A DNA stretch of 64,000 bases from a virus: the IMG/VR virus record IMGVR_UViG_3300035698_011578, positions 1-64,000 of that record; one strand, 5' to 3'. The position numbers were made by a program, and so were the translations under genes. The notes beneath the pieces were generated by a model, which saw nothing but the letters and a program-made list of their open reading frames with translations, was not told the origin of the DNA and did not search any database. Positions 1 to 64,000 of this stretch are shown piece after piece (the first letter of the stretch is position 1; each line of letters starts with the position of its first letter).

Positions 1-708
1 ACCTTGGTTGTCTAAATTAACGACTCTATGTAACATACCTGCACCATACTTTAAAATAGTACCAGCTTCTACACCACTAATCCATTTCGATGTTGGGTTT
101 GTTTTAAACTCTCCTTGTCTTGCTATATACATTCCAACACACTCAAAACTAACATCTACTGAACCTGATGTATTTAGGTTTTCCATAGTTGTTGGTAATG
201 TCATATAATATGATTGATGTGCTCCAACTAATGTATGAAGTAATTTACCATTTACATAATAGAAAGCAGCTAGTGGTGTACACTCTATTGCTAGACTATA
301 ATATGTGTCAGGAGTTGGAATCCAATTTCTACCATAATTACCATTAAAACTTCCACTTGCTACAGAATTAACTGTACCAGCATTAGCTCTTGAATTAACA
401 CTGAATGTAGCATTATCCAATTCAAAGTAGAATCCATCTACAGGAGTATTGATTGCTGCTGTTGTTATATATGGTCCAGTTCTTCTAATATTATTTGGTG
501 TAAATGCAGTTTTCCAATTAAAACCACCACCCCAATATTGAGCGCCGATTGGACCTGTTGAACCATCTGCGCCAGTTGGACCGATAGGACCAGTAACAAT
601 TGAATCCGCACCTGTTGGGCCGATAGGACCTGTTGAACCATCTGCACCTGTTGGGCCGATAGGACCAGTAACAGTTGAATCTGCACAAATTAGAAATTGA
701 ATATTTTC
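1..708 (-). CDS. Tail fibre/adhesin with collagen-like repeats (partial, no clear start)
   Basis: The minus-strand frame is open from base 708 to the window edge. It begins with collagen-like Gly-Pro-Ile-Gly-Pro-Thr-Gly-Ala-Asp blocks (about 690-540), then a non-repetitive region of about 180 residues rich in Tyr, Asn and Thr, as in receptor-binding tail fibre tips. The protein continues beyond base 1. No ATG lies between the in-frame stop at 709-711 and the repeats, so the 5' end is either displaced by recombination or broken by an unseen indel. Phage collagen-like repeats form trimeric fibres; receptor binding is inferred, not seen. Confidence 0.6.
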
Positions 709-824
709 TTAATTTTTGATTTTCGAGTATAATTAATATTATTCAGACCTTTCATAGTAGCGTCTGTACAACCAGGAGATAATACAACATCATATGTTAA
801 AATTTTGATTACTTTCACACACAT
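690..824 (-). CDS. Small ORF upstream of the tail fibre, function unknown
   Basis: A 44-residue reading frame starts with MCVKVIK at 824 and ends where the collagen-like frame becomes open. It has no recognised domain. It may be a remnant of the missing N-terminus of the fibre gene rather than an independent gene. Confidence 0.25.
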
Positions 825-890
825 ACTTATTATAAATACAAATAACTCTAAGGTTCTAAAATTTTAATCATATATTTTTATATATACGAT

Positions 891-1319
891 ATGAAATACT
901 TAAAGAAATATGATAGTGGTTATGATGATGATAAAAGTTTACGTAGTGAATTATTAAAATTTATTGATTCTACTGATGATACTTGGAACTATATCACACC
1001 AGAAGAATTAAATAAAGACACATCAAAATATTATTTACTCGATATACGAAAAAAAGAGGATTATGATAAAGGTCATATAGAAGGATCTGAAAATATTTTC
1101 TGGATGGATCTATTAAAAGAAAAAGAATTAGAAAAATTACCAACAAATGAAAAGATAGTATTAATATGTTACGTTGGACATACTGCTAGTCAAATGTTAG
1201 TAGTTTTGAGACTCTTAGGTTATGATGTTATAGCTCTTAAATTTGGAATGGGAATCTCACCTGTGAAAAATATACCTATTTCAGGTTGGAATGATTTTGG
1301 ATTCCCAATTACTAAATAA
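891..1319 (+). CDS. Rhodanese-domain protein
   Basis: The 142-residue protein carries one rhodanese domain from about residue 38 to 125. Visible signatures are the substrate-side motif YYLLDIRKKEDYDKGHIEG and the active-site loop ICYVGHTA, whose Cys is the persulfide-forming residue in this family. Rhodaneses transfer sulfane sulfur; in a phage the target is unknown. It starts MKYLKKY, similar to the N-terminal tag common in this genome, but lacks the usual Phe-Glu end. It converges on the homing endonuclease gene with a 2-base gap. Confidence 0.8.
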   Translation: MKYLKKYDSGYDDDKSLRSELLKFIDSTDDTWNYITPEELNKDTSKYYLLDIRKKEDYDKGHIEGSENIFWMDLLKEKELEKLPTNEKIVLICYVGHTASQMLVVLRLLGYDVIALKFGMGISPVKNIPISGWNDFGFPITK

Positions 1320-1321
1320 AG

Positions 1322-2833
1322 TTATCTTTCCCATACCCATCTTTTCAAACCACATCCCCATATTCTATAATTACCTAGGTTATGCATTATCTCAGATTCT
1401 GTACTTCCTATTACACCGGGTATTTTTAACAATTCTTGTTTTCGATAATTAAATCTATGTTTCCTCGTTTTATCAATAACCCACCAATAATTTGGTGGTG
1501 TAACACCATTTAAATTAAAATTAAGCCTCTCATAGAGAACACCATTGAAAAAGGATATGTCACTATAAGATACTATATAATCATATTCATATTTTCTTAT
1601 AAAATATTTAAATAATTTAGAAGCACCACCAATAACATTAGTTCCCAATTTAGAACAAAACCTAACTAATTCCATAACTTTCCTTTTTTTGGAAAAAGTC
1701 ATTAGACTAACAAGTTCATCATTGTAATATAACCCTATTTTATATTTGGTGCTTGAATATCCTTGTATGTGATTTTTGTTTAAAAAGTCTTTAACCAATT
1801 TAACATTAGATATTTCTTTAATTTCACACTTCCTAGCATAAATTTTATTTGAAATTGATAAGACTTTATTCAAAATCATAGACTCAACTATATCTCTTTT
1901 GTCTCTCCAATCATCTTCCCAAACATGTAATAAATTAATACCTAACTCACTACACAATTTCGTCTTATTCAAATGATAATTTTTATCTTTGTGTATTTCA
2001 GAATGCCAATAAACACCATTGAATTCAATGGCTAAATTTAATTCTGGTAAAAAAATATCTAATGATAATGGTGGTATGATAGAATAACTATTTTGTATAA
2101 CTTTAATATTTAATCCTGATATAAAATCACGTAATTCTATCTCACCACTAGAAGTAGTTGTTTCAACTGGGTTACAATTAGTGCAAATTATATTATTATT
2201 CCTTAACCTATCGTTTAGTGTTCCTGCAAATATTTCGAAATTTGATTCACATACATCATGGTATATTGTGAAATTTCTATCATTTGAATAATCCATAACT
2301 TTATAATCACTGTCTAATTTTTTGGATATTTTAGATGGTAAATTATGTTCTTTAAATTTAATGTCGGATATTATCTTTTTAACCTTTTCAGATTTAGAAG
2401 CATTATCAACTCCCCATTTTTCGTAACATGTGTTTCTATATTTTTCTTTATACTCTTCTGTTTTTGAGTAATGATCAACATTATATCTTTCTAATAAAGT
2501 ATTTCTAAGTTTATCTTTTATAGACTTCACTTTCATTGGATTATCAACACCATGATTTTTCATAAAATTATTTCTAAACTTAATTTTATTACATGAAGCA
2601 CAATAATAATTCTCTGTTAAACCATTAGTGTATGAATAGTATTCTCTGAATTGTGATTTAGTTTCTAACCCACACTCATCACATTTATAATTAACAATAA
2701 ATGTTGACCCTGGAGTTAGATGGGTTGTCTCAACCTTTACACGTTCTCTTACTGAAATATCATAACCTAATTTTCTATAATATTTAACATTCCTAGAATG
2801 TCCAATTATATAGGTGTATTTATCTAATATCAT
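1322..2833 (-). CDS. Free-standing homing endonuclease, Vsr/EDxHD-like
   Basis: The 503-residue protein has a Cys-pair zinc-binding region near residues 50-85, then repeated motifs of the type NHGVDNPMK / YNVDHYSKTEEYKEK typical of DNA-binding segments of phage homing endonucleases. A Vsr-like nuclease core follows with SLDIFLPELNLAIEFNGVYW and HVWEDDW. Such nucleases spread between phage genomes by cutting alleles that lack them. The C-terminal 180 residues resemble a further phage-type domain I cannot name. It lies between rhodanese and gp55 genes and interrupts no visible gene. Confidence 0.75.
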   Translation of the reverse strand: MILDKYTYIIGHSRNVKYYRKLGYDISVRERVKVETTHLTPGSTFIVNYKCDECGLETKSQFREYYSYTNGLTENYYCASCNKIKFRNNFMKNHGVDNPMKVKSIKDKLRNTLLERYNVDHYSKTEEYKEKYRNTCYEKWGVDNASKSEKVKKIISDIKFKEHNLPSKISKKLDSDYKVMDYSNDRNFTIYHDVCESNFEIFAGTLNDRLRNNNIICTNCNPVETTTSSGEIELRDFISGLNIKVIQNSYSIIPPLSLDIFLPELNLAIEFNGVYWHSEIHKDKNYHLNKTKLCSELGINLLHVWEDDWRDKRDIVESMILNKVLSISNKIYARKCEIKEISNVKLVKDFLNKNHIQGYSSTKYKIGLYYNDELVSLMTFSKKRKVMELVRFCSKLGTNVIGGASKLFKYFIRKYEYDYIVSYSDISFFNGVLYERLNFNLNGVTPPNYWWVIDKTRKHRFNYRKQELLKIPGVIGSTESEIMHNLGNYRIWGCGLKRWVWER

Positions 2834-2884
2834 AATTTATATATTATATGATGCAATACCCCTTTGTTTAAATACCTTTGAATT

Positions 2885-3250
2885 TTATAAAGAGTGTAAA
2901 CCTTGTCCGTCATTAGAACCTTCAATAGATACAAGCTTTATTTCATTATCATTATCACCCTTCTTTTTATATAACTCGTTAAAACCCTTTGCTAAACCTC
3001 TTTTGAAAATCTCTGTGAAATAAGCAAATGCGTTTACTGATTTTTCCTCATTAAAGTTAAACCAATTTTGGTACATGTCTAATAGACCACTTTGATAACA
3101 ATCCATTTTATCATCATTGGACCAATATCTCATTTTTTTGATAGTTTTTTTACCAAGTAATTCAAGCATTTTCTCAGCTTTTCTTGTTAATTTACCTTGG
3201 GCTTTTGATACGATAATTTCTACATACAATTCTTTGTTGTTAAGATACAT
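2885..3250 (-). CDS. 55: Late transcription sigma factor, T4 gp55-like
   Basis: The 121-residue protein begins MYLNNKELYVEI, resembling the start of T4 gp55 (YVNNKELLQAI), and contains the sigma region 2-like stretch MDCYQSGLLDMYQNW followed by AFAYFTEIFKRGLAKGFNELY. T4 gp55 replaces the host sigma factor on host RNA polymerase and reads the late promoter. It is shorter than T4 gp55 (185 residues) and has no other sigma regions. It probably recognises the AATATATA motif found upstream of many genes here; that link is inference. Confidence 0.72.
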   Translation of the reverse strand: MYLNNKELYVEIIVSKAQGKLTRKAEKMLELLGKKTIKKMRYWSNDDKMDCYQSGLLDMYQNWFNFNEEKSVNAFAYFTEIFKRGLAKGFNELYKKKGDNDNEIKLVSIEGSNDGQGLHSL

Positions 3251-3355
3251 AAATAAGCATTATTTTTTTGGAGAACTAATTAAAGTTCCGATATGCTTTC
3301 ATGTTATACATGGTTGTTTTTAGAAAGTTTAGAAAGTTTAGAAAATTATTCTTTT

Positions 3356-3625
3356 TTAGTTACTTATCTCTATTTTATCTTTATCTTTCCATATCTTTCT
3401 AACACCTAATAATGCCGCACCAACACCTATTAGTGTTATACTAGATTGTATAACTTCAGGTGCAAATGCCGAAAAGTTAGTTAGATAATACATCACTATA
3501 CCAGATAGAAATCCAAGTAAGCCAACCACAACAGAGATAACACCACAAAAACCTGAGCCAGATGTTTTACCATCATTGTTGTTAAATATCTCTTTCCAGT
3601 TGAATTTTGATACGTCTTTTGCCAT
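3356..3625 (-). CDS. Small membrane protein with two transmembrane segments
   Basis: The 89-residue protein has two hydrophobic segments, near residues 28-48 and 58-76, and a charged C-terminus (RKIWKDKDKIE). The layout is compatible with a holin or another small phage membrane protein, but no family motif is recognised. The start lies about 30 bases after an AT-rich TATATAA stretch like those before other genes here. Confidence 0.5.
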   Translation of the reverse strand: MAKDVSKFNWKEIFNNNDGKTSGSGFCGVISVVVGLLGFLSGIVMYYLTNFSAFAPEVIQSSITLIGVGAALLGVRKIWKDKDKIEISN

Positions 3626-3692
3626 AATTATAGAATTTATTTTATATTTTATATATTATTTATGAAAACTCATTTTTTGTATTTATATAAAA

Positions 3693-3722
3693 AAACCCAT
3701 CTAAATTAAATTTAGACGGGAA
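3693..3722. terminator. Hairpin terminator
   Basis: A run of A, then CCCATCTAAAT-TA-ATTTAGACGGG, then A. The stem is almost perfect and lies just past the 3' end of the 3744-5024 minus-strand gene, where the A run gives a U tract on that strand. Confidence 0.65.
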
Positions 3723-3743
3723 AAGTACAAAGTATATTATTAT

Positions 3744-5024
3744 TTAGTGTTTAATTCTTTCATTATATTTCATCTCTTTAATAGCTGATAATTCTGCATC
3801 TAGATTAGATTTTCTCTTCTCTAAATTTGTAAGTGCAGTATTCAAAATTGTTGATTCACCAATCATCTTAATTGAACCTTCAATTTTTTCTATGTTAAAA
3901 TTAACATCTTCTAATTTAAGAGTAATTTCTCTTTCCTTATCTTCAAGTTTTCTTTTAACCATCATTTCTTTACCCAATTTATTCTCATAAAAATAAGTTA
4001 AGTCATAATTTAATTCGTTTCTTACTTCGTTTACTAATTCAAGAGCTGATTGATATTTGAAGAATGAATTACCATATCTCTCATCAGTTCTATAAAGGAA
4101 TGTTGCATTCTTATAATTAAATGCAAAGCACTCTAAATAAGGATTAACTAAGTTATTAACTCTTTTAACAACATCTAATTCAACAAATTTATCCATGTTC
4201 TTAGCAACTTCTTGTAGAATAGGATAAAAGTTCTTGTTTACTATTGGTACAATAGGTGAAGAGAATAAAGTTTCTAAAGTTGTTTCTTCATTCATCTCAT
4301 CATCATTAATATAAACAGTTTTGTTATTAACACCAATACCGATTGTTAAATACTCTGAAATTCTGAAATTTACTCTATCATCTGATATCTGTGCATATTT
4401 CATACCTGATTCAATCATTCTCATAGAAGCTAGTTTCTGATCATCTTTAATATTGTTTTCTAAAACAGTTTTTTCAATATTATTCTCTGTTAACAAGAAC
4501 CATGAATCTTTAATTAATGCTACATGTCCGTTCTCAACTTGTTCAACAAGAGTATAAACTGATTCACCTTTACCACCACTTAATAGGTTACTTCTACCTT
4601 CTGGTGAAGATGTTAGGTTATGTACAAATAATTTGATTTCAGGAACCCAATCATAAATAGCAAGTTCATTAAGAATCTTAGCCATCATATCTTGATCTGT
4701 TTCAAGATTAATTGTTTCTAAAAGTACATTTATCGGTTGTCTGTAAAGTTCTCCTTGATTTTTAGAGTTTAAGACATTATATAAATTCTTCAATTCATAT
4801 AACAATTCATAATCACTCATATCATCATTAAGATCTTCTAATAAGGATTTAACTTCTTTATCATATGTATATGGCTTTAATTTCTCATTAAGAGAGATAA
4901 TTATAGATTTTTCAGAGCTTTCAATACATGCATTCATGTGTGATTCGACTATATAAGATACTTCTTCTTGGTCGAGTGAAAGGTTTTTTCTGAAGTTAAA
5001 CAATTCTAGTTTAAGATTCTTCAT
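3744..5024 (-). CDS. Hypothetical protein with C-terminal coiled coil
   Basis: The 426-residue protein is acidic and mostly helical, with a C-terminal heptad-like segment from about residue 355 to 420 rich in Lys, Glu and Leu. I do not recognise the family. It sits between membrane and virion-type genes on the same strand, so a head or scaffold role is possible but not shown. Confidence 0.6.
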   Translation of the reverse strand: MKNLKLELFNFRKNLSLDQEEVSYIVESHMNACIESSEKSIIISLNEKLKPYTYDKEVKSLLEDLNDDMSDYELLYELKNLYNVLNSKNQGELYRQPINVLLETINLETDQDMMAKILNELAIYDWVPEIKLFVHNLTSSPEGRSNLLSGGKGESVYTLVEQVENGHVALIKDSWFLLTENNIEKTVLENNIKDDQKLASMRMIESGMKYAQISDDRVNFRISEYLTIGIGVNNKTVYINDDEMNEETTLETLFSSPIVPIVNKNFYPILQEVAKNMDKFVELDVVKRVNNLVNPYLECFAFNYKNATFLYRTDERYGNSFFKYQSALELVNEVRNELNYDLTYFYENKLGKEMMVKRKLEDKEREITLKLEDVNFNIEKIEGSIKMIGESTILNTALTNLEKRKSNLDAELSAIKEMKYNERIKH

Positions 5025-5102
5025 ATTTTAAAATTTATTTTTTTTATATATTCTATATATTAATAGGAAAAAGCCATTTTTTGCTATTTTCAAACTCAAC
5101 TA

Positions 5103-6086
5103 TTATTGATTATTTTCTCTAGCTTTCAATATATTGTTAAACCATCTTGACTTCTTAGGCCCATAAATGAAATAGTCACTTTGCCCATTAAAATTCGGTG
5201 TTTCTGGATTACTACCAATTGGATAACTAGTATTATCTGATGGGTTTACGTCATTTGACCCACCATTTTCTCCAAAACTACCTGTAGCACCATAAGGTGT
5301 AGGAACTGATGGCACATCTGGATTATTAGGATCTGGGAATCCACCAGGTGTAGTTGTTCCAGTAAAGTAATCTGAGAAACCACCACTTGTTTGATAGCCA
5401 TTCTGGTCTGTCATTCCACTACCCGGTGAAATAGGATAACCTTCTGCATTAACTCTATCTTTTCTAAATGCTGGGTAATAAGTTTGTACTTCAAATGATA
5501 CCGTTAATTTTATTTGATTTGAACTAGATAAATCAACCTCCCTATTTATTTCTATTGAGTTAGTATCAGGCATTAAAATAACAGCATCTATATTCATGAA
5601 GTTATATTCAAAATACATAAATCTATATATCCATAATGTATCCATGATTGCTTGACTACACTTGAATGTGTCAATCTCATTTGATAGTAAAATCTCCAAG
5701 TCATATGTTACTGAGATTGGAACAGCTCTAACTTTAGCCAAGACCTTTCTTATTTCTTTCTCATTCTCAATAACCATTCTAAGCCACACGTTTGGATTTG
5801 CAACTTCATCTGAAAGTATATTAAAACTCTTCAGTGTTATATGACCTCTTGGTATAATATCAGTATTTAACTCAATAAACCTATTCTCAGATACTATATC
5901 ATCTTGAAAAGAATCTAATAAAAACCGTTCATCACCAGTCAAAGAATAATAAAATGGCACATTAACTGCATAATCACCCGCAGTAAATCTATTAATCCAT
6001 CTAACTTGACCTTCCAAAGTGTCTAAAACACAGACTGTTAAATCACGGAAAAAAGTATCTTCAAAATTAAATTTATCTCCTATCAT
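5103..6086 (-). CDS. Putative virion structural protein with Gly/Asn/Pro-rich tail
   Basis: The 327-residue protein has a folded N-terminal part up to about residue 215, with motifs such as TAGDYAVNVPFYYS and YRFMYFEYNFMNIDAV. A low-complexity linker rich in Gly, Asn, Pro and Ser follows (about 215-305), then a short basic end. Such linkers are common in tail or neck proteins. I cannot match it to a numbered T4 protein. The start is 15 bases after a TTAATATATAAA motif that may be a late promoter. Confidence 0.5.
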   Translation of the reverse strand: MIGDKFNFEDTFFRDLTVCVLDTLEGQVRWINRFTAGDYAVNVPFYYSLTGDERFLLDSFQDDIVSENRFIELNTDIIPRGHITLKSFNILSDEVANPNVWLRMVIENEKEIRKVLAKVRAVPISVTYDLEILLSNEIDTFKCSQAIMDTLWIYRFMYFEYNFMNIDAVILMPDTNSIEINREVDLSSSNQIKLTVSFEVQTYYPAFRKDRVNAEGYPISPGSGMTDQNGYQTSGGFSDYFTGTTTPGGFPDPNNPDVPSVPTPYGATGSFGENGGSNDVNPSDNTSYPIGSNPETPNFNGQSDYFIYGPKKSRWFNNILKARENNQ

Positions 6087-6148
6087 TATCTTTTTATTTT
6101 TATATATTAAATCAAATTCTCTTCAACTTATGACATTTTTAAAATATC

Positions 6149-7120
6149 ATGAATATGAGTATAAATAAATTATTATTATGGGAAAAACACAGACCCAGAA
6201 CAATCGAAGATATAATATTACTACCTAGAATAGGTAAACATTTTGAGAATGGAATAGAAGGTAATTATATCTTCCATGGTAATTTCGGCACAGGAAAAAC
6301 ATCATTAGCTAGAATTCTAATAGGACTCTACACAAAAGATAAAGCATTCTTAGAAATAAATAGTTCATTATATACTTCAGTTGAGGTTCTTAGGAATGAA
6401 ATCTCTGATTTTTGTAAGTTTAAACCAATGTTAGAAGCCGATTCTGATATTAAATATGTGTTTTTAGATGAATTCGATAGAGTTTCTATACAATTCCAAG
6501 ATGCATTCAAAGCATTTATTGAAAAGTATAGTAAGAACGGTGTTAGATTCATAATAACAACGAATCATATAAATCAGATAAGCGATGGTATAAAATCTAG
6601 AATACCATCATTAGATTTTGATTGTATGGATGTAGAAGAAGAAAGATATCTTAAAAAAGAAATTTACAAAAGAGTAAAGAATATTATTTTACCCGGAGAA
6701 AATGCAGAAATTTCAAAAGATGTTTTAGTTGATATAGTAAATAAGAAATTTCCTGATTTTAGATCTATAATAGTTGAGGTTGAAAGTTATATAAAAACAG
6801 GTAGTTCAACTACATCTGTCTCAAATGTCTCTACTAAGATTAAAATGGATTTATATAAAGTGTTATATGATGAATCTTTAGATTATGACAAGATATATCA
6901 TTTCCTAATGAGTAGTTTCGGTGCAGAAAAGATACACATCATGTTTAAATTATTAGGTCGACCATTTATCGATTGGTCATTAGAAAACGATAAAAATGTA
7001 GATAAATTATTTAAGTGTAACTATGTAATATCTGATTATACTTCTAAACTTGAAACAAATACAGACCCAATTATACTTGGATTGACAACAATTGGTAAAT
7101 TTAGGGATATTTTATTATAA
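6149..7120 (+). CDS. 44: Clamp loader ATPase subunit, T4 gp44-like
   Basis: The 323-residue AAA+ ATPase starts with the clamp-loader signature WEKHRPRTIEDI. It has Walker A GNFGTGKTS (about residues 45-53), Walker B VFLDEFDR, sensor-1 ITTNH and the SRIP arginine-finger motif. In T4, gp44 forms a pentamer with gp62 and loads the sliding clamp gp45. No gp62 or gp45 gene is seen in this window. The T4 homologue is 319 residues, so the length fits. It converges with the frameshifted tagged gene, overlapping it by 6 bases. Confidence 0.88.
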   Translation: MNMSINKLLLWEKHRPRTIEDIILLPRIGKHFENGIEGNYIFHGNFGTGKTSLARILIGLYTKDKAFLEINSSLYTSVEVLRNEISDFCKFKPMLEADSDIKYVFLDEFDRVSIQFQDAFKAFIEKYSKNGVRFIITTNHINQISDGIKSRIPSLDFDCMDVEEERYLKKEIYKRVKNIILPGENAEISKDVLVDIVNKKFPDFRSIIVEVESYIKTGSSTTSVSNVSTKIKMDLYKVLYDESLDYDKIYHFLMSSFGAEKIHIMFKLLGRPFIDWSLENDKNVDKLFKCNYVISDYTSKLETNTDPIILGLTTIGKFRDILL

Positions 7121-7644
7121 TTTTCTTTTAAGTTGAAAGAACTTCATTGTTATACCATATGTATGAGTTGATGCTAATGTGTAATGACATAATAGACCAA
7201 TACCCATATCTCTTAATTCTCTCTTAATTCTCTCTATATTTTCTTTATAATGTTCTTCACTGTTAATATCGCTATTAGCTAAAACTATTCTTACTGACTT
7301 TTAATAGCGACTAATGTATTTTTATTAATTATTGATGCCTTTATGATACTTTTTGGTTCACTATCAAACCCTGTTTGGTAACTCAAACGACCATCACTAT
7401 ATCTATTTTTAGAAGAAAAACTATATTCAGTAAATCCTAACACTGCCGTACAATCATATTGAACTTCATACCATATATCCTTAACATTTTCCATTTCTAC
7501 CTGATATATATCAGATAATTCTTTCATTGTAGGGATATCAGATAATTCTTTTCGCACTAATTCAAATATCTCATCACTGACTTCTAGTTTCTCTAAGTCT
7601 GATACACTCGCTTCGAATATTGAATATTTATCTATATGCTTCAT
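7115..7644 (-). pseudogene. Tagged hypothetical gene with a single-base frameshift
   Basis: The reading frame starts at 7644 with the tag MKHIDKYSIFEAS; an upstream ATG at 7689 would overlap gp25 and is unlikely. It runs to a stop at 7291, but the frame next door continues without stop to 7115 (LANSDINSEEHYKENIERIK and on to FFQLKRKL). Adding one A to the A4 run near 7302 joins both parts into 176 residues. The second half is lost only because of this base, so a sequencing error is likely. Function unknown; the tag suggests delivery in the head. Confidence 0.65.
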
Positions 7645-7679
7645 TATATATGTATATATTATTTTAATATATATAAAAT

Positions 7680-8057
7680 ATGGCAGCATTTAACTTTATA
7701 GACTTTTATATTGGGTATCCGGGACACCCAAATTATAAATCACCTGAATTAATAGAGGATGATTTAATTCGTGCAATTGTTCAAAAATATGAAATGATTA
7801 TTTTTACAAATAAAGGTGAATTATTAGGAGATCCAAATTTTGGTGCAGATTTACCATCACTATTATATGAGACTAAATTATCATCAGAAATGATAGAAGG
7901 TGATATAAGAGCACAAATAGCCGATTATATAAATGAAATAGATGATATTGACTATGACCTAAAAGTAGAATTCTTCGAAGACCCTGAAAGATATCAAGAA
8001 TATATGGTCATTGGATTTAAAATCAAAGACTATGAAGTTTATGCAAACGTCTATTAA
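7680..8057 (+). CDS. 25: Baseplate wedge protein, gp25-like (GPW/gp25 family)
   Basis: The 125-residue protein has the family pattern NKGELLGDPNFGADLPSLLY and ends with a beta-rich region (YMVIGFKIKDYEVYANVY). gp25 links the baseplate wedge to the tail sheath and starts sheath polymerisation; relatives also occur in type VI secretion systems. The T4 protein is 132 residues. It overlaps the next convergent gene by 4 bases. Confidence 0.88.
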   Translation: MAAFNFIDFYIGYPGHPNYKSPELIEDDLIRAIVQKYEMIIFTNKGELLGDPNFGADLPSLLYETKLSSEMIEGDIRAQIADYINEIDDIDYDLKVEFFEDPERYQEYMVIGFKIKDYEVYANVY

Positions 8058-8419
8058 TTTTTAATTAACTGCAACCATCTTTTAAATTCACGAAATTCAG
8101 CAGGTGTCAAATATTTAGATATTCTTCTAGCAGTATCTCTTGTTATTGGTGAATTATTAGAAAGTCTAACCATACCTGGTAATACTTCTCTTATATTATT
8201 GTTTATTACTGGTGAGTTTCCCAAAATTTGATATTTAGATAGAATCTTTTCCTCATTATTATGCCACCAATCACTGAAGCTTTTACTATGATATCCATGA
8301 ACTTCATCATATTCAACACCATCTGCACCTTCTTCATATACTTCCATTAATAATTTCTTTATAACTTCTAACTCTTCATTAACACCTTCGTTCAATTGTT
8401 CTACTTTTTTAATTTTCAT
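8054..8419 (-). CDS. Tagged hypothetical protein (MKIKKVEQLNE)
   Basis: The 121-residue protein starts with the tag MKIKKVEQLNE followed by Gly, which fits cleavage after Glu by a T4 gp21-type prohead protease. The rest includes HGYHSKSFSDWWHNNEEK and ITRDTARRISKYLTPAEF; no family recognised. By analogy with T4 internal proteins it may be packaged in the capsid. Confidence 0.6.
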   Translation of the reverse strand: MKIKKVEQLNEGVNEELEVIKKLLMEVYEEGADGVEYDEVHGYHSKSFSDWWHNNEEKILSKYQILGNSPVINNNIREVLPGMVRLSNNSPITRDTARRISKYLTPAEFREFKRWLQLIKN

Positions 8420-8428
8420 ATTCTTTAT

Positions 8429-9046
8429 TTATTTTATTGGGCAATGATTTGCTGAATAAATATATTTCCAATCTCTTTTAATGTTTACACCGATTGTTGT
8501 TGCTGCAACAAAAATGTCTTCTAAACATTCTGAATCGCTACCACCTACAATATATGTTAATTTACCTTTTTGTGATTTTAAGAAACTATATAACTTATTA
8601 CCAATGTGAAACCACTGATGATTATTACCAATAAATACTATTGCAGTTCCCTTATTTGTCTCGAATAATTCTCCCTTTTTAAGAGTTTTAGATTCTTCCT
8701 TCTGTTTTATTCCATTATATACATCTTCATTTAATATCTTTTTGTAGAAATCAACATTGACATCATAGTTATATCGTTTTTCTATTAAATCTTTTTGATT
8801 TGGGAAAAAATATAAATCACCATTTACTGGTTTATCAGGTTTATCATCATATAAATAATCTTTATCCACATTTTTACCCTCAATATGATTATCCCATATT
8901 TGATAAACATCACTAAATCCTTTACTATATTTATTTAATTCGTTTAGATACATCTCTGTGAAAAATTCACGGAAAGATTTTTGAACATCAACGATTATTA
9001 ATGAAGAATTGTTACTGTGGCTTTCGAAAGTTTTTAGAAAAATCAT
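8429..9046 (-). CDS. Tagged isochorismatase-like cysteine hydrolase
   Basis: The start at 9046 (MIFLKTFES) is preferred over an upstream ATG at 9214, which would add 56 hydrophobic residues and overlap the divergent gene at 9111. The 205-residue protein has SSLIIVDVQKSF near the N-terminus and VGGSDSECLEDIFVAATTIG near the C-terminus, matching the catalytic Asp and Cys regions of the isochorismatase-like superfamily. The catalytic Lys is not obvious, so activity is uncertain. The first residues look like a short version of the head tag. Confidence 0.6.
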   Translation of the reverse strand: MIFLKTFESHSNNSSLIIVDVQKSFREFFTEMYLNELNKYSKGFSDVYQIWDNHIEGKNVDKDYLYDDKPDKPVNGDLYFFPNQKDLIEKRYNYDVNVDFYKKILNEDVYNGIKQKEESKTLKKGELFETNKGTAIVFIGNNHQWFHIGNKLYSFLKSQKGKLTYIVGGSDSECLEDIFVAATTIGVNIKRDWKYIYSANHCPIK

Positions 9047-9110
9047 AATGTATATATTTAAAATATAAATCCAAAAAATGTTGATTATAAAAAGTAATAT
9101 ATAGTTATAT

Positions 9111-9572
9111 ATGAAACATTTAAAATACTCTAAGATATTTGAAGGAAATAAATATGGTGATGCCATCAAAAATGATACACTAACTGGTTTAAATGATTTA
9201 GTATATGAAATCAAAGATATGGGTTATGAAGTTAACTGTAAGGCATATGTTTCCTATGGTGGCGATGATGATGATATAACATATGATATTATAGTTAAAA
9301 AGGAAAGAGACAACAGAGACAATCGAAACATAACATTAGGTAATATTGAGAAAATGGATATTTTTGATAAGGAAAACGATGCGGTATATAAGTTGAAAAA
9401 AGAATTCGGTGAAATAATAAAACGAGCAATAGATGCATTTGGTTTACATGTTAATTATTATTCATATAAAATTGAAGAAAACAGTACTTTCCTATTTGTT
9501 AAATTCCAAAAATGGTGTGATGATGATGAAATCGATGATGAGAATGATGAGAATGATGATTTTTTCGAATAA
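9111..9572 (+). CDS. Tagged hypothetical protein (MKHLKYSKIFE)
   Basis: The 153-residue protein starts MKHLKYSKIFE then Gly, a strong match to the shared tag. It is acidic and ends in an Asp/Glu/Asn-rich tail (DDEIDDENDENDDFFE). No domain recognised. It is divergent from the isochorismatase-like gene, with AATATATA-like sequence in between. Confidence 0.6.
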   Translation: MKHLKYSKIFEGNKYGDAIKNDTLTGLNDLVYEIKDMGYEVNCKAYVSYGGDDDDITYDIIVKKERDNRDNRNITLGNIEKMDIFDKENDAVYKLKKEFGEIIKRAIDAFGLHVNYYSYKIEENSTFLFVKFQKWCDDDEIDDENDENDDFFE

Positions 9573-9602
9573 ACTACAATAATTATAATTTTTTACAAAA
9601 AA

Positions 9603-9653
9603 ATGCCCCCAATTAAAATATTGAGGGCTGGTCTAAACCTTAATGGTTTAGAT
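9603..9653. terminator. Two hairpins between convergent genes
   Basis: GCCCCCAAT-TAAAAT-ATTGAGGGC (9605-9629) is followed by TCTAAACC-TTAAT-GGTTTAGA (about 9631-9652). Both lie between the convergent genes ending at 9572 and 9666 and probably end transcription from both sides. The U tracts are weak. Confidence 0.5.
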
Positions 9654-9665
9654 GTGATTTTTCAT

Positions 9666-10316
9666 TTAGATTGGAAGATCTTCATCTTCATCATCATCTT
9701 CTTCATCTTCATCTATAAATTGTCCTTGTGCCTGACCTTGTTGTTGTGGCTCTTCAAATTCGTCTCCTGTTTGAACTTGAACTTGTGCTTGACCATCTTG
9801 AACTTGTCCTTGACCATTTTGAACTTGTGCTTGACCATCTTGAACTTGTCCTTGACCATTTTGAACTTGTGTTTGACCATCTTGAACTTGTCCTTGACCA
9901 TCTTGAACTTGTGCTTGACCATCTTGAACTTGTCCTTGGTCTTGCATTTGTGTTTGATCAGGTTGAACTTGCATCTGTGCTTGTGGTTGTGTAGTTTGTG
10001 GTTGTGCCTGTGTTTGACCACCCATTATAGCACCACCTGGAATCTTATCAACATCAAGATTGTTCATGTTAATATACTTAACAATTTCTTCCGCGATATC
10101 TACATCACCAAAAAACTGTCTTAAATTCTTACCAGTTGTTTCTTTTACTTTCTTAACATAAGAGTTGATTAAAGATTGAGGAATATCAATCATTGTTTTA
10201 ACCTTATAGATATCATTTACTTGAAGAACGGCTTCTTTGATTATTTCCATTCTGTTCTTCTTGATACGGTAACCTTCGAATGTTCTGATATGTTTCATAT
10301 TTTTCATATTTTTCAC
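9666..10316 (-). CDS. Tagged protein with Gln-rich heptad repeats and acidic tail
   Basis: The 216-residue frame offers three early Met residues; the third, at 10298, gives the shared tag MKHIRTFEG and may be the true start. A folded N-terminal region (to about residue 95) is followed by tandem repeats of QVQDGQ[AGT] (about 125-185) and a highly acidic end. The repeat region is likely disordered. It is probably a packaged head protein, judged by the tag alone. Confidence 0.6.
   Translation of the reverse strand: MKNMKNMKHIRTFEGYRIKKNRMEIIKEAVLQVNDIYKVKTMIDIPQSLINSYVKKVKETTGKNLRQFFGDVDIAEEIVKYINMNNLDVDKIPGGAIMGGQTQAQPQTTQPQAQMQVQPDQTQMQDQGQVQDGQAQVQDGQGQVQDGQTQVQNGQGQVQDGQAQVQNGQGQVQDGQAQVQVQTGDEFEEPQQQGQAQGQFIDEDEEDDDEDEDLPI
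9779..9945 (-). repeat. 21-bp tandem repeats encoding QVQDGQx
   Basis: Seven full and one partial copies of a 21-base unit (GAACTTGT[GC]CTTGACCAT[CT]TT on the plus strand) keep the reading frame and encode a 7-residue Gln-rich repeat. Copies alternate between two near-identical variants, suggesting expansion in pairs of 42 bases. Confidence 0.85.
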
Positions 10317-10402
10317 AATATATTTTTTATAAGTTTATATATTTAATATTAAAACCCATTTTTTCTCATCTTATATATTTAATATTAAAACCCATTTTTT
10401 GC

Positions 10403-10909
10403 CTAAATCGATATCAAAAGGATGACCAAACCAATTATCACACCACCACCGACGACACCACCAATTATGGTTTTCTTTTTTAAGTCATTCATCTTATCAA
10501 TATTCAATTGTATTTCTTCATCTTTATTTTTAAGCTGCTTATCATACAATACTTCATTAGTAATATAATCCGATATTTGTTTGTTTAGATTCTCAATTTG
10601 TTCCGCTTTAAGTGTGTTTGATTCGGTTAAATTATTTATCTGTATATCTTGTTTTGAGATTATCTCATTCTTTTCATTTATAACAGTTATACAAACCGAA
10701 TCCATATCTGTGTTAAGATTATTAGTTTTCTCTAACAGTTCTAATATATCTAATTTATTATCAATTATTCTAACTTGTTCTAAGGTAAACACCATTGTTT
10801 TATTACCGATTGAATCAGTTAATATCTTTGGGTAAGTTTCAATTTCTAACTGTGCAAATGTACAAACACTTATTAAAATGGATAGCGCTAATATTATAAT
10901 TTTTTTCAT
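10403..10909 (-). CDS. Exported coiled-coil protein with C-terminal membrane segment (possible spanin component)
   Basis: The 168-residue protein has a signal peptide (MKKIIILALSILISVCTFAQ, cleavage likely after TFA), a long coiled coil (about 75-140) and a hydrophobic end (IIGGVVGGGVIIGLVILLI). It directly follows a membrane-anchored coiled-coil gene. The pair resembles two-component spanin systems for outer membrane disruption, but the C-terminal membrane segment is unusual for an outer spanin, and a tail role cannot be excluded. Confidence 0.5.
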   Translation of the reverse strand: MKKIIILALSILISVCTFAQLEIETYPKILTDSIGNKTMVFTLEQVRIIDNKLDILELLEKTNNLNTDMDSVCITVINEKNEIISKQDIQINNLTESNTLKAEQIENLNKQISDYITNEVLYDKQLKNKDEEIQLNIDKMNDLKKKTIIGGVVGGGVIIGLVILLISI

Positions 10910-10911
10910 AG

Positions 10912-11334
10912 TTAAATTTTATTTTTTAATGATTCTAAAAGCTCCTCTTCTGTTTTATATGGTGGATCATTCTTTAACTTCTCAATTTTCAACTGCAACT
11001 CTTCCAGTTCATTTTTCAATTTATTCAATTCTTTCATAGATTCGTATGCCTTATCTTTGTTTTTCTTGATATCTTTATTCAAATTATCTATCTTTATTTG
11101 TAATAAACTATCTAACCTGGCTATACTATCATATTTGAATTCTAATACTACTAAGTTTTTTTGAATAGAATCCCTGCTATTTTCTAATAATTCATTCTCA
11201 TCATGTAATTCACCTATTCTTGTCTTATAGTCTTTATTATCGTCATATGTAAAGTACCATTTAAACCCAACTAAGAGCAACAATCCAAATAACACAAGCA
11301 TTACTATTGTTTTAAAATCTAATCTTTTTTTCAT
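10912..11334 (-). CDS. Membrane-anchored coiled-coil protein (possible inner spanin)
   Basis: The 140-residue protein has an N-terminal membrane segment (about 10-27, MLVLFGLLLLVGFKWYF) with a basic start, then an almost continuous coiled coil to the end. This is the usual shape of an inner spanin. It is two bases upstream of the exported coiled-coil gene, so they are likely co-expressed. No sequence motif proves the role. Confidence 0.5.
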   Translation of the reverse strand: MKKRLDFKTIVMLVLFGLLLLVGFKWYFTYDDNKDYKTRIGELHDENELLENSRDSIQKNLVVLEFKYDSIARLDSLLQIKIDNLNKDIKKNKDKAYESMKELNKLKNELEELQLKIEKLKNDPPYKTEEELLESLKNKI

Positions 11335-11368
11335 AATTGCTTAAATATTTTATTTATATATTAAAAAA

Positions 11369-11400
11369 ATTGTTTTTATAACAGAAAATCACTATATTTG
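11369..11400 (+). promoter_or_regulatory. Bacteroidota-type promoter
   Basis: ATTG at 11369-11372, a 20-base spacer, then TATATTTG at 11393-11400 match the primary sigma factor promoter of Bacteroidota. It lies 24 bases before the HAD hydrolase gene and probably also serves clpS. Confidence 0.7.
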
Positions 11401-11424
11401 TTAATTAAATTTAATAAATAAGAT

Positions 11425-11994
11425 ATGTATAAAACAGTATATTCATTTGATTTTGATGGCACTTTATGCCATACACCAACACCTGAAGTTGGTAGAGATG
11501 CCTGGAAAAGAGAAACAGGTTTCAATTTCCCACACACTGGGTGGTGGGGAAAAGCAGAGAGCATTGATCCTGATGTATTTTATGTACCTGTGAATGAGTG
11601 GGTTTATAGAAAATATTTAGAAGCTAGTCAAGATGAAGATGGTGCTAAAATTTTAGCAACTGGTAGATTGAATAAGGTTCCTGATATGAGAAAACATGTT
11701 AGTAGTATATTGCGAGACCATAATTTAGAATTTGATGAAATAATGATAATTCCTGGTAATGATAGATATCCTGAAAATGGTACTGATGGACTCTATCTTT
11801 GTTGGGGTGGTGGAACATATGAATTTAAAATTAGATTATTCGAACAATTAATAAAAGAAAGTGGATGTGAACACTTTATTATGTATGATGATAGGTACGA
11901 ACATATTGTAAGATTTTGTGAATGGGCAAAAGAACAAGACTGTAAAATAACGGTTGTTGATATTATACATAAGAATGAGAAAACTTTCAATTAA
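11425..11994 (+). CDS. HAD-family hydrolase, similar to the HAD domain of Swiss-army-knife RNA repair proteins
   Basis: The 189-residue protein has the HAD nucleophile motif SFDFDGTL (Asp9 and Asp11), followed by the TPxPxxxxxAWKRETG...GWWG pattern I associate with the HAD domain of RNA-repair-like proteins. ATGRLNK is the likely motif II and YDDR the likely motif IV. It may remove phosphates from nucleic acid ends or nucleotides. An RNA ligase gene is present at 46784, but the genes are far apart. Its own host-type promoter suggests early expression. Confidence 0.7.
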   Translation: MYKTVYSFDFDGTLCHTPTPEVGRDAWKRETGFNFPHTGWWGKAESIDPDVFYVPVNEWVYRKYLEASQDEDGAKILATGRLNKVPDMRKHVSSILRDHNLEFDEIMIIPGNDRYPENGTDGLYLCWGGGTYEFKIRLFEQLIKESGCEHFIMYDDRYEHIVRFCEWAKEQDCKITVVDIIHKNEKTFN

Positions 11995-12011
11995 TAAAAT
12001 TATATAATAAT

Positions 12012-12290
12012 ATGACAGAAACAGAGAAGAAATCAAGCACACTGGTAAAAGAGATACTCTCTAAGCCTTATAGATTAACATTGCATAACGATGACCACAA
12101 TACTTTTGATTGGGTTATTAAATGTCTAATAGATATATGTAGCCATGAAGTTGAACAAGCTAATCAATGTGCACATTTAGTACATTATAAAGGTAAATGT
12201 GATGTTAAATATGGTAACTATGAATTAATATCTGATATGAAAACTAAAATGGATAACTTAGGATTATTAGCAACAATTGAGGTTAATTAA
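12012..12290 (+). CDS. clpS: ClpS-like protease adaptor
   Basis: The 92-residue protein matches the ClpS core: PYRLTLHNDDHNTFDWVI, then QANQCAHLVHYKGKCDVKYG. Cellular ClpS binds N-degron substrates and hands them to ClpAP. A phage copy could redirect or block host proteolysis. The N-degron pocket residues of the Asn-Asp-Asp motif and the His of VHYKG are visible. It follows the HAD gene by 17 bases and probably shares its promoter. Confidence 0.82.
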   Translation: MTETEKKSSTLVKEILSKPYRLTLHNDDHNTFDWVIKCLIDICSHEVEQANQCAHLVHYKGKCDVKYGNYELISDMKTKMDNLGLLATIEVN

Positions 12291-12595
12291 TCAGAAAGAG
12301 GATTAGACTTACCAAAGCCATCTTCTTTTTTATTAGAGGCATCATTTAATTTTTCAAGTTCTTCCTGTACTCTTTTAATCTCATCTTGAACTTTACTCAA
12401 CTCATCTTGTAGTTTCTTCTCTCTGGCTTCTTCATCTTTCAGCTCCTTTTCTTTCTCTTTTATAAAAGTTTCTAATTCATCAATGCGACCTTCTATAAAT
12501 TCTTTTGAGTTATGTCTTAAATTACTCTTTAGCCAATCATGAGGTAAATCTACTACAATTTCTTCATTGAATTTTCCCCAATTTTTAATCTCCAT
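12287..12595 (-). CDS. Tagged coiled-coil protein
   Basis: The 102-residue protein starts MEIKNWGKFNEE, a variant of the shared tag, and contains a long charged coiled coil (about 35-85). It overlaps the end of clpS by 4 bases on the opposite strand and lies directly downstream of the terminase C half. Function unknown. Confidence 0.55.
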   Translation of the reverse strand: MEIKNWGKFNEEIVVDLPHDWLKSNLRHNSKEFIEGRIDELETFIKEKEKELKDEEAREKKLQDELSKVQDEIKRVQEELEKLNDASNKKEDGFGKSNPLSD

Positions 12596-12607
12596 AAATC
12601 TATATAT

Positions 12608-15600
12608 TTATTTTAGAAACCAGTTTTTACTTATGTTACTCTCAGTTCTATAGCTAGATAAATGTTTTCTTCTAATATTTAATACTTGTGTGTAATCAAC
12701 CGCTTCAAAATAATCTGATTTTTTAAGACAATTTTCGATATATGATTTAATTTCACCACTCAACTCTTTATTCATATATTCTTCTACTAATTCTTTAAAT
12801 TCATTCTTTTTGAAAATAGAAGTAGCATTAACAATAGTCATAACACAATTATGTACAACAATACCATTGGCTATATAGCTATTATCATCCTCAACTTCTA
12901 AATTATATGTCAATCCTTTATAGTTATATTTAACATAACTATCGAAGGTAGATGATATTTCAAAATCAGATATTCTTTTCAAACTAGAAGATGTCGGGCG
13001 TACATCATAAACAGTTACCCAATACTGATCTTTACACTTAACCTCATATCTGTGTCTTTTGTTTTTATTTATTAAACTATGTTTACCAATTGATAAAGCA
13101 ATATCTCGCATAGATAGTGCTAATTGTAAACTAGTAGTACACCCAATATTACAACTGGATCTATTATTTTTACTCCTTTTGAACCATCCATCACCGAGTA
13201 ACCAATATTCCAATGTATAGCTTAAATCATTGGCTAGACTATGACCATAAGTTGGGAATATTTTTTCCTTTGTTTCTGTATCATAACATTGAATTAATAA
13301 CTCGAATAGTGTTTTGTTATAAACTATTATAACACACCCATTATCACTACGACTTTCTTCAAATAAATTCAAACCTAAAGAATTAAGATAACCCTTATAC
13401 CAACCTATTAATTCATTTTGATTTTTATTAAAAGCCATTGATATTCTATATGTTGTATTATTAGGTTTATAACAATTACCATCCGCTAAAAATAAACCTA
13501 AAAATTTAGCAAATTCTTCATCAAATATAATTTGTTTTATTTTAATATTACTTTCTGCAAAATTTTTATCTCTTTCAAATAATTTATTATAATTAATAAC
13601 TTTTTGTGTATTAATATTATATTTTTCTATTATATTCACACACCTTTGTTTTTTTGATATTTTACCTGGTAAAACCCATTTCCTTATTGATAAATTATTA
13701 TAATTACCGGTTTTATAAACTTTTCTTGAATAATTATTAGATGCAATATAAAGCGGGTGATTGTATGTTAAATTTAGATTAGGTTGTCCTTTAAACTTCA
13801 CATCAAACATATCACCATCAAATTCCTTAATACAAATATTAGTAATTTTTTTATAGTTACCTAGATGTGTTAAGACGAAATCACCTATTTTTAAATCTTT
13901 TATTTTCCTATAACCAAATTCGGTTTTTATAAATGTATCTGGTAATAAACAATCATCATGACCAGCATCAGCAGCATATCTAACATTCCCGGCATTAGTT
14001 ACATGCTTAACAAATGTTGTTATTTCATCTATAGTCTCATGATTTGTTATGTGGAAGTTTTTCTTTGACATTAAATCTTGATAATCTTTTACTAATAGGT
14101 TTTTATTCTCACCTACTTTCAAACCAATTTTTTCTTCTTTTGCATCAACTCTGTGTTTATATCTAACAAAAACAGAAGAACCATAATTATTCTTACCATC
14201 AAATACGTGAGGCATCTCTGATAATAAAGTACCACCATAATTATTTAACTCTAGAACTATTTTTACATTATCTGGGTTAAAATATTCAAATGCTAAAATA
14301 TATAATAGTTCTGCTATTTGTTTTAAAGATGCAATATTACACCTATATATACCCACCTGTTCTAAAGTAAAGAAATCGACTATTGAATCATAATTATCTT
14401 TTTGTTGTTCAATCGTCTCAATCGATTTGTGACCAAGTTTAAATATATTTATAATCGAATAATCCTGACCTAACCCTTCGGATAAATCAACAGATAATAT
14501 AATTTTATAATCTTTCCTTCTCATTGGTAAGAAGGAATCATTATCTATCCATTTTAAGTCTTCATATGAGAATTTAAGCTTTTCAAACTCTCTCAATTCT
14601 TCATATATGTAATTTTCTTTTTGTTTTAATAGTCCATTAATTATACCCTCATTCAATAGTGATTTACTAGAGTTGATGAATCTTAACCCATACTCTTGAT
14701 TAAATGCGTCTTCACCACCAATATCTTTGATAGCTTCATCTTTCCAAGTAGTTACTTCTGATATTGTTTGTAATGAAATCTCTTCACCTTTATCATTTAA
14801 AATATTTAACGATCTAATATCCTCGTTACTACACTTATCATTATTATCTACATGTATCACATACTTCTGTTTATCAACATCCCATTTCATTTCAATTTCG
14901 GTATCTGACTCCCATTTCTTTTTAACTTCATCTAATACATACTCTTTAGTGATACCATTCTCATATAATCTATGATCGTTCAATCTTAAATAGGTTACAA
15001 ATCTACCAGGAACTTCGTGCCAGTAAACTCGCATCGCTTTGTAGTTGTTTTTTGCAGGGTCACCATCTGGTCTTTCAGCACTCATTAAAAGTTTATGAAA
15101 CAAGTTCATACCATTTGGGGTTGATGTTATAATAATCTTTGAGTTCTTTATCGCAGATACTGTTGGGAAAACAGCTGTATAATAAGGTTCGATTATATTT
15201 GATGGTATGTGTGCAAATTCATCTAAGTATAATAAGTCAATAGTAAAACCAATCGCAGGAGTCTTAGTTCTTGCAGATGTTTTAATTCTACAACCATTTT
15301 CAAAGGTTAGCGATTTTTGATTCCATGTTTTTATACCAGGTTTTAAAAAGAATGGTAATAAACTATAAATAGATTTGATTTTATCAACAATCTCAATAGT
15401 AGTATCACGAATATTCGCAACAATCATAACATTCTTATCATTATTGAATAATAATGTGTGTAACATGAATATTGAAGCAGATATTGTATTATGTGATAAT
15501 ATACCATTTGTGTATAATCTGTGATTATCATGATTTATTGTCGTATCAAACATAGAGGATTTAAATCTACTCTCTAATACCAATCTAACTTTTTCTAATC

Positions 15601-15931
15601 CATTTCTTGTTTGTATCTTCTGACCAATCTTTAAATCTTTAACAAAAACCTCATTTAAGTTTTCATCGAATATAATATGATTATCCGCACATTCTAATTT
15701 AAAGTTTTCAGTGATTAAATGATAGTGTGTATAAGGTTGTGTTATGTGTAAATTTGATATTGTTTCATAGCCAGTGTCGGTTTCGGCTTTAATATTTAAT
15801 AATGATATAGTATTTAATATTTTCTTAGAGATATCATCTTCATCTAAACTTAGATTTTTATATTCATAATTTTCTATTTTTTGAATAAAATATCTTAATA
15901 TTAAAGATAATTTTCTTTTTAAAAATTGCAT
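12608..15931 (-). CDS. 17: Terminase large subunit, C-terminal half, with split-intein C part and an internal intein
   Basis: The 1107-residue product is, in order: intein C-fragment (1-148), ATPase plus most of the nuclease domain (149-660), a complete 368-residue intein (661-1028), and the last 79 residues of the nuclease. It lacks the Walker A P-loop up to Lys; the first extein residue, Thr149, completes it after trans-splicing with the gene at 18778. Visible motifs are Walker B (LLYLDEFAHIPS), coupling motif (TSTPNG) and nuclease motifs SVDLSEGLGQDY, VVLELNNYGG and AGHDD. After both splicing events the two genes would give about 709 residues, against 610 for T4 gp17. Confidence 0.92.
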   Translation of the reverse strand: MQFLKRKLSLILRYFIQKIENYEYKNLSLDEDDISKKILNTISLLNIKAETDTGYETISNLHITQPYTHYHLITENFKLECADNHIIFDENLNEVFVKDLKIGQKIQTRNGLEKVRLVLESRFKSSMFDTTINHDNHRLYTNGILSHNTISASIFMLHTLLFNNDKNVMIVANIRDTTIEIVDKIKSIYSLLPFFLKPGIKTWNQKSLTFENGCRIKTSARTKTPAIGFTIDLLYLDEFAHIPSNIIEPYYTAVFPTVSAIKNSKIIITSTPNGMNLFHKLLMSAERPDGDPAKNNYKAMRVYWHEVPGRFVTYLRLNDHRLYENGITKEYVLDEVKKKWESDTEIEMKWDVDKQKYVIHVDNNDKCSNEDIRSLNILNDKGEEISLQTISEVTTWKDEAIKDIGGEDAFNQEYGLRFINSSKSLLNEGIINGLLKQKENYIYEELREFEKLKFSYEDLKWIDNDSFLPMRRKDYKIILSVDLSEGLGQDYSIINIFKLGHKSIETIEQQKDNYDSIVDFFTLEQVGIYRCNIASLKQIAELLYILAFEYFNPDNVKIVLELNNYGGTLLSEMPHVFDGKNNYGSSVFVRYKHRVDAKEEKIGLKVGENKNLLVKDYQDLMSKKNFHITNHETIDEITTFVKHVTNAGNVRYAADAGHDDCLLPDTFIKTEFGYRKIKDLKIGDFVLTHLGNYKKITNICIKEFDGDMFDVKFKGQPNLNLTYNHPLYIASNNYSRKVYKTGNYNNLSIRKWVLPGKISKKQRCVNIIEKYNINTQKVINYNKLFERDKNFAESNIKIKQIIFDEEFAKFLGLFLADGNCYKPNNTTYRISMAFNKNQNELIGWYKGYLNSLGLNLFEESRSDNGCVIIVYNKTLFELLIQCYDTETKEKIFPTYGHSLANDLSYTLEYWLLGDGWFKRSKNNRSSCNIGCTTSLQLALSMRDIALSIGKHSLINKNKRHRYEVKCKDQYWVTVYDVRPTSSSLKRISDFEISSTFDSYVKYNYKGLTYNLEVEDDNSYIANGIVVHNCVMTIVNATSIFKKNEFKELVEEYMNKELSGEIKSYIENCLKKSDYFEAVDYTQVLNIRRKHLSSYRTESNISKNWFLK
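12848..13951 (-). other. Intein with LAGLIDADG homing endonuclease in the terminase nuclease motif
   Basis: The 368-residue insertion starts with Cys (CLLPDTFIKTEFGYRKIKDL, block A) and ends IANGIVVHN before Cys+1. It interrupts the metal-binding motif HDD-CVMT. Block B is LTYNHPLYI. Two LAGLIDADG-type motifs are present: LGLFLADG and LEYWLLGDG, so a double-motif homing endonuclease is probably active. Removal restores an uninterrupted terminase nuclease motif. Confidence 0.9.
15488..15931 (-). other. C-terminal fragment of a split intein (148 residues)
   Basis: It begins MQFLKRKLSLILRYF, contains block B (FKLECADNHIIFDENLNEVF) and ends NHRLYTNGILSHN, with Thr as the +1 residue. It lacks block A and the catalytic Cys1, which are supplied by the fragment at 18781-18942. 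The split therefore lies between blocks A and B, an atypical position known from the AceL-TerL class of terminase inteins. Confidence 0.9.
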
Positions 15932-16093
15932 TTTAAATGTTTTTATTTATATGTATATATAAAGATACAGTCTCTATTGCGATTTGTGTCGAATTATTTT
16001 TTATATTAAAATGTGAAATTTACTCAAAAATAGACATTTGAATTAAAATTGAATTAAAATTATAATATATAAATTATAAAAAGATAGGGCAAT

Positions 16094-16390
16094 ATGAACA
16101 TTTTAGAACTTAAATATAACAGTAAATCCTATACAAATCCAAGACAAATAATTAAGATACTTGAAAATGAAAAGTTTTACTGGTTAATCGACTCAGAACT
16201 TAGCAACGCTAAGATAGAGATAAAAAATAACACTATTATATGGCATGAAGGTATTTATTTAGCAGGTGATTGGGAATATGGAATTTTCAAAAATGGCGGG
16301 TTTTATGGTAATTGGGTGAATGGAATTTTTGAAAATGGTACTTTCCAGGGCAAATGGATTAGCGGTATTAATCTATCAAAAAATAATTAA
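16094..16390 (+). CDS. Small protein with MORN-like W-x-x-G-x-F repeats
   Basis: The 98-residue protein has a C-terminal repeat (GDWEYGIFKNGGFYGNW then VNGIFENGTFQGKW) resembling MORN-type beta-hairpin repeats, which often bind lipids or proteins. It is the first of six plus-strand genes lying between the two halves of the terminase gene. Role unknown. Confidence 0.55.
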   Translation: MNILELKYNSKSYTNPRQIIKILENEKFYWLIDSELSNAKIEIKNNTIIWHEGIYLAGDWEYGIFKNGGFYGNWVNGIFENGTFQGKWISGINLSKNN

Positions 16391-16394
16391 CACG

Positions 16395-16859
16395 ATGAGA
16401 AAAAAGAAAACTTTATCAAAAGAAGAAACATTCTTACTAGAATTAGAATTAGTATATAGTGAAAATAAAGTTTTAGTTGTCGAGAATCAAGAAGGTTATA
16501 TAAGCTTTGAAACAATAAAAGAATCCACAATGGATTTAACAGAAGGTGTTTCAATACTTATAAACAAACTAGACAACGAAGATTCAATTTGGAATACAGA
16601 AATTAAAAAATTATATAGAATATCACCTGAGAAGACACTATATTGGTTAAGTGGTGGTGATGCAGAATGGGGGAAGATGACAAATTATAAGAAACCATGG
16701 TGTGAATGTATGAATATTTTTAAAGATGAGTTCGGAGATTCAATAATAGAAATTGCTGAAAATGCTTCCAAATTAAGTGATATTAGAAATTATTTTAAGA
16801 AATATTTAAATCTACCTGTATTATATGACTTTGCTTTAAGTAAAAACTTAATAAAATAG
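16395..16859 (+). CDS. Hypothetical protein between the terminase halves
   Basis: The start MRKKKTLSKEE at 16395 is chosen because the upstream ATG at 16320 lies inside the previous gene. The 154-residue protein has no recognised family; it includes LYRISPEKTLYWLSGGDAEW. It follows the MORN-like gene by 4 bases. Confidence 0.55.
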   Translation: MRKKKTLSKEETFLLELELVYSENKVLVVENQEGYISFETIKESTMDLTEGVSILINKLDNEDSIWNTEIKKLYRISPEKTLYWLSGGDAEWGKMTNYKKPWCECMNIFKDEFGDSIIEIAENASKLSDIRNYFKKYLNLPVLYDFALSKNLIK

Positions 16860-16883
16860 AATATATTTTTAATATATACTGAT

Positions 16884-17129
16884 ATGGAAGATGAATACAA
16901 AGAATATAGATTAGTCTGTAAAAACCCTTGGTGTAAAGCACAATTTATTTGTACTAACGAAGATGTTATTGAAAAAGACGGTAAGAAGATATACCCTAAA
17001 GAATGTAAAAAATGTAAGAGTTTTGATACAGAATTAAGTGGTGGAGTAACCTGGGAAGAAAGACATTATGAGGGTGACCCTTGGAAAGGCGCACACCAAA
17101 TAAGCTATAAAGTAACTAATTATAATTAA
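16884..17129 (+). CDS. Small zinc-ribbon-like protein
   Basis: The 81-residue protein has two Cys pairs, CKNPWC (C-x4-C) and CKKCKSF (C-x2-C), about 23 residues apart, consistent with a zinc ribbon. It follows an AATATATA motif at 16871 by a few bases. Target unknown. Confidence 0.55.
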   Translation: MEDEYKEYRLVCKNPWCKAQFICTNEDVIEKDGKKIYPKECKKCKSFDTELSGGVTWEERHYEGDPWKGAHQISYKVTNYN

Positions 17130-17132
17130 ATT

Positions 17133-17996
17133 ATGAATGCACATTTTTTTGACATAGACGTATTGATGAAGATAGATAATAGTATTTGGATAATTTCTAA
17201 GTACAAACCATCTATACCTATTATTAAAATATCGAAATCTGAATTTAATTTGATTAAAAAAGGTATTTATAAGAAATTTAACTCACCTTTAGAATTAGAT
17301 AACCGTAAGTACTGGTTACCTGAAAATCTATTAAATCAATTAAAGATAAAGTGTAAGAAACACAAATGTGATATTACTGACCTATTGTTTTCTATGCAAG
17401 AGTTTGTTAATAAGGATGTTATTGATAATTTAGATTATGAAATTCAGACACAAAACTTCCAACACTTAAAAAACAGAACTGATGATATTTATGTTATATG
17501 TTCTAGAAAGAGTAAAAATAGCTATGAGTCTATAATTAAGAAACTTGAAAAGGAATTAGGTAAATTAGGTATAGAGATTAAGAAATTCTATTATTTATCC
17601 GAAACATTTTATAATAGAGATAAAGATAACATCTCATATAAGAAAGTTAAACTATTACTTCAACATCTAATGGGTTTGAAAACAGAATATGATAAATTCA
17701 CAGATGTAGAAATAACCAAATATGATAAGATATATTATTATGACGATGAACCAAATGCACTTACATTAGCATTGGACTCTAATATTATGTTTTCTAATCT
17801 TCTGAAAAATAGCGACGATGTTGTTAAAAAGCAAATAAAAGAAGTTATAAATTCAAATGATAATATCATAACAGTTAAGCAAGTAACACATAATAAATTT
17901 AATATTTTCAATGAAAAGGATGTTGTTATAAAATATAGCCACATAACCAAGACATTTGAAGGGTTTAAAAATAACAAAAATAATACAATTATATGA
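17133..17996 (+). CDS. Putative HAD-like phage protein
   Basis: The 287-residue protein starts MNAHFFDIDVLMK, with a DxD motif where HAD enzymes carry the nucleophile, and has YYYDDEPNAL near residue 205, similar to the acidic HAD motif IV. A Cys-Ser segment (VICSRKSKNSYE) lies at the expected motif II region. Enzyme activity is not certain. It overlaps the next gene by 4 bases (ATGA), indicating coupled translation. Confidence 0.5.
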   Translation: MNAHFFDIDVLMKIDNSIWIISKYKPSIPIIKISKSEFNLIKKGIYKKFNSPLELDNRKYWLPENLLNQLKIKCKKHKCDITDLLFSMQEFVNKDVIDNLDYEIQTQNFQHLKNRTDDIYVICSRKSKNSYESIIKKLEKELGKLGIEIKKFYYLSETFYNRDKDNISYKKVKLLLQHLMGLKTEYDKFTDVEITKYDKIYYYDDEPNALTLALDSNIMFSNLLKNSDDVVKKQIKEVINSNDNIITVKQVTHNKFNIFNEKDVVIKYSHITKTFEGFKNNKNNTII

Positions 17997-18244
17997 AACA
18001 CGTAAAAAAAGTAAATGAATTTTTTGGTGGAGGAGAAAGAGCCGCACAGGATTTGATAAATAGAAAACACCAATCTTTATTAGAAACATTGAGTACTTGG
18101 GAGAAACCATATACAGAGGAACAAATGATTAAGATAGAGAGAATCTCACATTATATAATGGAGGGCGTCGATTTAGATTCTGTCTATAGTGATTATAAAT
18201 TGAGTAAAAAGATATCTAAAAAGACTGGAAGACAAAATTGGTAA
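17993..18244 (+). CDS. Small protein with partial tag (MKHVKKVNEFF)
   Basis: The 83-residue protein begins MKHVKKVNEFFGGGERA, a weak match to the shared tag. It is basic and helical, with no recognised domain. It is coupled to the preceding HAD-like gene by a 4-base overlap. Confidence 0.5.
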   Translation: MKHVKKVNEFFGGGERAAQDLINRKHQSLLETLSTWEKPYTEEQMIKIERISHYIMEGVDLDSVYSDYKLSKKISKKTGRQNW

Positions 18245-18248
18245 CAAT

Positions 18249-18791
18249 ATGAAATATATTACTTTATACGAAAACTACAACCCTAGCATTGTATCTGAGA
18301 TAAGAAACTGTTTCTTACCTGTTACTGATTTTTCTGATATTGTTATTAAAATGCCAAAAGATAGTAAACACCTTGATAAATGGGGTCGTGGTCAAAGACC
18401 AAAAGTTAACCCAAATTATTATAACATCAGAATATCATTTAATAATACGGATGATGATGTAACAACTCGCAAAATAACAACAGATGGGGTTGAACATGAT
18501 TCATTTCATTATAGGAAGATAAAAAATTCTACTGAATTACACGAAGAAATAATGGAAGCAATTGAAAAATGTATTAATTATATTGGGTTAGAATTAGATA
18601 GAATTGACTTTAGATGGGTTGCTATTGGTGAATTTGATGAGAGATTAGGACATATACCACAGGGGATTTTGACTAAAATTTTCAGAGGACAACCACACCA
18701 TAAACATGATAATATTGATAAATTTGATAGTTTTTATGAAGAAAGGTGTGAGTTAGTTAGATTTATCGAACTAAGTTTTAATATTCAATAA
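18249..18791 (+). CDS. Hypothetical protein with partial tag (MKYITLYENY)
   Basis: The 180-residue protein begins MKYITLYENYNPS, resembling the tag without the Phe-Glu end. It includes KWGRGQRPKVNPNYYNIRI and a His-rich PHHKHDN segment. No family recognised. Its last 14 bases overlap the end of the terminase N-half gene on the other strand. Confidence 0.5.
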   Translation: MKYITLYENYNPSIVSEIRNCFLPVTDFSDIVIKMPKDSKHLDKWGRGQRPKVNPNYYNIRISFNNTDDDVTTRKITTDGVEHDSFHYRKIKNSTELHEEIMEAIEKCINYIGLELDRIDFRWVAIGEFDERLGHIPQGILTKIFRGQPHHKHDNIDKFDSFYEERCELVRFIELSFNIQ

Positions 18792-19296
18792 TAAATAACC
18801 AATCGTATAATTTAATCTTAATCTTTTCTAATAAAGTTAGCTTTCTTTCTTTTGCTAACATATTATAATATAGCTTACCGACTCTAATATCATATTGATT
18901 ACCATCTTTTTCAATTGAAAAAATTGTATTGAATGAGAAGCATTTACCAACCTGTCTAGAAGCCATTAAGATATTAAACCTATTCTGAATAAAATTATCC
19001 ATCATAATTCCTTGATAATCACGTAACTCTATATTATCGATAGAACCATCTTCTGTTTTTACTTGGCAATATTTTTCAGTAAAGTAATGAACATCTAATG
19101 CACATTTGATATATTCTTGTTGTTCTTCTTCTGTCATTTTAAAAATCACACCTGATCTTCTGTTACCTACCTCACTCTTACGCCATGGGTTTTGATACCT
19201 TTTCAATACAACACCATCATTTATCATATCAGTGTGTTCATTTACTAATTTAGTTGTGAAGACCATTTGTCTTTCATTTTGCTTTTTCTTTGCCAT
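18778..19296 (-). CDS. 17: Terminase large subunit, N-terminal half, fused to split-intein N part
   Basis: The start MAKKKQNERQ at 19296 is preferred over an ATG at 19395, which would overlap the small terminase gene. Residues 1-118 are the terminase N-terminus, ending ILMASRQVGK, which is the Walker A motif up to its Lys. Residues 119-172 are the intein N-fragment starting with Cys. Trans-splicing with the product of 12608-15931 rebuilds RQVGK-T. Without it no complete ATP-binding site exists. The two halves are 2.85 kb apart, with six genes on the opposite strand between them. Confidence 0.9.
   Translation of the reverse strand: MAKKKQNERQMVFTTKLVNEHTDMINDGVVLKRYQNPWRKSEVGNRRSGVIFKMTEEEQQEYIKCALDVHYFTEKYCQVKTEDGSIDNIELRDYQGIMMDNFIQNRFNILMASRQVGKCFSFNTIFSIEKDGNQYDIRVGKLYYNMLAKERKLTLLEKIKIKLYDWLFIIEY
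18781..18942 (-). other. N-terminal fragment of the split intein (54 residues)
   Basis: It begins CFSFNTIFSIEKDGNQYDI, a block A with the nucleophilic Cys1, and ends with an amphipathic segment (LLEKIKIKLYDWLFIIEY). The partner fragment also begins with a hydrophobic-basic helix-like segment. These two ends may associate to bring the halves together; that is inference. Confidence 0.9.
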
Positions 19297-19338
19297 CGGA
19301 AGAATATTTTTTAATATATAGTAAAAAACCGAGACTCT

Positions 19339-19956
19339 ATGGCTAAAATAGACAAAGAACGAAAGAAGATACAAGATGAGTTTGACCAAATACAATCAGA
19401 GAGTGGTGTGTTTGATATATCAAATCACTTAGCTAAGATAGAAGATTTACCTGATTTGGGTGAAATTGAAATATATGATTATGATTCAGATATGACCGTT
19501 GTTAGAAATAAATCAATGGAAGTATTAGAAACCTTAGTAGATTTATTTTTAGGTGATGTTCCACAACTGAAAGAGCACCCATATATTAAGACTAAGATGG
19601 AAGAAGATGCTATGGTATATGCAGAGGGTTTATTTTTAGCTAAAATGACAAGAAAGAATTTTCTTAACCAACTTAGACAAGTAGATAATGGAGATAATTC
19701 TGCTAGAATGCATGAGGTTGTTAACCAAACGATTGGACAAATAAGAGAAAACTCTAAATTTCTTTCCGGTCAACGATCAGAATTAGAGAAGTTTTATAAG
19801 AATCTCAGAAATGATATGGGTTATAATGAAATAGAACCGGAGAGGTCAATAGAAGAAATTGACGATGAAGAAGGATCAGTAACCGATAATAGAAAATTAA
19901 ACGATTTAATTAAAGATGCTGTCATGAAAAGTGATGATAAAAATAAAAAAGGATAA
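19339..19956 (+). CDS. 16: Terminase small subunit, T4 gp16-like
   Basis: The 205-residue protein resembles T4 gp16: IEDLPDLGEIEIYDYD near the start and a central coiled segment (HEVVNQTIGQIRENSKFL, then RSELEKFYKNLRNDMG) with an acidic disordered C-terminus. gp16 forms rings that recognise DNA and stimulate the large subunit. It is divergent from the terminase N-half gene, with an AATATATA motif at 19313 in the shared promoter region. Confidence 0.7.
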   Translation: MAKIDKERKKIQDEFDQIQSESGVFDISNHLAKIEDLPDLGEIEIYDYDSDMTVVRNKSMEVLETLVDLFLGDVPQLKEHPYIKTKMEEDAMVYAEGLFLAKMTRKNFLNQLRQVDNGDNSARMHEVVNQTIGQIRENSKFLSGQRSELEKFYKNLRNDMGYNEIEPERSIEEIDDEEGSVTDNRKLNDLIKDAVMKSDDKNKKG

Positions 19957-19974
19957 CAATGTTATCCTTTTTCT
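19951..19974. terminator. Terminator after small terminase
   Basis: GGATAAC-AAT-GTTATCC followed by TTTTTCTT. It overlaps the stop codon of the small terminase gene and lies between two convergent genes. Confidence 0.75.
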
Positions 19975-20321
19975 TATTTTTTGAGAGTTTTTAAGTGTGC
20001 TTTTTCACCATCACTTAAAAATTCGTAAGTTACTTCTGCTATTTTTTCAAGAATCACATCAGTATCATATAATGCATCAGTGTTAATTCTGTAAGTTTCA
20101 ATTGATTTGAAAACTTCTCTAGAACCATCAGTGAAATGTAATTCATCAGAACCCTTTAATGTATATAAAAATATTTTAAATGTGTCCATATCAATGTACA
20201 TTTTTTCAATGTTTTCTTCATCTCTGTTTCTAATTAGATAATCAAAAGAAATTTTTAAATCAGAAGCAATTGCTTTAAGTTCAAATTCAGATATTGTTAA
20301 GTCTATTAGTATATTTCTCAT
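19974..20321 (-). CDS. Hypothetical protein with its own host-type promoter
   Basis: The 115-residue protein is acidic and has no recognised domain (IDLTISEFELKAIASDLK near the start). It is preceded by a perfect Bacteroidota promoter about 120 bases upstream, so it is likely transcribed early by the host polymerase. Confidence 0.6.
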   Translation of the reverse strand: MRNILIDLTISEFELKAIASDLKISFDYLIRNRDEENIEKMYIDMDTFKIFLYTLKGSDELHFTDGSREVFKSIETYRINTDALYDTDVILEKIAEVTYEFLSDGEKAHLKTLKK

Positions 20322-20439
20322 AGTGGTATAGTTTTTAAGTTGTTTTTATATATACTACAATATACGGAATTTTTTTGAATTATGCAAATTTTTAAGCACT
20401 TATTTTCCATTTATTTTCATATTTTTTCAATAACCTATA

Positions 20440-20471
20440 CAAATATAGTGATTTTTATTGACATTACCAAA
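20440..20471 (-). promoter_or_regulatory. Bacteroidota-type promoter, minus strand
   Basis: On the minus strand TTTG (20471-20468), a 20-base spacer and TATATTTG (20447-20440) form a perfect consensus. It drives the gene at 19974-20321 with a leader of roughly 110 bases. I saw no further signal in the leader. Confidence 0.75.
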
Positions 20472-20528
20472 TTTTACAAAAATAGATTCTTTTTATTTAA
20501 TATATAATAAAAAATATACTAGATAAAT

Positions 20529-22853
20529 ATGAAATATATTAATAACAGAGAAAATTTTCTTAATAAACGAAAACCAATAAACGAAAACTTCGATATGTCT
20601 GGTGATGGTGGACCATTTCACAATGATATAAATTGGGGCGATTCACTAGTTGGTAGACTTATAAATTCTTTTAGAAGAAGAGCAGGTGCAGGTGTAAATA
20701 TGGTTAGAATCAAACAAGTTATTAGCCGATTAAAATCTGAATTTGATAATATAATTTATCAATCACAAACCACAGGGTTATCTGATGAAGATAAGACTAA
20801 GATAGCAAATGCTATTGTTTATGATATGATATACTCAATAAATTTCGCAATAACACAAATGAAAGTTATACCATATTCTGGATCAGAAGAAAGCGATTCT
20901 GGAGAAAAGAAAGTTACTGATATTGAAAAGAAGGAATTTCTAAAGGAAGTTGAAGATTTGACAATAAGCGTTATTAGTGAGATTAAAAGTAGATCAAAAG
21001 ATGGAATAACACCAGATAATAAAGATTCAATAATAGCAGCATTAGAAGAATTATTAGCAGAAACGAAAAGATTAAAATCATTATTGAAGACTGACGTAGC
21101 TGAACCTGAGACTAAGGAAGAAAAACCCGAAACTGTAGATAAGAAATTTGAAATGGGTAAATATTATTTATATACTAATTCAAAAAATGAAATATCTTTA
21201 TATTTTATTAAGAATATTAAACCTATTTCAAGTGGGGGTAATTCAATTACTTTCAATTCTTGGAATGGTGAAAAATGGGGGGCAGAACTTACTAATGGTA
21301 TCTTAAATCCAAAAGGAATAAATAAAGAAATAAGTGTAAAAGAAGATGGTAAATTGGATTTAGAAGGTACTAAATTTTCAGGCAGTGATATTAGTCCTAT
21401 ACTAAAGGATGGAAACGTACAGGGTCAAAAAACTCAAGGTGAGTCAGCTGGTGGTAATGATAGTAATACTACTGGTACTACTAGTGAAAATAAATTATAT
21501 AAATATTCAGATTTTATTAGAATAAATGAAGAGGTAGAGATGGTCAATGGTCATCACGATGCTACTAAACCACAAGGTGATGAAAATACAGAGAATGATT
21601 CAAAAGAAACCACAGAAGATAATAAAGAAGTAGTAACTTATGATACTCAACAAACAATTCTTAAAAAATTCTGGGTTAAGTTATGCGATGATAAACTAAC
21701 AGCACTTGTAATATCAGCAGACGAAGCTAAGAAAATAAATAGTGAAGTGACTGGTAATTCTGAAGATTCAAAATCAATTATTGTAAATGGAATAGATCCA
21801 GTTATTGAAATACTTAAATGTTTCAACCGTGCATATAAGCTACACACAACACAAGTAATACCATCGGGTAGAACAGGTGGTCAGGTATCTAACAAAACAT
21901 TCAGGGAATATACCTGCTTCGGTACTGGTAGTCCTAAGGATGCTGGTGAATCTGGTGGACCATATAGACACATTAAAGTATTTAATATCTGGGAAAATGC
22001 AGTTTTAGATATTCTGAAAAACAGAAAATACCAACCAATTTTTGATAAAAATACAAAATTACAAGTTGGTGATAAGATGAAAGAAGGTGCAGGAACTATA
22101 TTATCTAAACTAGTAAGAGATTTATTAGATGGTGAATCCTTATATAGAAGTGGTAGTAGTGGTAAACCTGGTGGTGCCCAAGAAGCATTCTTGAATAAAT
22201 ATTTTGGCGATTTAATTGATAAAGATTCTATACAACCTGAAAATCTAGCTTTTGGTCGTGATAAAGAACTCAATGCTAATAATGAAATCGCAACTAAGAT
22301 AACAAACATTGAATTAAAATTCACTAATGATGAGATAGGTAAGGGGAATGATGATGTTAAGAATACATCAGGTCTTAAAGGTACTATGTTCAGAGTTGAA
22401 AATGTATCTACTGGTAGCACAAAGGATTATGTCTATTTCTATATACAAGAGGTTAAGAACAATGAATTATATACTGTCTACACAAAGAAATTTGGAGCAT
22501 TCGCAAGGTATCTAGAAAATAATGCCACTTTAAATAATGAAAGTTGTTCTCTTGGGCCACTTAAAAAAGCTGGTATGAGTGATGTTTTCTTAACTAAAAT
22601 ACATTATAAAACAGTTGAAGAAAACTTATTTAAGAAACATGGTAGTTTAAAATTAAATGGAGTAGATGAAAAATTCAACAGTGTTGAATTACTTATTAAG
22701 GTTAATAGTAGTTGTTCTTGGTTAAGAAAAATAGAGGATGATGAGAAAAAATCAGTATTTAAGATAACAAAGTTTAATTTTAGTAAACCAAATAAGAGTG
22801 TAGGGTTCAATACTACTGATTTGGAGACAAAAGCACCAGAAACAAAAAAATAA
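20529..22853 (+). CDS. Large tagged protein upstream of the tail sheath gene
   Basis: The 774-residue protein begins MKYINNRENFLNKRKPINEN, an extended variant of the tag ending INE. Low-complexity linkers (about 195-205 and 300-370, rich in Glu, Thr, Gly, Asn) separate at least three folded parts. The last third contains VENVSTGSTKDYVYFYIQEV. Given its size and place next to the sheath gene it may be a virion component. An AATATATA motif lies about 30 bases upstream. Confidence 0.6.
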   Translation: MKYINNRENFLNKRKPINENFDMSGDGGPFHNDINWGDSLVGRLINSFRRRAGAGVNMVRIKQVISRLKSEFDNIIYQSQTTGLSDEDKTKIANAIVYDMIYSINFAITQMKVIPYSGSEESDSGEKKVTDIEKKEFLKEVEDLTISVISEIKSRSKDGITPDNKDSIIAALEELLAETKRLKSLLKTDVAEPETKEEKPETVDKKFEMGKYYLYTNSKNEISLYFIKNIKPISSGGNSITFNSWNGEKWGAELTNGILNPKGINKEISVKEDGKLDLEGTKFSGSDISPILKDGNVQGQKTQGESAGGNDSNTTGTTSENKLYKYSDFIRINEEVEMVNGHHDATKPQGDENTENDSKETTEDNKEVVTYDTQQTILKKFWVKLCDDKLTALVISADEAKKINSEVTGNSEDSKSIIVNGIDPVIEILKCFNRAYKLHTTQVIPSGRTGGQVSNKTFREYTCFGTGSPKDAGESGGPYRHIKVFNIWENAVLDILKNRKYQPIFDKNTKLQVGDKMKEGAGTILSKLVRDLLDGESLYRSGSSGKPGGAQEAFLNKYFGDLIDKDSIQPENLAFGRDKELNANNEIATKITNIELKFTNDEIGKGNDDVKNTSGLKGTMFRVENVSTGSTKDYVYFYIQEVKNNELYTVYTKKFGAFARYLENNATLNNESCSLGPLKKAGMSDVFLTKIHYKTVEENLFKKHGSLKLNGVDEKFNSVELLIKVNSSCSWLRKIEDDEKKSVFKITKFNFSKPNKSVGFNTTDLETKAPETKK

Positions 22854-22854
22854 T

Positions 22855-23379
22855 ATGAAGTATTTAAAAGGATATCAAATGTACATAGAATCTGATGAGT
22901 TTGAAGTAGCTGACTCTGATTCACCTGATGTTAAACTATCTAAAGATAGTTTGACTGAATTAAGAAAGAATTTATCTGATTATAAAGCTAAGAAATCATT
23001 AGTCGATAACATTTATAATGGTGATTATGTCAAAGAAGATGAGTTAGAAAAGATAATTGGTGTGGATGAAGATAAAAACCCTTTCCTATTAAGCTACGCT
23101 AATGTTGAAGCAATGAAGAGAAAAATAGAAGATTCACAGAAAAGTGGTGATAAGAAATCATTAGAACTATCTGATTTTAAAGATAGACTATCAATCGCTA
23201 CTACTGATTTGAAAGTACCATTAAGCAAAAGGGTATCTGAAATAGAAGAACAGAAGTCTAAAATTGAGTCTGATATAATAGAAGATACTAAGAAATTTAA
23301 AGAATTAGAGATAGAACACAATGAAAAGATGAAAAATGTCGAAAATGATTTAAAAGAATGGATTAAAAATATACAGTAA
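22855..23379 (+). CDS. Tagged coiled-coil protein (MKYLKGYQMYIE)
   Basis: The 174-residue protein starts MKYLKGYQMYIES, a strong tag with predicted cleavage after Glu. It is highly charged, with a coiled coil in the last 60 residues. It starts one base after the stop of the 774-residue tagged protein, so the two are translated from one message. Confidence 0.6.
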   Translation: MKYLKGYQMYIESDEFEVADSDSPDVKLSKDSLTELRKNLSDYKAKKSLVDNIYNGDYVKEDELEKIIGVDEDKNPFLLSYANVEAMKRKIEDSQKSGDKKSLELSDFKDRLSIATTDLKVPLSKRVSEIEEQKSKIESDIIEDTKKFKELEIEHNEKMKNVENDLKEWIKNIQ

Positions 23380-23452
23380 AAAACCGAAAAACAAGAAAAA
23401 TATGATTTTTTAGTTTTTATATATACTTTAAATAAAAAATAAATATAATAAT

Positions 23453-26400
23453 ATGGCAAATATTCAAATTGGAAAATACAAAAGACCAGGTATCTTCATA
23501 GAAGAATTTGATCAATCAGTTATTTCCTCACCAATAGTTGAAGGTATAACTAACCTTGTAATAGGAGTTTCAAAAAAAGGACCGTTCAATACACCTATTA
23601 AATTGACAACTACTAATGACCTTGAAGCGATTTTTGGTCAATTAGATAGAAATTTAGAAAGAAAGGGATCTTTCTTCCACAGAACAATTTCTAAGATGTT
23701 AGAAACATCTCCTATCTATGCAATGAACTTATTATTAACCGATGATACTTTAGATGCTATTGAGTATAAATCAATATCTTCATCATCAGGTTTTGACAAT
23801 GATGTTAAAAGAGAAGGTCCATATAGAAGATTTTTTGATACTACTGGGTTTTGGAAAAGAGATACTGAATCATTCATTAATCTTACTAAAGAAAACACTG
23901 GGTATGCAGAAAGAGCATTTAGTTTAACAAATCTAAGTGACAAACCTGTTACTACATTTGTTTTCAAATCTGCACTATCTGGGTTTGATAGAACTTTACT
24001 AGAATGGTATGGTACAATCGATAAGATGCCGCCATTTGTAAATGCAAATGATTACGCTTCCGATTATATGGTTGATGTTGTAGTTATTTCTGGTGATTGG
24101 TCTAATTATCAATCATTAGCAGTTGATCCAAGATGGAGTCAATATTTTAACGCATCTGGTTTAATAAAAGAAGAAGTTAGTAATTTTGCTAATGATAGAA
24201 ATATCAATCTTCTTACCTATTATGAAGGATTATCTTTGATTCCATATTTTAGAGACTTAAATGGTACAAATGTATTTATTGAGACTAGTTTAAATAGAGA
24301 TACAGATAAAACAGGTTTATTCTGCGCATTCAACAATGACTTAGTAGAAGTAGACTATTATAATGGTATGTTAGATCTATTGGGTAATACAATCGTAGGT
24401 GAGAATGAAACTAATATCGATTTCATTTCTTATAAAGAATTAATATCAGAACAAATCGAAATTACTGCCACACCTCTTGATTTACCGGGTAATGTAACTG
24501 CAATATTAGGTGGTAGTGCATCGTCTTATATCGACCAATCAGCTCACGCATTTGGTTCTATCCCATTAGAAGAAGGTATAGTAACAAATGGTGATAATAG
24601 AACAGCATGGTTTGGAGAAGGCTCAGTTTATGATGTTACAAGAACATCATACACAGGAACATCTGGTACTATGTCTATCGTTTATACTGCTGGTGCTAAC
24701 GCATTTGCTGTAATAGGAGACGAGAAAATAGATATAACCGCAGAAGTAGTTACATTAGAAATATTTGCAACTGATTATCCTATATTATCAACAACTGCTT
24801 CTTATTTTGCAACCGCAGTTCTTAATGATTCTGGTGAAATTGTTCTTAATACAACAATCACTGAAGATACTTACCCAACTGTTACTGCAAGTGATATTGT
24901 TTTGGGTTATGTTGAATTTGATATAGTTAGTAATGTGATTGCTTCTTCAACATACACACATTTAACTATTAATGATAGTGGGTTCATAGGACTTGTTAAT
25001 GATACTGATTATGAAGTATCAGATGAAGGTAGTGGTAAAATTAAAATTGAATTTAGTGAAACTGCAACTATACAAGATGTTAATAACTATGAACAATATA
25101 GAAAATTCAAAATGTTTAATAGATTAGTTAATTTATTAGATAGCACTAATATTGATAGAATGGCTATGAGTTTAGGTGGTAGTGATGGTTCAGACCGTGA
25201 TAAATATAGATTAGAAGATTCTAGTGTATTAAATATTGTTACTGCAACTTATGAAAATAAATCATTCGAATTACAAACTACATTAGAATCTGGTGATTTA
25301 ACTTATATAGTTGATAATGGATACTTAGTAATTTATACAATTGATGATGAAACGATATTGGGTTCAGAAGGTATGATTACAAAGAATACTGTCGCTACTG
25401 CAACACAAGGTGTAGTCGCAGAAAATTCTCTACTCTATAGTAGATTCTATGATGGTATGATTAATACAGGTGATTTCTTTTATGATAATAGATTATATAC
25501 AGACTCAACTGGTGCTACTAATGATTTATTAGGAGACACAGTAACTGTTGATTTTATCGACGGTGAGGATGCTACTGGATCACCAACTTCTTCATATGCT
25601 GGATATGATTATATCATATTTGGTAGTGATGAAGATTTTGCTAGTGAAGTTGGCTTATTATCATTAGATAAAATACTAATACCAGATTCTGTATTAAATA
25701 CAGGCACATTTACAATACAAAATGATGTAGCTACTGGGTTAGCACCTGCGGCATTAGCAGTTGCACTTGGATTTACTGGTAGTGATTATTACGCATATCA
25801 AGTTACCGAAGAAGTAGAAACAGAGACTCTATTCGGAGTTAATCTTGTGTATGATTATAATGCTAAATATTATCTTAAAATGTATTTAACTGGAACTGAT
25901 TTAGACATCGAATTTGTAGATGTATCAGTGAATGTTGAGGCTAATAATACTATATTTATACAGTCTAGAAAATCTAACTTAAAACAAAGTATTGAAATTG
26001 AAGTCCCAACAGGATATACAAGAGTACATAACAAAATTTTAGTTGATGCTACTAGATATACTGAATTAGGACCTGGTAATTTCCTTGAAGCATATGTTGA
26101 CACTGACGAATTAGAAATTGGTGAAGTTCCAAGAAAATTAACTAGAATTTTAAGCAAGAAACGTTATGCAGGTGATGCTACATTATCTGAGATAACTTGT
26201 GATTCTAGAATTAAAGTTTATAATTTTGGAGGTGATTTACAAACACTAAGATATGTTAGTATTGATAACTATGTATCTACATATAAAGCAATAACTCTTA
26301 AAGGATTTAAAGTTAGAACAAATTCATTACCAGATGGTAGCGAAGATAGACAAGATAGTATCTTAAATCTTGTTGCTAAAGGAACACCAATGTTCAAAGC

Positions 26401-27328
26401 TTTAACTAATAAAGAAGCTATCGATTTCAGATATTTAATTGACTCATTTGGGTTAGGATTAACTGAGAGATCTAAGCAACAGTTAGTAGATATTTGTGGT
26501 ACTAGATTAGACCTATTTGGTTTCATCAATATGCCATCATTAAGAGACTTTAAGAACTCAAGCTCACCTAGTTTCGTTGATTCAGAGGGTATATTACAAA
26601 CAGAATTCATCGCAGAAGGTGGTGACCCTGAGAGTAATCCAGCATTCCTTTATTCATTCGCAGACGGTGCCGGTGTTACAACTGTTGGATACTTTACTCC
26701 TTACTTAACTGTAAATGACAACGGTAGACCATTAGATATGCCACCTGCATCATATGTAGCAACTACATACATGAGAAAGCATATTTCAAATGTAACTTCG
26801 ATTACACCTTGGACTATTGCAGCTGGTGTTACAAATGGTAAAATAACAAACATTAGTGGACTTGAAATGGACTTCACATATGAAGATATTGAGAATCTAA
26901 ATCAAGCACAAATGAATCCTATTGTATATAAGAGAAATAGAGGTTATATCATTGAGACTGAGAATACTGCACAAACGCTTTATAAATCAGCATTATCATA
27001 CATTCATGTTAGAGAAGTTCTTGTTGAGTTAGAAAGAGAACTATCTAGAATGTTATTAGATTACCAATGGAAATATAATACTCCTGATATTAGAGCAGAG
27101 ATTAAACTAAGAGCAGACGTTATCTGTGAGACTTATGTAAGTAAGAATGGTTTATATAACTACTTTAACAAGATGGATGATGAGAATAATACATCAGAGA
27201 TAATCGACAACCAAATGGGTGTTTTAGACACTTATGTTGAGCCAATCAAAGGTATGGGAATCATCGTAAACAATATTACAATTCTAAGAACTGGTGCAAT
27301 CAGTGCTGGTGGATTTATAAACTCTTAA
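23453..27328 (+). CDS. 18: Tail sheath protein, gp18-like, unusually large
   Basis: The 1291-residue protein has the N-terminal sheath signature (YKRPGIFIEEFDQSV, then LVIGVSKKGPFNTP). The conserved C-terminal sheath domain follows from about 960 (SLRDFKN, PPASYVATTYMRKHISN, FNKMDDENNT, IVNNITILRTGAISAGGF). The T4 protein has 659 residues; about 600 extra residues, Thr/Asp/Gly-rich and beta-like, sit in the middle (about 330-870) and probably decorate the sheath surface. It is the main contractile component of the tail. Confidence 0.92.
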   Translation: MANIQIGKYKRPGIFIEEFDQSVISSPIVEGITNLVIGVSKKGPFNTPIKLTTTNDLEAIFGQLDRNLERKGSFFHRTISKMLETSPIYAMNLLLTDDTLDAIEYKSISSSSGFDNDVKREGPYRRFFDTTGFWKRDTESFINLTKENTGYAERAFSLTNLSDKPVTTFVFKSALSGFDRTLLEWYGTIDKMPPFVNANDYASDYMVDVVVISGDWSNYQSLAVDPRWSQYFNASGLIKEEVSNFANDRNINLLTYYEGLSLIPYFRDLNGTNVFIETSLNRDTDKTGLFCAFNNDLVEVDYYNGMLDLLGNTIVGENETNIDFISYKELISEQIEITATPLDLPGNVTAILGGSASSYIDQSAHAFGSIPLEEGIVTNGDNRTAWFGEGSVYDVTRTSYTGTSGTMSIVYTAGANAFAVIGDEKIDITAEVVTLEIFATDYPILSTTASYFATAVLNDSGEIVLNTTITEDTYPTVTASDIVLGYVEFDIVSNVIASSTYTHLTINDSGFIGLVNDTDYEVSDEGSGKIKIEFSETATIQDVNNYEQYRKFKMFNRLVNLLDSTNIDRMAMSLGGSDGSDRDKYRLEDSSVLNIVTATYENKSFELQTTLESGDLTYIVDNGYLVIYTIDDETILGSEGMITKNTVATATQGVVAENSLLYSRFYDGMINTGDFFYDNRLYTDSTGATNDLLGDTVTVDFIDGEDATGSPTSSYAGYDYIIFGSDEDFASEVGLLSLDKILIPDSVLNTGTFTIQNDVATGLAPAALAVALGFTGSDYYAYQVTEEVETETLFGVNLVYDYNAKYYLKMYLTGTDLDIEFVDVSVNVEANNTIFIQSRKSNLKQSIEIEVPTGYTRVHNKILVDATRYTELGPGNFLEAYVDTDELEIGEVPRKLTRILSKKRYAGDATLSEITCDSRIKVYNFGGDLQTLRYVSIDNYVSTYKAITLKGFKVRTNSLPDGSEDRQDSILNLVAKGTPMFKALTNKEAIDFRYLIDSFGLGLTERSKQQLVDICGTRLDLFGFINMPSLRDFKNSSSPSFVDSEGILQTEFIAEGGDPESNPAFLYSFADGAGVTTVGYFTPYLTVNDNGRPLDMPPASYVATTYMRKHISNVTSITPWTIAAGVTNGKITNISGLEMDFTYEDIENLNQAQMNPIVYKRNRGYIIETENTAQTLYKSALSYIHVREVLVELERELSRMLLDYQWKYNTPDIRAEIKLRADVICETYVSKNGLYNYFNKMDDENNTSEIIDNQMGVLDTYVEPIKGMGIIVNNITILRTGAISAGGFINS

Positions 27329-27349
27329 TAGAGATAAATCGAAAACATA

Positions 27350-27384
27350 AAAAAAGAGGTGAAATTAATTTCACCTCTTTTTTA
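27350..27384. terminator. Strong bidirectional terminator after tail sheath
   Basis: A perfect stem GAGGTGAAAT-TA-ATTTCACCTC (27356-27377) with an A run before and a T run after. It separates the sheath gene from the convergent frameshifted gene. Confidence 0.85.
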
Positions 27385-27398
27385 TTTAAAATATATTT

Positions 27399-27823
27399 TT
27401 AAGAAATAACATCTTTAATATATTCTCTCTTTGTAATTGTCTCATCCATTAAATTTCTAGATAAATATGGCTTATCCAATTCTTTCTCAATTATATCCAT
27501 AATTTCCTGGTTAGGTAATACTAATTCTTGTGTAGGTGTTTTTTTAGTAACTCTATCTATATTTAGATAGCTTAAATAAGGAGAACCACCACCACTTGTC
27601 GTGAATTCCCTTATATCACCTAGATAGTAATAATCATCAACATTCTTTACATATACACCAAATTTCAATTGTCCAAATTGTGATGTATCATATGGTTCTT
27701 CGTCAATTAATATCTCTAATTTATACTCATATTGGTTTTTCTTCTTACCTAAAATATCTGCGAATTTTTCCCAAACTTATCAAAAAGGCCTTCATTTGTG
27801 AACTCTCTAAAATCTTTAATCAT
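27399..27823 (-). pseudogene. Tagged hypothetical gene with a single-base frameshift
   Basis: The ATG at 27823 gives MIKDFREFTNEG, a good tag, then the frame stops after GKNSQIF. Adding one A to the A5 run near 27767 restores a continuous 141-residue protein through KLEILIDEEPYDTSQFGQ and on to the stop at 27399. Without the correction only the last 89 residues form an open frame. Function unknown. An indel error in a homopolymer is the likely cause. Confidence 0.65.
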
Positions 27824-27936
27824 ATACTAAATCTTTATTTTCACATATATATTAAAATTCTAAACTATTATTTTTACACGAATATAATAGGTGTAGTTAT
27901 ATATAGAATATATAATAAAAAATAACAAATTATAAT

Positions 27937-28902
27937 ATGGCAGAGAATGAAGAGAAAAAAGATGAAAACCTATCAGAAGAAGATTATTTAAAAAAACACC
28001 TACTAAAAACAGAAACATCTAATAAATCAATTAATGATACACCATTAGAAAATGTAGAACCACAAGCACAAAGTGTTAAAGTTAATGATTTACATTTTTT
28101 CCACTTTGAGATAACTGAATTACCATGTGGTCGATTTTATCCAGCAGGAACATTAATCATGGTTAGACCAGCAGAAGTAAAAGAAATTCAAGCTTATTCA
28201 ATGGTTGATGATGAGAATTTTTACGATGTCGTCGAAAAGATGAACGGTATGTTACAGTCTTGTGTTCGTATTAAATATACTGATGGTAGAATTGGTACAT
28301 ATTTAGAGATTAAGGACCAAGATAGATTATTTTTAATCTTTTTAGTTCGTGAATTAACTTTCCAAAAAGGAAACGAACTATCAGTTAAAACAGCTTGTCC
28401 TTTAGATGGTACCGAATTACAAATTGAACTTAAAAGAGAGAATTTCGTATTTCATGATATAGAAACTAAATTAGATAGATTCTATTCAAATAGTAGAAAT
28501 TCATATCATTTCAAATTGAAAAATGGAAAAGAATATGAAGTTATGCCACCTAATATTGGGTTACAGAAAGCATTTACTGATTATATTATCAAAGAGAATA
28601 ATGAGAAAAAAACACCAAATTTATCATTCTTGAAGATAATCCCATTTTTATTACCGGGTAGAACAAGTATTACATATGAGGGTATTAAATCTAAATTGGT
28701 AGAATATGAAGACCCTAATGTTATGGATGATCAATCATTCCAATTTTTAAATGACGCTATTAGTAAGATGACATTCGGAATCAAAGAGCTAAAGAAAAAT
28801 TGTGAGTGTGGTGAAGAGGTCCACACCGAAATGCAGTTTCCCAACGGATTCTCAAGTATTTTCATTGTTCCAGATGCCTTTGACGCATATATTGAAGAAT
28901 AA
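27937..28902 (+). CDS. 26: Baseplate hub protein, T4 gp26-like
   Basis: The 321-residue protein has an acidic disordered N-terminus, then a conserved core (ITELPCGRFYPAGTLIMVRP, YLEIKDQDRLFLIFLVRELT, IIPFLLPGRTSITYEG) that I associate with the T4 gp26 baseplate family. Two Cys pairs (ACPLDG and NCECGEE) may bind zinc. A small frame overlaps its 3' end, as expected for the gp26-gp51 pair. The T4 protein is shorter (208 residues). Confidence 0.65.
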   Translation: MAENEEKKDENLSEEDYLKKHLLKTETSNKSINDTPLENVEPQAQSVKVNDLHFFHFEITELPCGRFYPAGTLIMVRPAEVKEIQAYSMVDDENFYDVVEKMNGMLQSCVRIKYTDGRIGTYLEIKDQDRLFLIFLVRELTFQKGNELSVKTACPLDGTELQIELKRENFVFHDIETKLDRFYSNSRNSYHFKLKNGKEYEVMPPNIGLQKAFTDYIIKENNEKKTPNLSFLKIIPFLLPGRTSITYEGIKSKLVEYEDPNVMDDQSFQFLNDAISKMTFGIKELKKNCECGEEVHTEMQFPNGFSSIFIVPDAFDAYIEE

Positions 28903-29119
28903 ATTATTATTACAAAAACACTTCAATCTACAGGAAACATCTATTGATGCTTGGCCATTTTGGATGTTTGAAGAGAATATAAATTTAGTAAATGAAATTG
29001 TAGAAGATGAAGAGAGTAATAAGAAAAAGCAAGAAGATGAGAGTTCAATGGGTAATTTTGATGCCAATTCAATGATGAAAAATGCACAAAACATGACTAA
29101 TAACTTACCAAAGTATTAA
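28874..29119 (+). CDS. 51: Small baseplate assembly protein, possibly gp51-like, overlapping gp26
   Basis: The frame from ATG 28874 gives 81 residues containing QETSIDAWPFWMFEENINLV and an Asn/Met-rich end. It overlaps the last 29 bases of the gp26-like gene in the +1 frame. Either internal initiation coupled to gp26 translation, or programmed frameshifting to make a fused form, could express it. The assignment to gp51, the hub assembly factor, rests mainly on position. Confidence 0.5.
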   Translation: MPLTHILKNKLLLQKHFNLQETSIDAWPFWMFEENINLVNEIVEDEESNKKKQEDESSMGNFDANSMMKNAQNMTNNLPKY

Positions 29120-29120
29120 A

Positions 29121-29199
29121 AAAATAAGAAACCTTTCAAATCTGAAAGGTTTCTTTGTATATAATAAAAAAACCTTTCAGATTTTGAAAGGTTTTTAAT
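29121..29199. terminator. Pair of near-identical terminator hairpins
   Basis: AGAAACCTTTCA-AATC-TGAAAGGTTTCT (about 29128-29155) and AAAACCTTTCAGATTTTGAAAGGTTTTT (about 29168-29195) share the same stem. Placed between convergent genes, each can end transcription of one strand. The copies look duplicated. Confidence 0.8.
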
Positions 29200-29202
29200 T
29201 TT

Positions 29203-29826
29203 TTAGTATCCTGATACGATAGGAGGTTCAATTGTGAAATTCTGATCGATGTATTCATCTATGAAGTAATCATATATAAATGTTCCATCAACTTTTTCAA
29301 TAATAGAATTTGAAGACCAATCTAAATCATAACCTGCTAATGTTTTTAGCTGGCAGTTTTGGAAAGTAACTCTTCTAAGAACAACACCTTTTTTATCATG
29401 TTGGTTGACAATAATTGTTCCAATTATATCACTCTTATAATGCAAAGCACCATTCTGTGAATTGAATACTAAATCATACCAAGCTTTCATTGTTGTCCAT
29501 GTTTCCATAGAACCACTTTGATTTACATTTACCTGTAGAGGAATTGTTAATTCTCCAGATGTTGTTGTTGGAGTTGTTAAAAATTCTCTGGTTGAGTATT
29601 TAAATCTTTGTGTTACTTTATTAACATCGAAACTTGTTAGTGTACCAAGACTAATATTAGTTGCGTTCTCTAACATTAAGATTGGATCTCTTCCTTGTGC
29701 TTGTAAGATAACAGGTAGTACGAAGGTTATTTCGAATAAATTCAAATATACTACTTCGTCTGGTAAGGTTCCTGGTCCACCTGGTGACCCTACATTGCTT
29801 ATTTGTGTAAAATGTGGTAATGCCAT
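29203..29826 (-). CDS. 19: Tail tube protein, gp19-like
   Basis: The 207-residue protein resembles T4-type tail tube subunits in length and pattern: EVVYLNLFEITFVLPVILQ, then FKYSTREFLTTPTTTSGELT, METWTTMKAWYDLVF and TFQNCQLKTLAGYDLDWSS. The tube forms the inner channel of the tail inside the sheath. It is convergent with the gp26/51 pair. Confidence 0.78.
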   Translation of the reverse strand: MALPHFTQISNVGSPGGPGTLPDEVVYLNLFEITFVLPVILQAQGRDPILMLENATNISLGTLTSFDVNKVTQRFKYSTREFLTTPTTTSGELTIPLQVNVNQSGSMETWTTMKAWYDLVFNSQNGALHYKSDIIGTIIVNQHDKKGVVLRRVTFQNCQLKTLAGYDLDWSSNSIIEKVDGTFIYDYFIDEYIDQNFTIEPPIVSGY

Positions 29827-30005
29827 TTTTTATGTATTATTTTTTATAAAATATATATTAACATTTCAATTGTCTCTATATTTTTCCTATACTATATATT
29901 AGTTTTGTAAACTCATTTTTCTCTATTTTCTCTAAAACTAAAATATAAACATTACTTACCTTTTATACTATAATACTAAGTTAAACAAAAAATAGTATTA
30001 ATTAA

Positions 30006-31121
30006 ATGTCAAAAATATTTCTAATTGGTGATATACACTTATCCATAGGCTACCCTAATAAAACAGAAAAATGGTTGAAAGTTCATAGAGAATATTTCAA
30101 TGACTTTTTGATACCTATGTTAACTGAAAAGGTAGAAGAAGGTGATATGATTTTACAACTGGGTGATTTTTTTGATAACCGAAATGTTATACCGATAAAT
30201 ATATTAAACTATGCTATGGATATTATTGTTAGGATATCTGAGATAGCACCATTCCATTTAATAATCGGTAATCACGATTGTTGGTCTAGGAGTTCTGATG
30301 AAATAAATACTATCAGACCGTTTAAATATATTCCCAATGTCAATGTATATGATAAAGTAACTCAAATAAATTTTGAGGGTAAAGAATTATTGATGATGCC
30401 ATTTATTGAAAATAGATTAGAACAAATAAAACAAATCGATGATAACAACGATTGTGATTATTTATTCTGTCATTCTGACCTACAAGGCGCTAGAATGCAT
30501 TTGACTTCAATTGCTAACAAAAATTATGATAAAATTGGAATTGATGAATTTAAAGGATTCGATGGTGTATATTCTGGGCATATTCATCTTTTACAAAAGA
30601 ATAAAAACTTCACATTTGTTGGTTCTGCTTTTCAAATGGATAGAAATGATTATAATGAAAAGAAGGGAATTTTCATATTGGATGTTGAGACTGGTAAAAC
30701 CGAGTTCATTGAGAATAAAATCTCCCCAGTATTTAAGAAAGTTAGAATAGTTGAAGAGGATGATATAGAAACTTTAGAAGAGTTAAAAGATACTAAAGAT
30801 TATATTGATATATTCATATCTAATAATTTATTAGTCAGTAATAGAAAACTCAGAAGAAAGTTAGAAATTCTTTTAGAAAACGGCAACTTTGCTTCTATAG
30901 AATATATAGATGATATAACAAATGATTTAGAAGAAATTAATGAATCAGAAGTAATTGATGTGTACGATGAGGATATTGATATATCAATTCAGTTAGATTA
31001 TGAGGATTATGTGAAAGAATATATTTTAAAACAAAAATATGATAATAGTAAATTTAAAGATGGTGTTATCGATGAATATAATAATATTATTAAAATTTAT
31101 AAAGACAATTATGATGCGTGA
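30006..31121 (+). CDS. 47: Recombination nuclease subunit gp47 (SbcD/Mre11-like)
   Basis: The 371-residue metallophosphoesterase has all expected motifs: GDIHLS (residues 7-12), QLGDFFD, IIGNHDCW, CHSDLQG and GHIHLL. In T4, gp47 with gp46 resects DNA ends for recombination-dependent replication. T4 gp47 is 339 residues. The gp46 partner is not seen in this window. It overlaps the next gene by 11 bases. Confidence 0.88.
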   Translation: MSKIFLIGDIHLSIGYPNKTEKWLKVHREYFNDFLIPMLTEKVEEGDMILQLGDFFDNRNVIPINILNYAMDIIVRISEIAPFHLIIGNHDCWSRSSDEINTIRPFKYIPNVNVYDKVTQINFEGKELLMMPFIENRLEQIKQIDDNNDCDYLFCHSDLQGARMHLTSIANKNYDKIGIDEFKGFDGVYSGHIHLLQKNKNFTFVGSAFQMDRNDYNEKKGIFILDVETGKTEFIENKISPVFKKVRIVEEDDIETLEELKDTKDYIDIFISNNLLVSNRKLRRKLEILLENGNFASIEYIDDITNDLEEINESEVIDVYDEDIDISIQLDYEDYVKEYILKQKYDNSKFKDGVIDEYNNIIKIYKDNYDA

Positions 31122-31332
31122 AGAAATTAACCCAAATGAGGTATTTTCTAGAATTTCAAAAGGAAAACCATATGGTAAGAATTTAAAACCTTATACTAAA
31201 AATGTTTTAGTGTCAGTAGTTCAACTCCTCGAAGATATTGATGAGTTCGAAAAATGTATTGAGTTAAATAAATTTATTGATGACAGATTCACACATGAGT
31301 GGTGTTATTTAATTGATAATATAGAACGATAG
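31111..31332 (+). CDS. Small protein coupled to gp47
   Basis: The 73-residue protein starts MMREEINPNEVF at 31111, overlapping the gp47 stop by 11 bases, so translation is likely coupled. It is helical and acidic with no recognised family. Its end overlaps the convergent tagged gene by 24 bases. Confidence 0.5.
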   Translation: MMREEINPNEVFSRISKGKPYGKNLKPYTKNVLVSVVQLLEDIDEFEKCIELNKFIDDRFTHEWCYLIDNIER

Positions 31333-31815
31333 GCTCATATAACCATCATCATCAATTCCTAATTCACATCTTCTGAAGTTAGTAAAGGAGTGAAATCTAG
31401 GTATAATATATTCTTCTATATCTTTTATTATCTTTGAATATTTACTATGTGATTCTATTATACGATCAATATATTTTTTGGATTTTTCTAGAGATTTTAT
31501 TCTCTCACTTACCATATCATAAATATATGAATTATCATCTTCAGACCCAGTAAAGACATTAGGAGAATCCACATCACCTAGTACCCCACGTAAATAATTC
31601 ATTGATAAATCTAATTGTTCGTCATCTATATTTTCAAACATATTAGTTAAATAAAATGTACATTCATATATGTAATAATCACCGTGATCTATGAAATCAT
31701 ATTGGTAACATTGATCCGTTATTTCAAACATAACTGTTTTAAATTCATCGAAATCACAGTCATTGACAGGTAATGTCGATTCATATAATTTATTATATAA
31801 CTTTAAATGCCTCAT
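31309..31815 (-). CDS. Tagged protein, paralogue A of a tandem pair
   Basis: The 168-residue protein begins with the tag MRHLKLYNKLYES. It shares CDFDEFKTVMFEITDQC and SKIIKDIEEYIIPRF with the next gene upstream, so they are tandem paralogues. No known family. It starts 3 bases after the paralogue ends. Confidence 0.6.
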   Translation of the reverse strand: MRHLKLYNKLYESTLPVNDCDFDEFKTVMFEITDQCYQYDFIDHGDYYIYECTFYLTNMFENIDDEQLDLSMNYLRGVLGDVDSPNVFTGSEDDNSYIYDMVSERIKSLEKSKKYIDRIIESHSKYSKIIKDIEEYIIPRFHSFTNFRRCELGIDDDGYMSLSFYIIN

Positions 31816-31818
31816 TTT

Positions 31819-32349
31819 TTACATATTTATTTTTTTAAAACTATGATAGAACTTTAGTGAAACATAACTATCAGCATCAAGTATAATTGAACATTCATCA
31901 AAGTTTTCATAGGACTTAAATCTAGGTATAATATATTCTTCTATATCCTTTATTATCTTTGAAAATTTCTTATTAACATCGATAATCGTATTTATTTCTT
32001 TTATAGCATTATCTAATTTCACTAATTTAGAATCTATACTATCATATATTTTAGAATTATCTTCTTCATCATCAAATACCTCCTCATCCTCATAAGTACT
32101 AAAAAATCCCTGTAAGTAATCAAATGATGATTCTATATTTACTTCATAGGCTACTTTACTAATATCAGTTACATAGAATTCACACATATAATAAGGATTA
32201 CCACGTTCATACTTATCAAAGAAATAATGTGAAAAACACTGGTCTGTTATTTCAAACATGACTGTTTTAAATTCATCGAAATCACAATTTCTCATACTTG
32301 TATCTAATCTTGCTTCATCTAAACGCTTATATGTTCTTAGATGTTTCAT
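31819..32349 (-). CDS. Tagged protein, paralogue B of a tandem pair
   Basis: The 176-residue protein begins MKHLRTYKRLDEA, a tag with predicted cleavage after Glu. It carries the same CDFDEFKTVMFEITDQC and KIIKDIEEYIIPRF segments as paralogue A. The middle region has diverged strongly and is acidic. Function unknown; likely head-packaged. Confidence 0.6.
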   Translation of the reverse strand: MKHLRTYKRLDEARLDTSMRNCDFDEFKTVMFEITDQCFSHYFFDKYERGNPYYMCEFYVTDISKVAYEVNIESSFDYLQGFFSTYEDEEVFDDEEDNSKIYDSIDSKLVKLDNAIKEINTIIDVNKKFSKIIKDIEEYIIPRFKSYENFDECSIILDADSYVSLKFYHSFKKINM

Positions 32350-32350
32350 A

Positions 32351-33037
32351 TTATTTATTTTTTAATTTTTTATCTAATATACTAGCAATATTTGAACCTA
32401 TTAAATAATGTATATTCTTAATAGATTCACTTCCTATTGTTTCAATTTCATCCATAAATTTATATTGAAATTTGTAACTGACTTCTTTATCTTCCTCTTC
32501 TACTTTACGAATAGATAATTCCATATCATAGTTATTATTAATGTTAATTTTGAAGTCAAATGTCATCTTAGCACATGGTGTAGTCTTGAATTTGGGCTCA
32601 TAAATAACTTCGAATATAGAGTAGTCAGTGATATCACTTCTTCTCATATAGTAGTTTAAAAACATTGCAGGTGCTTCTATAAAATCAGATAATATTAATA
32701 AATCTTCACCGAAATCATTAGACTGTATTACATCTTCAACTTTCTTTTTCAAGTCATGTACGCTCTCAAATTCAACTAAATGATAAACACAATTAATGTT
32801 GTATAGATATATAAATGTATTATCTTGTAGATTCCTCTTATTCTCATCCACTTTAAATATAAATTTGGTGTGTATTATAGATGAGTCTTCAATTGATAAT
32901 CCATGAATAGATATAACTAGTTTTAAAAAACCCTCAGCTTTAGGGGTTTCATAAAGAACTTCAATTGATTTAACCATTCCTTCTTCTTCTTCGAATATAT
33001 CTTTGAAGACTTGTTCTATTTCAGCTATTGATATCAT
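32351..33037 (-). CDS. Hypothetical protein in the tagged-gene operon
   Basis: The 228-residue protein has no recognised domain. It begins MISIAEIEQVFKDIFEEE, not the usual tag. Its 1-base spacing to both neighbours places it in one operon running from 33785 to 31309. Confidence 0.55.
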   Translation of the reverse strand: MISIAEIEQVFKDIFEEEEGMVKSIEVLYETPKAEGFLKLVISIHGLSIEDSSIIHTKFIFKVDENKRNLQDNTFIYLYNINCVYHLVEFESVHDLKKKVEDVIQSNDFGEDLLILSDFIEAPAMFLNYYMRRSDITDYSIFEVIYEPKFKTTPCAKMTFDFKININNNYDMELSIRKVEEEDKEVSYKFQYKFMDEIETIGSESIKNIHYLIGSNIASILDKKLKNK

Positions 33038-33038
33038 C

Positions 33039-33785
33039 TTATTTAAATTTATTTTGATATGACTTTTGTTTAAGTGTCAATATTTTACCTATGTAACCAT
33101 TACGTCTTAATAGTTTGAAAACTAAATTACCTGTAGATAATTCACCACCCTCACTTGCCAATCCTGACTTTCTATAGTTTTTAATCTTTACCCAAACCTT
33201 TTTGATATTTTCTAAGTAATCTTCATGTGAGTGTTTATCCAGTTCACCTTCTAAATCATCAACTAACATCATAACACCTTTACCCTTCTCTCTTATAGAT
33301 TCCTCATCTGGTTCGAAATTAGCTTTAGTTGGTCTAATATTCCATTTGTCATTTAATATAGAATAAACACCAGATGCTATATGTATTTCACTAGCATCTT
33401 GGATATATACTTCAACTTCATAACCACCAATGGTTATATCATATTTTTTATTCCATATATTCTTAACCGCATCTACAAATTTCTTAACCAATTCTAAATC
33501 ATCATTAACATCTTTTAGATCAATTAATATATGTAAATCAAAATCAGAATATCTTTCTGACCAATTAAAATTAGATAATGATCCTGTTAGGATAATATCT
33601 TTTATTTTAGCATCTAAATCGGTTGAGTTGTAAAAATCTTGTGCAATAGTTAATAATTGTTCTCGTATTTCTGGTTTAATTACAAAATCGTCCCAAACCT
33701 TAGGATTTAACTCGTCTTTCAATTTAAACGAATCAATTGGTTCAAAATCATCTTGCACAAATTCAAAGTGTTTAATATATTTCAT
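33039..33785 (-). CDS. Nucleotidyltransferase-fold protein with partial tag
   Basis: The 248-residue protein starts MKYIKHFEFVQDD, a partial tag. It contains ILTGSLSNFNWSERYSDFD, the GS...DxD signature of the pol beta-like nucleotidyltransferase fold, and the third acidic residue may lie in YEVEVYIQD. Such enzymes add nucleotides to RNA, proteins or drugs and include toxins. A role as an injected modifier of host targets is inference. It heads the operon of tandem paralogues. Confidence 0.65.
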   Translation of the reverse strand: MKYIKHFEFVQDDFEPIDSFKLKDELNPKVWDDFVIKPEIREQLLTIAQDFYNSTDLDAKIKDIILTGSLSNFNWSERYSDFDLHILIDLKDVNDDLELVKKFVDAVKNIWNKKYDITIGGYEVEVYIQDASEIHIASGVYSILNDKWNIRPTKANFEPDEESIREKGKGVMMLVDDLEGELDKHSHEDYLENIKKVWVKIKNYRKSGLASEGGELSTGNLVFKLLRRNGYIGKILTLKQKSYQNKFK

Positions 33786-33795
33786 AACCTATATA

Positions 33796-34059
33796 TTAAT
33801 TTAGTAATTCAGAAATTAAACTATCTCTTTTACATTCTAGTAGGTCAAATTCTGTTTTATAGTCAAAAAAATTCAATGTATAGTATTCACAATATGGAGT
33901 ACCATTCCCATAAATTATATTCTGAGTTAAAATTTTCTCATCAATTTTGAACCATAGATATAAATGTAATGGGTCTATATACCAATTTTCCCAATAACCA
34001 CCAACATATCTACGTATACACTCATAACCTGAAAAATAACGTATTAATATTTTCTTCAT
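33796..34059 (-). CDS. Hypothetical small protein
   Basis: The 87-residue protein is rich in Tyr and Trp (YVGGYWENWYIDPLHLYLWF). No family recognised. It lies 10 bases upstream of the nucleotidyltransferase gene on the same strand. Confidence 0.45.
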   Translation of the reverse strand: MKKILIRYFSGYECIRRYVGGYWENWYIDPLHLYLWFKIDEKILTQNIIYGNGTPYCEYYTLNFFDYKTEFDLLECKRDSLISELLN

Positions 34060-34067
34060 ACAACAAA

Positions 34068-34096
34068 AAAGACTTTATAATAATTATAAAGTCTTT
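34068..34096. terminator. Long perfect hairpin terminator
   Basis: AAAGACTTTATAAT followed by its complement ATTATAAAGTCTTT, with an A run on the left. It overlaps the end of the 34084-34410 gene and would stop minus-strand transcription before the next gene. Confidence 0.8.
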
Positions 34097-34410
34097 AGTG
34101 TGTTAAGTTTACTTTCGTAAAATTTAACCATATCTTCAGTTTTCTTAATTCGATTATCAACTTCTCTTTGTGTTAAAAAATCAAACACAACTGAATTCAT
34201 ATTCAAATTTGGATTTAAACCCATTTTATTAAGATCTTCAAAGCCTTGGTCAGTTAATTCTATTTTCTCATCATTTTTAGAAAACCAAGATTCTTTATCA
34301 GAAATTTTATAAATACCAGAACTTTCCCAATTGCGATATTTACCCTCTTCTAATTCATGTAACTCGATGTAAGATGCTTTTTTAAATTTTTTAGATTTCA
34401 TAGATTTCAT
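34084..34410 (-). CDS. Hypothetical basic protein
   Basis: The 108-residue protein starts MKSMKSKKFKKASY and ends in a short coiled coil. The basic start is unlike the tag used elsewhere. No family recognised. It ends inside a terminator hairpin. Confidence 0.5.
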   Translation of the reverse strand: MKSMKSKKFKKASYIELHELEEGKYRNWESSGIYKISDKESWFSKNDEKIELTDQGFEDLNKMGLNPNLNMNSVVFDFLTQREVDNRIKKTEDMVKFYESKLNTLKTL

Positions 34411-34493
34411 TATTTTTATCTTTTATTTTTAAATAATATAAAAGTTTAAGTATGTATTTATTTAATTATTAAGAAAATATCACTATCTTTGTT

Positions 34494-34580
34494 TTCAAGA
34501 GAATTTCGAAGGTTGATAAAAAATAAATTATAACTTTTTTACGATTTTCTTTCAAGACTAAATAACTTTTATTATATTTG
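34494..34580 (+). promoter_or_regulatory. Possible tandem host-type promoters
   Basis: TATCTTTG at 34494-34501 and TATATTTG at 34573-34580 fit the Bacteroidota -7 element; neither has a clear TTTG at -33. The second lies 27 bases before the gene at 34607. Confidence 0.45.
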
Positions 34581-34606
34581 TAATTATTAATTAAAAATCA
34601 AAATCA

Positions 34607-35812
34607 ATGAATCTTAAATTATCCGAAGACTTTAAATTATTACTCACCAGAATAAAAAATAATAAAGTAGCTAATAAACTACTTAATTCAGAATTCGATA
34701 CTAAAAAAATCAATTATAATTATATTGGTTTAGGAGATACTAATAAGTTAGTAAGTTTTACACCCGAAACTAAAGTAGAGAAAATACTGGAAGAACTACC
34801 GATGTATTTTACAATAAACGCAGTTAGAAATCTAACATATAACAATTCTAATAATGCAATATTTGAGGCATTGGGATATGATAAAGATGCAAATGAATAT
34901 TGGTACCCACAAGATCCAGCAACTGATAGAGGAACTATCTTGAGGGAAACTGTTAGTAAGTCAAGTGGCAGAACTTATGTTTTATATAAATGTAATCGCA
35001 CTGGTAGATTAGCAGTAATTAATAAAGAAGCTATAATCGAAAAACAAGAAGATGATTCCTTCTTATTTGAAACTAACCGAAATTCTATTAAGGTTGGTCG
35101 TTTAGCATCACATATGCTAACCAGTATAGATTTTGATTATACAACAAAAGACATCGAAGATTTTGTTAATTTATATAAAGCTTCTTATGACTTCATGGGA
35201 AATAAGAGTTTACAATTTGAGATAGTATCAGGTATGGATATTGCATGGTGGTACAATCATGAAAGATACCAATCCGGTGGTGGTGTGTTAAACAACTCTT
35301 GTATGAGTAGCAGACCAGATAGTACATTTGAACTATACACTGAAAATTCTTGCTGTAAGATGATTATCTTATATGCAGATGATGGTGAAATCGTTGGTGA
35401 TTTATATAAAGCGATTAGAATTAAAGGTCGTGCCCTTTTATGGGATGTTAAATATAAAGGTGACTCTATTAAATTCATGGATAGAGTTTATACTACTAAC
35501 GATTCTGATGTCGAGCTCTTCAAGGAATATGCAAAGACAGAAGGATGGTGGTTCAAAGAAGAGCAAAGTATGTACCCTAATGCGAGAGTTACTGATGGTG
35601 AAACTATAACTGATGATAGATTCGAGGTTGTATTAGAAAAACCAGATTTTAAATACCATCCATATATGGACACTATGTGCCATTGGGTAAATGGTTGCTT
35701 AACAAATAGTTTTGATAAGAAACACACAAAGACATTCAGATGTACTAACGGATCACATTGTATTTGTGAAGATGGTAGAGAAATTAGATATGCTGATATT
35801 TCTAATGTTTAA
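34607..35812 (+). CDS. Conserved phage protein of unknown function, likely early
   Basis: The 401-residue protein has the pattern GGGVLNNSCMSSRPDSTFEL, then KMIILYADDGEIVGDL, KGRALLWDVK and KFMDRVYTTNDSD. I associate this pattern with a widespread viral family of unknown function. The C-terminus has Cys pairs (RCTNGSHCICEDG). A host-type promoter and the following small zinc-finger gene suggest an early host-takeover operon. Confidence 0.6.
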   Translation: MNLKLSEDFKLLLTRIKNNKVANKLLNSEFDTKKINYNYIGLGDTNKLVSFTPETKVEKILEELPMYFTINAVRNLTYNNSNNAIFEALGYDKDANEYWYPQDPATDRGTILRETVSKSSGRTYVLYKCNRTGRLAVINKEAIIEKQEDDSFLFETNRNSIKVGRLASHMLTSIDFDYTTKDIEDFVNLYKASYDFMGNKSLQFEIVSGMDIAWWYNHERYQSGGGVLNNSCMSSRPDSTFELYTENSCCKMIILYADDGEIVGDLYKAIRIKGRALLWDVKYKGDSIKFMDRVYTTNDSDVELFKEYAKTEGWWFKEEQSMYPNARVTDGETITDDRFEVVLEKPDFKYHPYMDTMCHWVNGCLTNSFDKKHTKTFRCTNGSHCICEDGREIRYADISNV

Positions 35813-35823
35813 ATATTTTAGAG

Positions 35824-36006
35824 ATGGAAGACGGAGATGATGGAATTATTAGAGATGGTATTTCGAGATGTGATTTTTGTGAAAAAAATATACCAATTTC
35901 AGACCTACAAGAAGTAAGAGTTCGTAAGTTCTTTATAACTAAGATAAAAAAAGGTTGCACTTCTTGTATTAGAGAAATTCAATTAAAAAAAATAGGAATT
36001 AAATAG
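35824..36006 (+). CDS. Small zinc-finger-like protein
   Basis: The 60-residue protein has two Cys pairs, CDFCEKN and CTSCIRE, 27 residues apart, consistent with one zinc site. It follows the 401-residue gene by 11 bases and is probably in the same operon. Confidence 0.55.
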   Translation: MEDGDDGIIRDGISRCDFCEKNIPISDLQEVRVRKFFITKIKKGCTSCIREIQLKKIGIK

Positions 36007-36013
36007 AAAAGAT

Positions 36014-36298
36014 ATGAAATGGATAGTTTCGGTTCATGAGAAAAATGGACATTTAGAAGAGTTTAGAGTATTAGGTTGGTCATTGGATAGACCAGATATT
36101 GAATTTCAATTCGATAAAAAAATAATTGTCAATGCCATAAAAAATGGTGCAGAATATAAAACTGCATATTTACAATTTGGTAAATTTGTAGAAGGTTCAG
36201 AAGTTACTGTAATTGAAAATAGAGACGGTTCTTGTGAATTAAGGACAAAAAAGAACGATATGATTATCGACAATTTAGGTGAGATGAAAAGATTTTAG
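36014..36298 (+). CDS. Hypothetical small protein
   Basis: The 94-residue protein is beta-rich (MKWIVSVHEKNGHLEEF; YLQFGKFVEGSEVTVIE). No family recognised. It lies 7 bases after the zinc-finger gene in the same operon. Confidence 0.55.
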   Translation: MKWIVSVHEKNGHLEEFRVLGWSLDRPDIEFQFDKKIIVNAIKNGAEYKTAYLQFGKFVEGSEVTVIENRDGSCELRTKKNDMIIDNLGEMKRF

Positions 36299-36330
36299 AT
36301 TAAATTTTTTACTATAAATATACCGGGATA

Positions 36331-36362
36331 TTTGCATAACTGCATTTATTTCCGTATATTTG
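36331..36362 (+). promoter_or_regulatory. Bacteroidota-type promoter
   Basis: TTTG at 36331-36334, a 20-base spacer and TATATTTG at 36355-36362 form a perfect consensus 34 bases before the gene at 36397. Confidence 0.8.
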
Positions 36363-36396
36363 TATTATATAAATTAATAACTTAAAAAAATATACT

Positions 36397-36786
36397 ATGC
36401 CAAGAATAGAAGCGTTTACTAGACCAGTTTTAACTAAATTTAGAAGTGAATTTAAAGAAAGTGTAAAAGAATTAGAAGCAAAATTTGGAGTAAAAATTGA
36501 TTTAGGTAATATCTCATATGACAGTACACAATTTACGTCTAGAATAACAACTACTGTAGTTAGTGAAGGAGTAAATCCAGAAATTGCAAAAGGTATAGCA
36601 ATGTTGAAGAAATATGGATCTAGATACGGATTAACCGAGTCTGATTTTGGTAGAGTAATTAATGGTCAAAGAGAAGAATTTACTGTATTCAGTCTTGCAC
36701 CAAGAAGTCCTAAATATCCAATCTTAGCAAAATCAACAAAGACTGGGAAAATTTATAAATTATCTGCATCAACTTTAAAAAGATAA
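36397..36786 (+). CDS. Hypothetical early protein
   Basis: The 129-residue protein (MPRIEAFTRPVLTKFRSEF; LAPRSPKYPILAKSTKTGK) is basic and has no recognised family. A perfect host-type promoter precedes it and a strong terminator follows, so it forms its own transcription unit and may act early on nucleic acid or a host target. Confidence 0.6.
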   Translation: MPRIEAFTRPVLTKFRSEFKESVKELEAKFGVKIDLGNISYDSTQFTSRITTTVVSEGVNPEIAKGIAMLKKYGSRYGLTESDFGRVINGQREEFTVFSLAPRSPKYPILAKSTKTGKIYKLSASTLKR

Positions 36787-36801
36787 TTTATGTTCAGATA
36801 T

Positions 36802-36830
36802 AAAGATGTAATTTAATTACATCTTTTTTA
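36802..36830. terminator. Terminator after the 36397 gene
   Basis: Perfect stem AAAGATGTAAT-TTA-ATTACATCTTT followed by T residues, located between convergent genes. Confidence 0.85.
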
Positions 36831-37061
36831 TTTATAAAAGAATTCTAGATTCTTAAAACGATTTATATCCTCTTCTGATGCTTGTATTAAAACTTTATTA
36901 ATATAAAGTTTATCACCTGATATTTTAATATTATCCTTATGTTTAACTAAATAAGCAAAGTCAACAACTCTGATAGATTTTCTTTTCTTACCAATATCAC
37001 TTAACCTATTCTTAGTTACGATAAGTTCATTGTATTGAATCCAACTTTGTAAATTTCTCAT
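36828..37061 (-). CDS. Tagged small protein (MRNLQSWIQYNE)
   Basis: The 77-residue protein starts MRNLQSWIQYNEL, a tag variant ending Asn-Glu. The remainder is basic and beta-like (DNIKISGDKLYINKVLI). No family recognised. It is downstream of thymidine kinase on the same strand. Confidence 0.55.
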   Translation of the reverse strand: MRNLQSWIQYNELIVTKNRLSDIGKKRKSIRVVDFAYLVKHKDNIKISGDKLYINKVLIQASEEDINRFKNLEFFYK

Positions 37062-37080
37062 ATATACCTATATATAAAAA

Positions 37081-37665
37081 CTACCTTTTAACTTTACCCT
37101 CTTTAAAGTGTTTTCGACATAGTGATGTATAACTTTCATTACCACCAATAACTATTTGCTCACCAGAGGTTACTATTTTACCATCCACTAATCGAGCATT
37201 CACTGTTGCTTTTTTTCCACACCAACAAATAGTTTTAAGTTCTTCTATTTCATCTGCTATCGCCATTAGATGTAAACTTCCTTCAAACGGTTCTAATTTA
37301 TAATCACTGCGTAGACCATAACAAATTACTGGGATATCTTCAAAATCAACTATCTCTGTTAATTGATGAATGTGTTCTTTTTTAAAAAATTGAATCTCAT
37401 CACACAACACACAATCAATACCATTCTCACTTTCTCGTATTACAGTATCTAGTAAATCAACAATATTCGTATTCTCATCAACTGAAATAGCTTCTCTTTG
37501 AATACCGACTCTTGATTTTATTACATTTTTGCCATATCTATCATCTGTTGCAGATGTTAATAAGAGAACACTCTGTCCTCTCTCTTCATAGTTGAAGCAT
37601 GTTTTTAGTAAATCTAATGATTTACCTGCATTCATAGCTGAATACCTGAAAAATAATTTAGCCAT
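37081..37665 (-). CDS. tdk: Thymidine kinase (type II)
   Basis: The 194-residue enzyme has the P-loop SAMNAGKS (residues 9-16), Walker B CDEIQFF, the lasso region YGLRSDYKLEPFEGS and the zinc Cys residues in ICWCGKKAT and SLCRKH. It phosphorylates thymidine for dTTP supply and complements the class II ribonucleotide reductase at 54945. Length matches the family. It is 6 bases after the upstream gene. Confidence 0.95.
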   Translation of the reverse strand: MAKLFFRYSAMNAGKSLDLLKTCFNYEERGQSVLLLTSATDDRYGKNVIKSRVGIQREAISVDENTNIVDLLDTVIRESENGIDCVLCDEIQFFKKEHIHQLTEIVDFEDIPVICYGLRSDYKLEPFEGSLHLMAIADEIEELKTICWCGKKATVNARLVDGKIVTSGEQIVIGGNESYTSLCRKHFKEGKVKR

Positions 37666-37671
37666 TCATAT

Positions 37672-38112
37672 TTAATCATTTTTTATTAAAATATCACTTA
37701 AATCTTTGACATCATAATTTCTCCATGTGTTGTTCTCAAGTTTTTTAATGTATTTTATTTCATCTCTTCTTAATTTTATATTATTCTTCCATAATGACTT
37801 GTGAAAATTATTACCACCTATTTTTAATGGTATAGCGTTAATAAATTCAACCCTGCTCAATATATGTAATATAAAATTTTTATTATTCTTACTTAACTCT
37901 AATAAATGATTATTAACACCTGTTGGTGTTTTCCAAAACCTAGCACAACACAATCTATCAATTGTGTTACCCGAACTACCAAAATAATATTTTTTGTGAT
38001 AGGATGTAGATTCTCCTAAGACTTTTGATATATTCACATCTCTATTAGATTGTGTGTCTAAAATCTCAATATAATAAAAAGAATCACTTCTTGGGCATAT
38101 ATACTCACTCAT
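37672..38112 (-). CDS. Hypothetical protein upstream of thymidine kinase
   Basis: The 146-residue basic protein has Cys residues near residue 54 (DRLCCARFWKTPTG) and no recognised family. It shares an operon with thymidine kinase. Confidence 0.55.
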   Translation of the reverse strand: MSEYICPRSDSFYYIEILDTQSNRDVNISKVLGESTSYHKKYYFGSSGNTIDRLCCARFWKTPTGVNNHLLELSKNNKNFILHILSRVEFINAIPLKIGGNNFHKSLWKNNIKLRRDEIKYIKKLENNTWRNYDVKDLSDILIKND

Positions 38113-38137
38113 TACTATTATAAATTTTTACCTAAGA

Positions 38138-38542
38138 TTAGTTTAGAATCGAGTTTAAAGTTTCATCACGATAAACTGATTTTGTTATATCTGTAAATAA
38201 TTTATATTTCAAACCTCTTTCTATCGAGAATCTTAACTTTTCATGCTTGAAATAAAAATTCTTATACTCATTAATATTATTATTGTAGGGTGTTTTAATT
38301 ACATCCGATTTACAACTGCTCCAAAGAGGGTGAAAGTCCCGTATAAGTAATAATATATCACTTATTTTCACAGATGGATCGAATAGATAAATATACCCGA
38401 TGATTTTATCGACTACTATTATATCACCAATTTCTAAATCTATATTGAAATCGCTATTATTTTTATATAATTTAGCTTCTTCACGACCCAATCTATAAAT
38501 AAGTTCGATATTGTGTGTACATTGTATGAAAGAATATCTCAT
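38138..38542 (-). CDS. Hypothetical protein coupled to the acyl carrier protein gene
   Basis: The 134-residue protein (MRYSFIQCTHNIELIYRLGR; LEIGDIIVVDKIIGYIYLFD) has no recognised family. Its start overlaps the stop of the acyl carrier protein gene by 4 bases, so the two are translationally coupled and may act together. Confidence 0.55.
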   Translation of the reverse strand: MRYSFIQCTHNIELIYRLGREEAKLYKNNSDFNIDLEIGDIIVVDKIIGYIYLFDPSVKISDILLLIRDFHPLWSSCKSDVIKTPYNNNINEYKNFYFKHEKLRFSIERGLKYKLFTDITKSVYRDETLNSILN

Positions 38543-38802
38543 ATTCCTAAATAGCTTAAATTATTCATTCTCGTATTATACATAATTATTCTTGGGTCTT
38601 TTTCAATGGCACACCATGTGTCATCATCAATACTGATATTCAATTCCTTTTCTATCTGTAATAAAAGTTCTATACTATCTAAATCATCTAAACCAACATA
38701 ATCATAAAACCCACCACCATCATATTTAATGTGTAGTAATTCATAAAATATTCTACTAAAGTGTGTAATGGTTAATTCATTTGGTATCTTTATATTTTTC
38801 AT
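38539..38802 (-). CDS. acpP: Acyl carrier protein-like protein
   Basis: The 87-residue protein contains VGLDDLDSIELLLQIEKEL, the classic helix II of acyl carrier proteins, with Ser43 as the likely site for 4'-phosphopantetheine. The length and the following NISIDDD match the family. Helix III is shortened. Phage genes for CoaC and CoaB, which make the pantetheine precursor, lie at 59849 and 61097. The acyl group or partner enzyme is unknown. Confidence 0.75.
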   Translation of the reverse strand: MKNIKIPNELTITHFSRIFYELLHIKYDGGGFYDYVGLDDLDSIELLLQIEKELNISIDDDTWCAIEKDPRIIMYNTRMNNLSYLGI

Positions 38803-39049
38803 CTAATAAATTTTTAATAATTAAATCTCTAACTTGTATTTTATTTTCACTCTCTGATAATTGCTCAAAGATGTGGTCCCAAAATTTATATACTTCACCA
38901 GTTAGAATATTTTTAAAATCACACTTAACTGTTATGGTATATGATTCAAAGTGTTCGCTACTGGTTGTGGTACTAGTGCTAAAATCAACATAGGTAATTA
39001 CATATAAATAATTATTATAATAATCTTGTAAATTATATAGTGATTTCAT
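38777..39049 (-). CDS. Hypothetical protein with host-type promoter
   Basis: The start MKSLYNLQDYYNN at 39049 is chosen because the promoter at 39073-39080 would place transcription start near 39066, leaving no leader for an ATG at 39067. The 90-residue protein has no recognised family. It overlaps the ACP start by 26 bases, so it opens an operon with ACP and thymidine kinase. Confidence 0.5.
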   Translation of the reverse strand: MKSLYNLQDYYNNYLYVITYVDFSTSTTTSSEHFESYTITVKCDFKNILTGEVYKFWDHIFEQLSESENKIQVRDLIIKNLLDEKYKDTK

Positions 39050-39072
39050 TCGGTATAATTGTATCATAATTA

Positions 39073-39080
39073 CAAATATA
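39073..39080 (-). promoter_or_regulatory. Host-type -7 element, minus strand
   Basis: TATATTTG on the minus strand, without an evident TTTG at -33. It precedes the operon running from 39049 toward thymidine kinase. Confidence 0.5.
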
Positions 39081-39137
39081 CAAAAAATTATTTAATTTTT
39101 TAATATATAAAGTAATTAAAAAAATAAACACATATAT

Positions 39138-39896
39138 ATGAGATATATTAAAGATTTTAAATTATTCGAGGCAGTTATAATGCCTACTGTATTAGATAAT
39201 AATTCTGTAGTCAATTCATTCGAATCCTTAGTTGAATATGGTATACAAAATGAGTTCGATGTTGTTGGTTATGATGACTTTTATAATTCTATGTCAGAAG
39301 CCGATCAAAAAAATGCACCACCTAGATATGGTGTTCCATTTTTTGCATTGTTTCACCCAGAGAATAAAAGACCAATGTTTGTATGTGTTGATGAGAATGC
39401 ACCAAGATTTATCCCTGGATTTAAATCAATCGTTGATGATATAATTGGGCACGAAAAAGTACATGCAGAACAAAGTAGAAGAAAAGGTGATATTGATTAT
39501 TCATTACCAGCACCAACTGATAGAAAAGCATACTTTGCTAATAAGGAAGAAATAATGGCATTTTCATGGACAATAGCAAATGGGTTATCAAAAACAAATA
39601 ATAACACACAAGATGCAGTTAAAGATTTAGATTCTGAAGATGAGCCAATGCACCAACCAAGAGGTAGAAGAATGCCACCACCTAGACCAGGAGGAGGAGG
39701 AAGACCAATGCCAGGTGGGATGCCTCGTCGTATGGATATGCCACCTCAAGGACCACCTCCAGGAATGCCACCTAGAAAACCAGAACATAAAATGATATGG
39801 AATGATATTAAAAGATTTTCAGACCAAAAAGTAATTAAAAGATACAGAAAATATATTTATATGTATTTAGAGGAAATATTTAAAAATAACGACTAA
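39138..39896 (+). CDS. Tagged protein with HExxH metallopeptidase motif
   Basis: The 252-residue protein begins with a strong tag, MRYIKDFKLFEAV. Residues near 110 read IIGHEKVHAEQ, an HExxH zinc-protease motif, followed about 35 residues later by ANKEEIMAF, where the Glu could be the third ligand as in gluzincins. A Pro/Gly/Met/Arg-rich linker (about 175-220) precedes a helical end. If packaged and injected it could cleave a host protein at infection; that is inference. An AATATATA motif is at 39102. Confidence 0.65.
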   Translation: MRYIKDFKLFEAVIMPTVLDNNSVVNSFESLVEYGIQNEFDVVGYDDFYNSMSEADQKNAPPRYGVPFFALFHPENKRPMFVCVDENAPRFIPGFKSIVDDIIGHEKVHAEQSRRKGDIDYSLPAPTDRKAYFANKEEIMAFSWTIANGLSKTNNNTQDAVKDLDSEDEPMHQPRGRRMPPPRPGGGGRPMPGGMPRRMDMPPQGPPPGMPPRKPEHKMIWNDIKRFSDQKVIKRYRKYIYMYLEEIFKNND

Positions 39897-39901
39897 AAAT
39901 A

Positions 39902-39982
39902 ATGTATATAAAACAATACGAATTCTTCACATTTAATAAAGATAAGAGGAAAGATAAGGGTGATAAGAAATTAATTTACTAA
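39902..39982 (+). CDS. Tiny ORF with tag-like start
   Basis: A 26-residue frame starts MYIKQYEFFTFNKDKRK. It resembles the tag followed by a basic tail and stops before the endolysin gene. It may be a remnant of a tagged gene. Confidence 0.3.
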   Translation: MYIKQYEFFTFNKDKRKDKGDKKLIY

Positions 39983-40017
39983 TACACTAATTTGATATAT
40001 AAAATAAAAATAAATTT

Positions 40018-40902
40018 ATGATTTTAAGAAAAGGAAGTAAAGGTTCGGAAGTTGCAAAATTACAAACGTTCCTAAAAATAGGTTCAGATGGCGACTTTGG
40101 TCCAAATACTGAAAAAGCTGTAAAGTCATGGCAAAGTGCAAATGGGTTATATCCAGATGGTGTAGTTGGTCCTCTGACATGGGATGCTATGGGAATAGCA
40201 ACAACTGATAATAGCGAATTAGTTTATGAAACAAGTAATGGTTTAATTATTAATAGACACTATCTACCAAAGGATGAGTATAGAAATGAGATAACTGAAA
40301 AAGATTATCTTTATCTACATCATACTGCTGGTTGGAACAACCCATTTAAGACTATTGATGACTGGGGTAGAGATAGTAGAGGTAAAATCGCTACGGAGTT
40401 TGTAGTTGGTGGACAATCTGTAACAGGTGATAATAATAAATATGATGGTGTAGTAGCACAAGCATTCCCAGAAGGATGTTATGCATGGCACTTAGGACCA
40501 AATGGTAATCACTATATGCACACACATTCTGTTGGTGTAGAAATATGTAACTTTGGTTTCTTGAAAAATGGTAAGACTTATTCAGGTGCAGTTGCAGCAG
40601 AGACACAAAAAGCAATATTAGAAGAATCTTATTATGGTTTTAAAGAATGGCACAGATATTCTGATGAACAATTAAAAAATACAAAACTTTTAATCCTACA
40701 CGTAGCAGAAAGAGATAATATCGATGTTAGAAAAGGTATGATAGAATGGATTAAAAAAGATATAAAGAAAGCATTTATGAAAATAGATGATGCATATTAT
40801 GGTAGAGTAAAAGGTATGTGGATGCATAACAATAACTCATATCCAGATAAATCAGACCTATTTCCACAAGATGAACTAATTGATATGCTATTAACAATAT
40901 AA
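40018..40902 (+). CDS. Endolysin: peptidoglycan-binding domain plus N-acetylmuramoyl-L-alanine amidase
   Basis: The 294-residue protein has an N-terminal PG_binding_1 domain (VAKLQTFLKIGSDGDFGPNT to VGPLTWDAMG, 1-60) and an amidase_2 domain (about 80-240). The zinc ligands are likely in YLHHTAGW and the later His residues of AWHLGPNGN / LILHVAERD. It cuts the bond between MurNAc and the stem peptide to lyse the host. There is no signal peptide, so release probably needs a holin. Its start follows an ATATATAAA motif. Confidence 0.9.
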   Translation: MILRKGSKGSEVAKLQTFLKIGSDGDFGPNTEKAVKSWQSANGLYPDGVVGPLTWDAMGIATTDNSELVYETSNGLIINRHYLPKDEYRNEITEKDYLYLHHTAGWNNPFKTIDDWGRDSRGKIATEFVVGGQSVTGDNNKYDGVVAQAFPEGCYAWHLGPNGNHYMHTHSVGVEICNFGFLKNGKTYSGAVAAETQKAILEESYYGFKEWHRYSDEQLKNTKLLILHVAERDNIDVRKGMIEWIKKDIKKAFMKIDDAYYGRVKGMWMHNNNSYPDKSDLFPQDELIDMLLTI

Positions 40903-40909
40903 TTATTTT

Positions 40910-41496
40910 ATGATACACATTAATAAATTTAAAATATTTGAGGAAAAACGTAGTGTAGAATCTATTTGCGATCAATGGGATATTAAACATTATTCAATCA
41001 ATCAAGATGGTAGTGTTGATGTTAATGGTAGTGAGATGAACTCCCAATTAAGTTTGGTAATGTTTCTGGATCATTCGATTGTACTGGGAATAGATTGACC
41101 AGTCTCGAAGGTTCACCAGATAGAGTAGGTGGGCATTATTATATTTATAATAACAGACTCACTTCTCTAAAAGGATTTCCTAACTATGTTGGCGGGCAAT
41201 GTGATTGTTTTGGTAATGAGATTACTAATTTAGAGGGATATACAACAGTTGTTGAAAATTTCCACTGTTCGCATAATCCTATCTATAGTATAGTTAAACC
41301 GTTTACCAACGGTGTGTTTTTTTCTAGAGGTAGAGATAAAAATGAATTGATTGAATTATTTAATGATACTGATATGATTAGAGGAACATCGGTTATTTTT
41401 GATAGATTAAAATGGTTTTATGAAGAAATTGGTAAAGAAGATTTATCAAGGGTGCGATTATTAGCAATTAAACATGATTATAAAATAATAGAATAA
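40910..41496 (+). pseudogene. Tagged leucine-rich-repeat-like gene with a single-base frameshift
   Basis: The start MIHINKFKIFEEK is a strong tag. The frame ends at 41098, but from about 41035 the next frame continues as DELPIKFGNVSGSFDCTGN, then repeats of the type N-R-L-T-S-L-x-G-x-P to 41496. One added base near 41034 yields a 195-residue protein. The repeats match LRR-like phage proteins that may bind protein targets. An error or a recent mutation are both possible. Confidence 0.65.
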
Positions 41497-41500
41497 GGTA

Positions 41501-42358
41501 ATGAGTATTTTAAATTGGCAATTATTTCTGGAACATATAGGTGAAAACCCAATATCTGATATACAAGCATATATTGATGGCATGAATAAGACTATTAGTG
41601 ATAAGCTTTTCTTTTTGGATAAGATAGATTTTGATGTCATTGTCGACTTTGGTTGTGCCGATGGTACTCTATTAGAAAGTATAATGAAATCAAATCCCGA
41701 TATTAGAATAATTGGATATGATTTAGATGAGAGTATGTTATCACGAACAAGAAATAAATTAGGGTCTAGTGCCTTATTAACAAGTAATTGGGCTGATGTT
41801 ATAAATGAAATATCAAAATATAAAAGTCCATTATTAAATCTAAGTTCAGTTATACACGAAGTTTATTCATATTCACATGGACAAATTATTAAAAAATTCT
41901 GGGATGAACAAGTCTTTGGTGATCACTTCAAATGGATATCAATTAGAGATATGATTCCATCACTTAGCTTAGAAAGAGAAGAACAATCTTTATTTAAGAA
42001 TGATGTTGAAAAAGTTAGATTAAGTGCTGATAAATTCTATTTAGATTCTTTTGAAGACCACTGGGGACCTATAGATGTTAATTATAGAACATTTATGCAC
42101 TATCTCCTAAAATATAGATATAAGAAAAACTGGGATAGAGAAGTAAAAGAGAATTATTTACCTGTTTCATTAGAGACTGTTAAAAGTAAAATTCCTAATA
42201 GCTATGAAATTTTTTATGAAGAAGATTTTTTATTAGACTTTCTCAAGAAACAAGTTAAGATAGATTTCGATATCGACTTGACACATTCAACACATTTAAA
42301 AATGATTCTAGAAAATAAAAATAAACTTAATCAATCAGACGAGGTTACAATGTTTTAA
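41501..42358 (+). CDS. SAM-dependent methyltransferase with tag-like N-terminus
   Basis: The 285-residue protein begins MSILNWQLFLEH, close to the shared tag. Class I methyltransferase motifs are VDFGCADGTLLE (motif I, about 49-60) and IIGYDLDESML (motif II). LLNLSSVIHEVYSY is the likely motif IV. The substrate is unknown; no DNA methyltransferase DPPY or NPPY motif is seen. If the tag is functional it could be delivered with the DNA. Confidence 0.7.
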   Translation: MSILNWQLFLEHIGENPISDIQAYIDGMNKTISDKLFFLDKIDFDVIVDFGCADGTLLESIMKSNPDIRIIGYDLDESMLSRTRNKLGSSALLTSNWADVINEISKYKSPLLNLSSVIHEVYSYSHGQIIKKFWDEQVFGDHFKWISIRDMIPSLSLEREEQSLFKNDVEKVRLSADKFYLDSFEDHWGPIDVNYRTFMHYLLKYRYKKNWDREVKENYLPVSLETVKSKIPNSYEIFYEEDFLLDFLKKQVKIDFDIDLTHSTHLKMILENKNKLNQSDEVTMF

Positions 42359-42368
42359 TATATAATAA

Positions 42369-43364
42369 ATGAAGAAATATCATTATGTTTATAGATTAGA
42401 AAACATAGATAATAATAAATATTATATTGGTTGTCGAAGCTGTAGCTGTGATCCCAAGTCCGATAACTATTTTAGCTCATCTAAGTTAGTGAAGAAACTC
42501 ATTAAGAACGGGAATATTTTCAATAAGACGATATTGAAAGTTTTCAATAATAGAGAAGATGCTATATTATATGAGATGTTTTTACATGAAAAATATAATG
42601 TATCTTTAAATAAAAATTTTTATAATAAAGTTAAACAAACTAGTAAGTTCTTTGACACAAGTGGGTTATTATTTATAGATGGTGAGGCAGTAACATTAGA
42701 AGATTATTATAAAAATGATTCTCTAAAATACCACACAACCGATAAAGTTTCGGTTAAAAATACTAATGGTGAGACATTACAGATTGATAAAAATGATGAT
42801 AGATATATTAATGGTGAGTTAAAACATGTATCATCTGGGAGCATGGCAGTGTATCAAGATGGTAGAATTCATTATATAACTACCAAAGAATATTATAAAA
42901 ATAAAAATAAATTCACACCTACTAACCTCAACAAGGTTGCAGTAAGGGATAAAGATAAAACATTTCTAATAGATAAAAACGATGAGAGATTTATTAATGG
43001 TGATTTGAAATCTGTACACCACGGGAAGGTTTTATGCAAGGACATAAACGGAAATATTCTATATGTTACAAAAAAATATTTCTTAGAAAATAAATTAGTA
43101 GGGATAAACAAAGATAATATAAGTGGAAACAATAACCCAAATTCTAAAAAAATTGGAATATTTAATAATTTTGATGAGTTAATTTTTCTATGCGATGGTA
43201 ACTTTGAAAAAATATGCAATGATAATGATTTACCATATAGTACACTAAAAAAATCCTATATAAAAAATGGTAAAAAAATTTATAATAGTAAAAGAGGAAA
43301 AACTGAAGCTATGAATAGAAATAACGAAAAATATATTAATTGGTATGCGAAAATACTAATTTAA
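42369..43364 (+). CDS. GIY-YIG homing endonuclease
   Basis: The 331-residue protein starts with YHYVYRLENIDNNKYYIGCR, the GIY-YIG core with catalytic Arg, and YEMFLHEKY supplies the catalytic Glu. The rest has four or more repeated segments (KNDDRYINGELK, KNDERFINGDLK), probably DNA-binding modules. It is free-standing and follows the methyltransferase gene by 10 bases. It overlaps the next convergent gene by 9 bases. Confidence 0.85.
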   Translation: MKKYHYVYRLENIDNNKYYIGCRSCSCDPKSDNYFSSSKLVKKLIKNGNIFNKTILKVFNNREDAILYEMFLHEKYNVSLNKNFYNKVKQTSKFFDTSGLLFIDGEAVTLEDYYKNDSLKYHTTDKVSVKNTNGETLQIDKNDDRYINGELKHVSSGSMAVYQDGRIHYITTKEYYKNKNKFTPTNLNKVAVRDKDKTFLIDKNDERFINGDLKSVHHGKVLCKDINGNILYVTKKYFLENKLVGINKDNISGNNNPNSKKIGIFNNFDELIFLCDGNFEKICNDNDLPYSTLKKSYIKNGKKIYNSKRGKTEAMNRNNEKYINWYAKILI

Positions 43365-43784
43365 TTCTTTTAAATAATTTAAGTTTCTTTTAATTTTCTT
43401 CTTTCTTATAAGATTTTTAAATTCAATTAACATAGGTAAAGGGATATCAATATCTCTGTTCTTGAATTCTCCTAATATTTCTTCTTCTGTAAAACACCAT
43501 TCGACAATTCCATCACTCCATTGGTCTAACCACAAACCCCATCCTTTTTTACCAATCAATACAGATTTTACAATGTTTGGGTGTCTGGTGATTATTTCAC
43601 TATTCTTGTAACGACCATCTTCATATAATCTGAAACATTCTTTACAGTCTAAACCATTCACATCATATGTTACATCAGTTGAAGTTCCACAGAAATCAAT
43701 TAACCCTCTTCTATTTAGAAGGAAGAAAAAATCGAACATTCTATTAAAATTCTCGGAATATTTTTTAACCTTTTTATTTTTCAT
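43356..43784 (-). CDS. Hypothetical protein
   Basis: The 142-residue protein has a basic start (MKNKKVKKYSENF), Cys residues in DCKECFRL and a Trp-rich centre (KKGWGLWLDQWSDGIVEW). No family recognised. It follows the small gene at 43786 by one base. Confidence 0.55.
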   Translation of the reverse strand: MKNKKVKKYSENFNRMFDFFFLLNRRGLIDFCGTSTDVTYDVNGLDCKECFRLYEDGRYKNSEIITRHPNIVKSVLIGKKGWGLWLDQWSDGIVEWCFTEEEILGEFKNRDIDIPLPMLIEFKNLIRKKKIKRNLNYLKELN

Positions 43785-43785
43785 A

Positions 43786-43989
43786 TTATTTACCTTTTAC
43801 AGTTTTCATTGATTTTTCAACTTGCTTTCTTCTTGTTGCAATTCTTTGTAGTTCTTTCTCCACAAATTTTCTAATCTCCATATATTTACCAACTTTACAA
43901 CCTTTCATTATTAAGATTGAAGTCATCGCGGCTAGTGACATTTGCTTAGAATAAAGCCCCTCTATTAATTTAACCCATTTTTCTTCCAT
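43786..43989 (-). CDS. Small helical protein
   Basis: The 67-residue protein is basic and helical (EEKWVKLIEGLYSKQMSLAA; EKELQRIATRRKQVEKS). TATCTTTA on the minus strand near 44001-44008 resembles a host-type -7 element. No family recognised. Confidence 0.5.
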   Translation of the reverse strand: MEEKWVKLIEGLYSKQMSLAAMTSILIMKGCKVGKYMEIRKFVEKELQRIATRRKQVEKSMKTVKGK

Positions 43990-44056
43990 GATATTTAAGT
44001 TTTATAAAGATACGGAATATTATTTAATATTCAATAACTTTTGTTAATTTTTGCTT

Positions 44057-45109
44057 TCATAAAGATAAGGAATACACCTCTTCTTTATCTAATATTAGTT
44101 TGAAGTTATACCCGTTCTCTTTGTATGACTTAATTTTATCCAACATATTCTGTTCATCATAAGTCCAAGAACTTTTTATTTCGACTAACTCATTTGTGTC
44201 TACTAAATAAAAGTCTGGTATAGAAGTTCTTTCGGTTTTTATATTTGTGTCGAAATATTGTATTCTTAAACTTTCAACTTCATATTTTATTTTACCATCA
44301 TCTAACAACTTAGCATATTCTAATTCATAAGAACTTCTTAACCAATATTTTTTACCTTCCCAACTAACATGATAGCAAGATTTATATGGATATATCGGTG
44401 TGTCAGAGAATGATTGTCTTCCTTTTTTAATAGCCAATCTACCACTCTCACTATTGTTTCTAGTTTTTATGTTTAGTCGTTTAAATAACATATATACTGT
44501 CTGGTAGTTAATATTATATTTTTCTCCTATTTCAACCATTGAATCAGTTTTATATTCATTTTTCAATTTCATAACTATTCTATAATACTCATCATAAAAA
44601 TATATAGTACCAACTTTTGTTAAATTAAAGCCAAATTTAATGAAGCTTTTTGATCCACCTTTATACCAAAATTTACACATATCTGGGTAAATACATTCTT
44701 CTTGACCACATATTTTGCAAATTTTCTTTTGACATTTACAACATTTACTATTATTTATACTAGCATTTAATTTTATTTTCATATCAACTCCACACTTTTT
44801 ACATTTAGATTGTTTAAAACAATCTCTATTCACAAAACTTTGAGAGTATTTTGATGAACAACTTTTACAACAACATTTCCTATACTTATCTTTATTATAC
44901 ATATTCTCGCTAAGTCCTAATTCATATATTTTATTACAATATAAACATGTAATTTCATAAATTTTACAATTTAACTTTTTTGTTTCACTTCTTTTCTCTT
45001 TTATTTTTAGTTTTTTAGGATTCATATCACAATTTGTGAGATGTGCACCAAATTGTTGATGTTTTACATATTCAATTTCACTATTACAATGTTTACATGT
45101 TTTTTTCAT
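44057..45109 (-). CDS. Zinc-finger homing endonuclease with PD-(D/E)xK nuclease domain
   Basis: The 350-residue protein has several Cys pairs (CKHCNSEIEY, CLYCNKIYE, CSKCGV-like and CKICGQEEC), then a helix-turn-helix-like segment (GEKYNINYQTVYMLFKRL). The C-terminal nuclease shows SIPDFYLVDTNELVEIKSSW, the D...ExK pattern. It is free-standing next to the tRNA array. Such genes often sit beside tRNA clusters in T4-like phages. Confidence 0.72.
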   Translation of the reverse strand: MKKTCKHCNSEIEYVKHQQFGAHLTNCDMNPKKLKIKEKRSETKKLNCKIYEITCLYCNKIYELGLSENMYNKDKYRKCCCKSCSSKYSQSFVNRDCFKQSKCKKCGVDMKIKLNASINNSKCCKCQKKICKICGQEECIYPDMCKFWYKGGSKSFIKFGFNLTKVGTIYFYDEYYRIVMKLKNEYKTDSMVEIGEKYNINYQTVYMLFKRLNIKTRNNSESGRLAIKKGRQSFSDTPIYPYKSCYHVSWEGKKYWLRSSYELEYAKLLDDGKIKYEVESLRIQYFDTNIKTERTSIPDFYLVDTNELVEIKSSWTYDEQNMLDKIKSYKENGYNFKLILDKEEVYSLSL

Positions 45110-45178
45110 ACTTTATATATTAAAATATCAAAGCGTTAAAATTGAAACGAACCAGTATTTTTCGTTTTAGTTTAGAGA

Positions 45179-45248
45179 GCAGGATACCTTAATCGAAAAG
45201 GCGACTCAATATTGGAAGTATCGTATGTTACCACTACACCAATCCTGC
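45179..45248 (-). tRNA. tRNA-Gly (anticodon TCC)
   Basis: Acceptor GCAGGAT pairs with ATCCTGC. D stem GTGT/ACAT, anticodon stem CGATA/TATTG with loop CTTCCAA, and T arm GCCTT/AAGGT are all present. It is the last gene of the first array and reads GGA and GGG. Confidence 0.88.
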
Positions 45249-45256
45249 ATTTTTTG

Positions 45257-45328
45257 AGCAGTAAGGGAATTATGATATCCCGACCTCGACCTTGGCAAGG
45301 TCGCACTCTTCCTCTGAGCTATTACTGC
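45257..45328 (-). tRNA. tRNA-Gly (anticodon GCC)
   Basis: Acceptor GCAGTAA pairs with TTACTGC, D stem GCTC/GAGT, anticodon stem CGACC/GGTCG with loop TTGCCAA. The T stem has one mismatch. It reads GGC and GGT. Confidence 0.88.
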
Positions 45329-45342
45329 AATTTATTGTGTTA

Positions 45343-45414
45343 TGGCGCAGAGAGGAATCGAACCTCAACACACTCACATTTCTTAGTAGAGAAGTCAAAA
45401 AACGAACCCTCTAG
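45343..45414 (-). tRNA. Degenerate tRNA or tRNA remnant
   Basis: The 3' part has a normal T arm (GAGG-TTCGATT-CCTC) and ends in an encoded CCA at 45345-45343, but the 5' part gives no matching acceptor strand and no convincing D or anticodon arm. It lies between tRNA-Gly and tRNA-Ala in the array. It is probably a decayed tRNA or one altered by indels. Confidence 0.35.
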
Positions 45415-45490
45415 TGGAAGCGATGGGAATCGAACCCACCAAACAATCTGGTTGCAAACCAAATTCGCCAGCCTTGGAACATGCGCCCCC
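45415..45490 (-). tRNA. tRNA-Ala (anticodon TGC)
   Basis: Acceptor GGGGGCG pairs with CGCTTCC, including the G3-U70 pair that defines alanine tRNAs. Anticodon stem TTTGG/CCAGA with loop TTTGCAA and T arm GTGGG/CCCAT are clear. The D stem is weak, with several G-U pairs. It reads GCA and GCG. Confidence 0.8.
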
Positions 45491-45500
45491 GTTTTATTAG

Positions 45501-45577
45501 TTGGTGAAGAGGGACTCGAACCCTCATGTGACCAATTACCATTTCAACACGATATAAGCGTGAGTGGATATTCACCA
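45501..45577 (-). tRNA. tRNA-like gene, anticodon not assigned (TAT possible)
   Basis: Acceptor TGGTGAA pairs with TTCACCA, and the T arm GAGGG-TTCGAGT-CCCTC is perfect. The centre does not fold in the standard way. A stem-loop CACG-CTTATAT-CGTG would present TAT (Ile, codon ATA), but then the D arm is nearly absent. It is the first gene after the array terminator. Confidence 0.5.
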
Positions 45578-45582
45578 ATAAA

Positions 45583-45618
45583 AAAAAGCAGTCACTTTTT
45601 GAAAGTGACTGCTTTTTA
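45583..45618 (-). terminator. Attenuator terminator in front of the Ala/Gly tRNA array
   Basis: On the minus strand AAAAGCAGTCACTTT pairs with AAAGTGACTGCTTTT, followed by a run of T, 6 bases before the first tRNA. It lies between the leader ORF and the tRNAs they would share a promoter with. Its 5' arm (CAGTCACTT, 45611-45603) can instead pair with GGGTGGCTG in the leader ORF (45664-45656), nine pairs including three G-U. Confidence 0.8.
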
Positions 45619-45640
45619 ATTTTTTAATATTTCTGAGATA

Positions 45641-45721
45641 TTAAATAACATAATTCAGCCACCCGAAGTTCCCTCCTGCTATACCGTTGCCGTTTGCCGC
45701 TATGTTATTAATTGTTCTCAT
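45641..45721 (-). CDS. Leader peptide of the Ala/Gly tRNA array (26 residues)
   Basis: The ORF encodes MRTINNIAANGNGIAGG followed by NFGWLNYVI. It contains codons GCG GCA, GGC, GGT, GCA, GGA, GGG and GGG within 14 codons, all read by the tRNA-Ala(TGC), Gly(GCC) and Gly(TCC) encoded just downstream. GC content is far above that of neighbouring DNA. The first residues (TINNIA) resemble those of the leader at 52954 (TITNIA). The last third overlaps an antiterminator segment. A regulatory role by ribosome stalling is inferred. Confidence 0.65.
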   Translation of the reverse strand: MRTINNIAANGNGIAGGNFGWLNYVI

Positions 45722-45799
45722 TGTTATAATTTTTCTTTTTACTGTTGTTATATATTAAAGTTTTATTCTCTCTTTTGTTGTTTTTCGTATTATCTTATG

Positions 45800-45831
45800 C
45801 AAATATAAGGCAAAAGTTTTAATTATCCAAA
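45800..45831 (-). promoter_or_regulatory. Promoter of the Ala/Gly tRNA array
   Basis: On the minus strand TTTG (45831-45828), 20 bases, then TATATTTG (45807-45800): a perfect Bacteroidota consensus. Around it TTTGG and CCTTATATTTG are shared with the promoter of the second array. Expected transcript start is about 70 bases before the leader ORF. Confidence 0.8.
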
Positions 45832-46803
45832 TTTATTTACACTTTTCTTCATAATTTTAAAATAATCTGATATAGTTTTTTCATAACTTTCCCTCTCTTT
45901 GTAATTCTCAACAATATAATTGTAGTTGTCTTTCAATTCTAATACACCGTTAATAACATTATCTATCCTAATACTAGGAACATTTTTCAAGAAACACATC
46001 CTATTAAAATCATTAATCATCACACCATTACCATTAACCAATTCAGGTAATCCACCAGATGATGTGTATAGAATAGGTAACTTACATTTAACTGCTTGAC
46101 AAGTTACTTTAGAACCAGCATCTCTAAAAAATGGTGAGATGAATGCATCACACATACTAATAAGATTACACATCTCTGTCCTATCATCTATATAACCATA
46201 TTTGATTATATTTTCAGGTAGTTCTTCAATATCACACTCACCTATCAGATAAAATAAATCATTGTCAAATATTTTTGACATGGCTATAATAGTTGATAAA
46301 CGTTTACCCTCTCTCTCCCAATTACTACAAGAACTAATCCATTTAAACACCTGATTAGATTCCTTTTTATCCGGATTATAATCTTCAGAATTATTTAATA
46401 TGACAATATCATTATCATATTCTACATCATAAAGTTCTTTAAGTGTGTTCTTTGAATAATTTGATATAAATATAACAAAATCTGATTGATAACCGGCATC
46501 TATATGTAACTTATTTTTATAATCGAATTCTTTTCTCCAATAAATACCATCCATTCTTTTAACTTTGGGTATATTATTCAATTCAGACCACTCTAATACT
46601 TCTTTAGAATAAAATGTGTTTGTTATAATAATATCTGCTAATTTGTAATCAGATACACGATTAAACCCATAATTACCTGCATACCTACACAAGTCGTGCA
46701 TTATATCATTTTCTTTAGGCCCGAAAGATTTGACACTATGAAGTGTATTACTTACTCTATTATTTGAGCAATCATAATAATTTTTAAGCATTTCTCTTTT
46801 CAT
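45823..46803 (-). CDS. Glycosyltransferase, GT-B fold (GT4-like)
   Basis: The 326-residue protein has the C-terminal GT4 pattern CDAFISPFFRDAGSKVTCQA and KLPILYTSSGGLPELVNGNG, plus an N-terminal domain with FVIFISNYSKNTLKEL. GT4 enzymes transfer sugars from nucleotide-sugar donors. The acceptor may be phage DNA, a virion protein or host envelope. The C-terminus is short compared with cellular enzymes. It overlaps the RNA ligase gene by 20 bases. Confidence 0.75.
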   Translation of the reverse strand: MKREMLKNYYDCSNNRVSNTLHSVKSFGPKENDIMHDLCRYAGNYGFNRVSDYKLADIIITNTFYSKEVLEWSELNNIPKVKRMDGIYWRKEFDYKNKLHIDAGYQSDFVIFISNYSKNTLKELYDVEYDNDIVILNNSEDYNPDKKESNQVFKWISSCSNWEREGKRLSTIIAMSKIFDNDLFYLIGECDIEELPENIIKYGYIDDRTEMCNLISMCDAFISPFFRDAGSKVTCQAVKCKLPILYTSSGGLPELVNGNGVMINDFNRMCFLKNVPSIRIDNVINGVLELKDNYNYIVENYKERESYEKTISDYFKIMKKSVNKFG

Positions 46804-47557
46804 TTACCCACCAATCTGTTTTAATTTTCAACATAGTATCATCATCTTCGAAGTGTAATATCCAACCTTCTTTATTCTCTACATCCTTCTTCAATTCCAA
46901 TATATCAGTTAATGAGTATGAATATTCATTAACAATTGGAACCTCATCTATATCTTTAATATCTAAGTACTTACCAGTTTTATTACATCTCAATTTAAGA
47001 AGAACCATATCCTCATAATCATACTCAACATATAATTTCTCACCTATTAATTCGAATATTGGTTGTTTATTTTGTAATAAGCAAGATTCTATAAATTTAT
47101 AATATTTAGGATTTTCTAAATATTTATTACCAGAAACATTTGTTTTAGTATAGAATCCCTTTTTTGTCTGTGATGTAATACTACCATCAGGTAACATGAT
47201 GAAAGTTAATAAGAAACCATCTAACTTTTCAGTTATATTTTTAATTGGTTTATCTATAAATTTATCCAGTACACAATGTTTATATTGATCTAATTCCCAG
47301 AATTTGCTTAACATTAAATTTCTACGAAATAAAGAACCATCATCATTAAATGTGAAGGATAGCCCTTTTAGTTCAAGTGCATTAATATTTGGTTTATCTA
47401 TAATAGGTAATTTGAAATTATTATAAGTGGCATGTCTATAACCGAATATAGATAAATCATAACTATTTATTATGAAATTACTTTCATAGAAATACATCTT
47501 AGGATTAGATTCAATTATTTCTAAACATTCTGTATATTCTGGTAGGTAAAAACTCAT
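46784..47557 (-). CDS. RNA ligase, T4 Rnl1-like, short
   Basis: The 257-residue protein has the nucleotidyltransferase motif I ITEKLDGFLL with catalytic Lys, upstream RNLMLSKFWELDQ, motif III-like PIFELIGEK, motif IV KEGWILHF and motif V LKIKTDWW. T4 Rnl1 is 374 residues; the C-terminal tRNA-specificity domain is missing here. It may repair cleaved tRNAs, which would fit the nearby phage tRNA arrays. It is translationally coupled to the glycosyltransferase gene. Confidence 0.8.
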   Translation of the reverse strand: MSFYLPEYTECLEIIESNPKMYFYESNFIINSYDLSIFGYRHATYNNFKLPIIDKPNINALELKGLSFTFNDDGSLFRRNLMLSKFWELDQYKHCVLDKFIDKPIKNITEKLDGFLLTFIMLPDGSITSQTKKGFYTKTNVSGNKYLENPKYYKFIESCLLQNKQPIFELIGEKLYVEYDYEDMVLLKLRCNKTGKYLDIKDIDEVPIVNEYSYSLTDILELKKDVENKEGWILHFEDDDTMLKIKTDWWVNEKRNA

Positions 47558-47593
47558 TTATATTTTATTGATAAAAACTAAATTTGTTTACTA

Positions 47594-49057
47594 CTAAAAG
47601 TTGTAACCACCATAATTATCATCTGATATCTCGTCCTGACTATAGTATTCATTCGATCCTATACCTCTACTTAAATCATATAACTCGGTTATACTTAAAC
47701 CATAATTACCAAGATATTGATTTAATTCTTTTTCACCAATATAAGAATCATTTCTTCTGTGTGCCGTATTATATCTACCGCCATCATAAATTGTTAAACC
47801 AATTTTTCCCTCTACTGATGTTGCTGGCATTTCAGCATTAATTATTACTAATTGTATATTGTCATTACCAATATAATCCATCCAATATGATAGACTGTCT
47901 TTTATACACCAACTTGTATCACCTGCGAAATTAGATAGTGATTCATAAGAAAGAACTCTAACTACAATTAATTCACCGTCATCAAATACTAATTTTAACT
48001 GAGAATCATTATTGATGGTTGATCTAAGATTTTCTACTCCGGTATCACTAAATACAAATGATATTAATGAATCTATTAAGTCCTGTTGTGTTTTATATCT
48101 AGATACTTTTTTTAACCAAAACTTACTATAAAGTGCTAATTTTTCTTCATCATCTACTAAGGTCTTAATAGCTTCGATAAAATCTTCTTTTTTATTTAAC
48201 CCTCTTTTAATAGAACCAGGGTATTCATCTGAGAATATTTTAGCCATCTGTGCTTCTTCAATTATTGTTAAATCATCAGATAATTTCTCAAAATGTGTTG
48301 AATATGTCCTACCATCTTTAGCCGTGAATGATTGCTTTGTTCTGGACCTAGTCATATAATTAACTACACTGGTTTCTAATCTATCCAAGATATCATCATT
48401 ACTTTGTATGCGTTTATATAAATTCTTTATTCTCTGAAAAGGGATTTCCTCTATTTTATTAAAAAATGTAAATACACCTAAATATCCAGGATTATCTCTT
48501 AATAGATTTCTTAATCTAATATAAGTCTTATCAGTCTCATCCTCTTTTAAATGTCTTAAAATACGTCTAGCCTGATCTCTATTTTCATAAACATATGATT
48601 TATAATCACTTATCGTGAAATTCTCATTTATGAATTTTCTTACTCTTCCAAGCAATAGAAATTTATTATCCTCTAATAAAATATCACATTCCTTATCCAG
48701 TTGTTCTCTAGTCATTGAGTAATATGAACTAGGCATATCATATTTAAAGTTTAATTGCTCCTTAATATCATTTAACATATGATTATAAGTACGTTCTCTT
48801 TTTGGGTTACCATTTATTAGATTTCTAACAAAATTACCAAACCTATTATCACCCAATTCTAGGAATGCTTCATACACTAATTTTAAAAGATTATTAGATG
48901 AATATACTTCACTATTATCTAGGATAAAGTCATTTAATTCAAATACTACCTCATCTGTTATATTCAATTTTCTATATCTTTTTTCTAATAAAGAAGCCAA
49001 TGGTTTATTATTAGAGTAACATTCATCTATTTTCAATTTTAATAATTCTTCGTACAT
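47594..49057 (-). CDS. Conserved phage protein of unknown function
   Basis: The start MYEELLKLK at 49057 is chosen because the ATG at 49153 overlaps the divergent gene and adds a hydrophobic stretch. The 487-residue protein is helical in the first two thirds and ends in a domain with SLSNFAGDTSWCIKDSLSYW and GKIGLTIYDGGRYNTAHRRN. No family name is known to me. It heads the operon with RNA ligase and glycosyltransferase. Confidence 0.6.
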   Translation of the reverse strand: MYEELLKLKIDECYSNNKPLASLLEKRYRKLNITDEVVFELNDFILDNSEVYSSNNLLKLVYEAFLELGDNRFGNFVRNLINGNPKRERTYNHMLNDIKEQLNFKYDMPSSYYSMTREQLDKECDILLEDNKFLLLGRVRKFINENFTISDYKSYVYENRDQARRILRHLKEDETDKTYIRLRNLLRDNPGYLGVFTFFNKIEEIPFQRIKNLYKRIQSNDDILDRLETSVVNYMTRSRTKQSFTAKDGRTYSTHFEKLSDDLTIIEEAQMAKIFSDEYPGSIKRGLNKKEDFIEAIKTLVDDEEKLALYSKFWLKKVSRYKTQQDLIDSLISFVFSDTGVENLRSTINNDSQLKLVFDDGELIVVRVLSYESLSNFAGDTSWCIKDSLSYWMDYIGNDNIQLVIINAEMPATSVEGKIGLTIYDGGRYNTAHRRNDSYIGEKELNQYLGNYGLSITELYDLSRGIGSNEYYSQDEISDDNYGGYNF

Positions 49058-49106
49058 AAAACAAAATTTATATTTAATACTATATATTAAAAAACAATTC
49101 CAAAAA

Positions 49107-49505
49107 ATGGATACGCTAATAAATGAACTGATTATTGATAAATATTTTGGCATCTATAATAGAAATGGATTTGAATATATTGTAAATAAAAACGAGAATA
49201 AAGATTTCAAGATTTATCTATTAGACTTTAATAGTGTTAAGAAAATGAATATTGAACTTGGTTATCTCTCCGTGAATAATATATTCAAGAATGCGTTATC
49301 TGAGTTAAAGAATGATTATACAATAGGTCGTGCTTTCTCCGGTGATGAGATATTTTTCCTAACTGAAAGATTAGATGATGATATAAATAAAATTGAAACC
49401 ATTTGTAATAAAAATGGATTATATTTTGAATACATTGAATTTATTAATGATGGCGAAGATGAGTTGGAGGTTCTTTTAGAAAAAATGATAGACGATTTTA
49501 AATGA
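49107..49505 (+). CDS. Minimal GGDEF-like (diguanylate cyclase-type) domain protein
   Basis: The 132-residue protein is a stand-alone domain: YFGIYNRNGFEYI resembles the D-x-LTGLxNRRxF start, IYLLDFNSVKKMNIELGY resembles the metal-binding LDxDxFKxIND segment (Asp40), and GRAFSGDEIFFL (78-82 SGDEI) corresponds to GGDEF. The first Gly is Ser and the inhibitory site is absent, so activity is uncertain. It could make, bind or compete for cyclic dinucleotides. It overlaps the radical SAM gene by 4 bases. Confidence 0.65.
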   Translation: MDTLINELIIDKYFGIYNRNGFEYIVNKNENKDFKIYLLDFNSVKKMNIELGYLSVNNIFKNALSELKNDYTIGRAFSGDEIFFLTERLDDDINKIETICNKNGLYFEYIEFINDGEDELEVLLEKMIDDFK

Positions 49506-50131
49506 TAGACAAATTAGAAAATATTGGATTTTATACTCTATATAATGATAGAGCTAAAAATGTATCAGAATCATCACAGATGAAAAGATGCGAAATGATA
49601 ATTACTGAATACTGTAATTTTAATTGCCCGTATTGTCGTGGATTATCGGAAGAGGTTTACGGTGATCGCAAATTCAAACAATTATCATTAGATGAGATTA
49701 AGAAAAATATAGATTATTGGTGTGAGAATACCCCACTTGAGAATATAAGATTTTCTGGCGGTGAACCAACAATGCATAAAGATTTGAAAGAAATAGTAGA
49801 ATATGCAAAAGAAAGTGGTATAGAAAGAATAGCCGTATCAACAAATGGTTCTAAAGATTATGAGTTATATGATGAACTAATTGAAGCAGGTGTTAATGAT
49901 TTTTCAATATCATTAGATGCTTGTTGTGCCGAAGATGGTGATAAACTAGCTGGTGATAAAAAGGGCTCGTGGGAAATAGTAGTTGAAAATATTAGAAAAT
50001 TATCAAGTAGAACTTATGTTACTGTTGGTGTAGTATTATCACCTGAAAATGTAGATAAAACTTTAGAAACTATTAGATTTGCACACGACTTAGGTGTTTC
50101 TGATATAAGAATAATATCAGTGGCACAGTAA
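49502..50131 (+). CDS. Radical SAM protein, N-terminal part of a split gene
   Basis: The 209-residue protein has the cluster motif EYCNFNCPYCRG (CxxxCxxC), the glycine-rich RFSGGEPT and AVSTNGS, covering about six of the strands of a radical SAM barrel. It stops after DIRIISVAQ, where the barrel is incomplete. The missing end seems to be the gene at 51022, after an inserted homing endonuclease. Translation is coupled to the GGDEF-like gene (ATGA overlap). The target may be a nucleotide, peptide or tRNA. Confidence 0.8.
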   Translation: MIDKLENIGFYTLYNDRAKNVSESSQMKRCEMIITEYCNFNCPYCRGLSEEVYGDRKFKQLSLDEIKKNIDYWCENTPLENIRFSGGEPTMHKDLKEIVEYAKESGIERIAVSTNGSKDYELYDELIEAGVNDFSISLDACCAEDGDKLAGDKKGSWEIVVENIRKLSSRTYVTVGVVLSPENVDKTLETIRFAHDLGVSDIRIISVAQ

Positions 50132-50163
50132 CTTTTTTAATATATAAAATAAAAAGTTTTAAA

Positions 50164-51018
50164 ATGTTAGAGAGTAAATTAGGTATTTATGCTATAATCA
50201 ATATTATAAATGGTAAAAAATATATCGGTGGTACATCAAATTTAAGAATTAGAAAAAGCGCACATTTCAGAGAATTATCAAAAGGTATACATCATTGTAA
50301 TCATTTACAAAAATCATATAATAAATATGGTGTTGATAATTTCAAATGGGTAATAATTGAATATCTTGAAGAATATGAGAATAGAGAGGTTTTGAAAAAA
50401 AATCTTTTAGAAAAAGAACAACATTGGATCGATAAGCATATCAATGATAAAGAGCTATTATATAATACTTGTTTGGTGGCTGGTAGTTGTTTAGGTATTA
50501 AATTAAGTAATGTTCATAAAAGAAAAATTAGTGAAGCCATGATGGGTGAAAATAACCCATGTTATGGTAAGAAATATACTGATGAGGAGAAGGAAATATT
50601 AAGACAATATTCTTTAAATATGTCTGATGAAGCTAGACAAAAAATAAGCGAATCTAGTAAAGGAAATAAATATAGACTTGGTTCAAAACACTCAGAAGAA
50701 ACTAAAAAAAAGATAAGTGAGTCAAATAAAGGCAAACATGGTGGTAAGAGATCAGAAGAAACTAAGAAAAAAATTAGCGAAGCCAGTAAAGGTAGAATTT
50801 TTTCAGAAGAAACTCTTAAAAAGAAAAGCGATTCAATGAAAGGTAAAAACACAGATCCAGATAAAGTTAGAGCAAATAAAACATTTAAGAAACTGAAAAA
50901 AATATTTAAAACTGAAAAATGTATTACACAAAAAGATTTAACCAAAGCTTCTGGTATGTCACTATCAACAATTAAAAAATACTGGAAGCATATTAAAAAC
51001 AATGAAATTAATTATTAA
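50164..51018 (+). CDS. GIY-YIG homing endonuclease with NUMOD3 motifs, inserted in the radical SAM gene
   Basis: The 284-residue protein has LGIYAIINIINGKKYIGGTS, the Arg of SNLRIRKSAHF and Glu of EKEQHWIDKH, then at least four NUMOD3 motifs (SEETKKKISESNKGK type) and a helix-turn-helix end (TQKDLTKASGMSLSTIKKYW). It lies between the two parts of the radical SAM gene with its own AATATATA motif (50139-50146). Confidence 0.9.
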   Translation: MLESKLGIYAIINIINGKKYIGGTSNLRIRKSAHFRELSKGIHHCNHLQKSYNKYGVDNFKWVIIEYLEEYENREVLKKNLLEKEQHWIDKHINDKELLYNTCLVAGSCLGIKLSNVHKRKISEAMMGENNPCYGKKYTDEEKEILRQYSLNMSDEARQKISESSKGNKYRLGSKHSEETKKKISESNKGKHGGKRSEETKKKISEASKGRIFSEETLKKKSDSMKGKNTDPDKVRANKTFKKLKKIFKTEKCITQKDLTKASGMSLSTIKKYWKHIKNNEINY

Positions 51019-51021
51019 ATT

Positions 51022-51411
51022 ATGGAAAAAGAACAAATTGAAGAAATAATGAGGGTGAAAATATCTCAAATTGAACAAGAAATATTAGATGCACACCCAA
51101 TATTGGCTTATCGGGTTAAAAATATATTAGAAGGTAAATCAGTTAGAGGTATACAAGATGATGATTCTGAAAAATGTACTTTAGTTTTAGATGATAGTGT
51201 AATCGCAGGTGATTATCATTACCCATGTGTTATTTATATGAGAGAAGGTGGAGAACCAATTGGTAAGGTTAGTGGTGATATGAGAGAAGAAAGAGCTGAG
51301 TGGTTTAACAATCATAACACACATATAGATAAAATCTGTAGTAAAAACTGCTTAGATATCTGCATAGATTATAACAACAAATGCGAATCATATAAAAATG
51401 AGACTATTTAA
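51022..51411 (+). CDS. Radical SAM protein, C-terminal part of a split gene
   Basis: The 129-residue protein contains no nuclease motif but ends with a Cys cluster (ICSKNCLDICIDYNNKC) typical of C-terminal auxiliary-cluster regions of radical SAM enzymes, and EKCTLVLDD and HYPCVIYMREGG upstream. The start codon at 51022 is 4 bases after the homing endonuclease. The two parts may assemble as separate chains. It overlaps the CYTH gene by 14 bases. Confidence 0.65.
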   Translation: MEKEQIEEIMRVKISQIEQEILDAHPILAYRVKNILEGKSVRGIQDDDSEKCTLVLDDSVIAGDYHYPCVIYMREGGEPIGKVSGDMREERAEWFNNHNTHIDKICSKNCLDICIDYNNKCESYKNETI

Positions 51412-51832
51412 AAAGGAGTGTGAGAGAAAATTTCTTGTAAAAGAATTACCAAGTGATTTCAATGATTATGATAAAGAAGATGTCCATCAATACTATCCGA
51501 TTGTAAGTAAATATTTCTGCGTTAGAGTAAGGAAGTATAGCGAGACCAGAAAGTATTTGGATATCAAATTTGGATCAGGTAAAATAAAATTTAAGATTGG
51601 GTTAAGAATTAATTTTTTTCAGACAAATAAAAAGTGCCTAGTTAAAACCAGACACAAAAAGAGATTTAATAATCTATTAATAGTAATTGATATTTTCGAA
51701 AGTGAGTTAAGATTAGTTGAGATAGAATCCTCTGATTGTTCAATAATAGATAATTATAAACTACCAGAATGGTTTGGAGAAGAAGTAACTAATGATAAAA
51801 AATATAGAAACCGATATTTAATCAAAAAGTAG
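51398..51832 (+). CDS. CYTH-domain protein (triphosphate tunnel family)
   Basis: The 144-residue protein begins MRLFKKECERKFLVKEL, with the ExExK signature (Glu7, Glu9, Lys11), and continues with alternating charged strands (FCVRVRKYS, YLDIKFGSGKIKFKI, VEIESSD). CYTH proteins are inorganic triphosphatases, thiamine triphosphatases or class IV adenylate cyclases. It ends 14 bases inside the convergent class III cyclase gene. Confidence 0.72.
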   Translation: MRLFKKECERKFLVKELPSDFNDYDKEDVHQYYPIVSKYFCVRVRKYSETRKYLDIKFGSGKIKFKIGLRINFFQTNKKCLVKTRHKKRFNNLLIVIDIFESELRLVEIESSDCSIIDNYKLPEWFGEEVTNDKKYRNRYLIKK

Positions 51833-52540
51833 TTTTGCAATATCTTCGCCTAGTAATCTTTCTAACAACTCATCGATGTCAGTTGACATATCATTATCAT
51901 ACCTAAATAGATATAAAGAATCCTCTATACCATCTAAATTTAATTTGAAAATATAATAGAGAAATATATTTTGTGACATTAAAACAATTTCCGGATTAGT
52001 TTTCAATACCGTTTTATAATCAGAACCAAATATATCTTTAGTGTATATCTCTGGATAAAAATCACGCATTATGTAATTGTAAATATTACTACCAACTAAT
52101 AATTCTGTTTCTCCGAATAGTTTTGTTAGTTTTTCTATTCTAGAAACAACATTAATAACATTGCCTAAGTATGTGAATGTTCTACCATCTCGTAACATCT
52201 CTATTGTTTCACCACAATCGACACCAATACCAAATGAAATTTTCTCATCAAATTCTGCATTGAATTCATTAACCATTTTTGTTAACTTTTTATGTAGTAA
52301 GATTGAGAATGCATAAGCATGTTTTGAATGATTAAGACCTTTAAATAGAAATACCATAGAATCACCTAAAGAATTGTACCAGTAATCTTTTGATATTTTA
52401 CTAGCAATACTAATGTGTGCTTCATAAAAATCACTTATGAAATTTATAAAAGAATCATTATCCTTTTCTTGAAATCTCTCAAATGTTCCTGTGAAATTTC
52501 TGATATCTGATATCACTATGGCTGATTTAATTTTCTTCAT
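51818..52540 (-). CDS. Class III nucleotide cyclase domain protein
   Basis: The 240-residue protein has SAIVISDIRNFTGTF with metal ligand Asp12, YWYNSLGDSMVFLF with Asp60, FGIGVDCGETI, and LGNVINVVSRIEKL with Asn130 and Arg134, so all catalytic positions are kept. The two base-specificity positions read Asn56 and Thr123 rather than Lys and Asp, so the nucleotide (ATP, GTP or a pyrimidine) is open. There is no sensor or membrane domain. A host-type promoter at 52565 suggests early expression. Confidence 0.8.
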   Translation of the reverse strand: MKKIKSAIVISDIRNFTGTFERFQEKDNDSFINFISDFYEAHISIASKISKDYWYNSLGDSMVFLFKGLNHSKHAYAFSILLHKKLTKMVNEFNAEFDEKISFGIGVDCGETIEMLRDGRTFTYLGNVINVVSRIEKLTKLFGETELLVGSNIYNYIMRDFYPEIYTKDIFGSDYKTVLKTNPEIVLMSQNIFLYYIFKLNLDGIEDSLYLFRYDNDMSTDIDELLERLLGEDIAKLLFD

Positions 52541-52564
52541 CTATATTATAATTTTAACTATATG

Positions 52565-52572
52565 CAAATATA
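52565..52572 (-). promoter_or_regulatory. Host-type -7 element before the cyclase gene
   Basis: TATATTTG on the minus strand, about 25 bases before the cyclase start codon. No clear TTTG at -33. Confidence 0.55.
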
Positions 52573-52630
52573 CTAAAAATTTCAATTACATATCAATTTT
52601 TAGTATATTATTTTTAGTTTATTATGTTTG

Positions 52631-52711
52631 TGGGTAAAGAGAGATTCGAACTCACAAACCCGAAGGCCACGGGGTTACAACCCGCTAGGCAACCAACTGC
52701 CCAATTTACCC
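52631..52711 (-). tRNA. tRNA with long variable arm, anticodon read as GTA (Tyr), TGT possible
   Basis: Acceptor GGGTAAA pairs with TTTACCC, D stem GGGC/GCCT, anticodon stem GCGGG/CCCGT with loop TTGTAAC, a 13-base variable region and T arm GTGAG/CTCTC with one mismatch. Standard loop geometry gives GTA. A one-base shift would give TGT (Thr), but the stem then fails to pair. Confidence 0.7.
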
Positions 52712-52720
52712 AATTTTGAG

Positions 52721-52788
52721 AAGCACATAGGGGAATCGAACCCCCGTTTACTGAAAATCTGTCGTCCTAACCACTAGACGAATGCGCC
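52721..52788 (-). tRNA. tRNA-Glu-like (anticodon TTC), anticodon stem incomplete
   Basis: Acceptor GGCGCAT pairs with ATGTGCT, D arm GTCT-AGTGGTTA-GGAC and T arm GGGGG/CCCCT are good and typical of tRNA-Glu. The loop TTTTCAG follows ACAGA, but the expected 3' stem strand is missing and the gene is about 5 bases short. It is either defective or damaged by an indel. Confidence 0.6.
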
Positions 52789-52795
52789 ATTTTTG

Positions 52796-52878
52796 TGGGC
52801 CGGGAGGGATTCGAACCCCCGAACTCGAAAGAGAGATGTTTTACAGACACCGTGCTTTAACCTCTTGCATACCGACCC
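52796..52878 (-). tRNA. tRNA-Tyr (anticodon GTA)
   Basis: Acceptor GGGTCGG pairs with CCGGCCC, anticodon stem GGTGT/ACATC with loop CTGTAAA, a long variable arm of about 14 bases as expected for bacterial tRNA-Tyr, and T arm GGGGG-TTCGAAT-CCCTC. It is the first gene after the array terminator. Confidence 0.88.
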
Positions 52879-52891
52879 AGTTTTTTATAAC

Positions 52892-52929
52892 AAAAAAAAC
52901 CAATCTAACATTTATGTCAGATTGGTTTT
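52892..52929 (-). terminator. Attenuator terminator in front of the Tyr/Glu tRNA array
   Basis: On the minus strand AAAACCAATCTGACAT pairs with ATGTTAGATTGGTTTT (one mismatch), followed by T residues, 13 bases before tRNA-Tyr. The 5' arm segment ATCTGACA (52922-52915) is a perfect 8-base complement of TGTCAGAT in the leader ORF (52967-52960), so terminator and antiterminator exclude each other. Confidence 0.82.
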
Positions 52930-52953
52930 AAATTTCTATATAATTAAACACAG

Positions 52954-53019
52954 CTATCTATCTGACAAAATTTTCATTTTCTCTTCATAATAATAAGCTA
53001 TGTTTGTTATTGTTGTCAT
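52954..53019 (-). CDS. Leader peptide of the Tyr/Glu tRNA array (21 residues)
   Basis: The ORF encodes MTTITNIAYYYEEKMKILSD plus Arg. Three TAT (Tyr) codons are followed directly by GAA and GAG (Glu), the codons read by the downstream tRNA-Tyr and tRNA-Glu. If the third tRNA were Thr(TGT), the three ACA codons at the start would also match. The codons for LSD overlap the antiterminator segment, and the stop codon follows at once. Regulation by ribosome position is inferred. Confidence 0.65.
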   Translation of the reverse strand: MTTITNIAYYYEEKMKILSDR

Positions 53020-53060
53020 TGTCTTTATTGTTTCTTTATTGTTTCTTTCTAATTCTTTTA

Positions 53061-53092
53061 CAAATATAAGGAAGATATTTTAAACCACCAAA
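53061..53092 (-). promoter_or_regulatory. Promoter of the Tyr/Glu tRNA array
   Basis: On the minus strand TTTG (53092-53089), 20 bases, then TATATTTG (53068-53061): a perfect Bacteroidota consensus with the same CCTTATATTTG context as the first array. Confidence 0.8.
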
Positions 53093-53114
53093 TATATTTT
53101 CATTTTTCTTTTTG

Positions 53115-53186
53115 TAGCGGGGACAGGACTCGAACCTGCGACCTCCGGGTTATGAGCCCGACGAGCTGCCTCTGCTCTACCCCGCA
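53115..53186 (-). tRNA. Initiator tRNA-fMet (anticodon CAT)
   Basis: The fold is regular: D arm GAGC-AGAGGCA-GCTC, anticodon stem TCGGG/CCCGG with loop CTCATAA, T arm GCAGG/CCTGT. Three consecutive G-C pairs at the base of the anticodon loop and the unpaired 1-72 position (T-T) mark a bacterial initiator tRNA. The sequence is close to E. coli tRNA-fMet in the anticodon arm. It is separate from the adjacent array. Confidence 0.88.
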
Positions 53187-53227
53187 ATATTGTATTTCTA
53201 TATATTAAAAAGTTGGTCTCCCTTTTA

Positions 53228-53235
53228 CAAAAGTA
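53228..53235 (-). promoter_or_regulatory. Possible promoter element of tRNA-fMet
   Basis: TACTTTTG on the minus strand fits TAnnTTTG about 42 bases before the tRNA. No clear TTTG at -33. Confidence 0.4.
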
Positions 53236-53254
53236 GTAAAAATTTATGAGAATA

Positions 53255-53491
53255 TCAAACATTATTATATGCCCTCAGTGTAAATGGGAAATCAAATACG
53301 ATAAATCCACCTGTTATTTCATCTTTTATGTCCAAATCATCATTAGCAAGTTTTGACATGTCACATCTTGTAAACGACTCAGCATCTTTATAAAGATAAT
53401 TATATGTTGATATATTTTCAATACCCACAAAATCTTTTATTCTATAAATTATATCAGATATTTCACTGAAATAATAAGGTTCAGAATACAA
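53255..53491 (-). CDS. Hypothetical small protein
   Basis: The 78-residue acidic protein (YSEPYYFSEISDIIYRIKDF; DEITGGFIVFDFPFTLRAYN) has no recognised family. It is divergent from a small gene at 53497. Confidence 0.45.
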   Translation of the reverse strand: MYSEPYYFSEISDIIYRIKDFVGIENISTYNYLYKDAESFTRCDMSKLANDDLDIKDEITGGFIVFDFPFTLRAYNNV

Positions 53492-53496
53492 TAAGA

Positions 53497-53646
53497 ATGG
53501 AAGGATTATCTAAAGATATAGAAAAGAATTCCATCTCACAAAGAACTAGATTATATGTTCGCTATTTAAGTAGAAATCCAATACCTAATTTTAAATTAGA
53601 GACCAATAGCAACACAATAAAATTAATTAAAAATAATGACTATTAA
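53497..53646 (+). CDS. Small basic protein
   Basis: The 49-residue frame (MEGLSKDIEKNSISQRTRLY to IKNNDY) overlaps the next start codon by 11 bases, suggesting coupled translation. No domain recognised. Confidence 0.4.
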   Translation: MEGLSKDIEKNSISQRTRLYVRYLSRNPIPNFKLETNSNTIKLIKNNDY

Positions 53647-53986
53647 AAAATTTGACGCATTTAGCGATTCTGATATAGAGACAATAAAAGATATTATCTT
53701 AGAACTAAAACATGAATTTACAGAAATTGATGGTGAGATTTATAATAAAAAATATGACCGTGGTAATGTAACAATCATCGAATTATCTCCAATGAAAGTT
53801 TACAATGAGAAATGTGTTACAATTGAAAATCTAGAAAAGAAGATGAAATATTATAACCTAATTATAGAAGTAGCAACAAGAATTAAAGATGCAACGAAAA
53901 GAGACGTTAGAATAGTTGATTTATTTAATGAGAAGTTGGGTAGTGTTGAAATATGGATAGATGACATTAAAAACAAAACAAAATAA
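53636..53986 (+). CDS. Hypothetical protein with tag-like start (MTIKKFDAFSD)
   Basis: The 116-residue protein starts MTIKKFDAFSDSD, a partial match to the tag. It is charged and helical, with no recognised family. Its stop lies in the left copy of a 36-base direct repeat. Confidence 0.5.
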   Translation: MTIKKFDAFSDSDIETIKDIILELKHEFTEIDGEIYNKKYDRGNVTIIELSPMKVYNEKCVTIENLEKKMKYYNLIIEVATRIKDATKRDVRIVDLFNEKLGSVEIWIDDIKNKTK

Positions 53987-54016
53987 TAATATGGAAAGAC
54001 CACAGATTAGACAAAC
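53981..54016 (+). repeat. 36-bp direct repeat, left copy
   Basis: Identical to 54486-54521. It contains the start codon and first eight codons of the gene at 54496 (MERPQIRQ), here followed by unrelated sequence. It marks the left edge of a 469-base insertion or a duplication. Confidence 0.9.
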
Positions 54017-54032
54017 GTTTTGTTAGTGATAA

Positions 54033-54358
54033 TTATGATTTAGATTTGTATTTTTTATATAATTTAAAAAATTCTTCATCATTCATACTAGAAAATTCTT
54101 CATCTGCTTTATTCTTCATATCTTGAGCATCCCAAAGTGATGGTTTTAAATGTTTTGTATCAAAAGATGTTTCAACACCATAATCTATTAATTCACATCG
54201 AAGTTTAAACATAATCCATTCAAAATCATGACTATCTTTTGAGTTTTTCTACTAATATATTCATATTCCATTGGTAAATCATAACTATCACTAACATCAG
54301 ATATATTCAAGTTTTCTTTGAACTCACCGAAACCTTTTATGTGTCTTTCATTTTCCAT
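54033..54358 (-). pseudogene. Frameshifted gene inside the repeat-flanked segment
   Basis: The ATG at 54358 opens MENERHIKGFGEFKENLN and MEYEYISRK, then the frame breaks. With one A added to the A5 run near 54243 it continues as NSKDSHDFEWIMFKLRCELI and FSSMNDEEFFKLYKKYKSKS to 54033, giving 108 residues. No family recognised. The missing base may be a sequencing error. Confidence 0.55.
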
Positions 54359-54485
54359 CTTCGTTTATTATTTTAGTATATATATTATATTTATAAGTTA
54401 AATATTATTCACCTTTAAAATTTCTAAAATTTTACACTTTTTGAATATTACACAAGTTTCTGTTTAATATATATTAGTAAATTAT

Positions 54486-54521
54486 AAATAATAATATGGA
54501 AAGACCACAGATTAGACAAAC
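54486..54521 (+). repeat. 36-bp direct repeat, right copy
   Basis: Identical to 53981-54016. Here it forms the natural start of the 118-residue gene upstream of the ribonucleotide reductase. Confidence 0.9.
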
Positions 54522-54852
54522 AGAACAACAACATGTTGAGAGTGAACGAGAAATCGTTGGTTCGGAAGCAGAAGAATTATTGCGTAAATATGGTTATTCC
54601 GAAGAATTTACAACTAGAGCAAATCCAACCAAAGAAGAAAGCAATCCTATAACATTTGAAGAAATGGTTAAACAGGAAGAAGCTAAAAAGAAAGCGTTAA
54701 GAGATCGAAGAAACCAGAAAATGAATGGCCCAAAACCAATAACATTTAGAGGTGATGAATATGATTCAAAAGTTACTTATGGATCAGATGAGGAATCAGG
54801 ATTAGGATTCAAAATAGAAATAACTTCTGATATGAAGTTGCCGAAATATTAA
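54496..54852 (+). CDS. Hypothetical protein upstream of ribonucleotide reductase
   Basis: The 118-residue hydrophilic protein (MERPQIRQTEQQHVESERE) is rich in Glu, Lys and Arg and probably partly disordered. Its first bases are duplicated at 53981. An AATATATA motif at 54466 precedes it. No family recognised. Confidence 0.55.
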   Translation: MERPQIRQTEQQHVESEREIVGSEAEELLRKYGYSEEFTTRANPTKEESNPITFEEMVKQEEAKKKALRDRRNQKMNGPKPITFRGDEYDSKVTYGSDEESGLGFKIEITSDMKLPKY

Positions 54853-54944
54853 CAATTTTTTAAACTTATAACTTAATACAATTATAATTCATAACGATTA
54901 AAAATAGCGAGATAGGCTATTTCAAAAAATAATTATTCATATAT

Positions 54945-57467
54945 ATGATTACTAGCGAAATAAATAGTGACAAGAAACAAACAGACTTTAAAAATGAATT
55001 TAGTAAAGAAATTTATGAACAAACATACAGATTTGGGAAAGAAAATATAAATAACACACTTTACAGAATTGCAAACGAATTGGCTTCAGTCGAAACCGAT
55101 AAAAAATCTTGGACAGAAAACTTTTTAGATCTTTTAACAGATTTTAAATTTGTACCAGGTGGTAGAATTATATCAAATGCCGGTGTTCCATTAAGAGGAA
55201 CTAGTATGATAAATTGCTTCGTCGATGGTTTTAAAGGAGGAGACCAAGACTCAATGGAAAGCATAATGGACACATTAAGGAGACAAGCGATGATACTTAA
55301 ATCTGAAGGTGGTTATGGCTTTTGTGCAGATGTTATGAGACCAAGAGGTAGTTTCATTAGAGGTATCGGAAATGAATCACCAGGATCAGTTAAAATGCTT
55401 GATATGTGGGACACACAATCCGCAGTTATTACTGAAGGAAGTGGTAAGAAGAGTGATAGAAAAGATGGTAAAGTTAAAATTCGTAAAGGTGCACAAATGG
55501 TGACTATGAGTTGCTGGCATCCCGATATTGAAGAATTTATAACTGCTAAACAAACACCAGGTAGATTGACAAAATTTAACATGTCTATTCTAGCATCTGA
55601 TGAATTGATGAAGTGTGTTGAAAATAACTCACCATGGAATCTCGAATTCCCTGATTATGACACATTCCCAAATGAATATAAAGAAGAGTGGAATGGTAAT
55701 ATTGCCGAGTGGAAAGAAAAAGGTTATACTACAATAGTCTATAAAACATTCGAAGATGCTAATGAACTATGGGATGTTATTATGATGTCTACATATAATA
55801 GAAATGAACCAGGTGTTTTATTCATAGATACAATCAACAAGCTAAACAATCTTAAATATTGTGAGTTCATCAACGCTACAAACCCTTGTGGGGAACAGGT
55901 ATTACCAATTGGTGGTGTTTGCTTATTAGGTTCTATTAACTTAACACAATTTATTGATTTTAAAAATCAAAACTGGGATTATACTAAATTGAAAAAATAT
56001 ATTCCAAGTATTGTTAGATTGATGGATAATGTTAATGATAAAACTTATGTACCACTTGATTATCAAAGAGAAAATCTAGTTGATAAACGTAGAATTGGTT
56101 TAGGTATGATGGGATATGGTTCTGCATTGATGATGTTAAAACTAAAATATGGTTCAAAAGAAGCACTTAAATTAACAGAAGAGTTAATGAGTTTTATCGC
56201 AAATAATGCTTATTCTGCTTCAGCAATGTTAGCAAAAGAAAAAGGGAAATTTAGATTATATGAGGAAAGCGAATACTTAAATTCTAACTTTATCAAACAA
56301 GCACTGACAAAGGAGACGATAGAATTAATTAAAGAACATGGTATTAGAAATTCACATCTATTATCTATACAACCTACTGGAAATAGTTCAATATTTGCAA
56401 ACAATGTATCAGGTGGACTAGAACCATTATTTATGCCAGAATATATAAGAACTTCTATTATGCCTTATTCACCAGAAGGATTAGAAATTCCTAAGAATAT
56501 TGACTGGGATAATAAATCTTATGTTTCAATGACTAACTGGGAGTGGATAAGAGAAGGTGATGAACCATTACTCGCAACTACATTTGATAATTATAGATGG
56601 AAGTTTGATAAGAATAGAGGATTATTAAGAGAAACACTAGTTGAGGATTATGCAGTTTCTTTCTTAAAAGAAAAAGATGAGTGGGATGCTGGTGCTGATT
56701 GGGCTGCAACTACTACAACTTTAAATATTAATGAACACATTGATACAATGGCAGTTATTGCTAAATATATTGACTCTGCGATTTCTAAAACAGTAAATTT
56801 ACCAAATGAATATTCTTACGAAGATTTTAAAGACCTTTATAAGAAATTACACGATACTAAAACTATTAAAGGTGGTACAACTTATAGAGCAGGTACAATG
56901 ACTTCTGTATTATCCGGAAAAGATAAAGAAGAAAAGAGTGAAAACACACTTGCTAAAACAGAAGCACCTAGAAGACCAAAGGTTTTAAACTGTGACATTC
57001 ATCACGTTACTGTACAAGGTGATAAGTGGACTGTTATTATTGGATTATTTGGTGATAATAAAGATCCTTATGAAGTATTTGCTTTCAAAAAGAAGAGCAT
57101 TAGTATTTCTGCCTCAATAAAAGAAGGACAATTAACGAAAGTTAAGAAAGGAAGATATGATTTAGATTTAAATGGTGTTGTTATTGAAAATATCAAAGAA
57201 CACTTTACATCTGATGAAGAAGAAGCTCTAACTAGAATGATATCTACTGCATTACGACATGGTGCTAATATCAATTTTATATATGACCAGTTACAAAAAT
57301 CAGAGGGTAATATTGTATCATTCTCAAAAGCGGTATCAAGAACCTTGAAGAAATATTTAAGTGATGATAAAACAGAGGATTGTCCTAGTTGTAAAGCTGA
57401 TAAAGCACTAGTATTACAAGAAGGGTGTTTTGTCTGTAAACATTGTGGATACAGTAAATGTTCTTAA
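54945..57467 (+). CDS. nrdJ: Class II (B12-dependent) ribonucleotide reductase
   Basis: The 840-residue enzyme has the N-terminal Cys of GTSMINCFVDG, the active-site loop FINATNPCGEQVLPIGG with the catalytic Asn-Cys-Glu, VCLLGSINL, and SIQPTGNSS. The C-terminus holds a zinc ribbon (CPSCKAD and CKHCGYSKC) found in class II enzymes. It reduces ribonucleotides using adenosylcobalamin and needs no separate radical subunit or oxygen. With thymidine kinase it supplies DNA precursors. No intein or intron is visible. Confidence 0.93.
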   Translation: MITSEINSDKKQTDFKNEFSKEIYEQTYRFGKENINNTLYRIANELASVETDKKSWTENFLDLLTDFKFVPGGRIISNAGVPLRGTSMINCFVDGFKGGDQDSMESIMDTLRRQAMILKSEGGYGFCADVMRPRGSFIRGIGNESPGSVKMLDMWDTQSAVITEGSGKKSDRKDGKVKIRKGAQMVTMSCWHPDIEEFITAKQTPGRLTKFNMSILASDELMKCVENNSPWNLEFPDYDTFPNEYKEEWNGNIAEWKEKGYTTIVYKTFEDANELWDVIMMSTYNRNEPGVLFIDTINKLNNLKYCEFINATNPCGEQVLPIGGVCLLGSINLTQFIDFKNQNWDYTKLKKYIPSIVRLMDNVNDKTYVPLDYQRENLVDKRRIGLGMMGYGSALMMLKLKYGSKEALKLTEELMSFIANNAYSASAMLAKEKGKFRLYEESEYLNSNFIKQALTKETIELIKEHGIRNSHLLSIQPTGNSSIFANNVSGGLEPLFMPEYIRTSIMPYSPEGLEIPKNIDWDNKSYVSMTNWEWIREGDEPLLATTFDNYRWKFDKNRGLLRETLVEDYAVSFLKEKDEWDAGADWAATTTTLNINEHIDTMAVIAKYIDSAISKTVNLPNEYSYEDFKDLYKKLHDTKTIKGGTTYRAGTMTSVLSGKDKEEKSENTLAKTEAPRRPKVLNCDIHHVTVQGDKWTVIIGLFGDNKDPYEVFAFKKKSISISASIKEGQLTKVKKGRYDLDLNGVVIENIKEHFTSDEEEALTRMISTALRHGANINFIYDQLQKSEGNIVSFSKAVSRTLKKYLSDDKTEDCPSCKADKALVLQEGCFVCKHCGYSKCS

Positions 57468-57488
57468 AAATATTTTAAGAATTATATT

Positions 57489-57526
57489 AAGCCAAAAAGT
57501 TATAAACTAATTTTTTGGCTTTTTCT
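57489..57526 (+). terminator. Terminator after nrdJ
   Basis: AAGCCAAAAA pairs with TTTTTTGGCTT across a 12-base loop, followed by TTTT. It closes the reductase transcript. Confidence 0.75.
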
Positions 57527-57535
57527 ATAATAGAT

Positions 57536-57637
57536 ATGTATTGGTATAGCGAAGAAATGTTCATTAAAGAACTCAAGGTATTAAATAGTAAGTTTAGAAG
57601 AAATAAGATACTTAAAATATTTAATATCAAAACTTAA
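57536..57637 (+). CDS. Tiny ORF after nrdJ
   Basis: A 33-residue basic frame (MYWYSEEMFIKELKVLNSKF) lies between the nrdJ terminator and the next tagged gene. No promoter or domain is evident. Confidence 0.3.
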   Translation: MYWYSEEMFIKELKVLNSKFRRNKILKIFNIKT

Positions 57638-57663
57638 TATATAATACATAAAAATGATGAAAA

Positions 57664-57954
57664 ATGATGAGAAATATTAAAGGATTTGAAAAATTTGAAG
57701 CTATTGGTTTTAAAACACCAAATGATAATAGAGATAGAGAAACTAAATCTGATGTTTACAAAGAAGTTGGTTATAAACCAACAGAGAATAAAGAAAGAGA
57801 AATAGGATATTATTGGGTTTTATTAAAAGGTGATAGTAAATGGACAATAGGACTTTATGATGATTATAATGAATGGGAAATTATTGCTTGTGATGAAATA
57901 CTTACTGATGATAGTTTTGACAAAATAGGTGATTTTATATCTAAACCAAGATAA
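57664..57954 (+). CDS. Tagged small protein (MRNIKGFEKFE)
   Basis: The 96-residue protein starts MMRNIKGFEKFEAI (a start at 57667 is equally likely), a strong tag with cleavage expected after Glu before Ala. The C-terminal half has a compact beta pattern (YYWVLLKGDSKWTIGLYDDY) reminiscent of small ligand-binding folds. An AATATATA motif is at 57636. Confidence 0.6.
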   Translation: MMRNIKGFEKFEAIGFKTPNDNRDRETKSDVYKEVGYKPTENKEREIGYYWVLLKGDSKWTIGLYDDYNEWEIIACDEILTDDSFDKIGDFISKPR

Positions 57955-57955
57955 A

Positions 57956-58474
57956 TTAAATTAATAATCTATTTATTTGTATATCTCTTATTTCATCTAT
58001 ACTTCTGTAGAAATACCAAGTTCTTTCATATGCTTGTTTTAAAGTTGTGTAATCTGGTATAGAATCCCAAGACCCATAAACGGTTATCTCATCATCCCAC
58101 AGAATTGTTCTTTGAATTTCACTTTGACAATCATATAAATCCATTTCATAAAACTCTAAATCACTTTTACTGTTTTTTGTCTTTATCCTAAACTCAGTAT
58201 TATATTCAATTGTTCGTCTACAATCCACGTATTCTATTTCAAGTGCTTGATCACACATTAAAGAGTTTAGATAAATTGCAACTTTTGGATAGGACATCGA
58301 GTCGTTAGATAAAGTAAATTTCTCATATAAGAAAAATTGACCAACCTTAACTTTTGAGTCAATGAAATCATATTTATTAAGATGTGCTGTTATGTTTTCT
58401 TCATCACCTCTTTCTAGTAAAACCTTTTTCTCAAGAGACTCTTTTGCCTCATCTATATTATTAAAAATCCTCAT
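57956..58474 (-). CDS. Hypothetical protein
   Basis: The 172-residue acidic protein (MRIFNNIDEAKESLEKK; ILWDDEITVYGSWDSIPDY) has no recognised family. Its start overlaps the end of the next gene upstream by 14 bases, indicating one operon. Confidence 0.5.
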   Translation of the reverse strand: MRIFNNIDEAKESLEKKVLLERGDEENITAHLNKYDFIDSKVKVGQFFLYEKFTLSNDSMSYPKVAIYLNSLMCDQALEIEYVDCRRTIEYNTEFRIKTKNSKSDLEFYEMDLYDCQSEIQRTILWDDEITVYGSWDSIPDYTTLKQAYERTWYFYRSIDEIRDIQINRLLI

Positions 58475-58859
58475 TACATCTATAATTTCCTAAGTTTATT
58501 GAATCAAATTCATCTTTACCCTCATTTTTAACAATGCCTAATATTTTAAGCATCCCATTTATAGGACTACTTTTAAATTTATGACCAACAAATTCACTAC
58601 TGAAATCAAACACCTTTTCATTATTTACAAAAAGTTTAGCACTTTGGTGTCCAAATCCACCAAAATAATCAGTGCTTATTCTACCAATGGTTTTATTTTT
58701 ACCAAATTTCTTAATATTCGGTATATAAGTTGTTGCCAAAATATTCTGTGGTAATTCTACCCATTTAATATCGGGTAATTCTTTATCTTCTATTATAGAG
58801 TCTATTTTACTTTCTCTAAGCTCGTCTTTATTTATTATAAATATTGATATACAATGCAT
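58461..58859 (-). CDS. Hypothetical protein with host-type promoter
   Basis: The 132-residue protein (MHCISIFIINKDELRESK; ISTDYFGGFGHQSAKLFVNN) has no recognised family. The promoter element directly upstream would leave almost no leader, so translation may be nearly leaderless or start further in. Confidence 0.5.
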   Translation of the reverse strand: MHCISIFIINKDELRESKIDSIIEDKELPDIKWVELPQNILATTYIPNIKKFGKNKTIGRISTDYFGGFGHQSAKLFVNNEKVFDFSSEFVGHKFKSSPINGMLKILGIVKNEGKDEFDSINLGNYRCNEDF

Positions 58860-58863
58860 GTCA

Positions 58864-58895
58864 CAAATATAGTTAAAATATTTATATAATCCAAT
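58864..58895 (-). promoter_or_regulatory. Bacteroidota-type promoter, minus strand
   Basis: TATATTTG (58871-58864 on the minus strand) with ATTG at 58895-58892, spacer 20 bases. It drives the two minus-strand genes down to 57956. Confidence 0.65.
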
Positions 58896-58916
58896 AATTT
58901 ATTTTATATATAGTTT

Positions 58917-59768
58917 ATGAAACATCTCAAAGATTATATAATGTATGAAGCCCTTAGAAAAAGACGAAATTTATACGATAAAGATGACGTGTCTAATTGG
59001 CATTATAAGGTAGTTGTTGAGTGGGGACATGGTGATGCCGATGGTTTAACTATTGAAAAATATCCATTTGAAACTGAAAAAGAAATGAAACTCTTTTTAG
59101 AATTTACTTGTGAATTAAGAGGTGGGTTTCTAGAAAATCAGGGACATGGTAAAATTGGATACTTCGGGAGAAATAGCAGATCTTATGAAGAAGCTAACAA
59201 AATTGCTAATAGATATAGTTCGAATTTTGAAGTTCCATATGATAAATTTAGTAATAGATGGTCGCCGTCTATTGAACATATTTGGGTAGAAATAGATAAT
59301 GTGATACATAATATTATTTGGGACAAGCCTTTAAAAACTAATCTTATTGAATTACCTAAAATAGGCGATAAAATCATAACAAATACTGGACAAATATGTG
59401 GTAAAGGACCAAGACTTTGGAATAAACCAGAAAATTTCTTTTATTATTATTGGGATTTAAAATATATGGGTGATACTGATGTAGATTCTGAAGGAAATCC
59501 TGGTAATGAATATATTTCTATTGAAGTCGAAGTAACCGATTGTAAGATAGGTTCAAGTATGAATTATGAAAGAACTGAGTGGAATCACGAAGAAGATAAA
59601 AAAACAGATTCATATTTTGTTTATTATGACCTTGTTGGATTTACTTATACATTATTATGTAAATTTATGGACAAATACATCACAACAAATATTTATGGAT
59701 TCGATCCTAAATATTCATCAAAATATCACTATTCTTTATACGGAACTAATGATTATTATTTATACTAA
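58917..59768 (+). CDS. Tagged hypothetical protein (MKHLKDYIMYE)
   Basis: The 283-residue protein starts MKHLKDYIMYEAL, a strong tag. It is rich in Tyr, Trp and Asn and contains VVVEWGHGDADGLTIEKYPF and a later beta-rich region. No family recognised. A TATATAG stretch directly precedes the start. Confidence 0.6.
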   Translation: MKHLKDYIMYEALRKRRNLYDKDDVSNWHYKVVVEWGHGDADGLTIEKYPFETEKEMKLFLEFTCELRGGFLENQGHGKIGYFGRNSRSYEEANKIANRYSSNFEVPYDKFSNRWSPSIEHIWVEIDNVIHNIIWDKPLKTNLIELPKIGDKIITNTGQICGKGPRLWNKPENFFYYYWDLKYMGDTDVDSEGNPGNEYISIEVEVTDCKIGSSMNYERTEWNHEEDKKTDSYFVYYDLVGFTYTLLCKFMDKYITTNIYGFDPKYSSKYHYSLYGTNDYYLY

Positions 59769-59816
59769 AAATTAAATTTATTACACCAAATATTCCTTAT
59801 TCATAAATATTTTCAC

Positions 59817-59824
59817 TATATTTG
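59817..59824 (+). promoter_or_regulatory. Host-type -7 element before the CoaC-like gene
   Basis: TATATTTG 24 bases before the start codon at 59849; no exact TTTG at -33. Confidence 0.55.
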
Positions 59825-59848
59825 TAATACAAATAATAATAGATAATT

Positions 59849-60931
59849 ATGAAAAAAAGATTTTTAGTAGCAGTCACGGGTGGAATCTCAGCATATAAAT
59901 CAGCAAGTATTATATCAGCACTGTTAATTAATGGTCACGATGTTAAAGTTATTGCTACTGATAATGCTTCCAATTTTGTAACAACAAATGTGTTGAATGT
60001 AATCAGCAAAGATAATTATATAACTGAAACACCAGGTGAAACAAAACATATAGATTTAGCTAAGTGGTGTGATATCTTCTTAATGGTCCCTGCTACTGCA
60101 AATACTATAGCGAAAATTAGTAACGGCTTAGCCGATAATTTAGTAACAACATCCTTTCTTGCATTACCTAAAGATAAGATTAAAATTATCTGTCCTGCTA
60201 TGAACACAATGATGTGGGAGAACGAGGCAACAATTACAAACATCGAAAAGATTAAAAAGTTTTCGAACTTATATATAATTGAACCTGCTTATGGTCAATT
60301 AGCTTGTGGTGATATTGGCGCAGGAAAACTCCCAAAAACTAGAGAAATTATATCAGAAATAACTAAAATGATTGAGGTGAAAACTTGGTCATTCCCATTG
60401 GTTAACCCAATGATTGGGCCAACAAAAGATTCTTTTTCATATCTTGATTTTGACTGGAGAAAAGAGGTTCAGATACCCGTGAATAGTCATGTGGGCTCAT
60501 TTGGGGTACGTAGGAAGCACGATATACACAAAGGTATAGATTTATACGCCGAAGTAGGAACCTCTGTGTACGCAGTCGAGGATGGCTTTGTGTGTGAGGT
60601 GTGTCCATTTACCGGTGAAATTGCCGGGTTCCCATGGTGGGAAAATACATATGGTGTTTACGTCGAAGGTGATAGCGGGGTCGTTGTTTATGGTGAAATA
60701 TTACCAGAAGAAGGATTGAAAGAGGGAGATATTATTGAAAAAGGACAACTTATTGGTACTGTTCTAAGAGTACTTAAAAAAGATAATGGTAGACCACTTT
60801 CAATGTTACACTTAGAGTTACATAAGAGAACACATTTACATATAGGTAGATGGGAAATCGGAGAGGAATTACCAGAGGGATATATCAACCCAACAGAATT
60901 TTTATTAAAATCAACTAAACTGACAAAGTAA
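59849..60931 (+). CDS. coaC: Phosphopantothenoylcysteine decarboxylase (CoaC) fused to an M23-like domain
   Basis: Residues 1-178 are a flavoprotein of the PPCDC family: AVTGGISAYK, active His67 in ETKHIDL, PAMNTMMW (116-123) and LACGDIGAGK (151-160). Residues 180-360 are an M23 peptidase-like domain with zinc ligands HKGID (227-231) and His321 in MLHLEL. The two catalytic His positions read Glu283 and Met319, so peptidase activity is doubtful. DNA for the junction region (about 60400-60680) has higher GC than its surroundings, suggesting transfer. CoaC makes 4'-phosphopantetheine. Confidence 0.8.
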   Translation: MKKRFLVAVTGGISAYKSASIISALLINGHDVKVIATDNASNFVTTNVLNVISKDNYITETPGETKHIDLAKWCDIFLMVPATANTIAKISNGLADNLVTTSFLALPKDKIKIICPAMNTMMWENEATITNIEKIKKFSNLYIIEPAYGQLACGDIGAGKLPKTREIISEITKMIEVKTWSFPLVNPMIGPTKDSFSYLDFDWRKEVQIPVNSHVGSFGVRRKHDIHKGIDLYAEVGTSVYAVEDGFVCEVCPFTGEIAGFPWWENTYGVYVEGDSGVVVYGEILPEEGLKEGDIIEKGQLIGTVLRVLKKDNGRPLSMLHLELHKRTHLHIGRWEIGEELPEGYINPTEFLLKSTKLTK

Positions 60932-60946
60932 TGAGGAAAATATTTT

Positions 60947-61081
60947 ATGATTGGGTATCATATGAATGGTGGAGGTGGTTTTTGGAAATTCAACACTAAG
61001 CGATTATTAAAATTTTTATTAATAATCAATTTTACCACATTGTTAATCGTAGCAGCTTTATTATTAAAAAGTTATTATTAA
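60947..61081 (+). CDS. Small membrane protein between coaC and coaB
   Basis: The 44-residue frame has a Gly-rich start (MIGYHMNGGGGFWKF) and one transmembrane segment (LLKFLLIINFTTLLIVAALL). It lies 15 bases before coaB. It could be a lysis or membrane-anchoring peptide. Confidence 0.45.
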   Translation: MIGYHMNGGGGFWKFNTKRLLKFLLIINFTTLLIVAALLLKSYY

Positions 61082-61096
61082 AAAGTTAAAAAAAAT

Positions 61097-61813
61097 ATGA
61101 AAAAAATATTAATCACATCAGGTGGAACTAGAGAATATATTGATTCAGTAAGAGTCTTAACTAATATTAGCACAGGTAAATTGGGTGCCAAAATTGCTAA
61201 TAAATTTTTATCAGAAAATGCAAGTGATAAATTTATTTTTGTTGATAAAGAAGGGTTTTTCCTTAATAGGAAACAAGATATTAAATATAAAGTTTATTAT
61301 GTTGCGCCTAAATCGGCTAAGCAACCAGAACTAATGGAATTTGTAAAGGATAATGAGTTCTCTTATATTGAGATAACAGATGTGAATTCTGTTTGTAAAG
61401 TAATGGAAGAACTTGTTCCTGAAATGGATGTTGTTATCCACTTAATGGCAGTTTCAGATTTCGGTTTCAAACCAGCATCTACCAAACTAAAAAGTTCAGA
61501 CCCAATTGCATTCATTGAGTCTTTGAAAGATAGAGTATATCAAACACCAAAGATTTTACCTTTAATCAAAAAGTGGAATCCTCTTTGTAAATTAGTATCA
61601 TTCAAATTTGAAGTTGGTTTAGAGCACGAAGATTTAGTTAGTATTGCTAGAAAATCTATGAAAGGTGGTAGTTCTGATTTAGTCATAGCAAATGATAAAG
61701 TTGAAATGGTCGAAAACAATTCACATATTGCTTATGCAATAACTGAAGACAATGAGACTAAATTAAACTCAAAAGATGAGATTGTTGAATATTTATATCT
61801 TAATTTAATCTAA
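61097..61813 (+). CDS. coaB: Phosphopantothenate-cysteine ligase (CoaB)
   Basis: The 238-residue protein has ITSGGTREYIDSVRVLTN and STGKLGAKIA (nucleotide binding), HLMAVSDFGFKP, KLVSFKFEV and VIANDKVEM, all conserved in CoaB. It joins 4'-phosphopantothenate and cysteine, the step before CoaC. Bacteria usually carry one CoaBC fusion; here the two parts are separate genes in one operon and in the order C then B. Confidence 0.85.
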   Translation: MKKILITSGGTREYIDSVRVLTNISTGKLGAKIANKFLSENASDKFIFVDKEGFFLNRKQDIKYKVYYVAPKSAKQPELMEFVKDNEFSYIEITDVNSVCKVMEELVPEMDVVIHLMAVSDFGFKPASTKLKSSDPIAFIESLKDRVYQTPKILPLIKKWNPLCKLVSFKFEVGLEHEDLVSIARKSMKGGSSDLVIANDKVEMVENNSHIAYAITEDNETKLNSKDEIVEYLYLNLI

Positions 61814-62459
61814 TAATAATTGATTTAAGATCTTCATATAGTTTTATTTCGATTAAATGACCATATTTAAATAACGATCTTCTAATAAATACATATGTTT
61901 CTTCTAAATTATATTTAGATGATCGTTGTTTACGCTTAATTTCTATATTATTCTCATATTTATAGATGTTTGCTATTTTTGAAAAATTTTCAATTAAAGT
62001 TAAATTGACTTCTTCTAAAATATCCTTACCCTTTGTTGATTCAGGTATAAATATTTTTTTATCAATCACATCATCTGGGTGTCGAAGTGAGATTATAGTT
62101 TGATAATGATTTTGTTCATATTTCATTTCAAATCCCATTTCTTGGAGTCTTTTTAATAGAGTAATCTCAGAGTCTCTCATCTCTATTATTGTCTCTATAT
62201 CTGATTTAGAAAGATGTCTAAACCCAATAACAATTCGATAAGATTTAAATAAATTAAGATTAAAATTCATATAATCACTAATTCTACCTAAGTTACGTGA
62301 ATAATCACTGCGACCTATAAATGTTTCCACATCGACTTTACCAATATCAATAAAATCATAAAGAAGTCCTTTAATGTCATGTACCCTCTCATACTCAACG
62401 ACTATATCATCGGCCCAGTGAGATTCTTCAAAAACTTTAAATAATTTAATATTCTTCAT
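61800..62459 (-). CDS. Tagged hypothetical protein (MKNIKLFKVFEE)
   Basis: The 219-residue protein starts MKNIKLFKVFEES, a strong tag. It is basic and helical, with no recognised domain. Its end overlaps coaB by 14 bases on the opposite strand. A TTTTAATATATATAG motif precedes the start. Confidence 0.6.
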   Translation of the reverse strand: MKNIKLFKVFEESHWADDIVVEYERVHDIKGLLYDFIDIGKVDVETFIGRSDYSRNLGRISDYMNFNLNLFKSYRIVIGFRHLSKSDIETIIEMRDSEITLLKRLQEMGFEMKYEQNHYQTIISLRHPDDVIDKKIFIPESTKGKDILEEVNLTLIENFSKIANIYKYENNIEIKRKQRSSKYNLEETYVFIRRSLFKYGHLIEIKLYEDLKSIIIRLN

Positions 62460-62478
62460 AGACTATATATATTAAAAG

Positions 62479-63147
62479 TTAATATATTTTTTTAGAAACT
62501 TCTATACTTGCTTTTATATCATTTTCACAATATTCCGCTATCTTTCCTGTCTTATTTTCCCAGTAAGCTAAATGTACTTCAGAACCATTCATATCCACCT
62601 TTGGTGAGTCTATATCTAATTCATATGCTACTTCATCAAATGAGAATGCCCATGCGAATTTTTGTTTCCAATCCTCGGATAAATCTGTTATTCTAGCATC
62701 CCATGGCTTCTTATCATACATATAAATAATATTAGCAGGTTCTATTCCATATTTATGTAACTTGTGTAACACCCAAGGGATATCAAAGTAAAGGATTCTA
62801 AATCCACATAAGTTAAAGTTCTTTTTCTCTATCTTCTTTAATAGGTTATTGAAAGATTCAACAATAAGTTTTTCATCATCACCATAAAATGATCGTATTT
62901 GACTAACTTCACTGTTATCAATATAACCAAAAGCTATACATACGATTTTACCAAATGTTGAAACAATTCCCGCATTATCTAAATATGCCTCATCTATTGA
63001 TGAATATTTATCTACCCAATTTAATTTATTATATTTCTTCTCGAATAATTTAGCACCTCTTTCATCATTTAGTTTAAATCTATTATAATCTGGGTGTGCA
63101 CCGGCAGTCTCTATATCAAAATGGAATAAGTCGTTAGTCATCATCAT
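62479..63147 (-). CDS. DnaQ-like 3'-5' exonuclease (PolB exonuclease type)
   Basis: The 222-residue protein has Exo I FHFDIETAG, Exo II FNLCGFRILYFDIPWVLHKL (Asp in FDIPW) and Exo III IAEYCENDIKAS, the DEDDy arrangement with Tyr. Family-B-type stand-alone exonucleases act in repair or RNA/DNA end trimming. It overlaps the next gene upstream by 14 bases. Confidence 0.82.
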   Translation of the reverse strand: MMMTNDLFHFDIETAGAHPDYNRFKLNDERGAKLFEKKYNKLNWVDKYSSIDEAYLDNAGIVSTFGKIVCIAFGYIDNSEVSQIRSFYGDDEKLIVESFNNLLKKIEKKNFNLCGFRILYFDIPWVLHKLHKYGIEPANIIYMYDKKPWDARITDLSEDWKQKFAWAFSFDEVAYELDIDSPKVDMNGSEVHLAYWENKTGKIAEYCENDIKASIEVSKKIY

Positions 63148-63358
63148 CTATTATTAATTTTATTTTATTGTTTCGTTTAATGTCTTCTGTTAATGTTGTT
63201 AACCTTCTTTGGTCAGCACATAGATAGCATCTACTGCCTTGAAATGGGTAATGTAGTGAAAATATATATGAACATTCTTCACAATAATAATTACCACAAA
63301 TATCACATACCGAATCTTCTTCGATATATCTATTATAACATATATAACAATGACACAT
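63134..63358 (-). CDS. Small multi-Cys zinc-binding protein
   Basis: The 74-residue protein has four Cys pairs (CHCYIC, CDICG, CEEC, CYLCAD) in a cross-brace-like spacing resembling a RING or FYVE-type double zinc site. It may bind protein. It is translated together with the exonuclease. Confidence 0.6.
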   Translation of the reverse strand: MCHCYICYNRYIEEDSVCDICGNYYCEECSYIFSLHYPFQGSRCYLCADQRRLTTLTEDIKRNNKIKLIIDDDD

Positions 63359-63424
63359 ATTTATTTTAGTGAAAAAACTTAATATGTTTACATAAAAAAC
63401 ATTTTTAAAAATAATATATAGATT

Positions 63425-64000
63425 ATGAAATATTTAAATGGTTATCGATTGTTTGAAGCTAAGAAATTGAATGAATACGATAATTTAATGGGTAAGATGT
63501 TGCACCTTTACGGCTCAATACCATTGGAGAAGGAAAAAGCATCAATTGTTATTGCTAAAATTATATATGGCCCTACTCATGGTGAGTATTACAGATTAGG
63601 ACAAGATGTTGATATTAAAAATCAAAAAGACCACGATAAGGTCAGATTTAAAGATTATTTTGATTCTTTATTAAAATCAAAAGATTCTAGAGGTCATAAC
63701 TTTGAGGGAACAATAGCCGGGTTATATGATGGTGAGTTAGCAAAACGTGGTGAGAAATGGGACCTAGTTATAGGTGGTGAAACATGGAGTCTTAAATTTG
63801 TTGATCAAGCATCTAAGGCACCTGAAATTGGGAGCTTTAAGAAAACCATTTTAATATATGATAGGAAAAGACTAGAGGTTTATGCAGAAGAATTAGGACT
63901 TAAAAAAAGAATAGATTATAAAGCATCAACTAAAAACCAAGACTTACTAAAAAAATTAATAGAATTAGATACAGACTCAGAGTTAGAAGGGTTTTATTTA
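63425..64000 (+). CDS. Tagged protein with possible PD-(D/E)xK-like core (partial)
   Basis: The frame starts MKYLNGYRLFEAKKLNEYDN, one of the best tags, and runs off the window after 192 residues. It contains GHNFEGTIAGLYDGELAKRG and KWDLVIGGETWSLKF, where Glu, Asp and Lys could form a PD-(D/E)xK nuclease site. An injected nuclease is possible, but the evidence is only the motif. An AATATATA motif is just upstream. Confidence 0.55.
   Translation, partial: MKYLNGYRLFEAKKLNEYDNLMGKMLHLYGSIPLEKEKASIVIAKIIYGPTHGEYYRLGQDVDIKNQKDHDKVRFKDYFDSLLKSKDSRGHNFEGTIAGLYDGELAKRGEKWDLVIGGETWSLKFVDQASKAPEIGSFKKTILIYDRKRLEVYAEELGLKKRIDYKASTKNQDLLKKLIELDTDSELEGFYL

Follow-up and report, generated by a model that had tools for sequence, protein, structure and literature searches.

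How does a phage obtain an ATP-binding large terminase subunit (TerL) when the gene is broken inside the Walker A motif? In the window, by which we mean the whole 64,000-nucleotide stretch of viral DNA that was analyzed, ORF analysis found TerL as two minus-strand ORFs lying 2,846 bp apart. The N half (18778 to 19296, minus strand, 172 aa) consists of a 118-aa N-extein (18943 to 19296), which has a PHROG match, ends in the first part of Walker A (SRQVGK) and is 83% identical to the N terminus of the intact TerL of L005, followed by a 54-aa intein N-fragment (IntN; 18781 to 18942) with Cys1, block A, and a C-terminal helical extension. The boundary between them reads NILMASRQVGK/CFSFNTIF, and the stop codon of the half is TAA (18778 to 18780). 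The C half (12608 to 15931, minus strand, 1107 aa) starts with a 148-aa intein C-fragment (IntC; 15488 to 15931), which contains an N-terminal helix, block B (CADNH), and block F and ends in SHN with Thr at +1 (NGILSHN/TISASIF). Next come 512 aa of C-extein (13952 to 15487), comprising the remaining ATPase domain and most of the nuclease domain, and, after an interruption described below, a C-terminal extein of 79 aa plus the stop codon (12608 to 12847). Both halves matched PHROG terminase families, and the C half matched Pfam Terminase_6N (E = 5e-13). The coordinates, fragment lengths, and spacing given in an earlier note, and its RQVGK/T junction, proved exact, and its placement of the break between intein blocks A and B holds because IntN has block A and IntC has block B.

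The residues C...SHN/T (Cys1, penultimate His, terminal Asn, and Thr+1) mark a class-1 intein, and its parts lie in separate genes with opposite-strand genes in between, as expected of a split intein. Conceptual splicing gave a 709-aa TerL that aligned almost without gaps to intact, intein-free homologues of 710 to 725 aa, which the note had suggested seeking and which were found among close relatives. The spliced protein was 58 to 73% identical to them, and its Walker A column was restored, bearing out the proposal that joining the halves completes the P-loop. Because spliced length and identity fit the intact relatives, and because the same split recurs in dozens of relatives, the split is not due to chance. 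Trans-splicing of the two halves is strongly implied by sequence: IntN and IntC, from separately translated precursors, would associate into one Hint domain, and splicing would join SRQVGK to T to give the only ATP-binding TerL. Another intact terminase gene, an observation that the earlier note had set against its own reading, was found neither in the 95-kb record from which the window comes, itself a genome fragment, nor in the complete genome of a related 735-kb phage. The latter encodes a split TerL and a TerL-ATPase paralog that is without the Walker A lysine, as are the paralogs in related genomes, and has no other Lys-containing TerL. We also considered stop-codon recoding at the ends of the N halves and rejected it; TAA ends 64 of 75 N halves, the window's included.

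The interruption in the C half is a contiguous 368-aa intein (12848 to 13951, minus strand; Cys1...HN/C) with LAGLIDADG endonuclease motifs. It lies in the nuclease motif at GHDD/CVM, and therefore both TerL active sites are interrupted. This intein, which the earlier note had overlooked, would splice in cis; it is also present in L002 and missing from the near-identical L057.

The history of the split is best seen in relatives. Some 70 contigs of IMG/VR and two huge phages of GenBank were found to carry this split intein, interrupting TerL between the same two codons (the split is shared by L004, L006, L007, L011, L016/L017, L027, L035, L058, L059, and L063). All 80 IMG/VR IntC loci were in TerL, and most of them were split. 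Between the halves there is usually a free-standing endonuclease gene (DUF559/MTES_1575 plus a MucR-like zinc finger); loci without it but with conserved neighbors were L090, L105, L107, L109 to L111, L113, and L122. Empty sites were also found: L011 and L024, like L063 and L064, differ by a precise insert of ∼1.63 kb between the P-loop Lys and Thr codons. In L087 and L098 the cassettes are 99 to 100% identical and the flanks only 64 to 75% identical, and L091 and L138 showed the reverse pattern of cassette versus flanks. These near-identical pairs with and without the insert, together with identical cassettes in divergent flanks, show that the ∼1.63-kb cassette moves as one unit. On the TerL tree, at least nine changes of the split state are needed. 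The cassette family has the precise empty site and the horizontal spread of a homing element, and the pattern across relatives fits a homing element that invades and gets replaced; the window copy is without endonuclease. The split intein would have arrived as such a cassette, in the order IntN, free-standing endonuclease gene, IntC, and in relatives the cassette is still mobile.

This mobility bears on the suggestion that trans-splicing is a regulatory switch, slow assembly of TerL timing the packaging of DNA. With both catalytic sites interrupted, TerL should be inactive before splicing, which speaks for a timer. However, close relatives have an intact, intein-free TerL, and phages that are nearly identical differ because the element has been gained, lost, or replaced, as would fit a parasite that is tolerated. 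No regulatory feature was found. Upstream of the C half, TATAAATA was considered as a T4-like late promoter and rejected; the window has 34 occurrences of this motif versus 26.9 expected, which is no enrichment. We consider the timer improbable, and this claim of the earlier note was not supported by the comparison with relatives.

Among the IntC loci read by script, Thr was at +1 in 82 of 82 and the ending was SHN in 77 of 82. Across 14 aligned IntC sequences, 32 columns were invariant, among them those of the block B His and of the terminal Asn. Block B, CADNH, has Ala at the Thr place of the canonical TxxH; VidaL likewise has CAFNH. Two distant relatives have altered C termini, NLN (LR756501) and SSQ (LR756500), and splicing there may therefore be slower or altered. 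Uninterrupted versions of the intein exist in L114 and L117. Contiguous L117 was modeled as a Hint domain (pLDDT, 91.7) with VidaL, Cat, and gp41-1 as the best PDB matches, and a Hint fold was also predicted for the window IntC (pLDDT, 86.6). The end of IntN resembles the start of IntC, but a duplicated linker was rejected as the cause because in L114 and L117 the two segments directly follow one another; since the two segments also form one long helix in the L117 model, the split falls inside a helix. Docking of the halves through this helix is a guess, and the idea of amphipathic docking helices was dropped when hydrophobic moments were mostly no better than those of shuffled sequences. A search of GenBank phages with IntN alone gave no match. 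Values of dN/dS for the window were about 0.11 to 0.17 for IntN, 0.22 to 0.37 for IntC, and 0.07 to 0.11 for the exteins; these values are rough because dS is near saturation. Purifying selection on the intein was also seen in endonuclease-free lineages (L076/L090 and the window).

These data also weigh on the possibility that the halves act as two noncovalent subunits, the intein pieces being decaying, nonsplicing relics. Phage ribonucleotide reductase, a gene in pieces without splicing, is a precedent (cited in PMC10448857), and the intein C termini of L006 and L007 are degenerate. Yet the halves part within the P-loop, after Lys and before Thr, and carry 54 and 148 residues of foreign sequence; the splice-junction residues and the 32 IntC columns are invariant in the 14 aligned homologues; and selection has been maintained on the intein even where the endonuclease is gone. 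We therefore regard noncovalent assembly as very unlikely.

The window differs from most relatives in what lies between the halves. No endonuclease gene or remnant was detected there by tblastn, and the only related nuclease in the window is the DUF7487 gene at 1322 to 2833. The space is occupied by a plus-strand block of four genes (16094, 16320, 16884, and 17133; together 16094 to 17996), which has the opposite orientation in about 30 relatives. In those, it lies on the terL strand beyond the counterpart of the 19339 gene (19339 to 19956, plus strand), a conserved gene that nearly all relatives have beside the N half of terL and that served as the synteny anchor. Two further small plus-strand genes (17993 to 18791) have no clear counterpart in relatives, and the second shares 14 bases with the end of IntN, which is on the opposite strand. 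The opposite-strand genes and the mobile family of the element had both escaped the first reading. Dispersed halves also occur in the 735-kb phage (12.4 kb apart) and in a 152-kb contig (22 kb apart and on opposite strands). The lineage of the window probably lost the endonuclease gene of the cassette, and two nested inversions or an inverted transposition would have put the neighboring gene block between the halves. We propose that a split intein tolerates such dispersal because its halves no longer need adjacency. That the order is instead a misjoined assembly or the gene a pseudogene, with a functional intact terL elsewhere, has hardly any probability: although the record is a genome fragment of 95 kb and its gene order (junction near 15,970 to 16,010) does not recur in any independent contig, the split recurs in dozens of independent assemblies, including the curated complete 735-kb genome with its single Lys-containing TerL, the genes at the breakpoints are all intact, and two nested inversions are not made by a simple misjoin.

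The intein of the window can be compared with known systems. AceL-TerL and GOS-TerL are likewise naturally split phage TerL inteins broken near the N terminus between blocks A and B. However, AceL-TerL and GOS-TerL have IntN fragments of 25 and 37 aa and Cys at +1 (PMC11766414), IntC fragments of 104 and 115 aa, and no extra helix at the split point; given Cys+1 versus Thr+1, their insertion point cannot be the same GK/T. Natural atypical split inteins have IntN fragments of 15 to 37 aa (PMC13014065), a range that includes neither the window nor its relatives (49 to 72 aa). VidaL, also split atypically near the N terminus, is, among solved structures, the nearest relative in both sequence (E = 3.5e-9) and fold, but its IntN is 16 aa and its split comes directly after the second strand (PMC13014065). 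Cat, an engineered consensus TerL-type intein, matched the window IntC with E = 1.3e-6 and was second by fold. Assignment to the AceL-TerL type therefore stands for the TerL Walker A location, the N-terminal split, and the best matches, and fails for IntN length, Thr+1, and the split within a helix. A homologous contiguous intein occupies the same TerL stretch in Maynard, VP-1, and CP220 (Ackermannviridae and Campylobacter phages), with boundaries GK/C...HN/T in Maynard and VP-1; unlike the window's, it is in one gene, splices in cis, and is without the long helix insertion. Campylobacter phage F379 has a split TerL intein with a T5orf172-like gene inside. In jumbo phage MIJ3, DNA polymerase B, a different host gene, is divided by a split intein whose halves still flank an endonuclease gene (PMC6892783).

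Fractured genes with split inteins and free-standing endonucleases were reportedly described by Dassa et al. in 2009. Their layout (IntN half, endonuclease gene, IntC half) is that of the window's relatives, whereas the window has unrelated genes between the halves and no endonuclease. In cyanobacterial DnaE, dispersed halves of an essential gene are joined by trans-splicing, but there the gene is cellular, the split site is canonical, and the event was single and ancient; phage TerL presents a set of recent events.

The window TerL is a real, decaying fractured-gene split intein. We are confident in the reading of it as a naturally split class-1 intein in the Walker A motif of TerL, which would trans-splice and which probably came in as a cassette, lost its endonuclease, and had its halves dispersed. 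One clade holds the stages side by side: contiguous, split with endonuclease, endonuclease degrading, adjacent without endonuclease, and dispersed. Probably, a mobile split-intein cassette of huge phages repeatedly fractures the ATP loop of TerL, and loss of the endonuclease lets the halves drift until they are permanently dispersed, the window being the dispersed, immobile end state. Split inteins are tools of protein chemistry, but most of what is known about the origin and persistence of split essential genes comes from single frozen cases. The TerL family presents the process in graded steps among living phages, with direct signs that the cassette homes, that the endonuclease is lost, and that the halves disperse, and it adds many new split inteins that have Thr+1 and are broken within a helix. 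In huge phages, automatic annotation may also list TerL, the usual marker gene for phage trees, as broken or missing where protein splicing makes a functional one. If this route is correct, the halves of an essential gene, once the endonuclease is lost, may disperse and even change strand.

The virus record that holds the window, as its bases 1-64000, runs to 95,476 bases in all, and its gene for the terminase large subunit (TerL) lies in two pieces on the minus strand. The N half (18778-19296) encodes 118 aa of TerL and a 54-aa intein N-fragment (IntN); the C half (12608-15931) encodes a 148-aa intein C-fragment (IntC), 512 aa of TerL, a 368-aa contiguous intein, and a last 79 aa of TerL. Both active sites are interrupted. 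The split intein breaks the Walker A P-loop between its Lys and its Thr, and the contiguous intein (12848-13951, minus strand), which has LAGLIDADG motifs, lies in the nuclease motif after the Asp pair (GHDD/C; slashes mark insertion sites). When joined, the exteins make a protein of 709 aa in which both SRQVGKT and GHDDCVM are restored. The earlier note had the coordinates, fragment lengths, and junction right but overlooked the second intein; the intact, intein-free homologues that it proposed as a check do exist, and the six compared are 710 to 725 aa long and 58 to 73% identical to the joined protein. Because the second intein is present in L002 but absent from the near-identical L057 (L numbers denote loci of relatives), it too has been recently mobile. 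The C halves of L092-L095, L131, and L132, at ~1,120 aa, have the length expected with both inteins combined.

Searching with IntC gave 80 loci, every one in TerL, a count that includes several near-identical phages or repeat contigs. Because the search patterns were derived from TerL inteins, inteins in other host genes could be missed. An intein is apparently present in the ribonucleotide reductase large subunit of the 735-kb phage LR756501 (L006, 25419-28901); a family search found none in the window's ribonucleotide reductase gene (54945-57467). Both halves were on one strand within the fetched stretch at 67 of the 80 loci, the intein was contiguous at two (L114 and L117), and the N half was absent from the fetched stretch at 11, mostly at contig ends. 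IntN is 49 to 72 aa long across the relatives, and the +1 residue was Thr in all 82 loci read. The usual gene between the halves is on the same strand and encodes ~320 to 370 aa; the tested ones all carry a DUF559/MTES_1575 nuclease domain and, in some cases, a MucR-like zinc finger. At four loci (L035, L059, L068, and L088) a DUF7487-type gene on the opposite strand takes this place, and a DUF7487 nuclease gene in the window (1322-2833, minus strand) is ~40% identical to that of L035/L059. The halves adjoin without an endonuclease gene (gap of -5 to 190 bp) in L090, L105, L107, L109-L111, L113, and L122, and remnants of the gene are kept in L076, L082, and L146. Among the TerL relatives are the largest phage genomes known, LR745206 (634 kb), LR756502 (642 kb), and LR756501 (735 kb); curated huge-phage genomes of these sizes, with Bacteroidetes as predicted hosts, have been reported (PMC7162821).

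On the tree of TerL exteins the split loci are scattered, and at least nine changes of state are required to account for them. (Two GenBank Campylobacter rows are distant fragments labelled intact though F379 is split; the inner clade is unaffected.) The TerLs of L011 and L024 are near-identical, with L011 having an extra 1,628 bp precisely at the point where the Lys codon of the P-loop (GGT AAG) meets its Thr codon (ACG); L063 and L064 form another pair of this kind. In L087 and L098 the cassettes are 99 to 100% identical in nucleotides over most of their length and the flanking TerL sequences ~64 to 75%; the reverse holds for L091 and L138, with flanks ~99% identical and cassettes 46 to 76% over most of their length. 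Homing with co-conversion and allele replacement produce such patterns. L031 has a different, class-3-like intein (Ala1, LAGLIDADG, ending THN/T; ORF 8654-11860) at the same GK/T site, and thus the P-loop appears to be an intein hot spot. Among isolated phages, TerL is interrupted at more than one place in Salicola phage SCTP-2 (L050), by an IntC at Walker A plus a second intein's N-fragment following LLY/C, and in Campylobacter phage CP21 (L047), where a contiguous intein occupies Walker A and an additional split lies downstream of it.

Judged from its sequence, the packaging motor encoded in the window genuinely contains a split intein, and splicing is likely obligatory for TerL. The catalytic positions are kept (Cys1, the block B His, the block F residues, and the terminal Asn), and 32 IntC columns are invariant across 14 aligned sequences. 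Values of dN/dS for the window, with dS near saturation, were ~0.11 to 0.17 for IntN and 0.22 to 0.37 for IntC versus 0.07 to 0.11 for the exteins. The AlphaFold model of the contiguous L117 intein is a Hint domain (mean pLDDT, 91.7) with VidaL (6vgv) and Cat (6dsl) as its top PDB matches; the split point of the other inteins is predicted to fall inside its 32-residue helix (37-68). When the window IntC is modelled by itself (pLDDT, 86.6), the prediction retains the Hint strands as well as a helix at the N terminus (2-23). The two parts of the split helix might dock the fragments to each other. Another intact terminase gene, which the earlier note named as a refutation of its reading, was not found in the 735-kb phage, where the only TerL-like gene found besides the split one encodes a 394-aa ATPase paralog with a Lys-less Walker A motif. 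Such paralogs occur in three huge phages (L052, LR756501 699896-701026; L007, 5333-6145; L053, 1346-2293), with SRQMGIT, SRQMGIS, and SRQSGMT, respectively, and are possibly a non-catalytic partner of the motor. Because IntC ends in NLN rather than SHN in the 735-kb phage and in SSQ in LR756500, the splicing chemistry may differ in distant members. The idea that splicing times packaging found no support as regulation.

About 30 relatives share the gene order 12012, terL, 19339, then 17133, 16884, 16320, and 16094 on the terL strand, then 20529 (names are window start coordinates). The window has the 17133-16094 block in inverted orientation between the terL halves, there are two small extra genes (17993 and 18249), and no endonuclease remnant remains between the halves. 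This exact order would result from two nested inversions, one of which broke within the split, or from an inverted transposition. For the window taken by itself an assembly error is conceivable, but dispersed halves are also found in the 735-kb phage LR756501 (12.4 kb apart, separated by ~15 genes that lie on both strands), and a 735-kb genome is described as manually curated and complete (PMC7162821). The halves are dispersed as well in contig G003 (152 kb, locus L119), with the N half at 1797-2297 on the plus strand and the C half at 24510-26753 on the minus strand. The window copy is an end state: it descends from a widespread, mobile split-intein cassette but is itself immobile and dispersed. 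Gene 18249 is among the window ORFs, otherwise unrelated, that share an N-terminal motif like MKYIKxFExFxE (the others are 891, 9111, 22855, 31822 [minus], 33042 [minus], 58917, 61803 [minus], and 63425); the motif, seen also in L007, L016, and G003, is reminiscent of the T4 capsid-targeting sequence.

The closest named systems are AceL-TerL (25 + 104 aa, Cys1/Cys+1) and GOS-TerL (37 + 115 aa, Ser1/Cys+1) (PMC11766414), but the window IntN is longer, its +1 residue is Thr, and its site is GK/T. Natural atypical IntNs are 15 to 37 aa (PMC13014065). A contiguous homologous intein is annotated in the same TerL stretch of Salmonella phage Maynard, and others were found there in phages of Vibrio and Campylobacter. 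In Campylobacter phage F379 the intein is split and encloses an endonuclease gene. No description of split TerL inteins in huge phages was found in the largely open-access literature searched, and the huge-phage paper (PMC7162821) does not mention inteins.

Follow-up and report, generated by a model that had tools for sequence, protein, structure and literature searches.

A 95,476-base virus record (G000) carries four compact units in which a promoter and a short open reading frame (ORF) are followed by an intrinsic terminator and an array of tRNA genes, and in which the codons of the ORF differ with the array that follows. Each unit is very probably a ribosome-mediated transcription attenuator of the trp/his type that controls a phage tRNA operon. 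We describe the parts of these units, the match between leader codons and arrays, its specificity for isoacceptors, the coupling of one leader segment (segment 2) to its own terminator, and the alternative folds of the leader RNA. Read from sequence, the predicted system is genome-wide, isoacceptor-specific, and present in phages whose hosts span two or more phyla. We lean slightly towards the broader view that large phages infecting unrelated hosts have circuits for tRNA homeostasis, in which a codon-matched attenuator senses the shortage of an isoacceptor and provides an on-demand supply.

From promoter transcription and ORF translation to stalling, read-through, and feedback, we infer the following course of events. 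Transcription would begin ahead of a short ORF in which codons for the downstream tRNAs abound. Given ample charged cognate tRNAs, the leading ribosome would reach the end of the ORF and cover segment 2, leaving the 5' arm of the terminator free for its 3' arm, and transcription would stop. Shortage or lack of charging of a cognate tRNA would stall the ribosome on the control codons, segment 2 would pair with the terminator 5' arm to form an antiterminator, and the polymerase would read into the tRNA genes. New tRNA would then speed the ribosome and close the switch, a negative feedback (a homeostat) on the supply of the encoded isoacceptors.

The reason for tRNA genes in phages has long been debated, usually on grounds of codon usage. 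If the proposal is true, phage regulation itself tells which tRNA shortage each array relieves, and this is directly testable. Such circuits would also be a ready answer to host decay or to host tRNA-cutting enzymes, because a cut tRNA would itself call for its own replacement, and they suggest possible demand-driven counter-measures to tRNA-cleaving defences. Ribosome-mediated attenuation would be extended to tRNA genes, with several amino acids matched by a single leader, and a sequence rule for finding such units is provided.

Unit A and its paralogues

The stretch analysed here, called the window, comprises the first 64,000 nucleotides of the 95,476-base record. A first-pass annotation had placed a promoter, an ORF, a terminator, and tRNA genes in that order on the minus strand at 45831-45179, and checks of the sequence, ORF, terminator, and tRNAs locate every one of these parts there. 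The promoter consists of TTTG (45831-45828), a 20-nt spacer, and TATATTTG (45807-45800), which we take to be a match to the Bacteroidota -33/-7 consensus; a sigma-70 promoter scan was uninformative at this unit. The features of unit A are as follows.

45800..45831, minus strand: promoter, presumably Bacteroidota-type (from sequence)
45749..45756, minus strand: AATATATA element, candidate phage promoter or initiation signal, recurring upstream of leaders
45641..45721, minus strand: leader ORF of 26 codons, MRTINNIAANGNGIAGGNFGWLNYVI (sequence)
45701..45709, minus strand: segment 1, AATAACATA, with its partner at 45652-45644 in the free full-length leader
45662..45700, minus strand: control codons 8-20, GCG GCA AAC GGC AAC GGT ATA GCA GGA GGG AAC TTC GGG
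45656..45664, minus strand: segment 2, antiterminator arm GGGTGGCTG, inside the ORF (predicted pairing)
45644..45652, minus strand: segment 1 partner, TATGTTATT (computed fold)
45603..45611, minus strand: segment 3, CAGTCACTT, within the terminator 5' arm (predicted pairing)
45583..45617, minus strand: intrinsic terminator, 16 pairs (terminator prediction)
45501..45577, minus strand: tRNA-Ile, anticodon TAT by model alignment, odd D arm (Rfam tRNA model, 29.8 bits, cut-off 29)
45414..45488, minus strand: tRNA-Ala(TGC) (ARAGORN)
45257..45328, minus strand: tRNA-Gly, anticodon GCC by model alignment (Rfam tRNA model, 47.3 bits)
45177..45248, minus strand: tRNA-Gly(TCC) (ARAGORN)

The ORF reads ATG AGA ACA ATT AAT AAC ATA GCG GCA AAC GGC AAC GGT ATA GCA GGA GGG AAC TTC GGG TGG CTG AAT TAT GTT ATT TAA. 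Its cluster of eight Ala and Gly codons stands as originally described, except that it spans 13 consecutive codons (8-20) rather than 14. Ala and Gly make up 8/25 residues vs 2.1 expected (P = 7e-4), and the control codons are read by the downstream Ala(TGC), Gly(GCC), Gly(TCC), and Ile(TAT); for AAC and TTC, no matching tRNA was seen in the unit A array. The predicted nine-pair helix between GGGTGGCTG (45664-45656) and CAGTCACTT (45611-45603) is present, with a best duplex of -12.1 kcal/mol that is equalled by 1% of 200 shuffled leaders. Folding of the free full-length RNA gives a second pairing, AATAACATA (45709-45701) with TATGTTATT (45652-45644), which joins both ends of the ORF; leader and terminator together fold with z = -5.1.

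Among the tRNAs previously assigned to the array, Ala(TGC) and Gly(TCC) are called by ARAGORN and Gly(GCC) by the Rfam tRNA model only. The suspicion that the first tRNA has a TAT anticodon was borne out by the Rfam model alignment, which places UAU there (29.8 bits; ARAGORN missed this tRNA). Two tRNAs are divergent: Gly(GCC) at 45328-45257, with a T loop without TTC, and Ile(TAT) at 45577-45501, with its odd D arm. Visual inspection shows the remnant of a T arm and acceptor 3' strand at about 45400-45345, for which a matching 5' acceptor is missing, and an endonuclease-like ORF adjoining the array (window 45109-44057, minus strand). Across the whole window, tRNA is the sole Rfam family at the gathering threshold; sub-threshold matches other than tRNA-like ones were rejected as being at chance level only.

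Leader A alone would not be decisive; as far as sequence can decide, the paralogues and homologues are what is decisive. A search of the 95-kb record with unit A returned copies of the promoter region at 53.0 kb (minus strand) and at 66.0 kb and 74.7 kb (plus strand), each followed by a different ORF, then a terminator, and then a different tRNA array (units B-D). The features of unit B are as follows.

53061..53092, minus strand: promoter, TTTG at 53092-53089 and TATATTTG at 53068-53061
52954..53019, minus strand: leader ORF, MTTITNIAYYYEEKMKILSDR (contains YYYEE)
52981..52995, minus strand: control codons TAT TAT TAT GAA GAG
52960..52967, minus strand: segment 2, TGTCAGAT (duplex -10.5, equalled by 1% of shuffles)
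52915..52922, minus strand: segment 3, ATCTGACA, within the terminator 5' arm
52896..52929, minus strand: intrinsic terminator
52795..52878, minus strand: tRNA-Tyr(GTA) (ARAGORN)
52721..52788, minus strand: tRNA-Glu, anticodon TTC read by eye (Rfam only, 45.3 bits)
52630..52711, minus strand: second tRNA-Tyr(GTA) (ARAGORN)

Unit C, with leader MKNRNLNMNTNLTLNVVNITLCNIRRTEGCDQFRLY, precedes Asn, Asn, Leu, Arg, Leu, Val, Cys, Val, one tRNA without assignment, Thr, Thr, Arg, and Leu. Unit D, with leader MKKVNVNITVVNQPQVDQDPILIRTSRALQIT (QPQVDQDP), precedes Asp, Gln, Asp, Pro, Asp, Pro, and Gln. The peptides of different units within one genome are alike near the start only.

Two minor observations concern the surroundings of these units. 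Endonuclease-like ORFs, identified by eye, lie near or within arrays at locus L002 (from about 2045) and at locus L003 (from about 1807, between the terminator and the first tRNA). A fifth copy of the unit promoter sequence (locus L005, 1501-1535; 88805, 88.8 kb) runs straight into a protein gene, and neither a leader nor a terminator was seen in the interval.

Leader codons and tRNA arrays in related phages

The 95-kb fragment is related to huge phages of 634-735 kb. By ribonucleotide reductase, its nearest named records come from uncultured huge phages: LR756502, of 642 kb, at 69% identity, and LR756501, of 735 kb, at 55%. The tail sheath adds LR745206 (635 kb, 71%), LR756504, LR756500, and Prevotella Lak phages as relatives. 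For a fixed-rule scan, 54 loci were taken from named and IMG/VR relatives as stretches around tRNAs among the matches listed, so further arrays are possible. The rule comprised a terminator; the longest ATG ORF of 12-50 codons that ends no more than 110 nt upstream and does not overlap a tRNA; and a first tRNA within 1.5 kb. An intrinsic terminator separates leader ORF and regulated genes, a feature that in the relatives is part of the search rule. The scan gave at least 70 candidate units in 16/18 phage records, a figure that includes at least four noise rows. Removal by hand of 4 rows as noise (W01 L097, the second of G002 L109, the first of G016, and W08) leaves 66 hand-filtered rows; in rows kept, the leader ORF has 16-48 codons and its stop codon lies 16-46 nt from the terminator.

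The records were reached by several routes. W01 and W02 were first found by DNA similarity at the window's tRNA stretch, W03 by ribonucleotide reductase, and G002, G003, and W05-W09 by tail sheath; G013, G014, G015, G016, and G017 were retrieved via leader patterns and W04 first via leader DNA, and are therefore biased towards having leaders. Comparison of leaders with tRNA content in relatives had been set as the test on which the attenuator idea should fail or hold: in the main arrays, leaders persist and change with the arrays. In LR756504, leader MKTVNTNIAIVEIAVIGGAEEG... precedes Glu, Ala, Ile, Val, Gly, and Glu; leader MKAMILSLCLSLSLSLQKLG... precedes Leu, Leu, Ser, Cys, Ser, Ser, Leu, and Leu; and leader MRTILIIKKKKRD... 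precedes four Lys tRNAs. The groupings are quite different in LR756501, where ...PAPAVAFRRGTGTGTGTCVPAGCG... stands before an Arg/Thr/Val/Ala/Gly/Pro array and a Leu-rich leader before five Leu. Putative inner attenuators lie inside arrays of LR756502 and LR745206, MTTSFQQQQQQQINRTD before four Gln and MTTTQQIQQQQINQTD before three Gln, and in Lak-A1 leader MKTLNMTYGMHPVCGMVHMFPCGGGRPM... is followed by His, Pro, Arg, Arg, Gly, Cys, and Met. LR756501 also holds, at L108 10585-10738, two adjacent tRNAs with anticodon CTA that ARAGORN labels Pyl and that are suppressor-like.

At the loci covered, the fixed-rule scan found no leader at the largest Lak arrays (18 and 19 tRNAs), at isolated single tRNAs, or at several groups of 2-4 tRNAs; a rescan of the large Lak arrays with TAG read through (code 15) gave no leader. 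The same scan returned a noise row only for pT24 and no row for PAU; MA9V-2 had no tRNA match, and ARAGORN called no tRNA in stretch L118 of G001. Leader patterns were also used as queries. The Tyr/Glu pattern recovered the 476-kb phage only. The Asp/Gln/Pro pattern gave 34 stretches, three of them before tRNAs (two known, L186 new; 3/3 with a matching ORF), and four other stretches with tRNAs had no matching ORF. The Phe/His/Lys pattern gave six: one known, two new records with tRNAs, and three short records without any tRNA match, which were rejected as probably chance. The exact promoter pattern had no match in viral_contigs, and a whole-unit DNA search against named phages returned short tRNA similarity only, in 5 records.

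Leaders match their own arrays. Over 67 rows from the 13 genomes with at least two rows each, the own array serves 0.373 of leader residues vs 0.180 when arrays are permuted within the genome (0/20,000, z 13), and the codon-level match is 0.330 vs 0.148 (0/20,000). The signal lies in the reading frame, with matches of 0.371/0.181/0.144 in frames 0/+1/+2 (70 rows). Single genomes range from 0/20,000 each in W01 and W05 (8 rows apiece), through P 0.039 in the window's own genome (4 rows), to 0.16 in G016 (3 rows) and 0.5 in G013 and G017 (2 rows each). Tested binomially against pooled leaders, 38/70 rows reach P<0.01 and 60/70 P<0.05; 4 of the 10 rows that miss P<0.05 are noise. Homologous rows are not independent, and a test with one leader per homologous class was therefore made (24 representatives, noise rows kept, from a crude clustering that merged Ala/Gly with Asp/Pro/Gln leaders); it gave 0.369 vs 0.163 (0/50,000).

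The codon match reaches the isoacceptor level for Arg and Ile. Arg codons AGR:CGN stand at 22:1 where the array has AGR-reading tRNAs only vs 6:16 where it has CGN-reading ones only (P = 1.7e-6), and Ile codons AUA:AUY at 15:6 with TAT only (the noise row W08 contributes 1 of these 15 AUA codons) vs 2:15 with GAT only (P = 3e-4); both P values are optimistic because homologous leaders are counted separately. The Leu contrast has the same direction on few codons (P 0.048). The codons for Ser fail to track the array: leaders whose arrays have TCN-reading tRNA-Ser only hold 34 TCN and 17 AGY, and there is no contrast. On balance, the isoacceptor-level match indicates tRNA supply rather than amino-acid supply as what is sensed.

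These data bear on whether the ORF might instead sense the general rate of translation, such that slow ribosomes of any cause would open the terminator and the codon match would merely slow the ORF under the phage's own usage. A race between polymerase and ribosome is generic to attenuation, as PMC1183508 describes, and about 63% of leader residues have no match in their own array. A general sensor, however, needs neither a match that tracks each array separately within a genome nor one that distinguishes Arg and Ile isoacceptors, and we consider this reading unlikely.

Terminator pairing, folding, and promoter signals

Leaders are coupled to their own terminators. Summed over 67 rows, run without removal of noise rows, pairing of leader with own terminator 5' arm amounts to -698.0 vs -520.6 kcal/mol with the arms of other units (sd 20.5, 0/20,000), and for the 24 class representatives to -252.7 vs -159.5 (sd 9.7, 0/50,000). 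Against shuffled leaders, segment-2 pairing reaches P<0.05 in 35/66 hand-filtered rows and P<0.01 in 25/66. It is mostly weak in Asp/Pro/Gln leaders, which make poor antiterminators (unit D of the record: -3.9, shuffle P 0.73). Examples are CTGAGGGTT with AACCCTCAG in the Asn/Leu class, GTTCGG with CCGAAC in the Phe/His/Lys class, and GCTTGGGT with ACCCAAGC in LR756504.

Folding of the leader RNA in both states had been suggested as a check. A ribosome set at a control codon, chosen by hand, gave the antiterminator and one set at the stop codon gave the terminator in all seven leaders tried; the two structures exclude one another according to ribosome position as set, weakly so in the Asp/Pro/Gln class. 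The terminator also forms in 7/7 free full-length RNAs. In nascent RNA without a ribosome, the antiterminator is the best fold in 6/7, so that an untranslated leader may read through; unit B alone forms an upstream hairpin, which is hence not a general feature. These nascent folds make a finishing ribosome that covers segment 2 a likelier decisive step than release of an upstream hairpin.

Two motifs recur within 130 nt upstream of the leader ATG: TAnnTTTG in 35/66 leaders vs 10% of random stretches, and AATATATA in 40/66 vs 2.8%. The latter, a candidate phage promoter or initiation signal, occurs 41 times in the window on both strands (e.g., 45756-45749, 53206, 54466); 30 of the 41 copies lie 8-50 nt upstream of an ATG that opens a frame of at least 40 codons, a raw count without chance control. 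Inner leaders, directly after tRNAs, probably rely on read-through. TAnnTTTG also occurs between terminator and first tRNA in 5/66 rows. Three of these are Tyr/Glu units, which could thereby bypass the switch; those that follow tRNA-Met are G002 L111, G014 L138, and G015 L140.

TAnnTTTG in this position, together with the strong terminator and promoter of unit A, would suit a functional small RNA or peptide made for its own sake, with the tRNAs expressed by plain read-through or from another promoter. In phage K, a highly expressed RNA lies upstream of weakly transcribed tRNA genes, with no evident terminator or attenuator in the portion of PMC11598898 available. Such a product would require neither codons matched to the downstream array nor a segment 2 coupled to its own terminator; the peptides of one genome's units differ except near the start, and the window holds no Rfam family except tRNA at the gathering threshold. 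We regard this explanation as very improbable, and favour leader-peptide attenuation of the tRNA array, the function first proposed for unit A, to which codon-array matching, own-terminator complementarity, paralogues, and relatives all point.

Known systems and units outside the lineage

Ribosome-mediated attenuators are known for trp, his, leu, thr, ilvGMEDA, ilvBN, and pheA, and these amino-acid operons, as PMC1183508 presents them, share with the phage units regulatory codons in a leader ORF, an antiterminator and a terminator that exclude each other, and coupling of ribosome and polymerase. The units described here differ in being phage-borne, in preceding tRNA genes rather than biosynthetic enzymes, in the number of amino acids that a leader serves, about seven at most in the clearer cases, and in occurring several per genome with isoacceptor-matched codons. 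They are not attenuators of amino-acid biosynthetic operons, since tRNA genes follow and not genes that make the sensed amino acid; tRNA genes as the target of ribosome-mediated attenuation would be what is new here. The pheST attenuator of Escherichia coli acts on a tRNA-charging gene and has a leader rich in the cognate codon. It resembles the phage units in its tRNA-related target and cognate-rich leader; it differs in that it concerns a synthetase, a single amino acid, and a bacterium. T-box riboswitches respond to the charging of a named tRNA by choosing between terminator and antiterminator, as proposed here, but bind the tRNA directly and without translation. Despite the tRNA-related genes downstream of the terminator, a T-box or another direct tRNA-binding RNA is extremely improbable in our units, given that the signal lies in reading frame 0 and that Rfam scans gave no T-box match in the window as a whole or in the unit region (45100-45900, none among 32 matches up to E 10).

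Huge phages, the kind to which the phages studied here belong, carry up to 67 tRNAs per complete genome (PMC7162821). The terms 'attenuat' and 'leader' are absent from the accessible main text of that paper and, by term search, from the accessible parts of PMC13015707 and PMC11025619. The first-pass annotation knew of no account of attenuated phage tRNA genes, and among the matches listed we found none in the titles and abstract openings of the open literature; subscription papers mostly fall outside this search, which is hence no proof of absence.

Outside the lineage, tRNA stretches of 11 named phages were inspected, the first five as intended negative controls. No such unit was found in the fetched tRNA stretches of T4, FelixO1, XacN1, Mater, and RaK2. 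A candidate in KVP40 precedes an array for almost every amino acid and is therefore uninformative, and Atu_ph07 has a clear antiterminator with an uninformative codon score (P 0.3). Bacillus phage G probably has a similar unit: leader MMKCSWFEFDTDFTDVFYCEYTFYSLYTFLD... is followed by Cys, Asp, Phe, Tyr, Glu, Thr, and Ser (27/43, P = 6e-4), with a doubtful antiterminator (shuffle P 0.04 to 0.49 depending on the arm chosen), and the other tRNA groups of this phage gave no leader unit.

Similar predicted units are present in Lak phages, in Salicola phage SCTP-2, and in phiCbK-type Caulobacter phages. SCTP-2 has four (P 2e-3 to 4e-5), for example MRTNTTVNQYQLQQLPLVLYPYNGGKGC before Leu, Pro, Leu, Tyr, and Gln (13/27). 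Arrays of Val/Ile/Gln/Arg tRNAs follow leaders in CcrKarma (P 3e-3) and CcrColossus (P 0.065), where the antiterminators amount to -28 and -29 kcal/mol. Another CcrKarma candidate stands before Cys and has no codon match (0/23). Over 10 outside rows, the match exceeds 50,000 permutations, although the rows (ATG ORFs only) were picked by hand after coverage was known, which makes the P values optimistic.

At the DNA level, 45 records match the CcrKarma stretch of leader and terminator. The terminator scan missed phiCbK and RB23. phiCbK and Caulobacter crescentus form a laboratory pair in which the proposal can be tested. Across six Caulobacter and Brevundimonas phages with a fitted terminator, the arms in ORF and terminator change yet stay complementary, as between CcrSC, where TCGGACGGGCC pairs with GGCCCGTCCGA, and CcrRogue; phiCbK has the same ORF and the complementary pair GGCGGGCC/GGCCCGCC.
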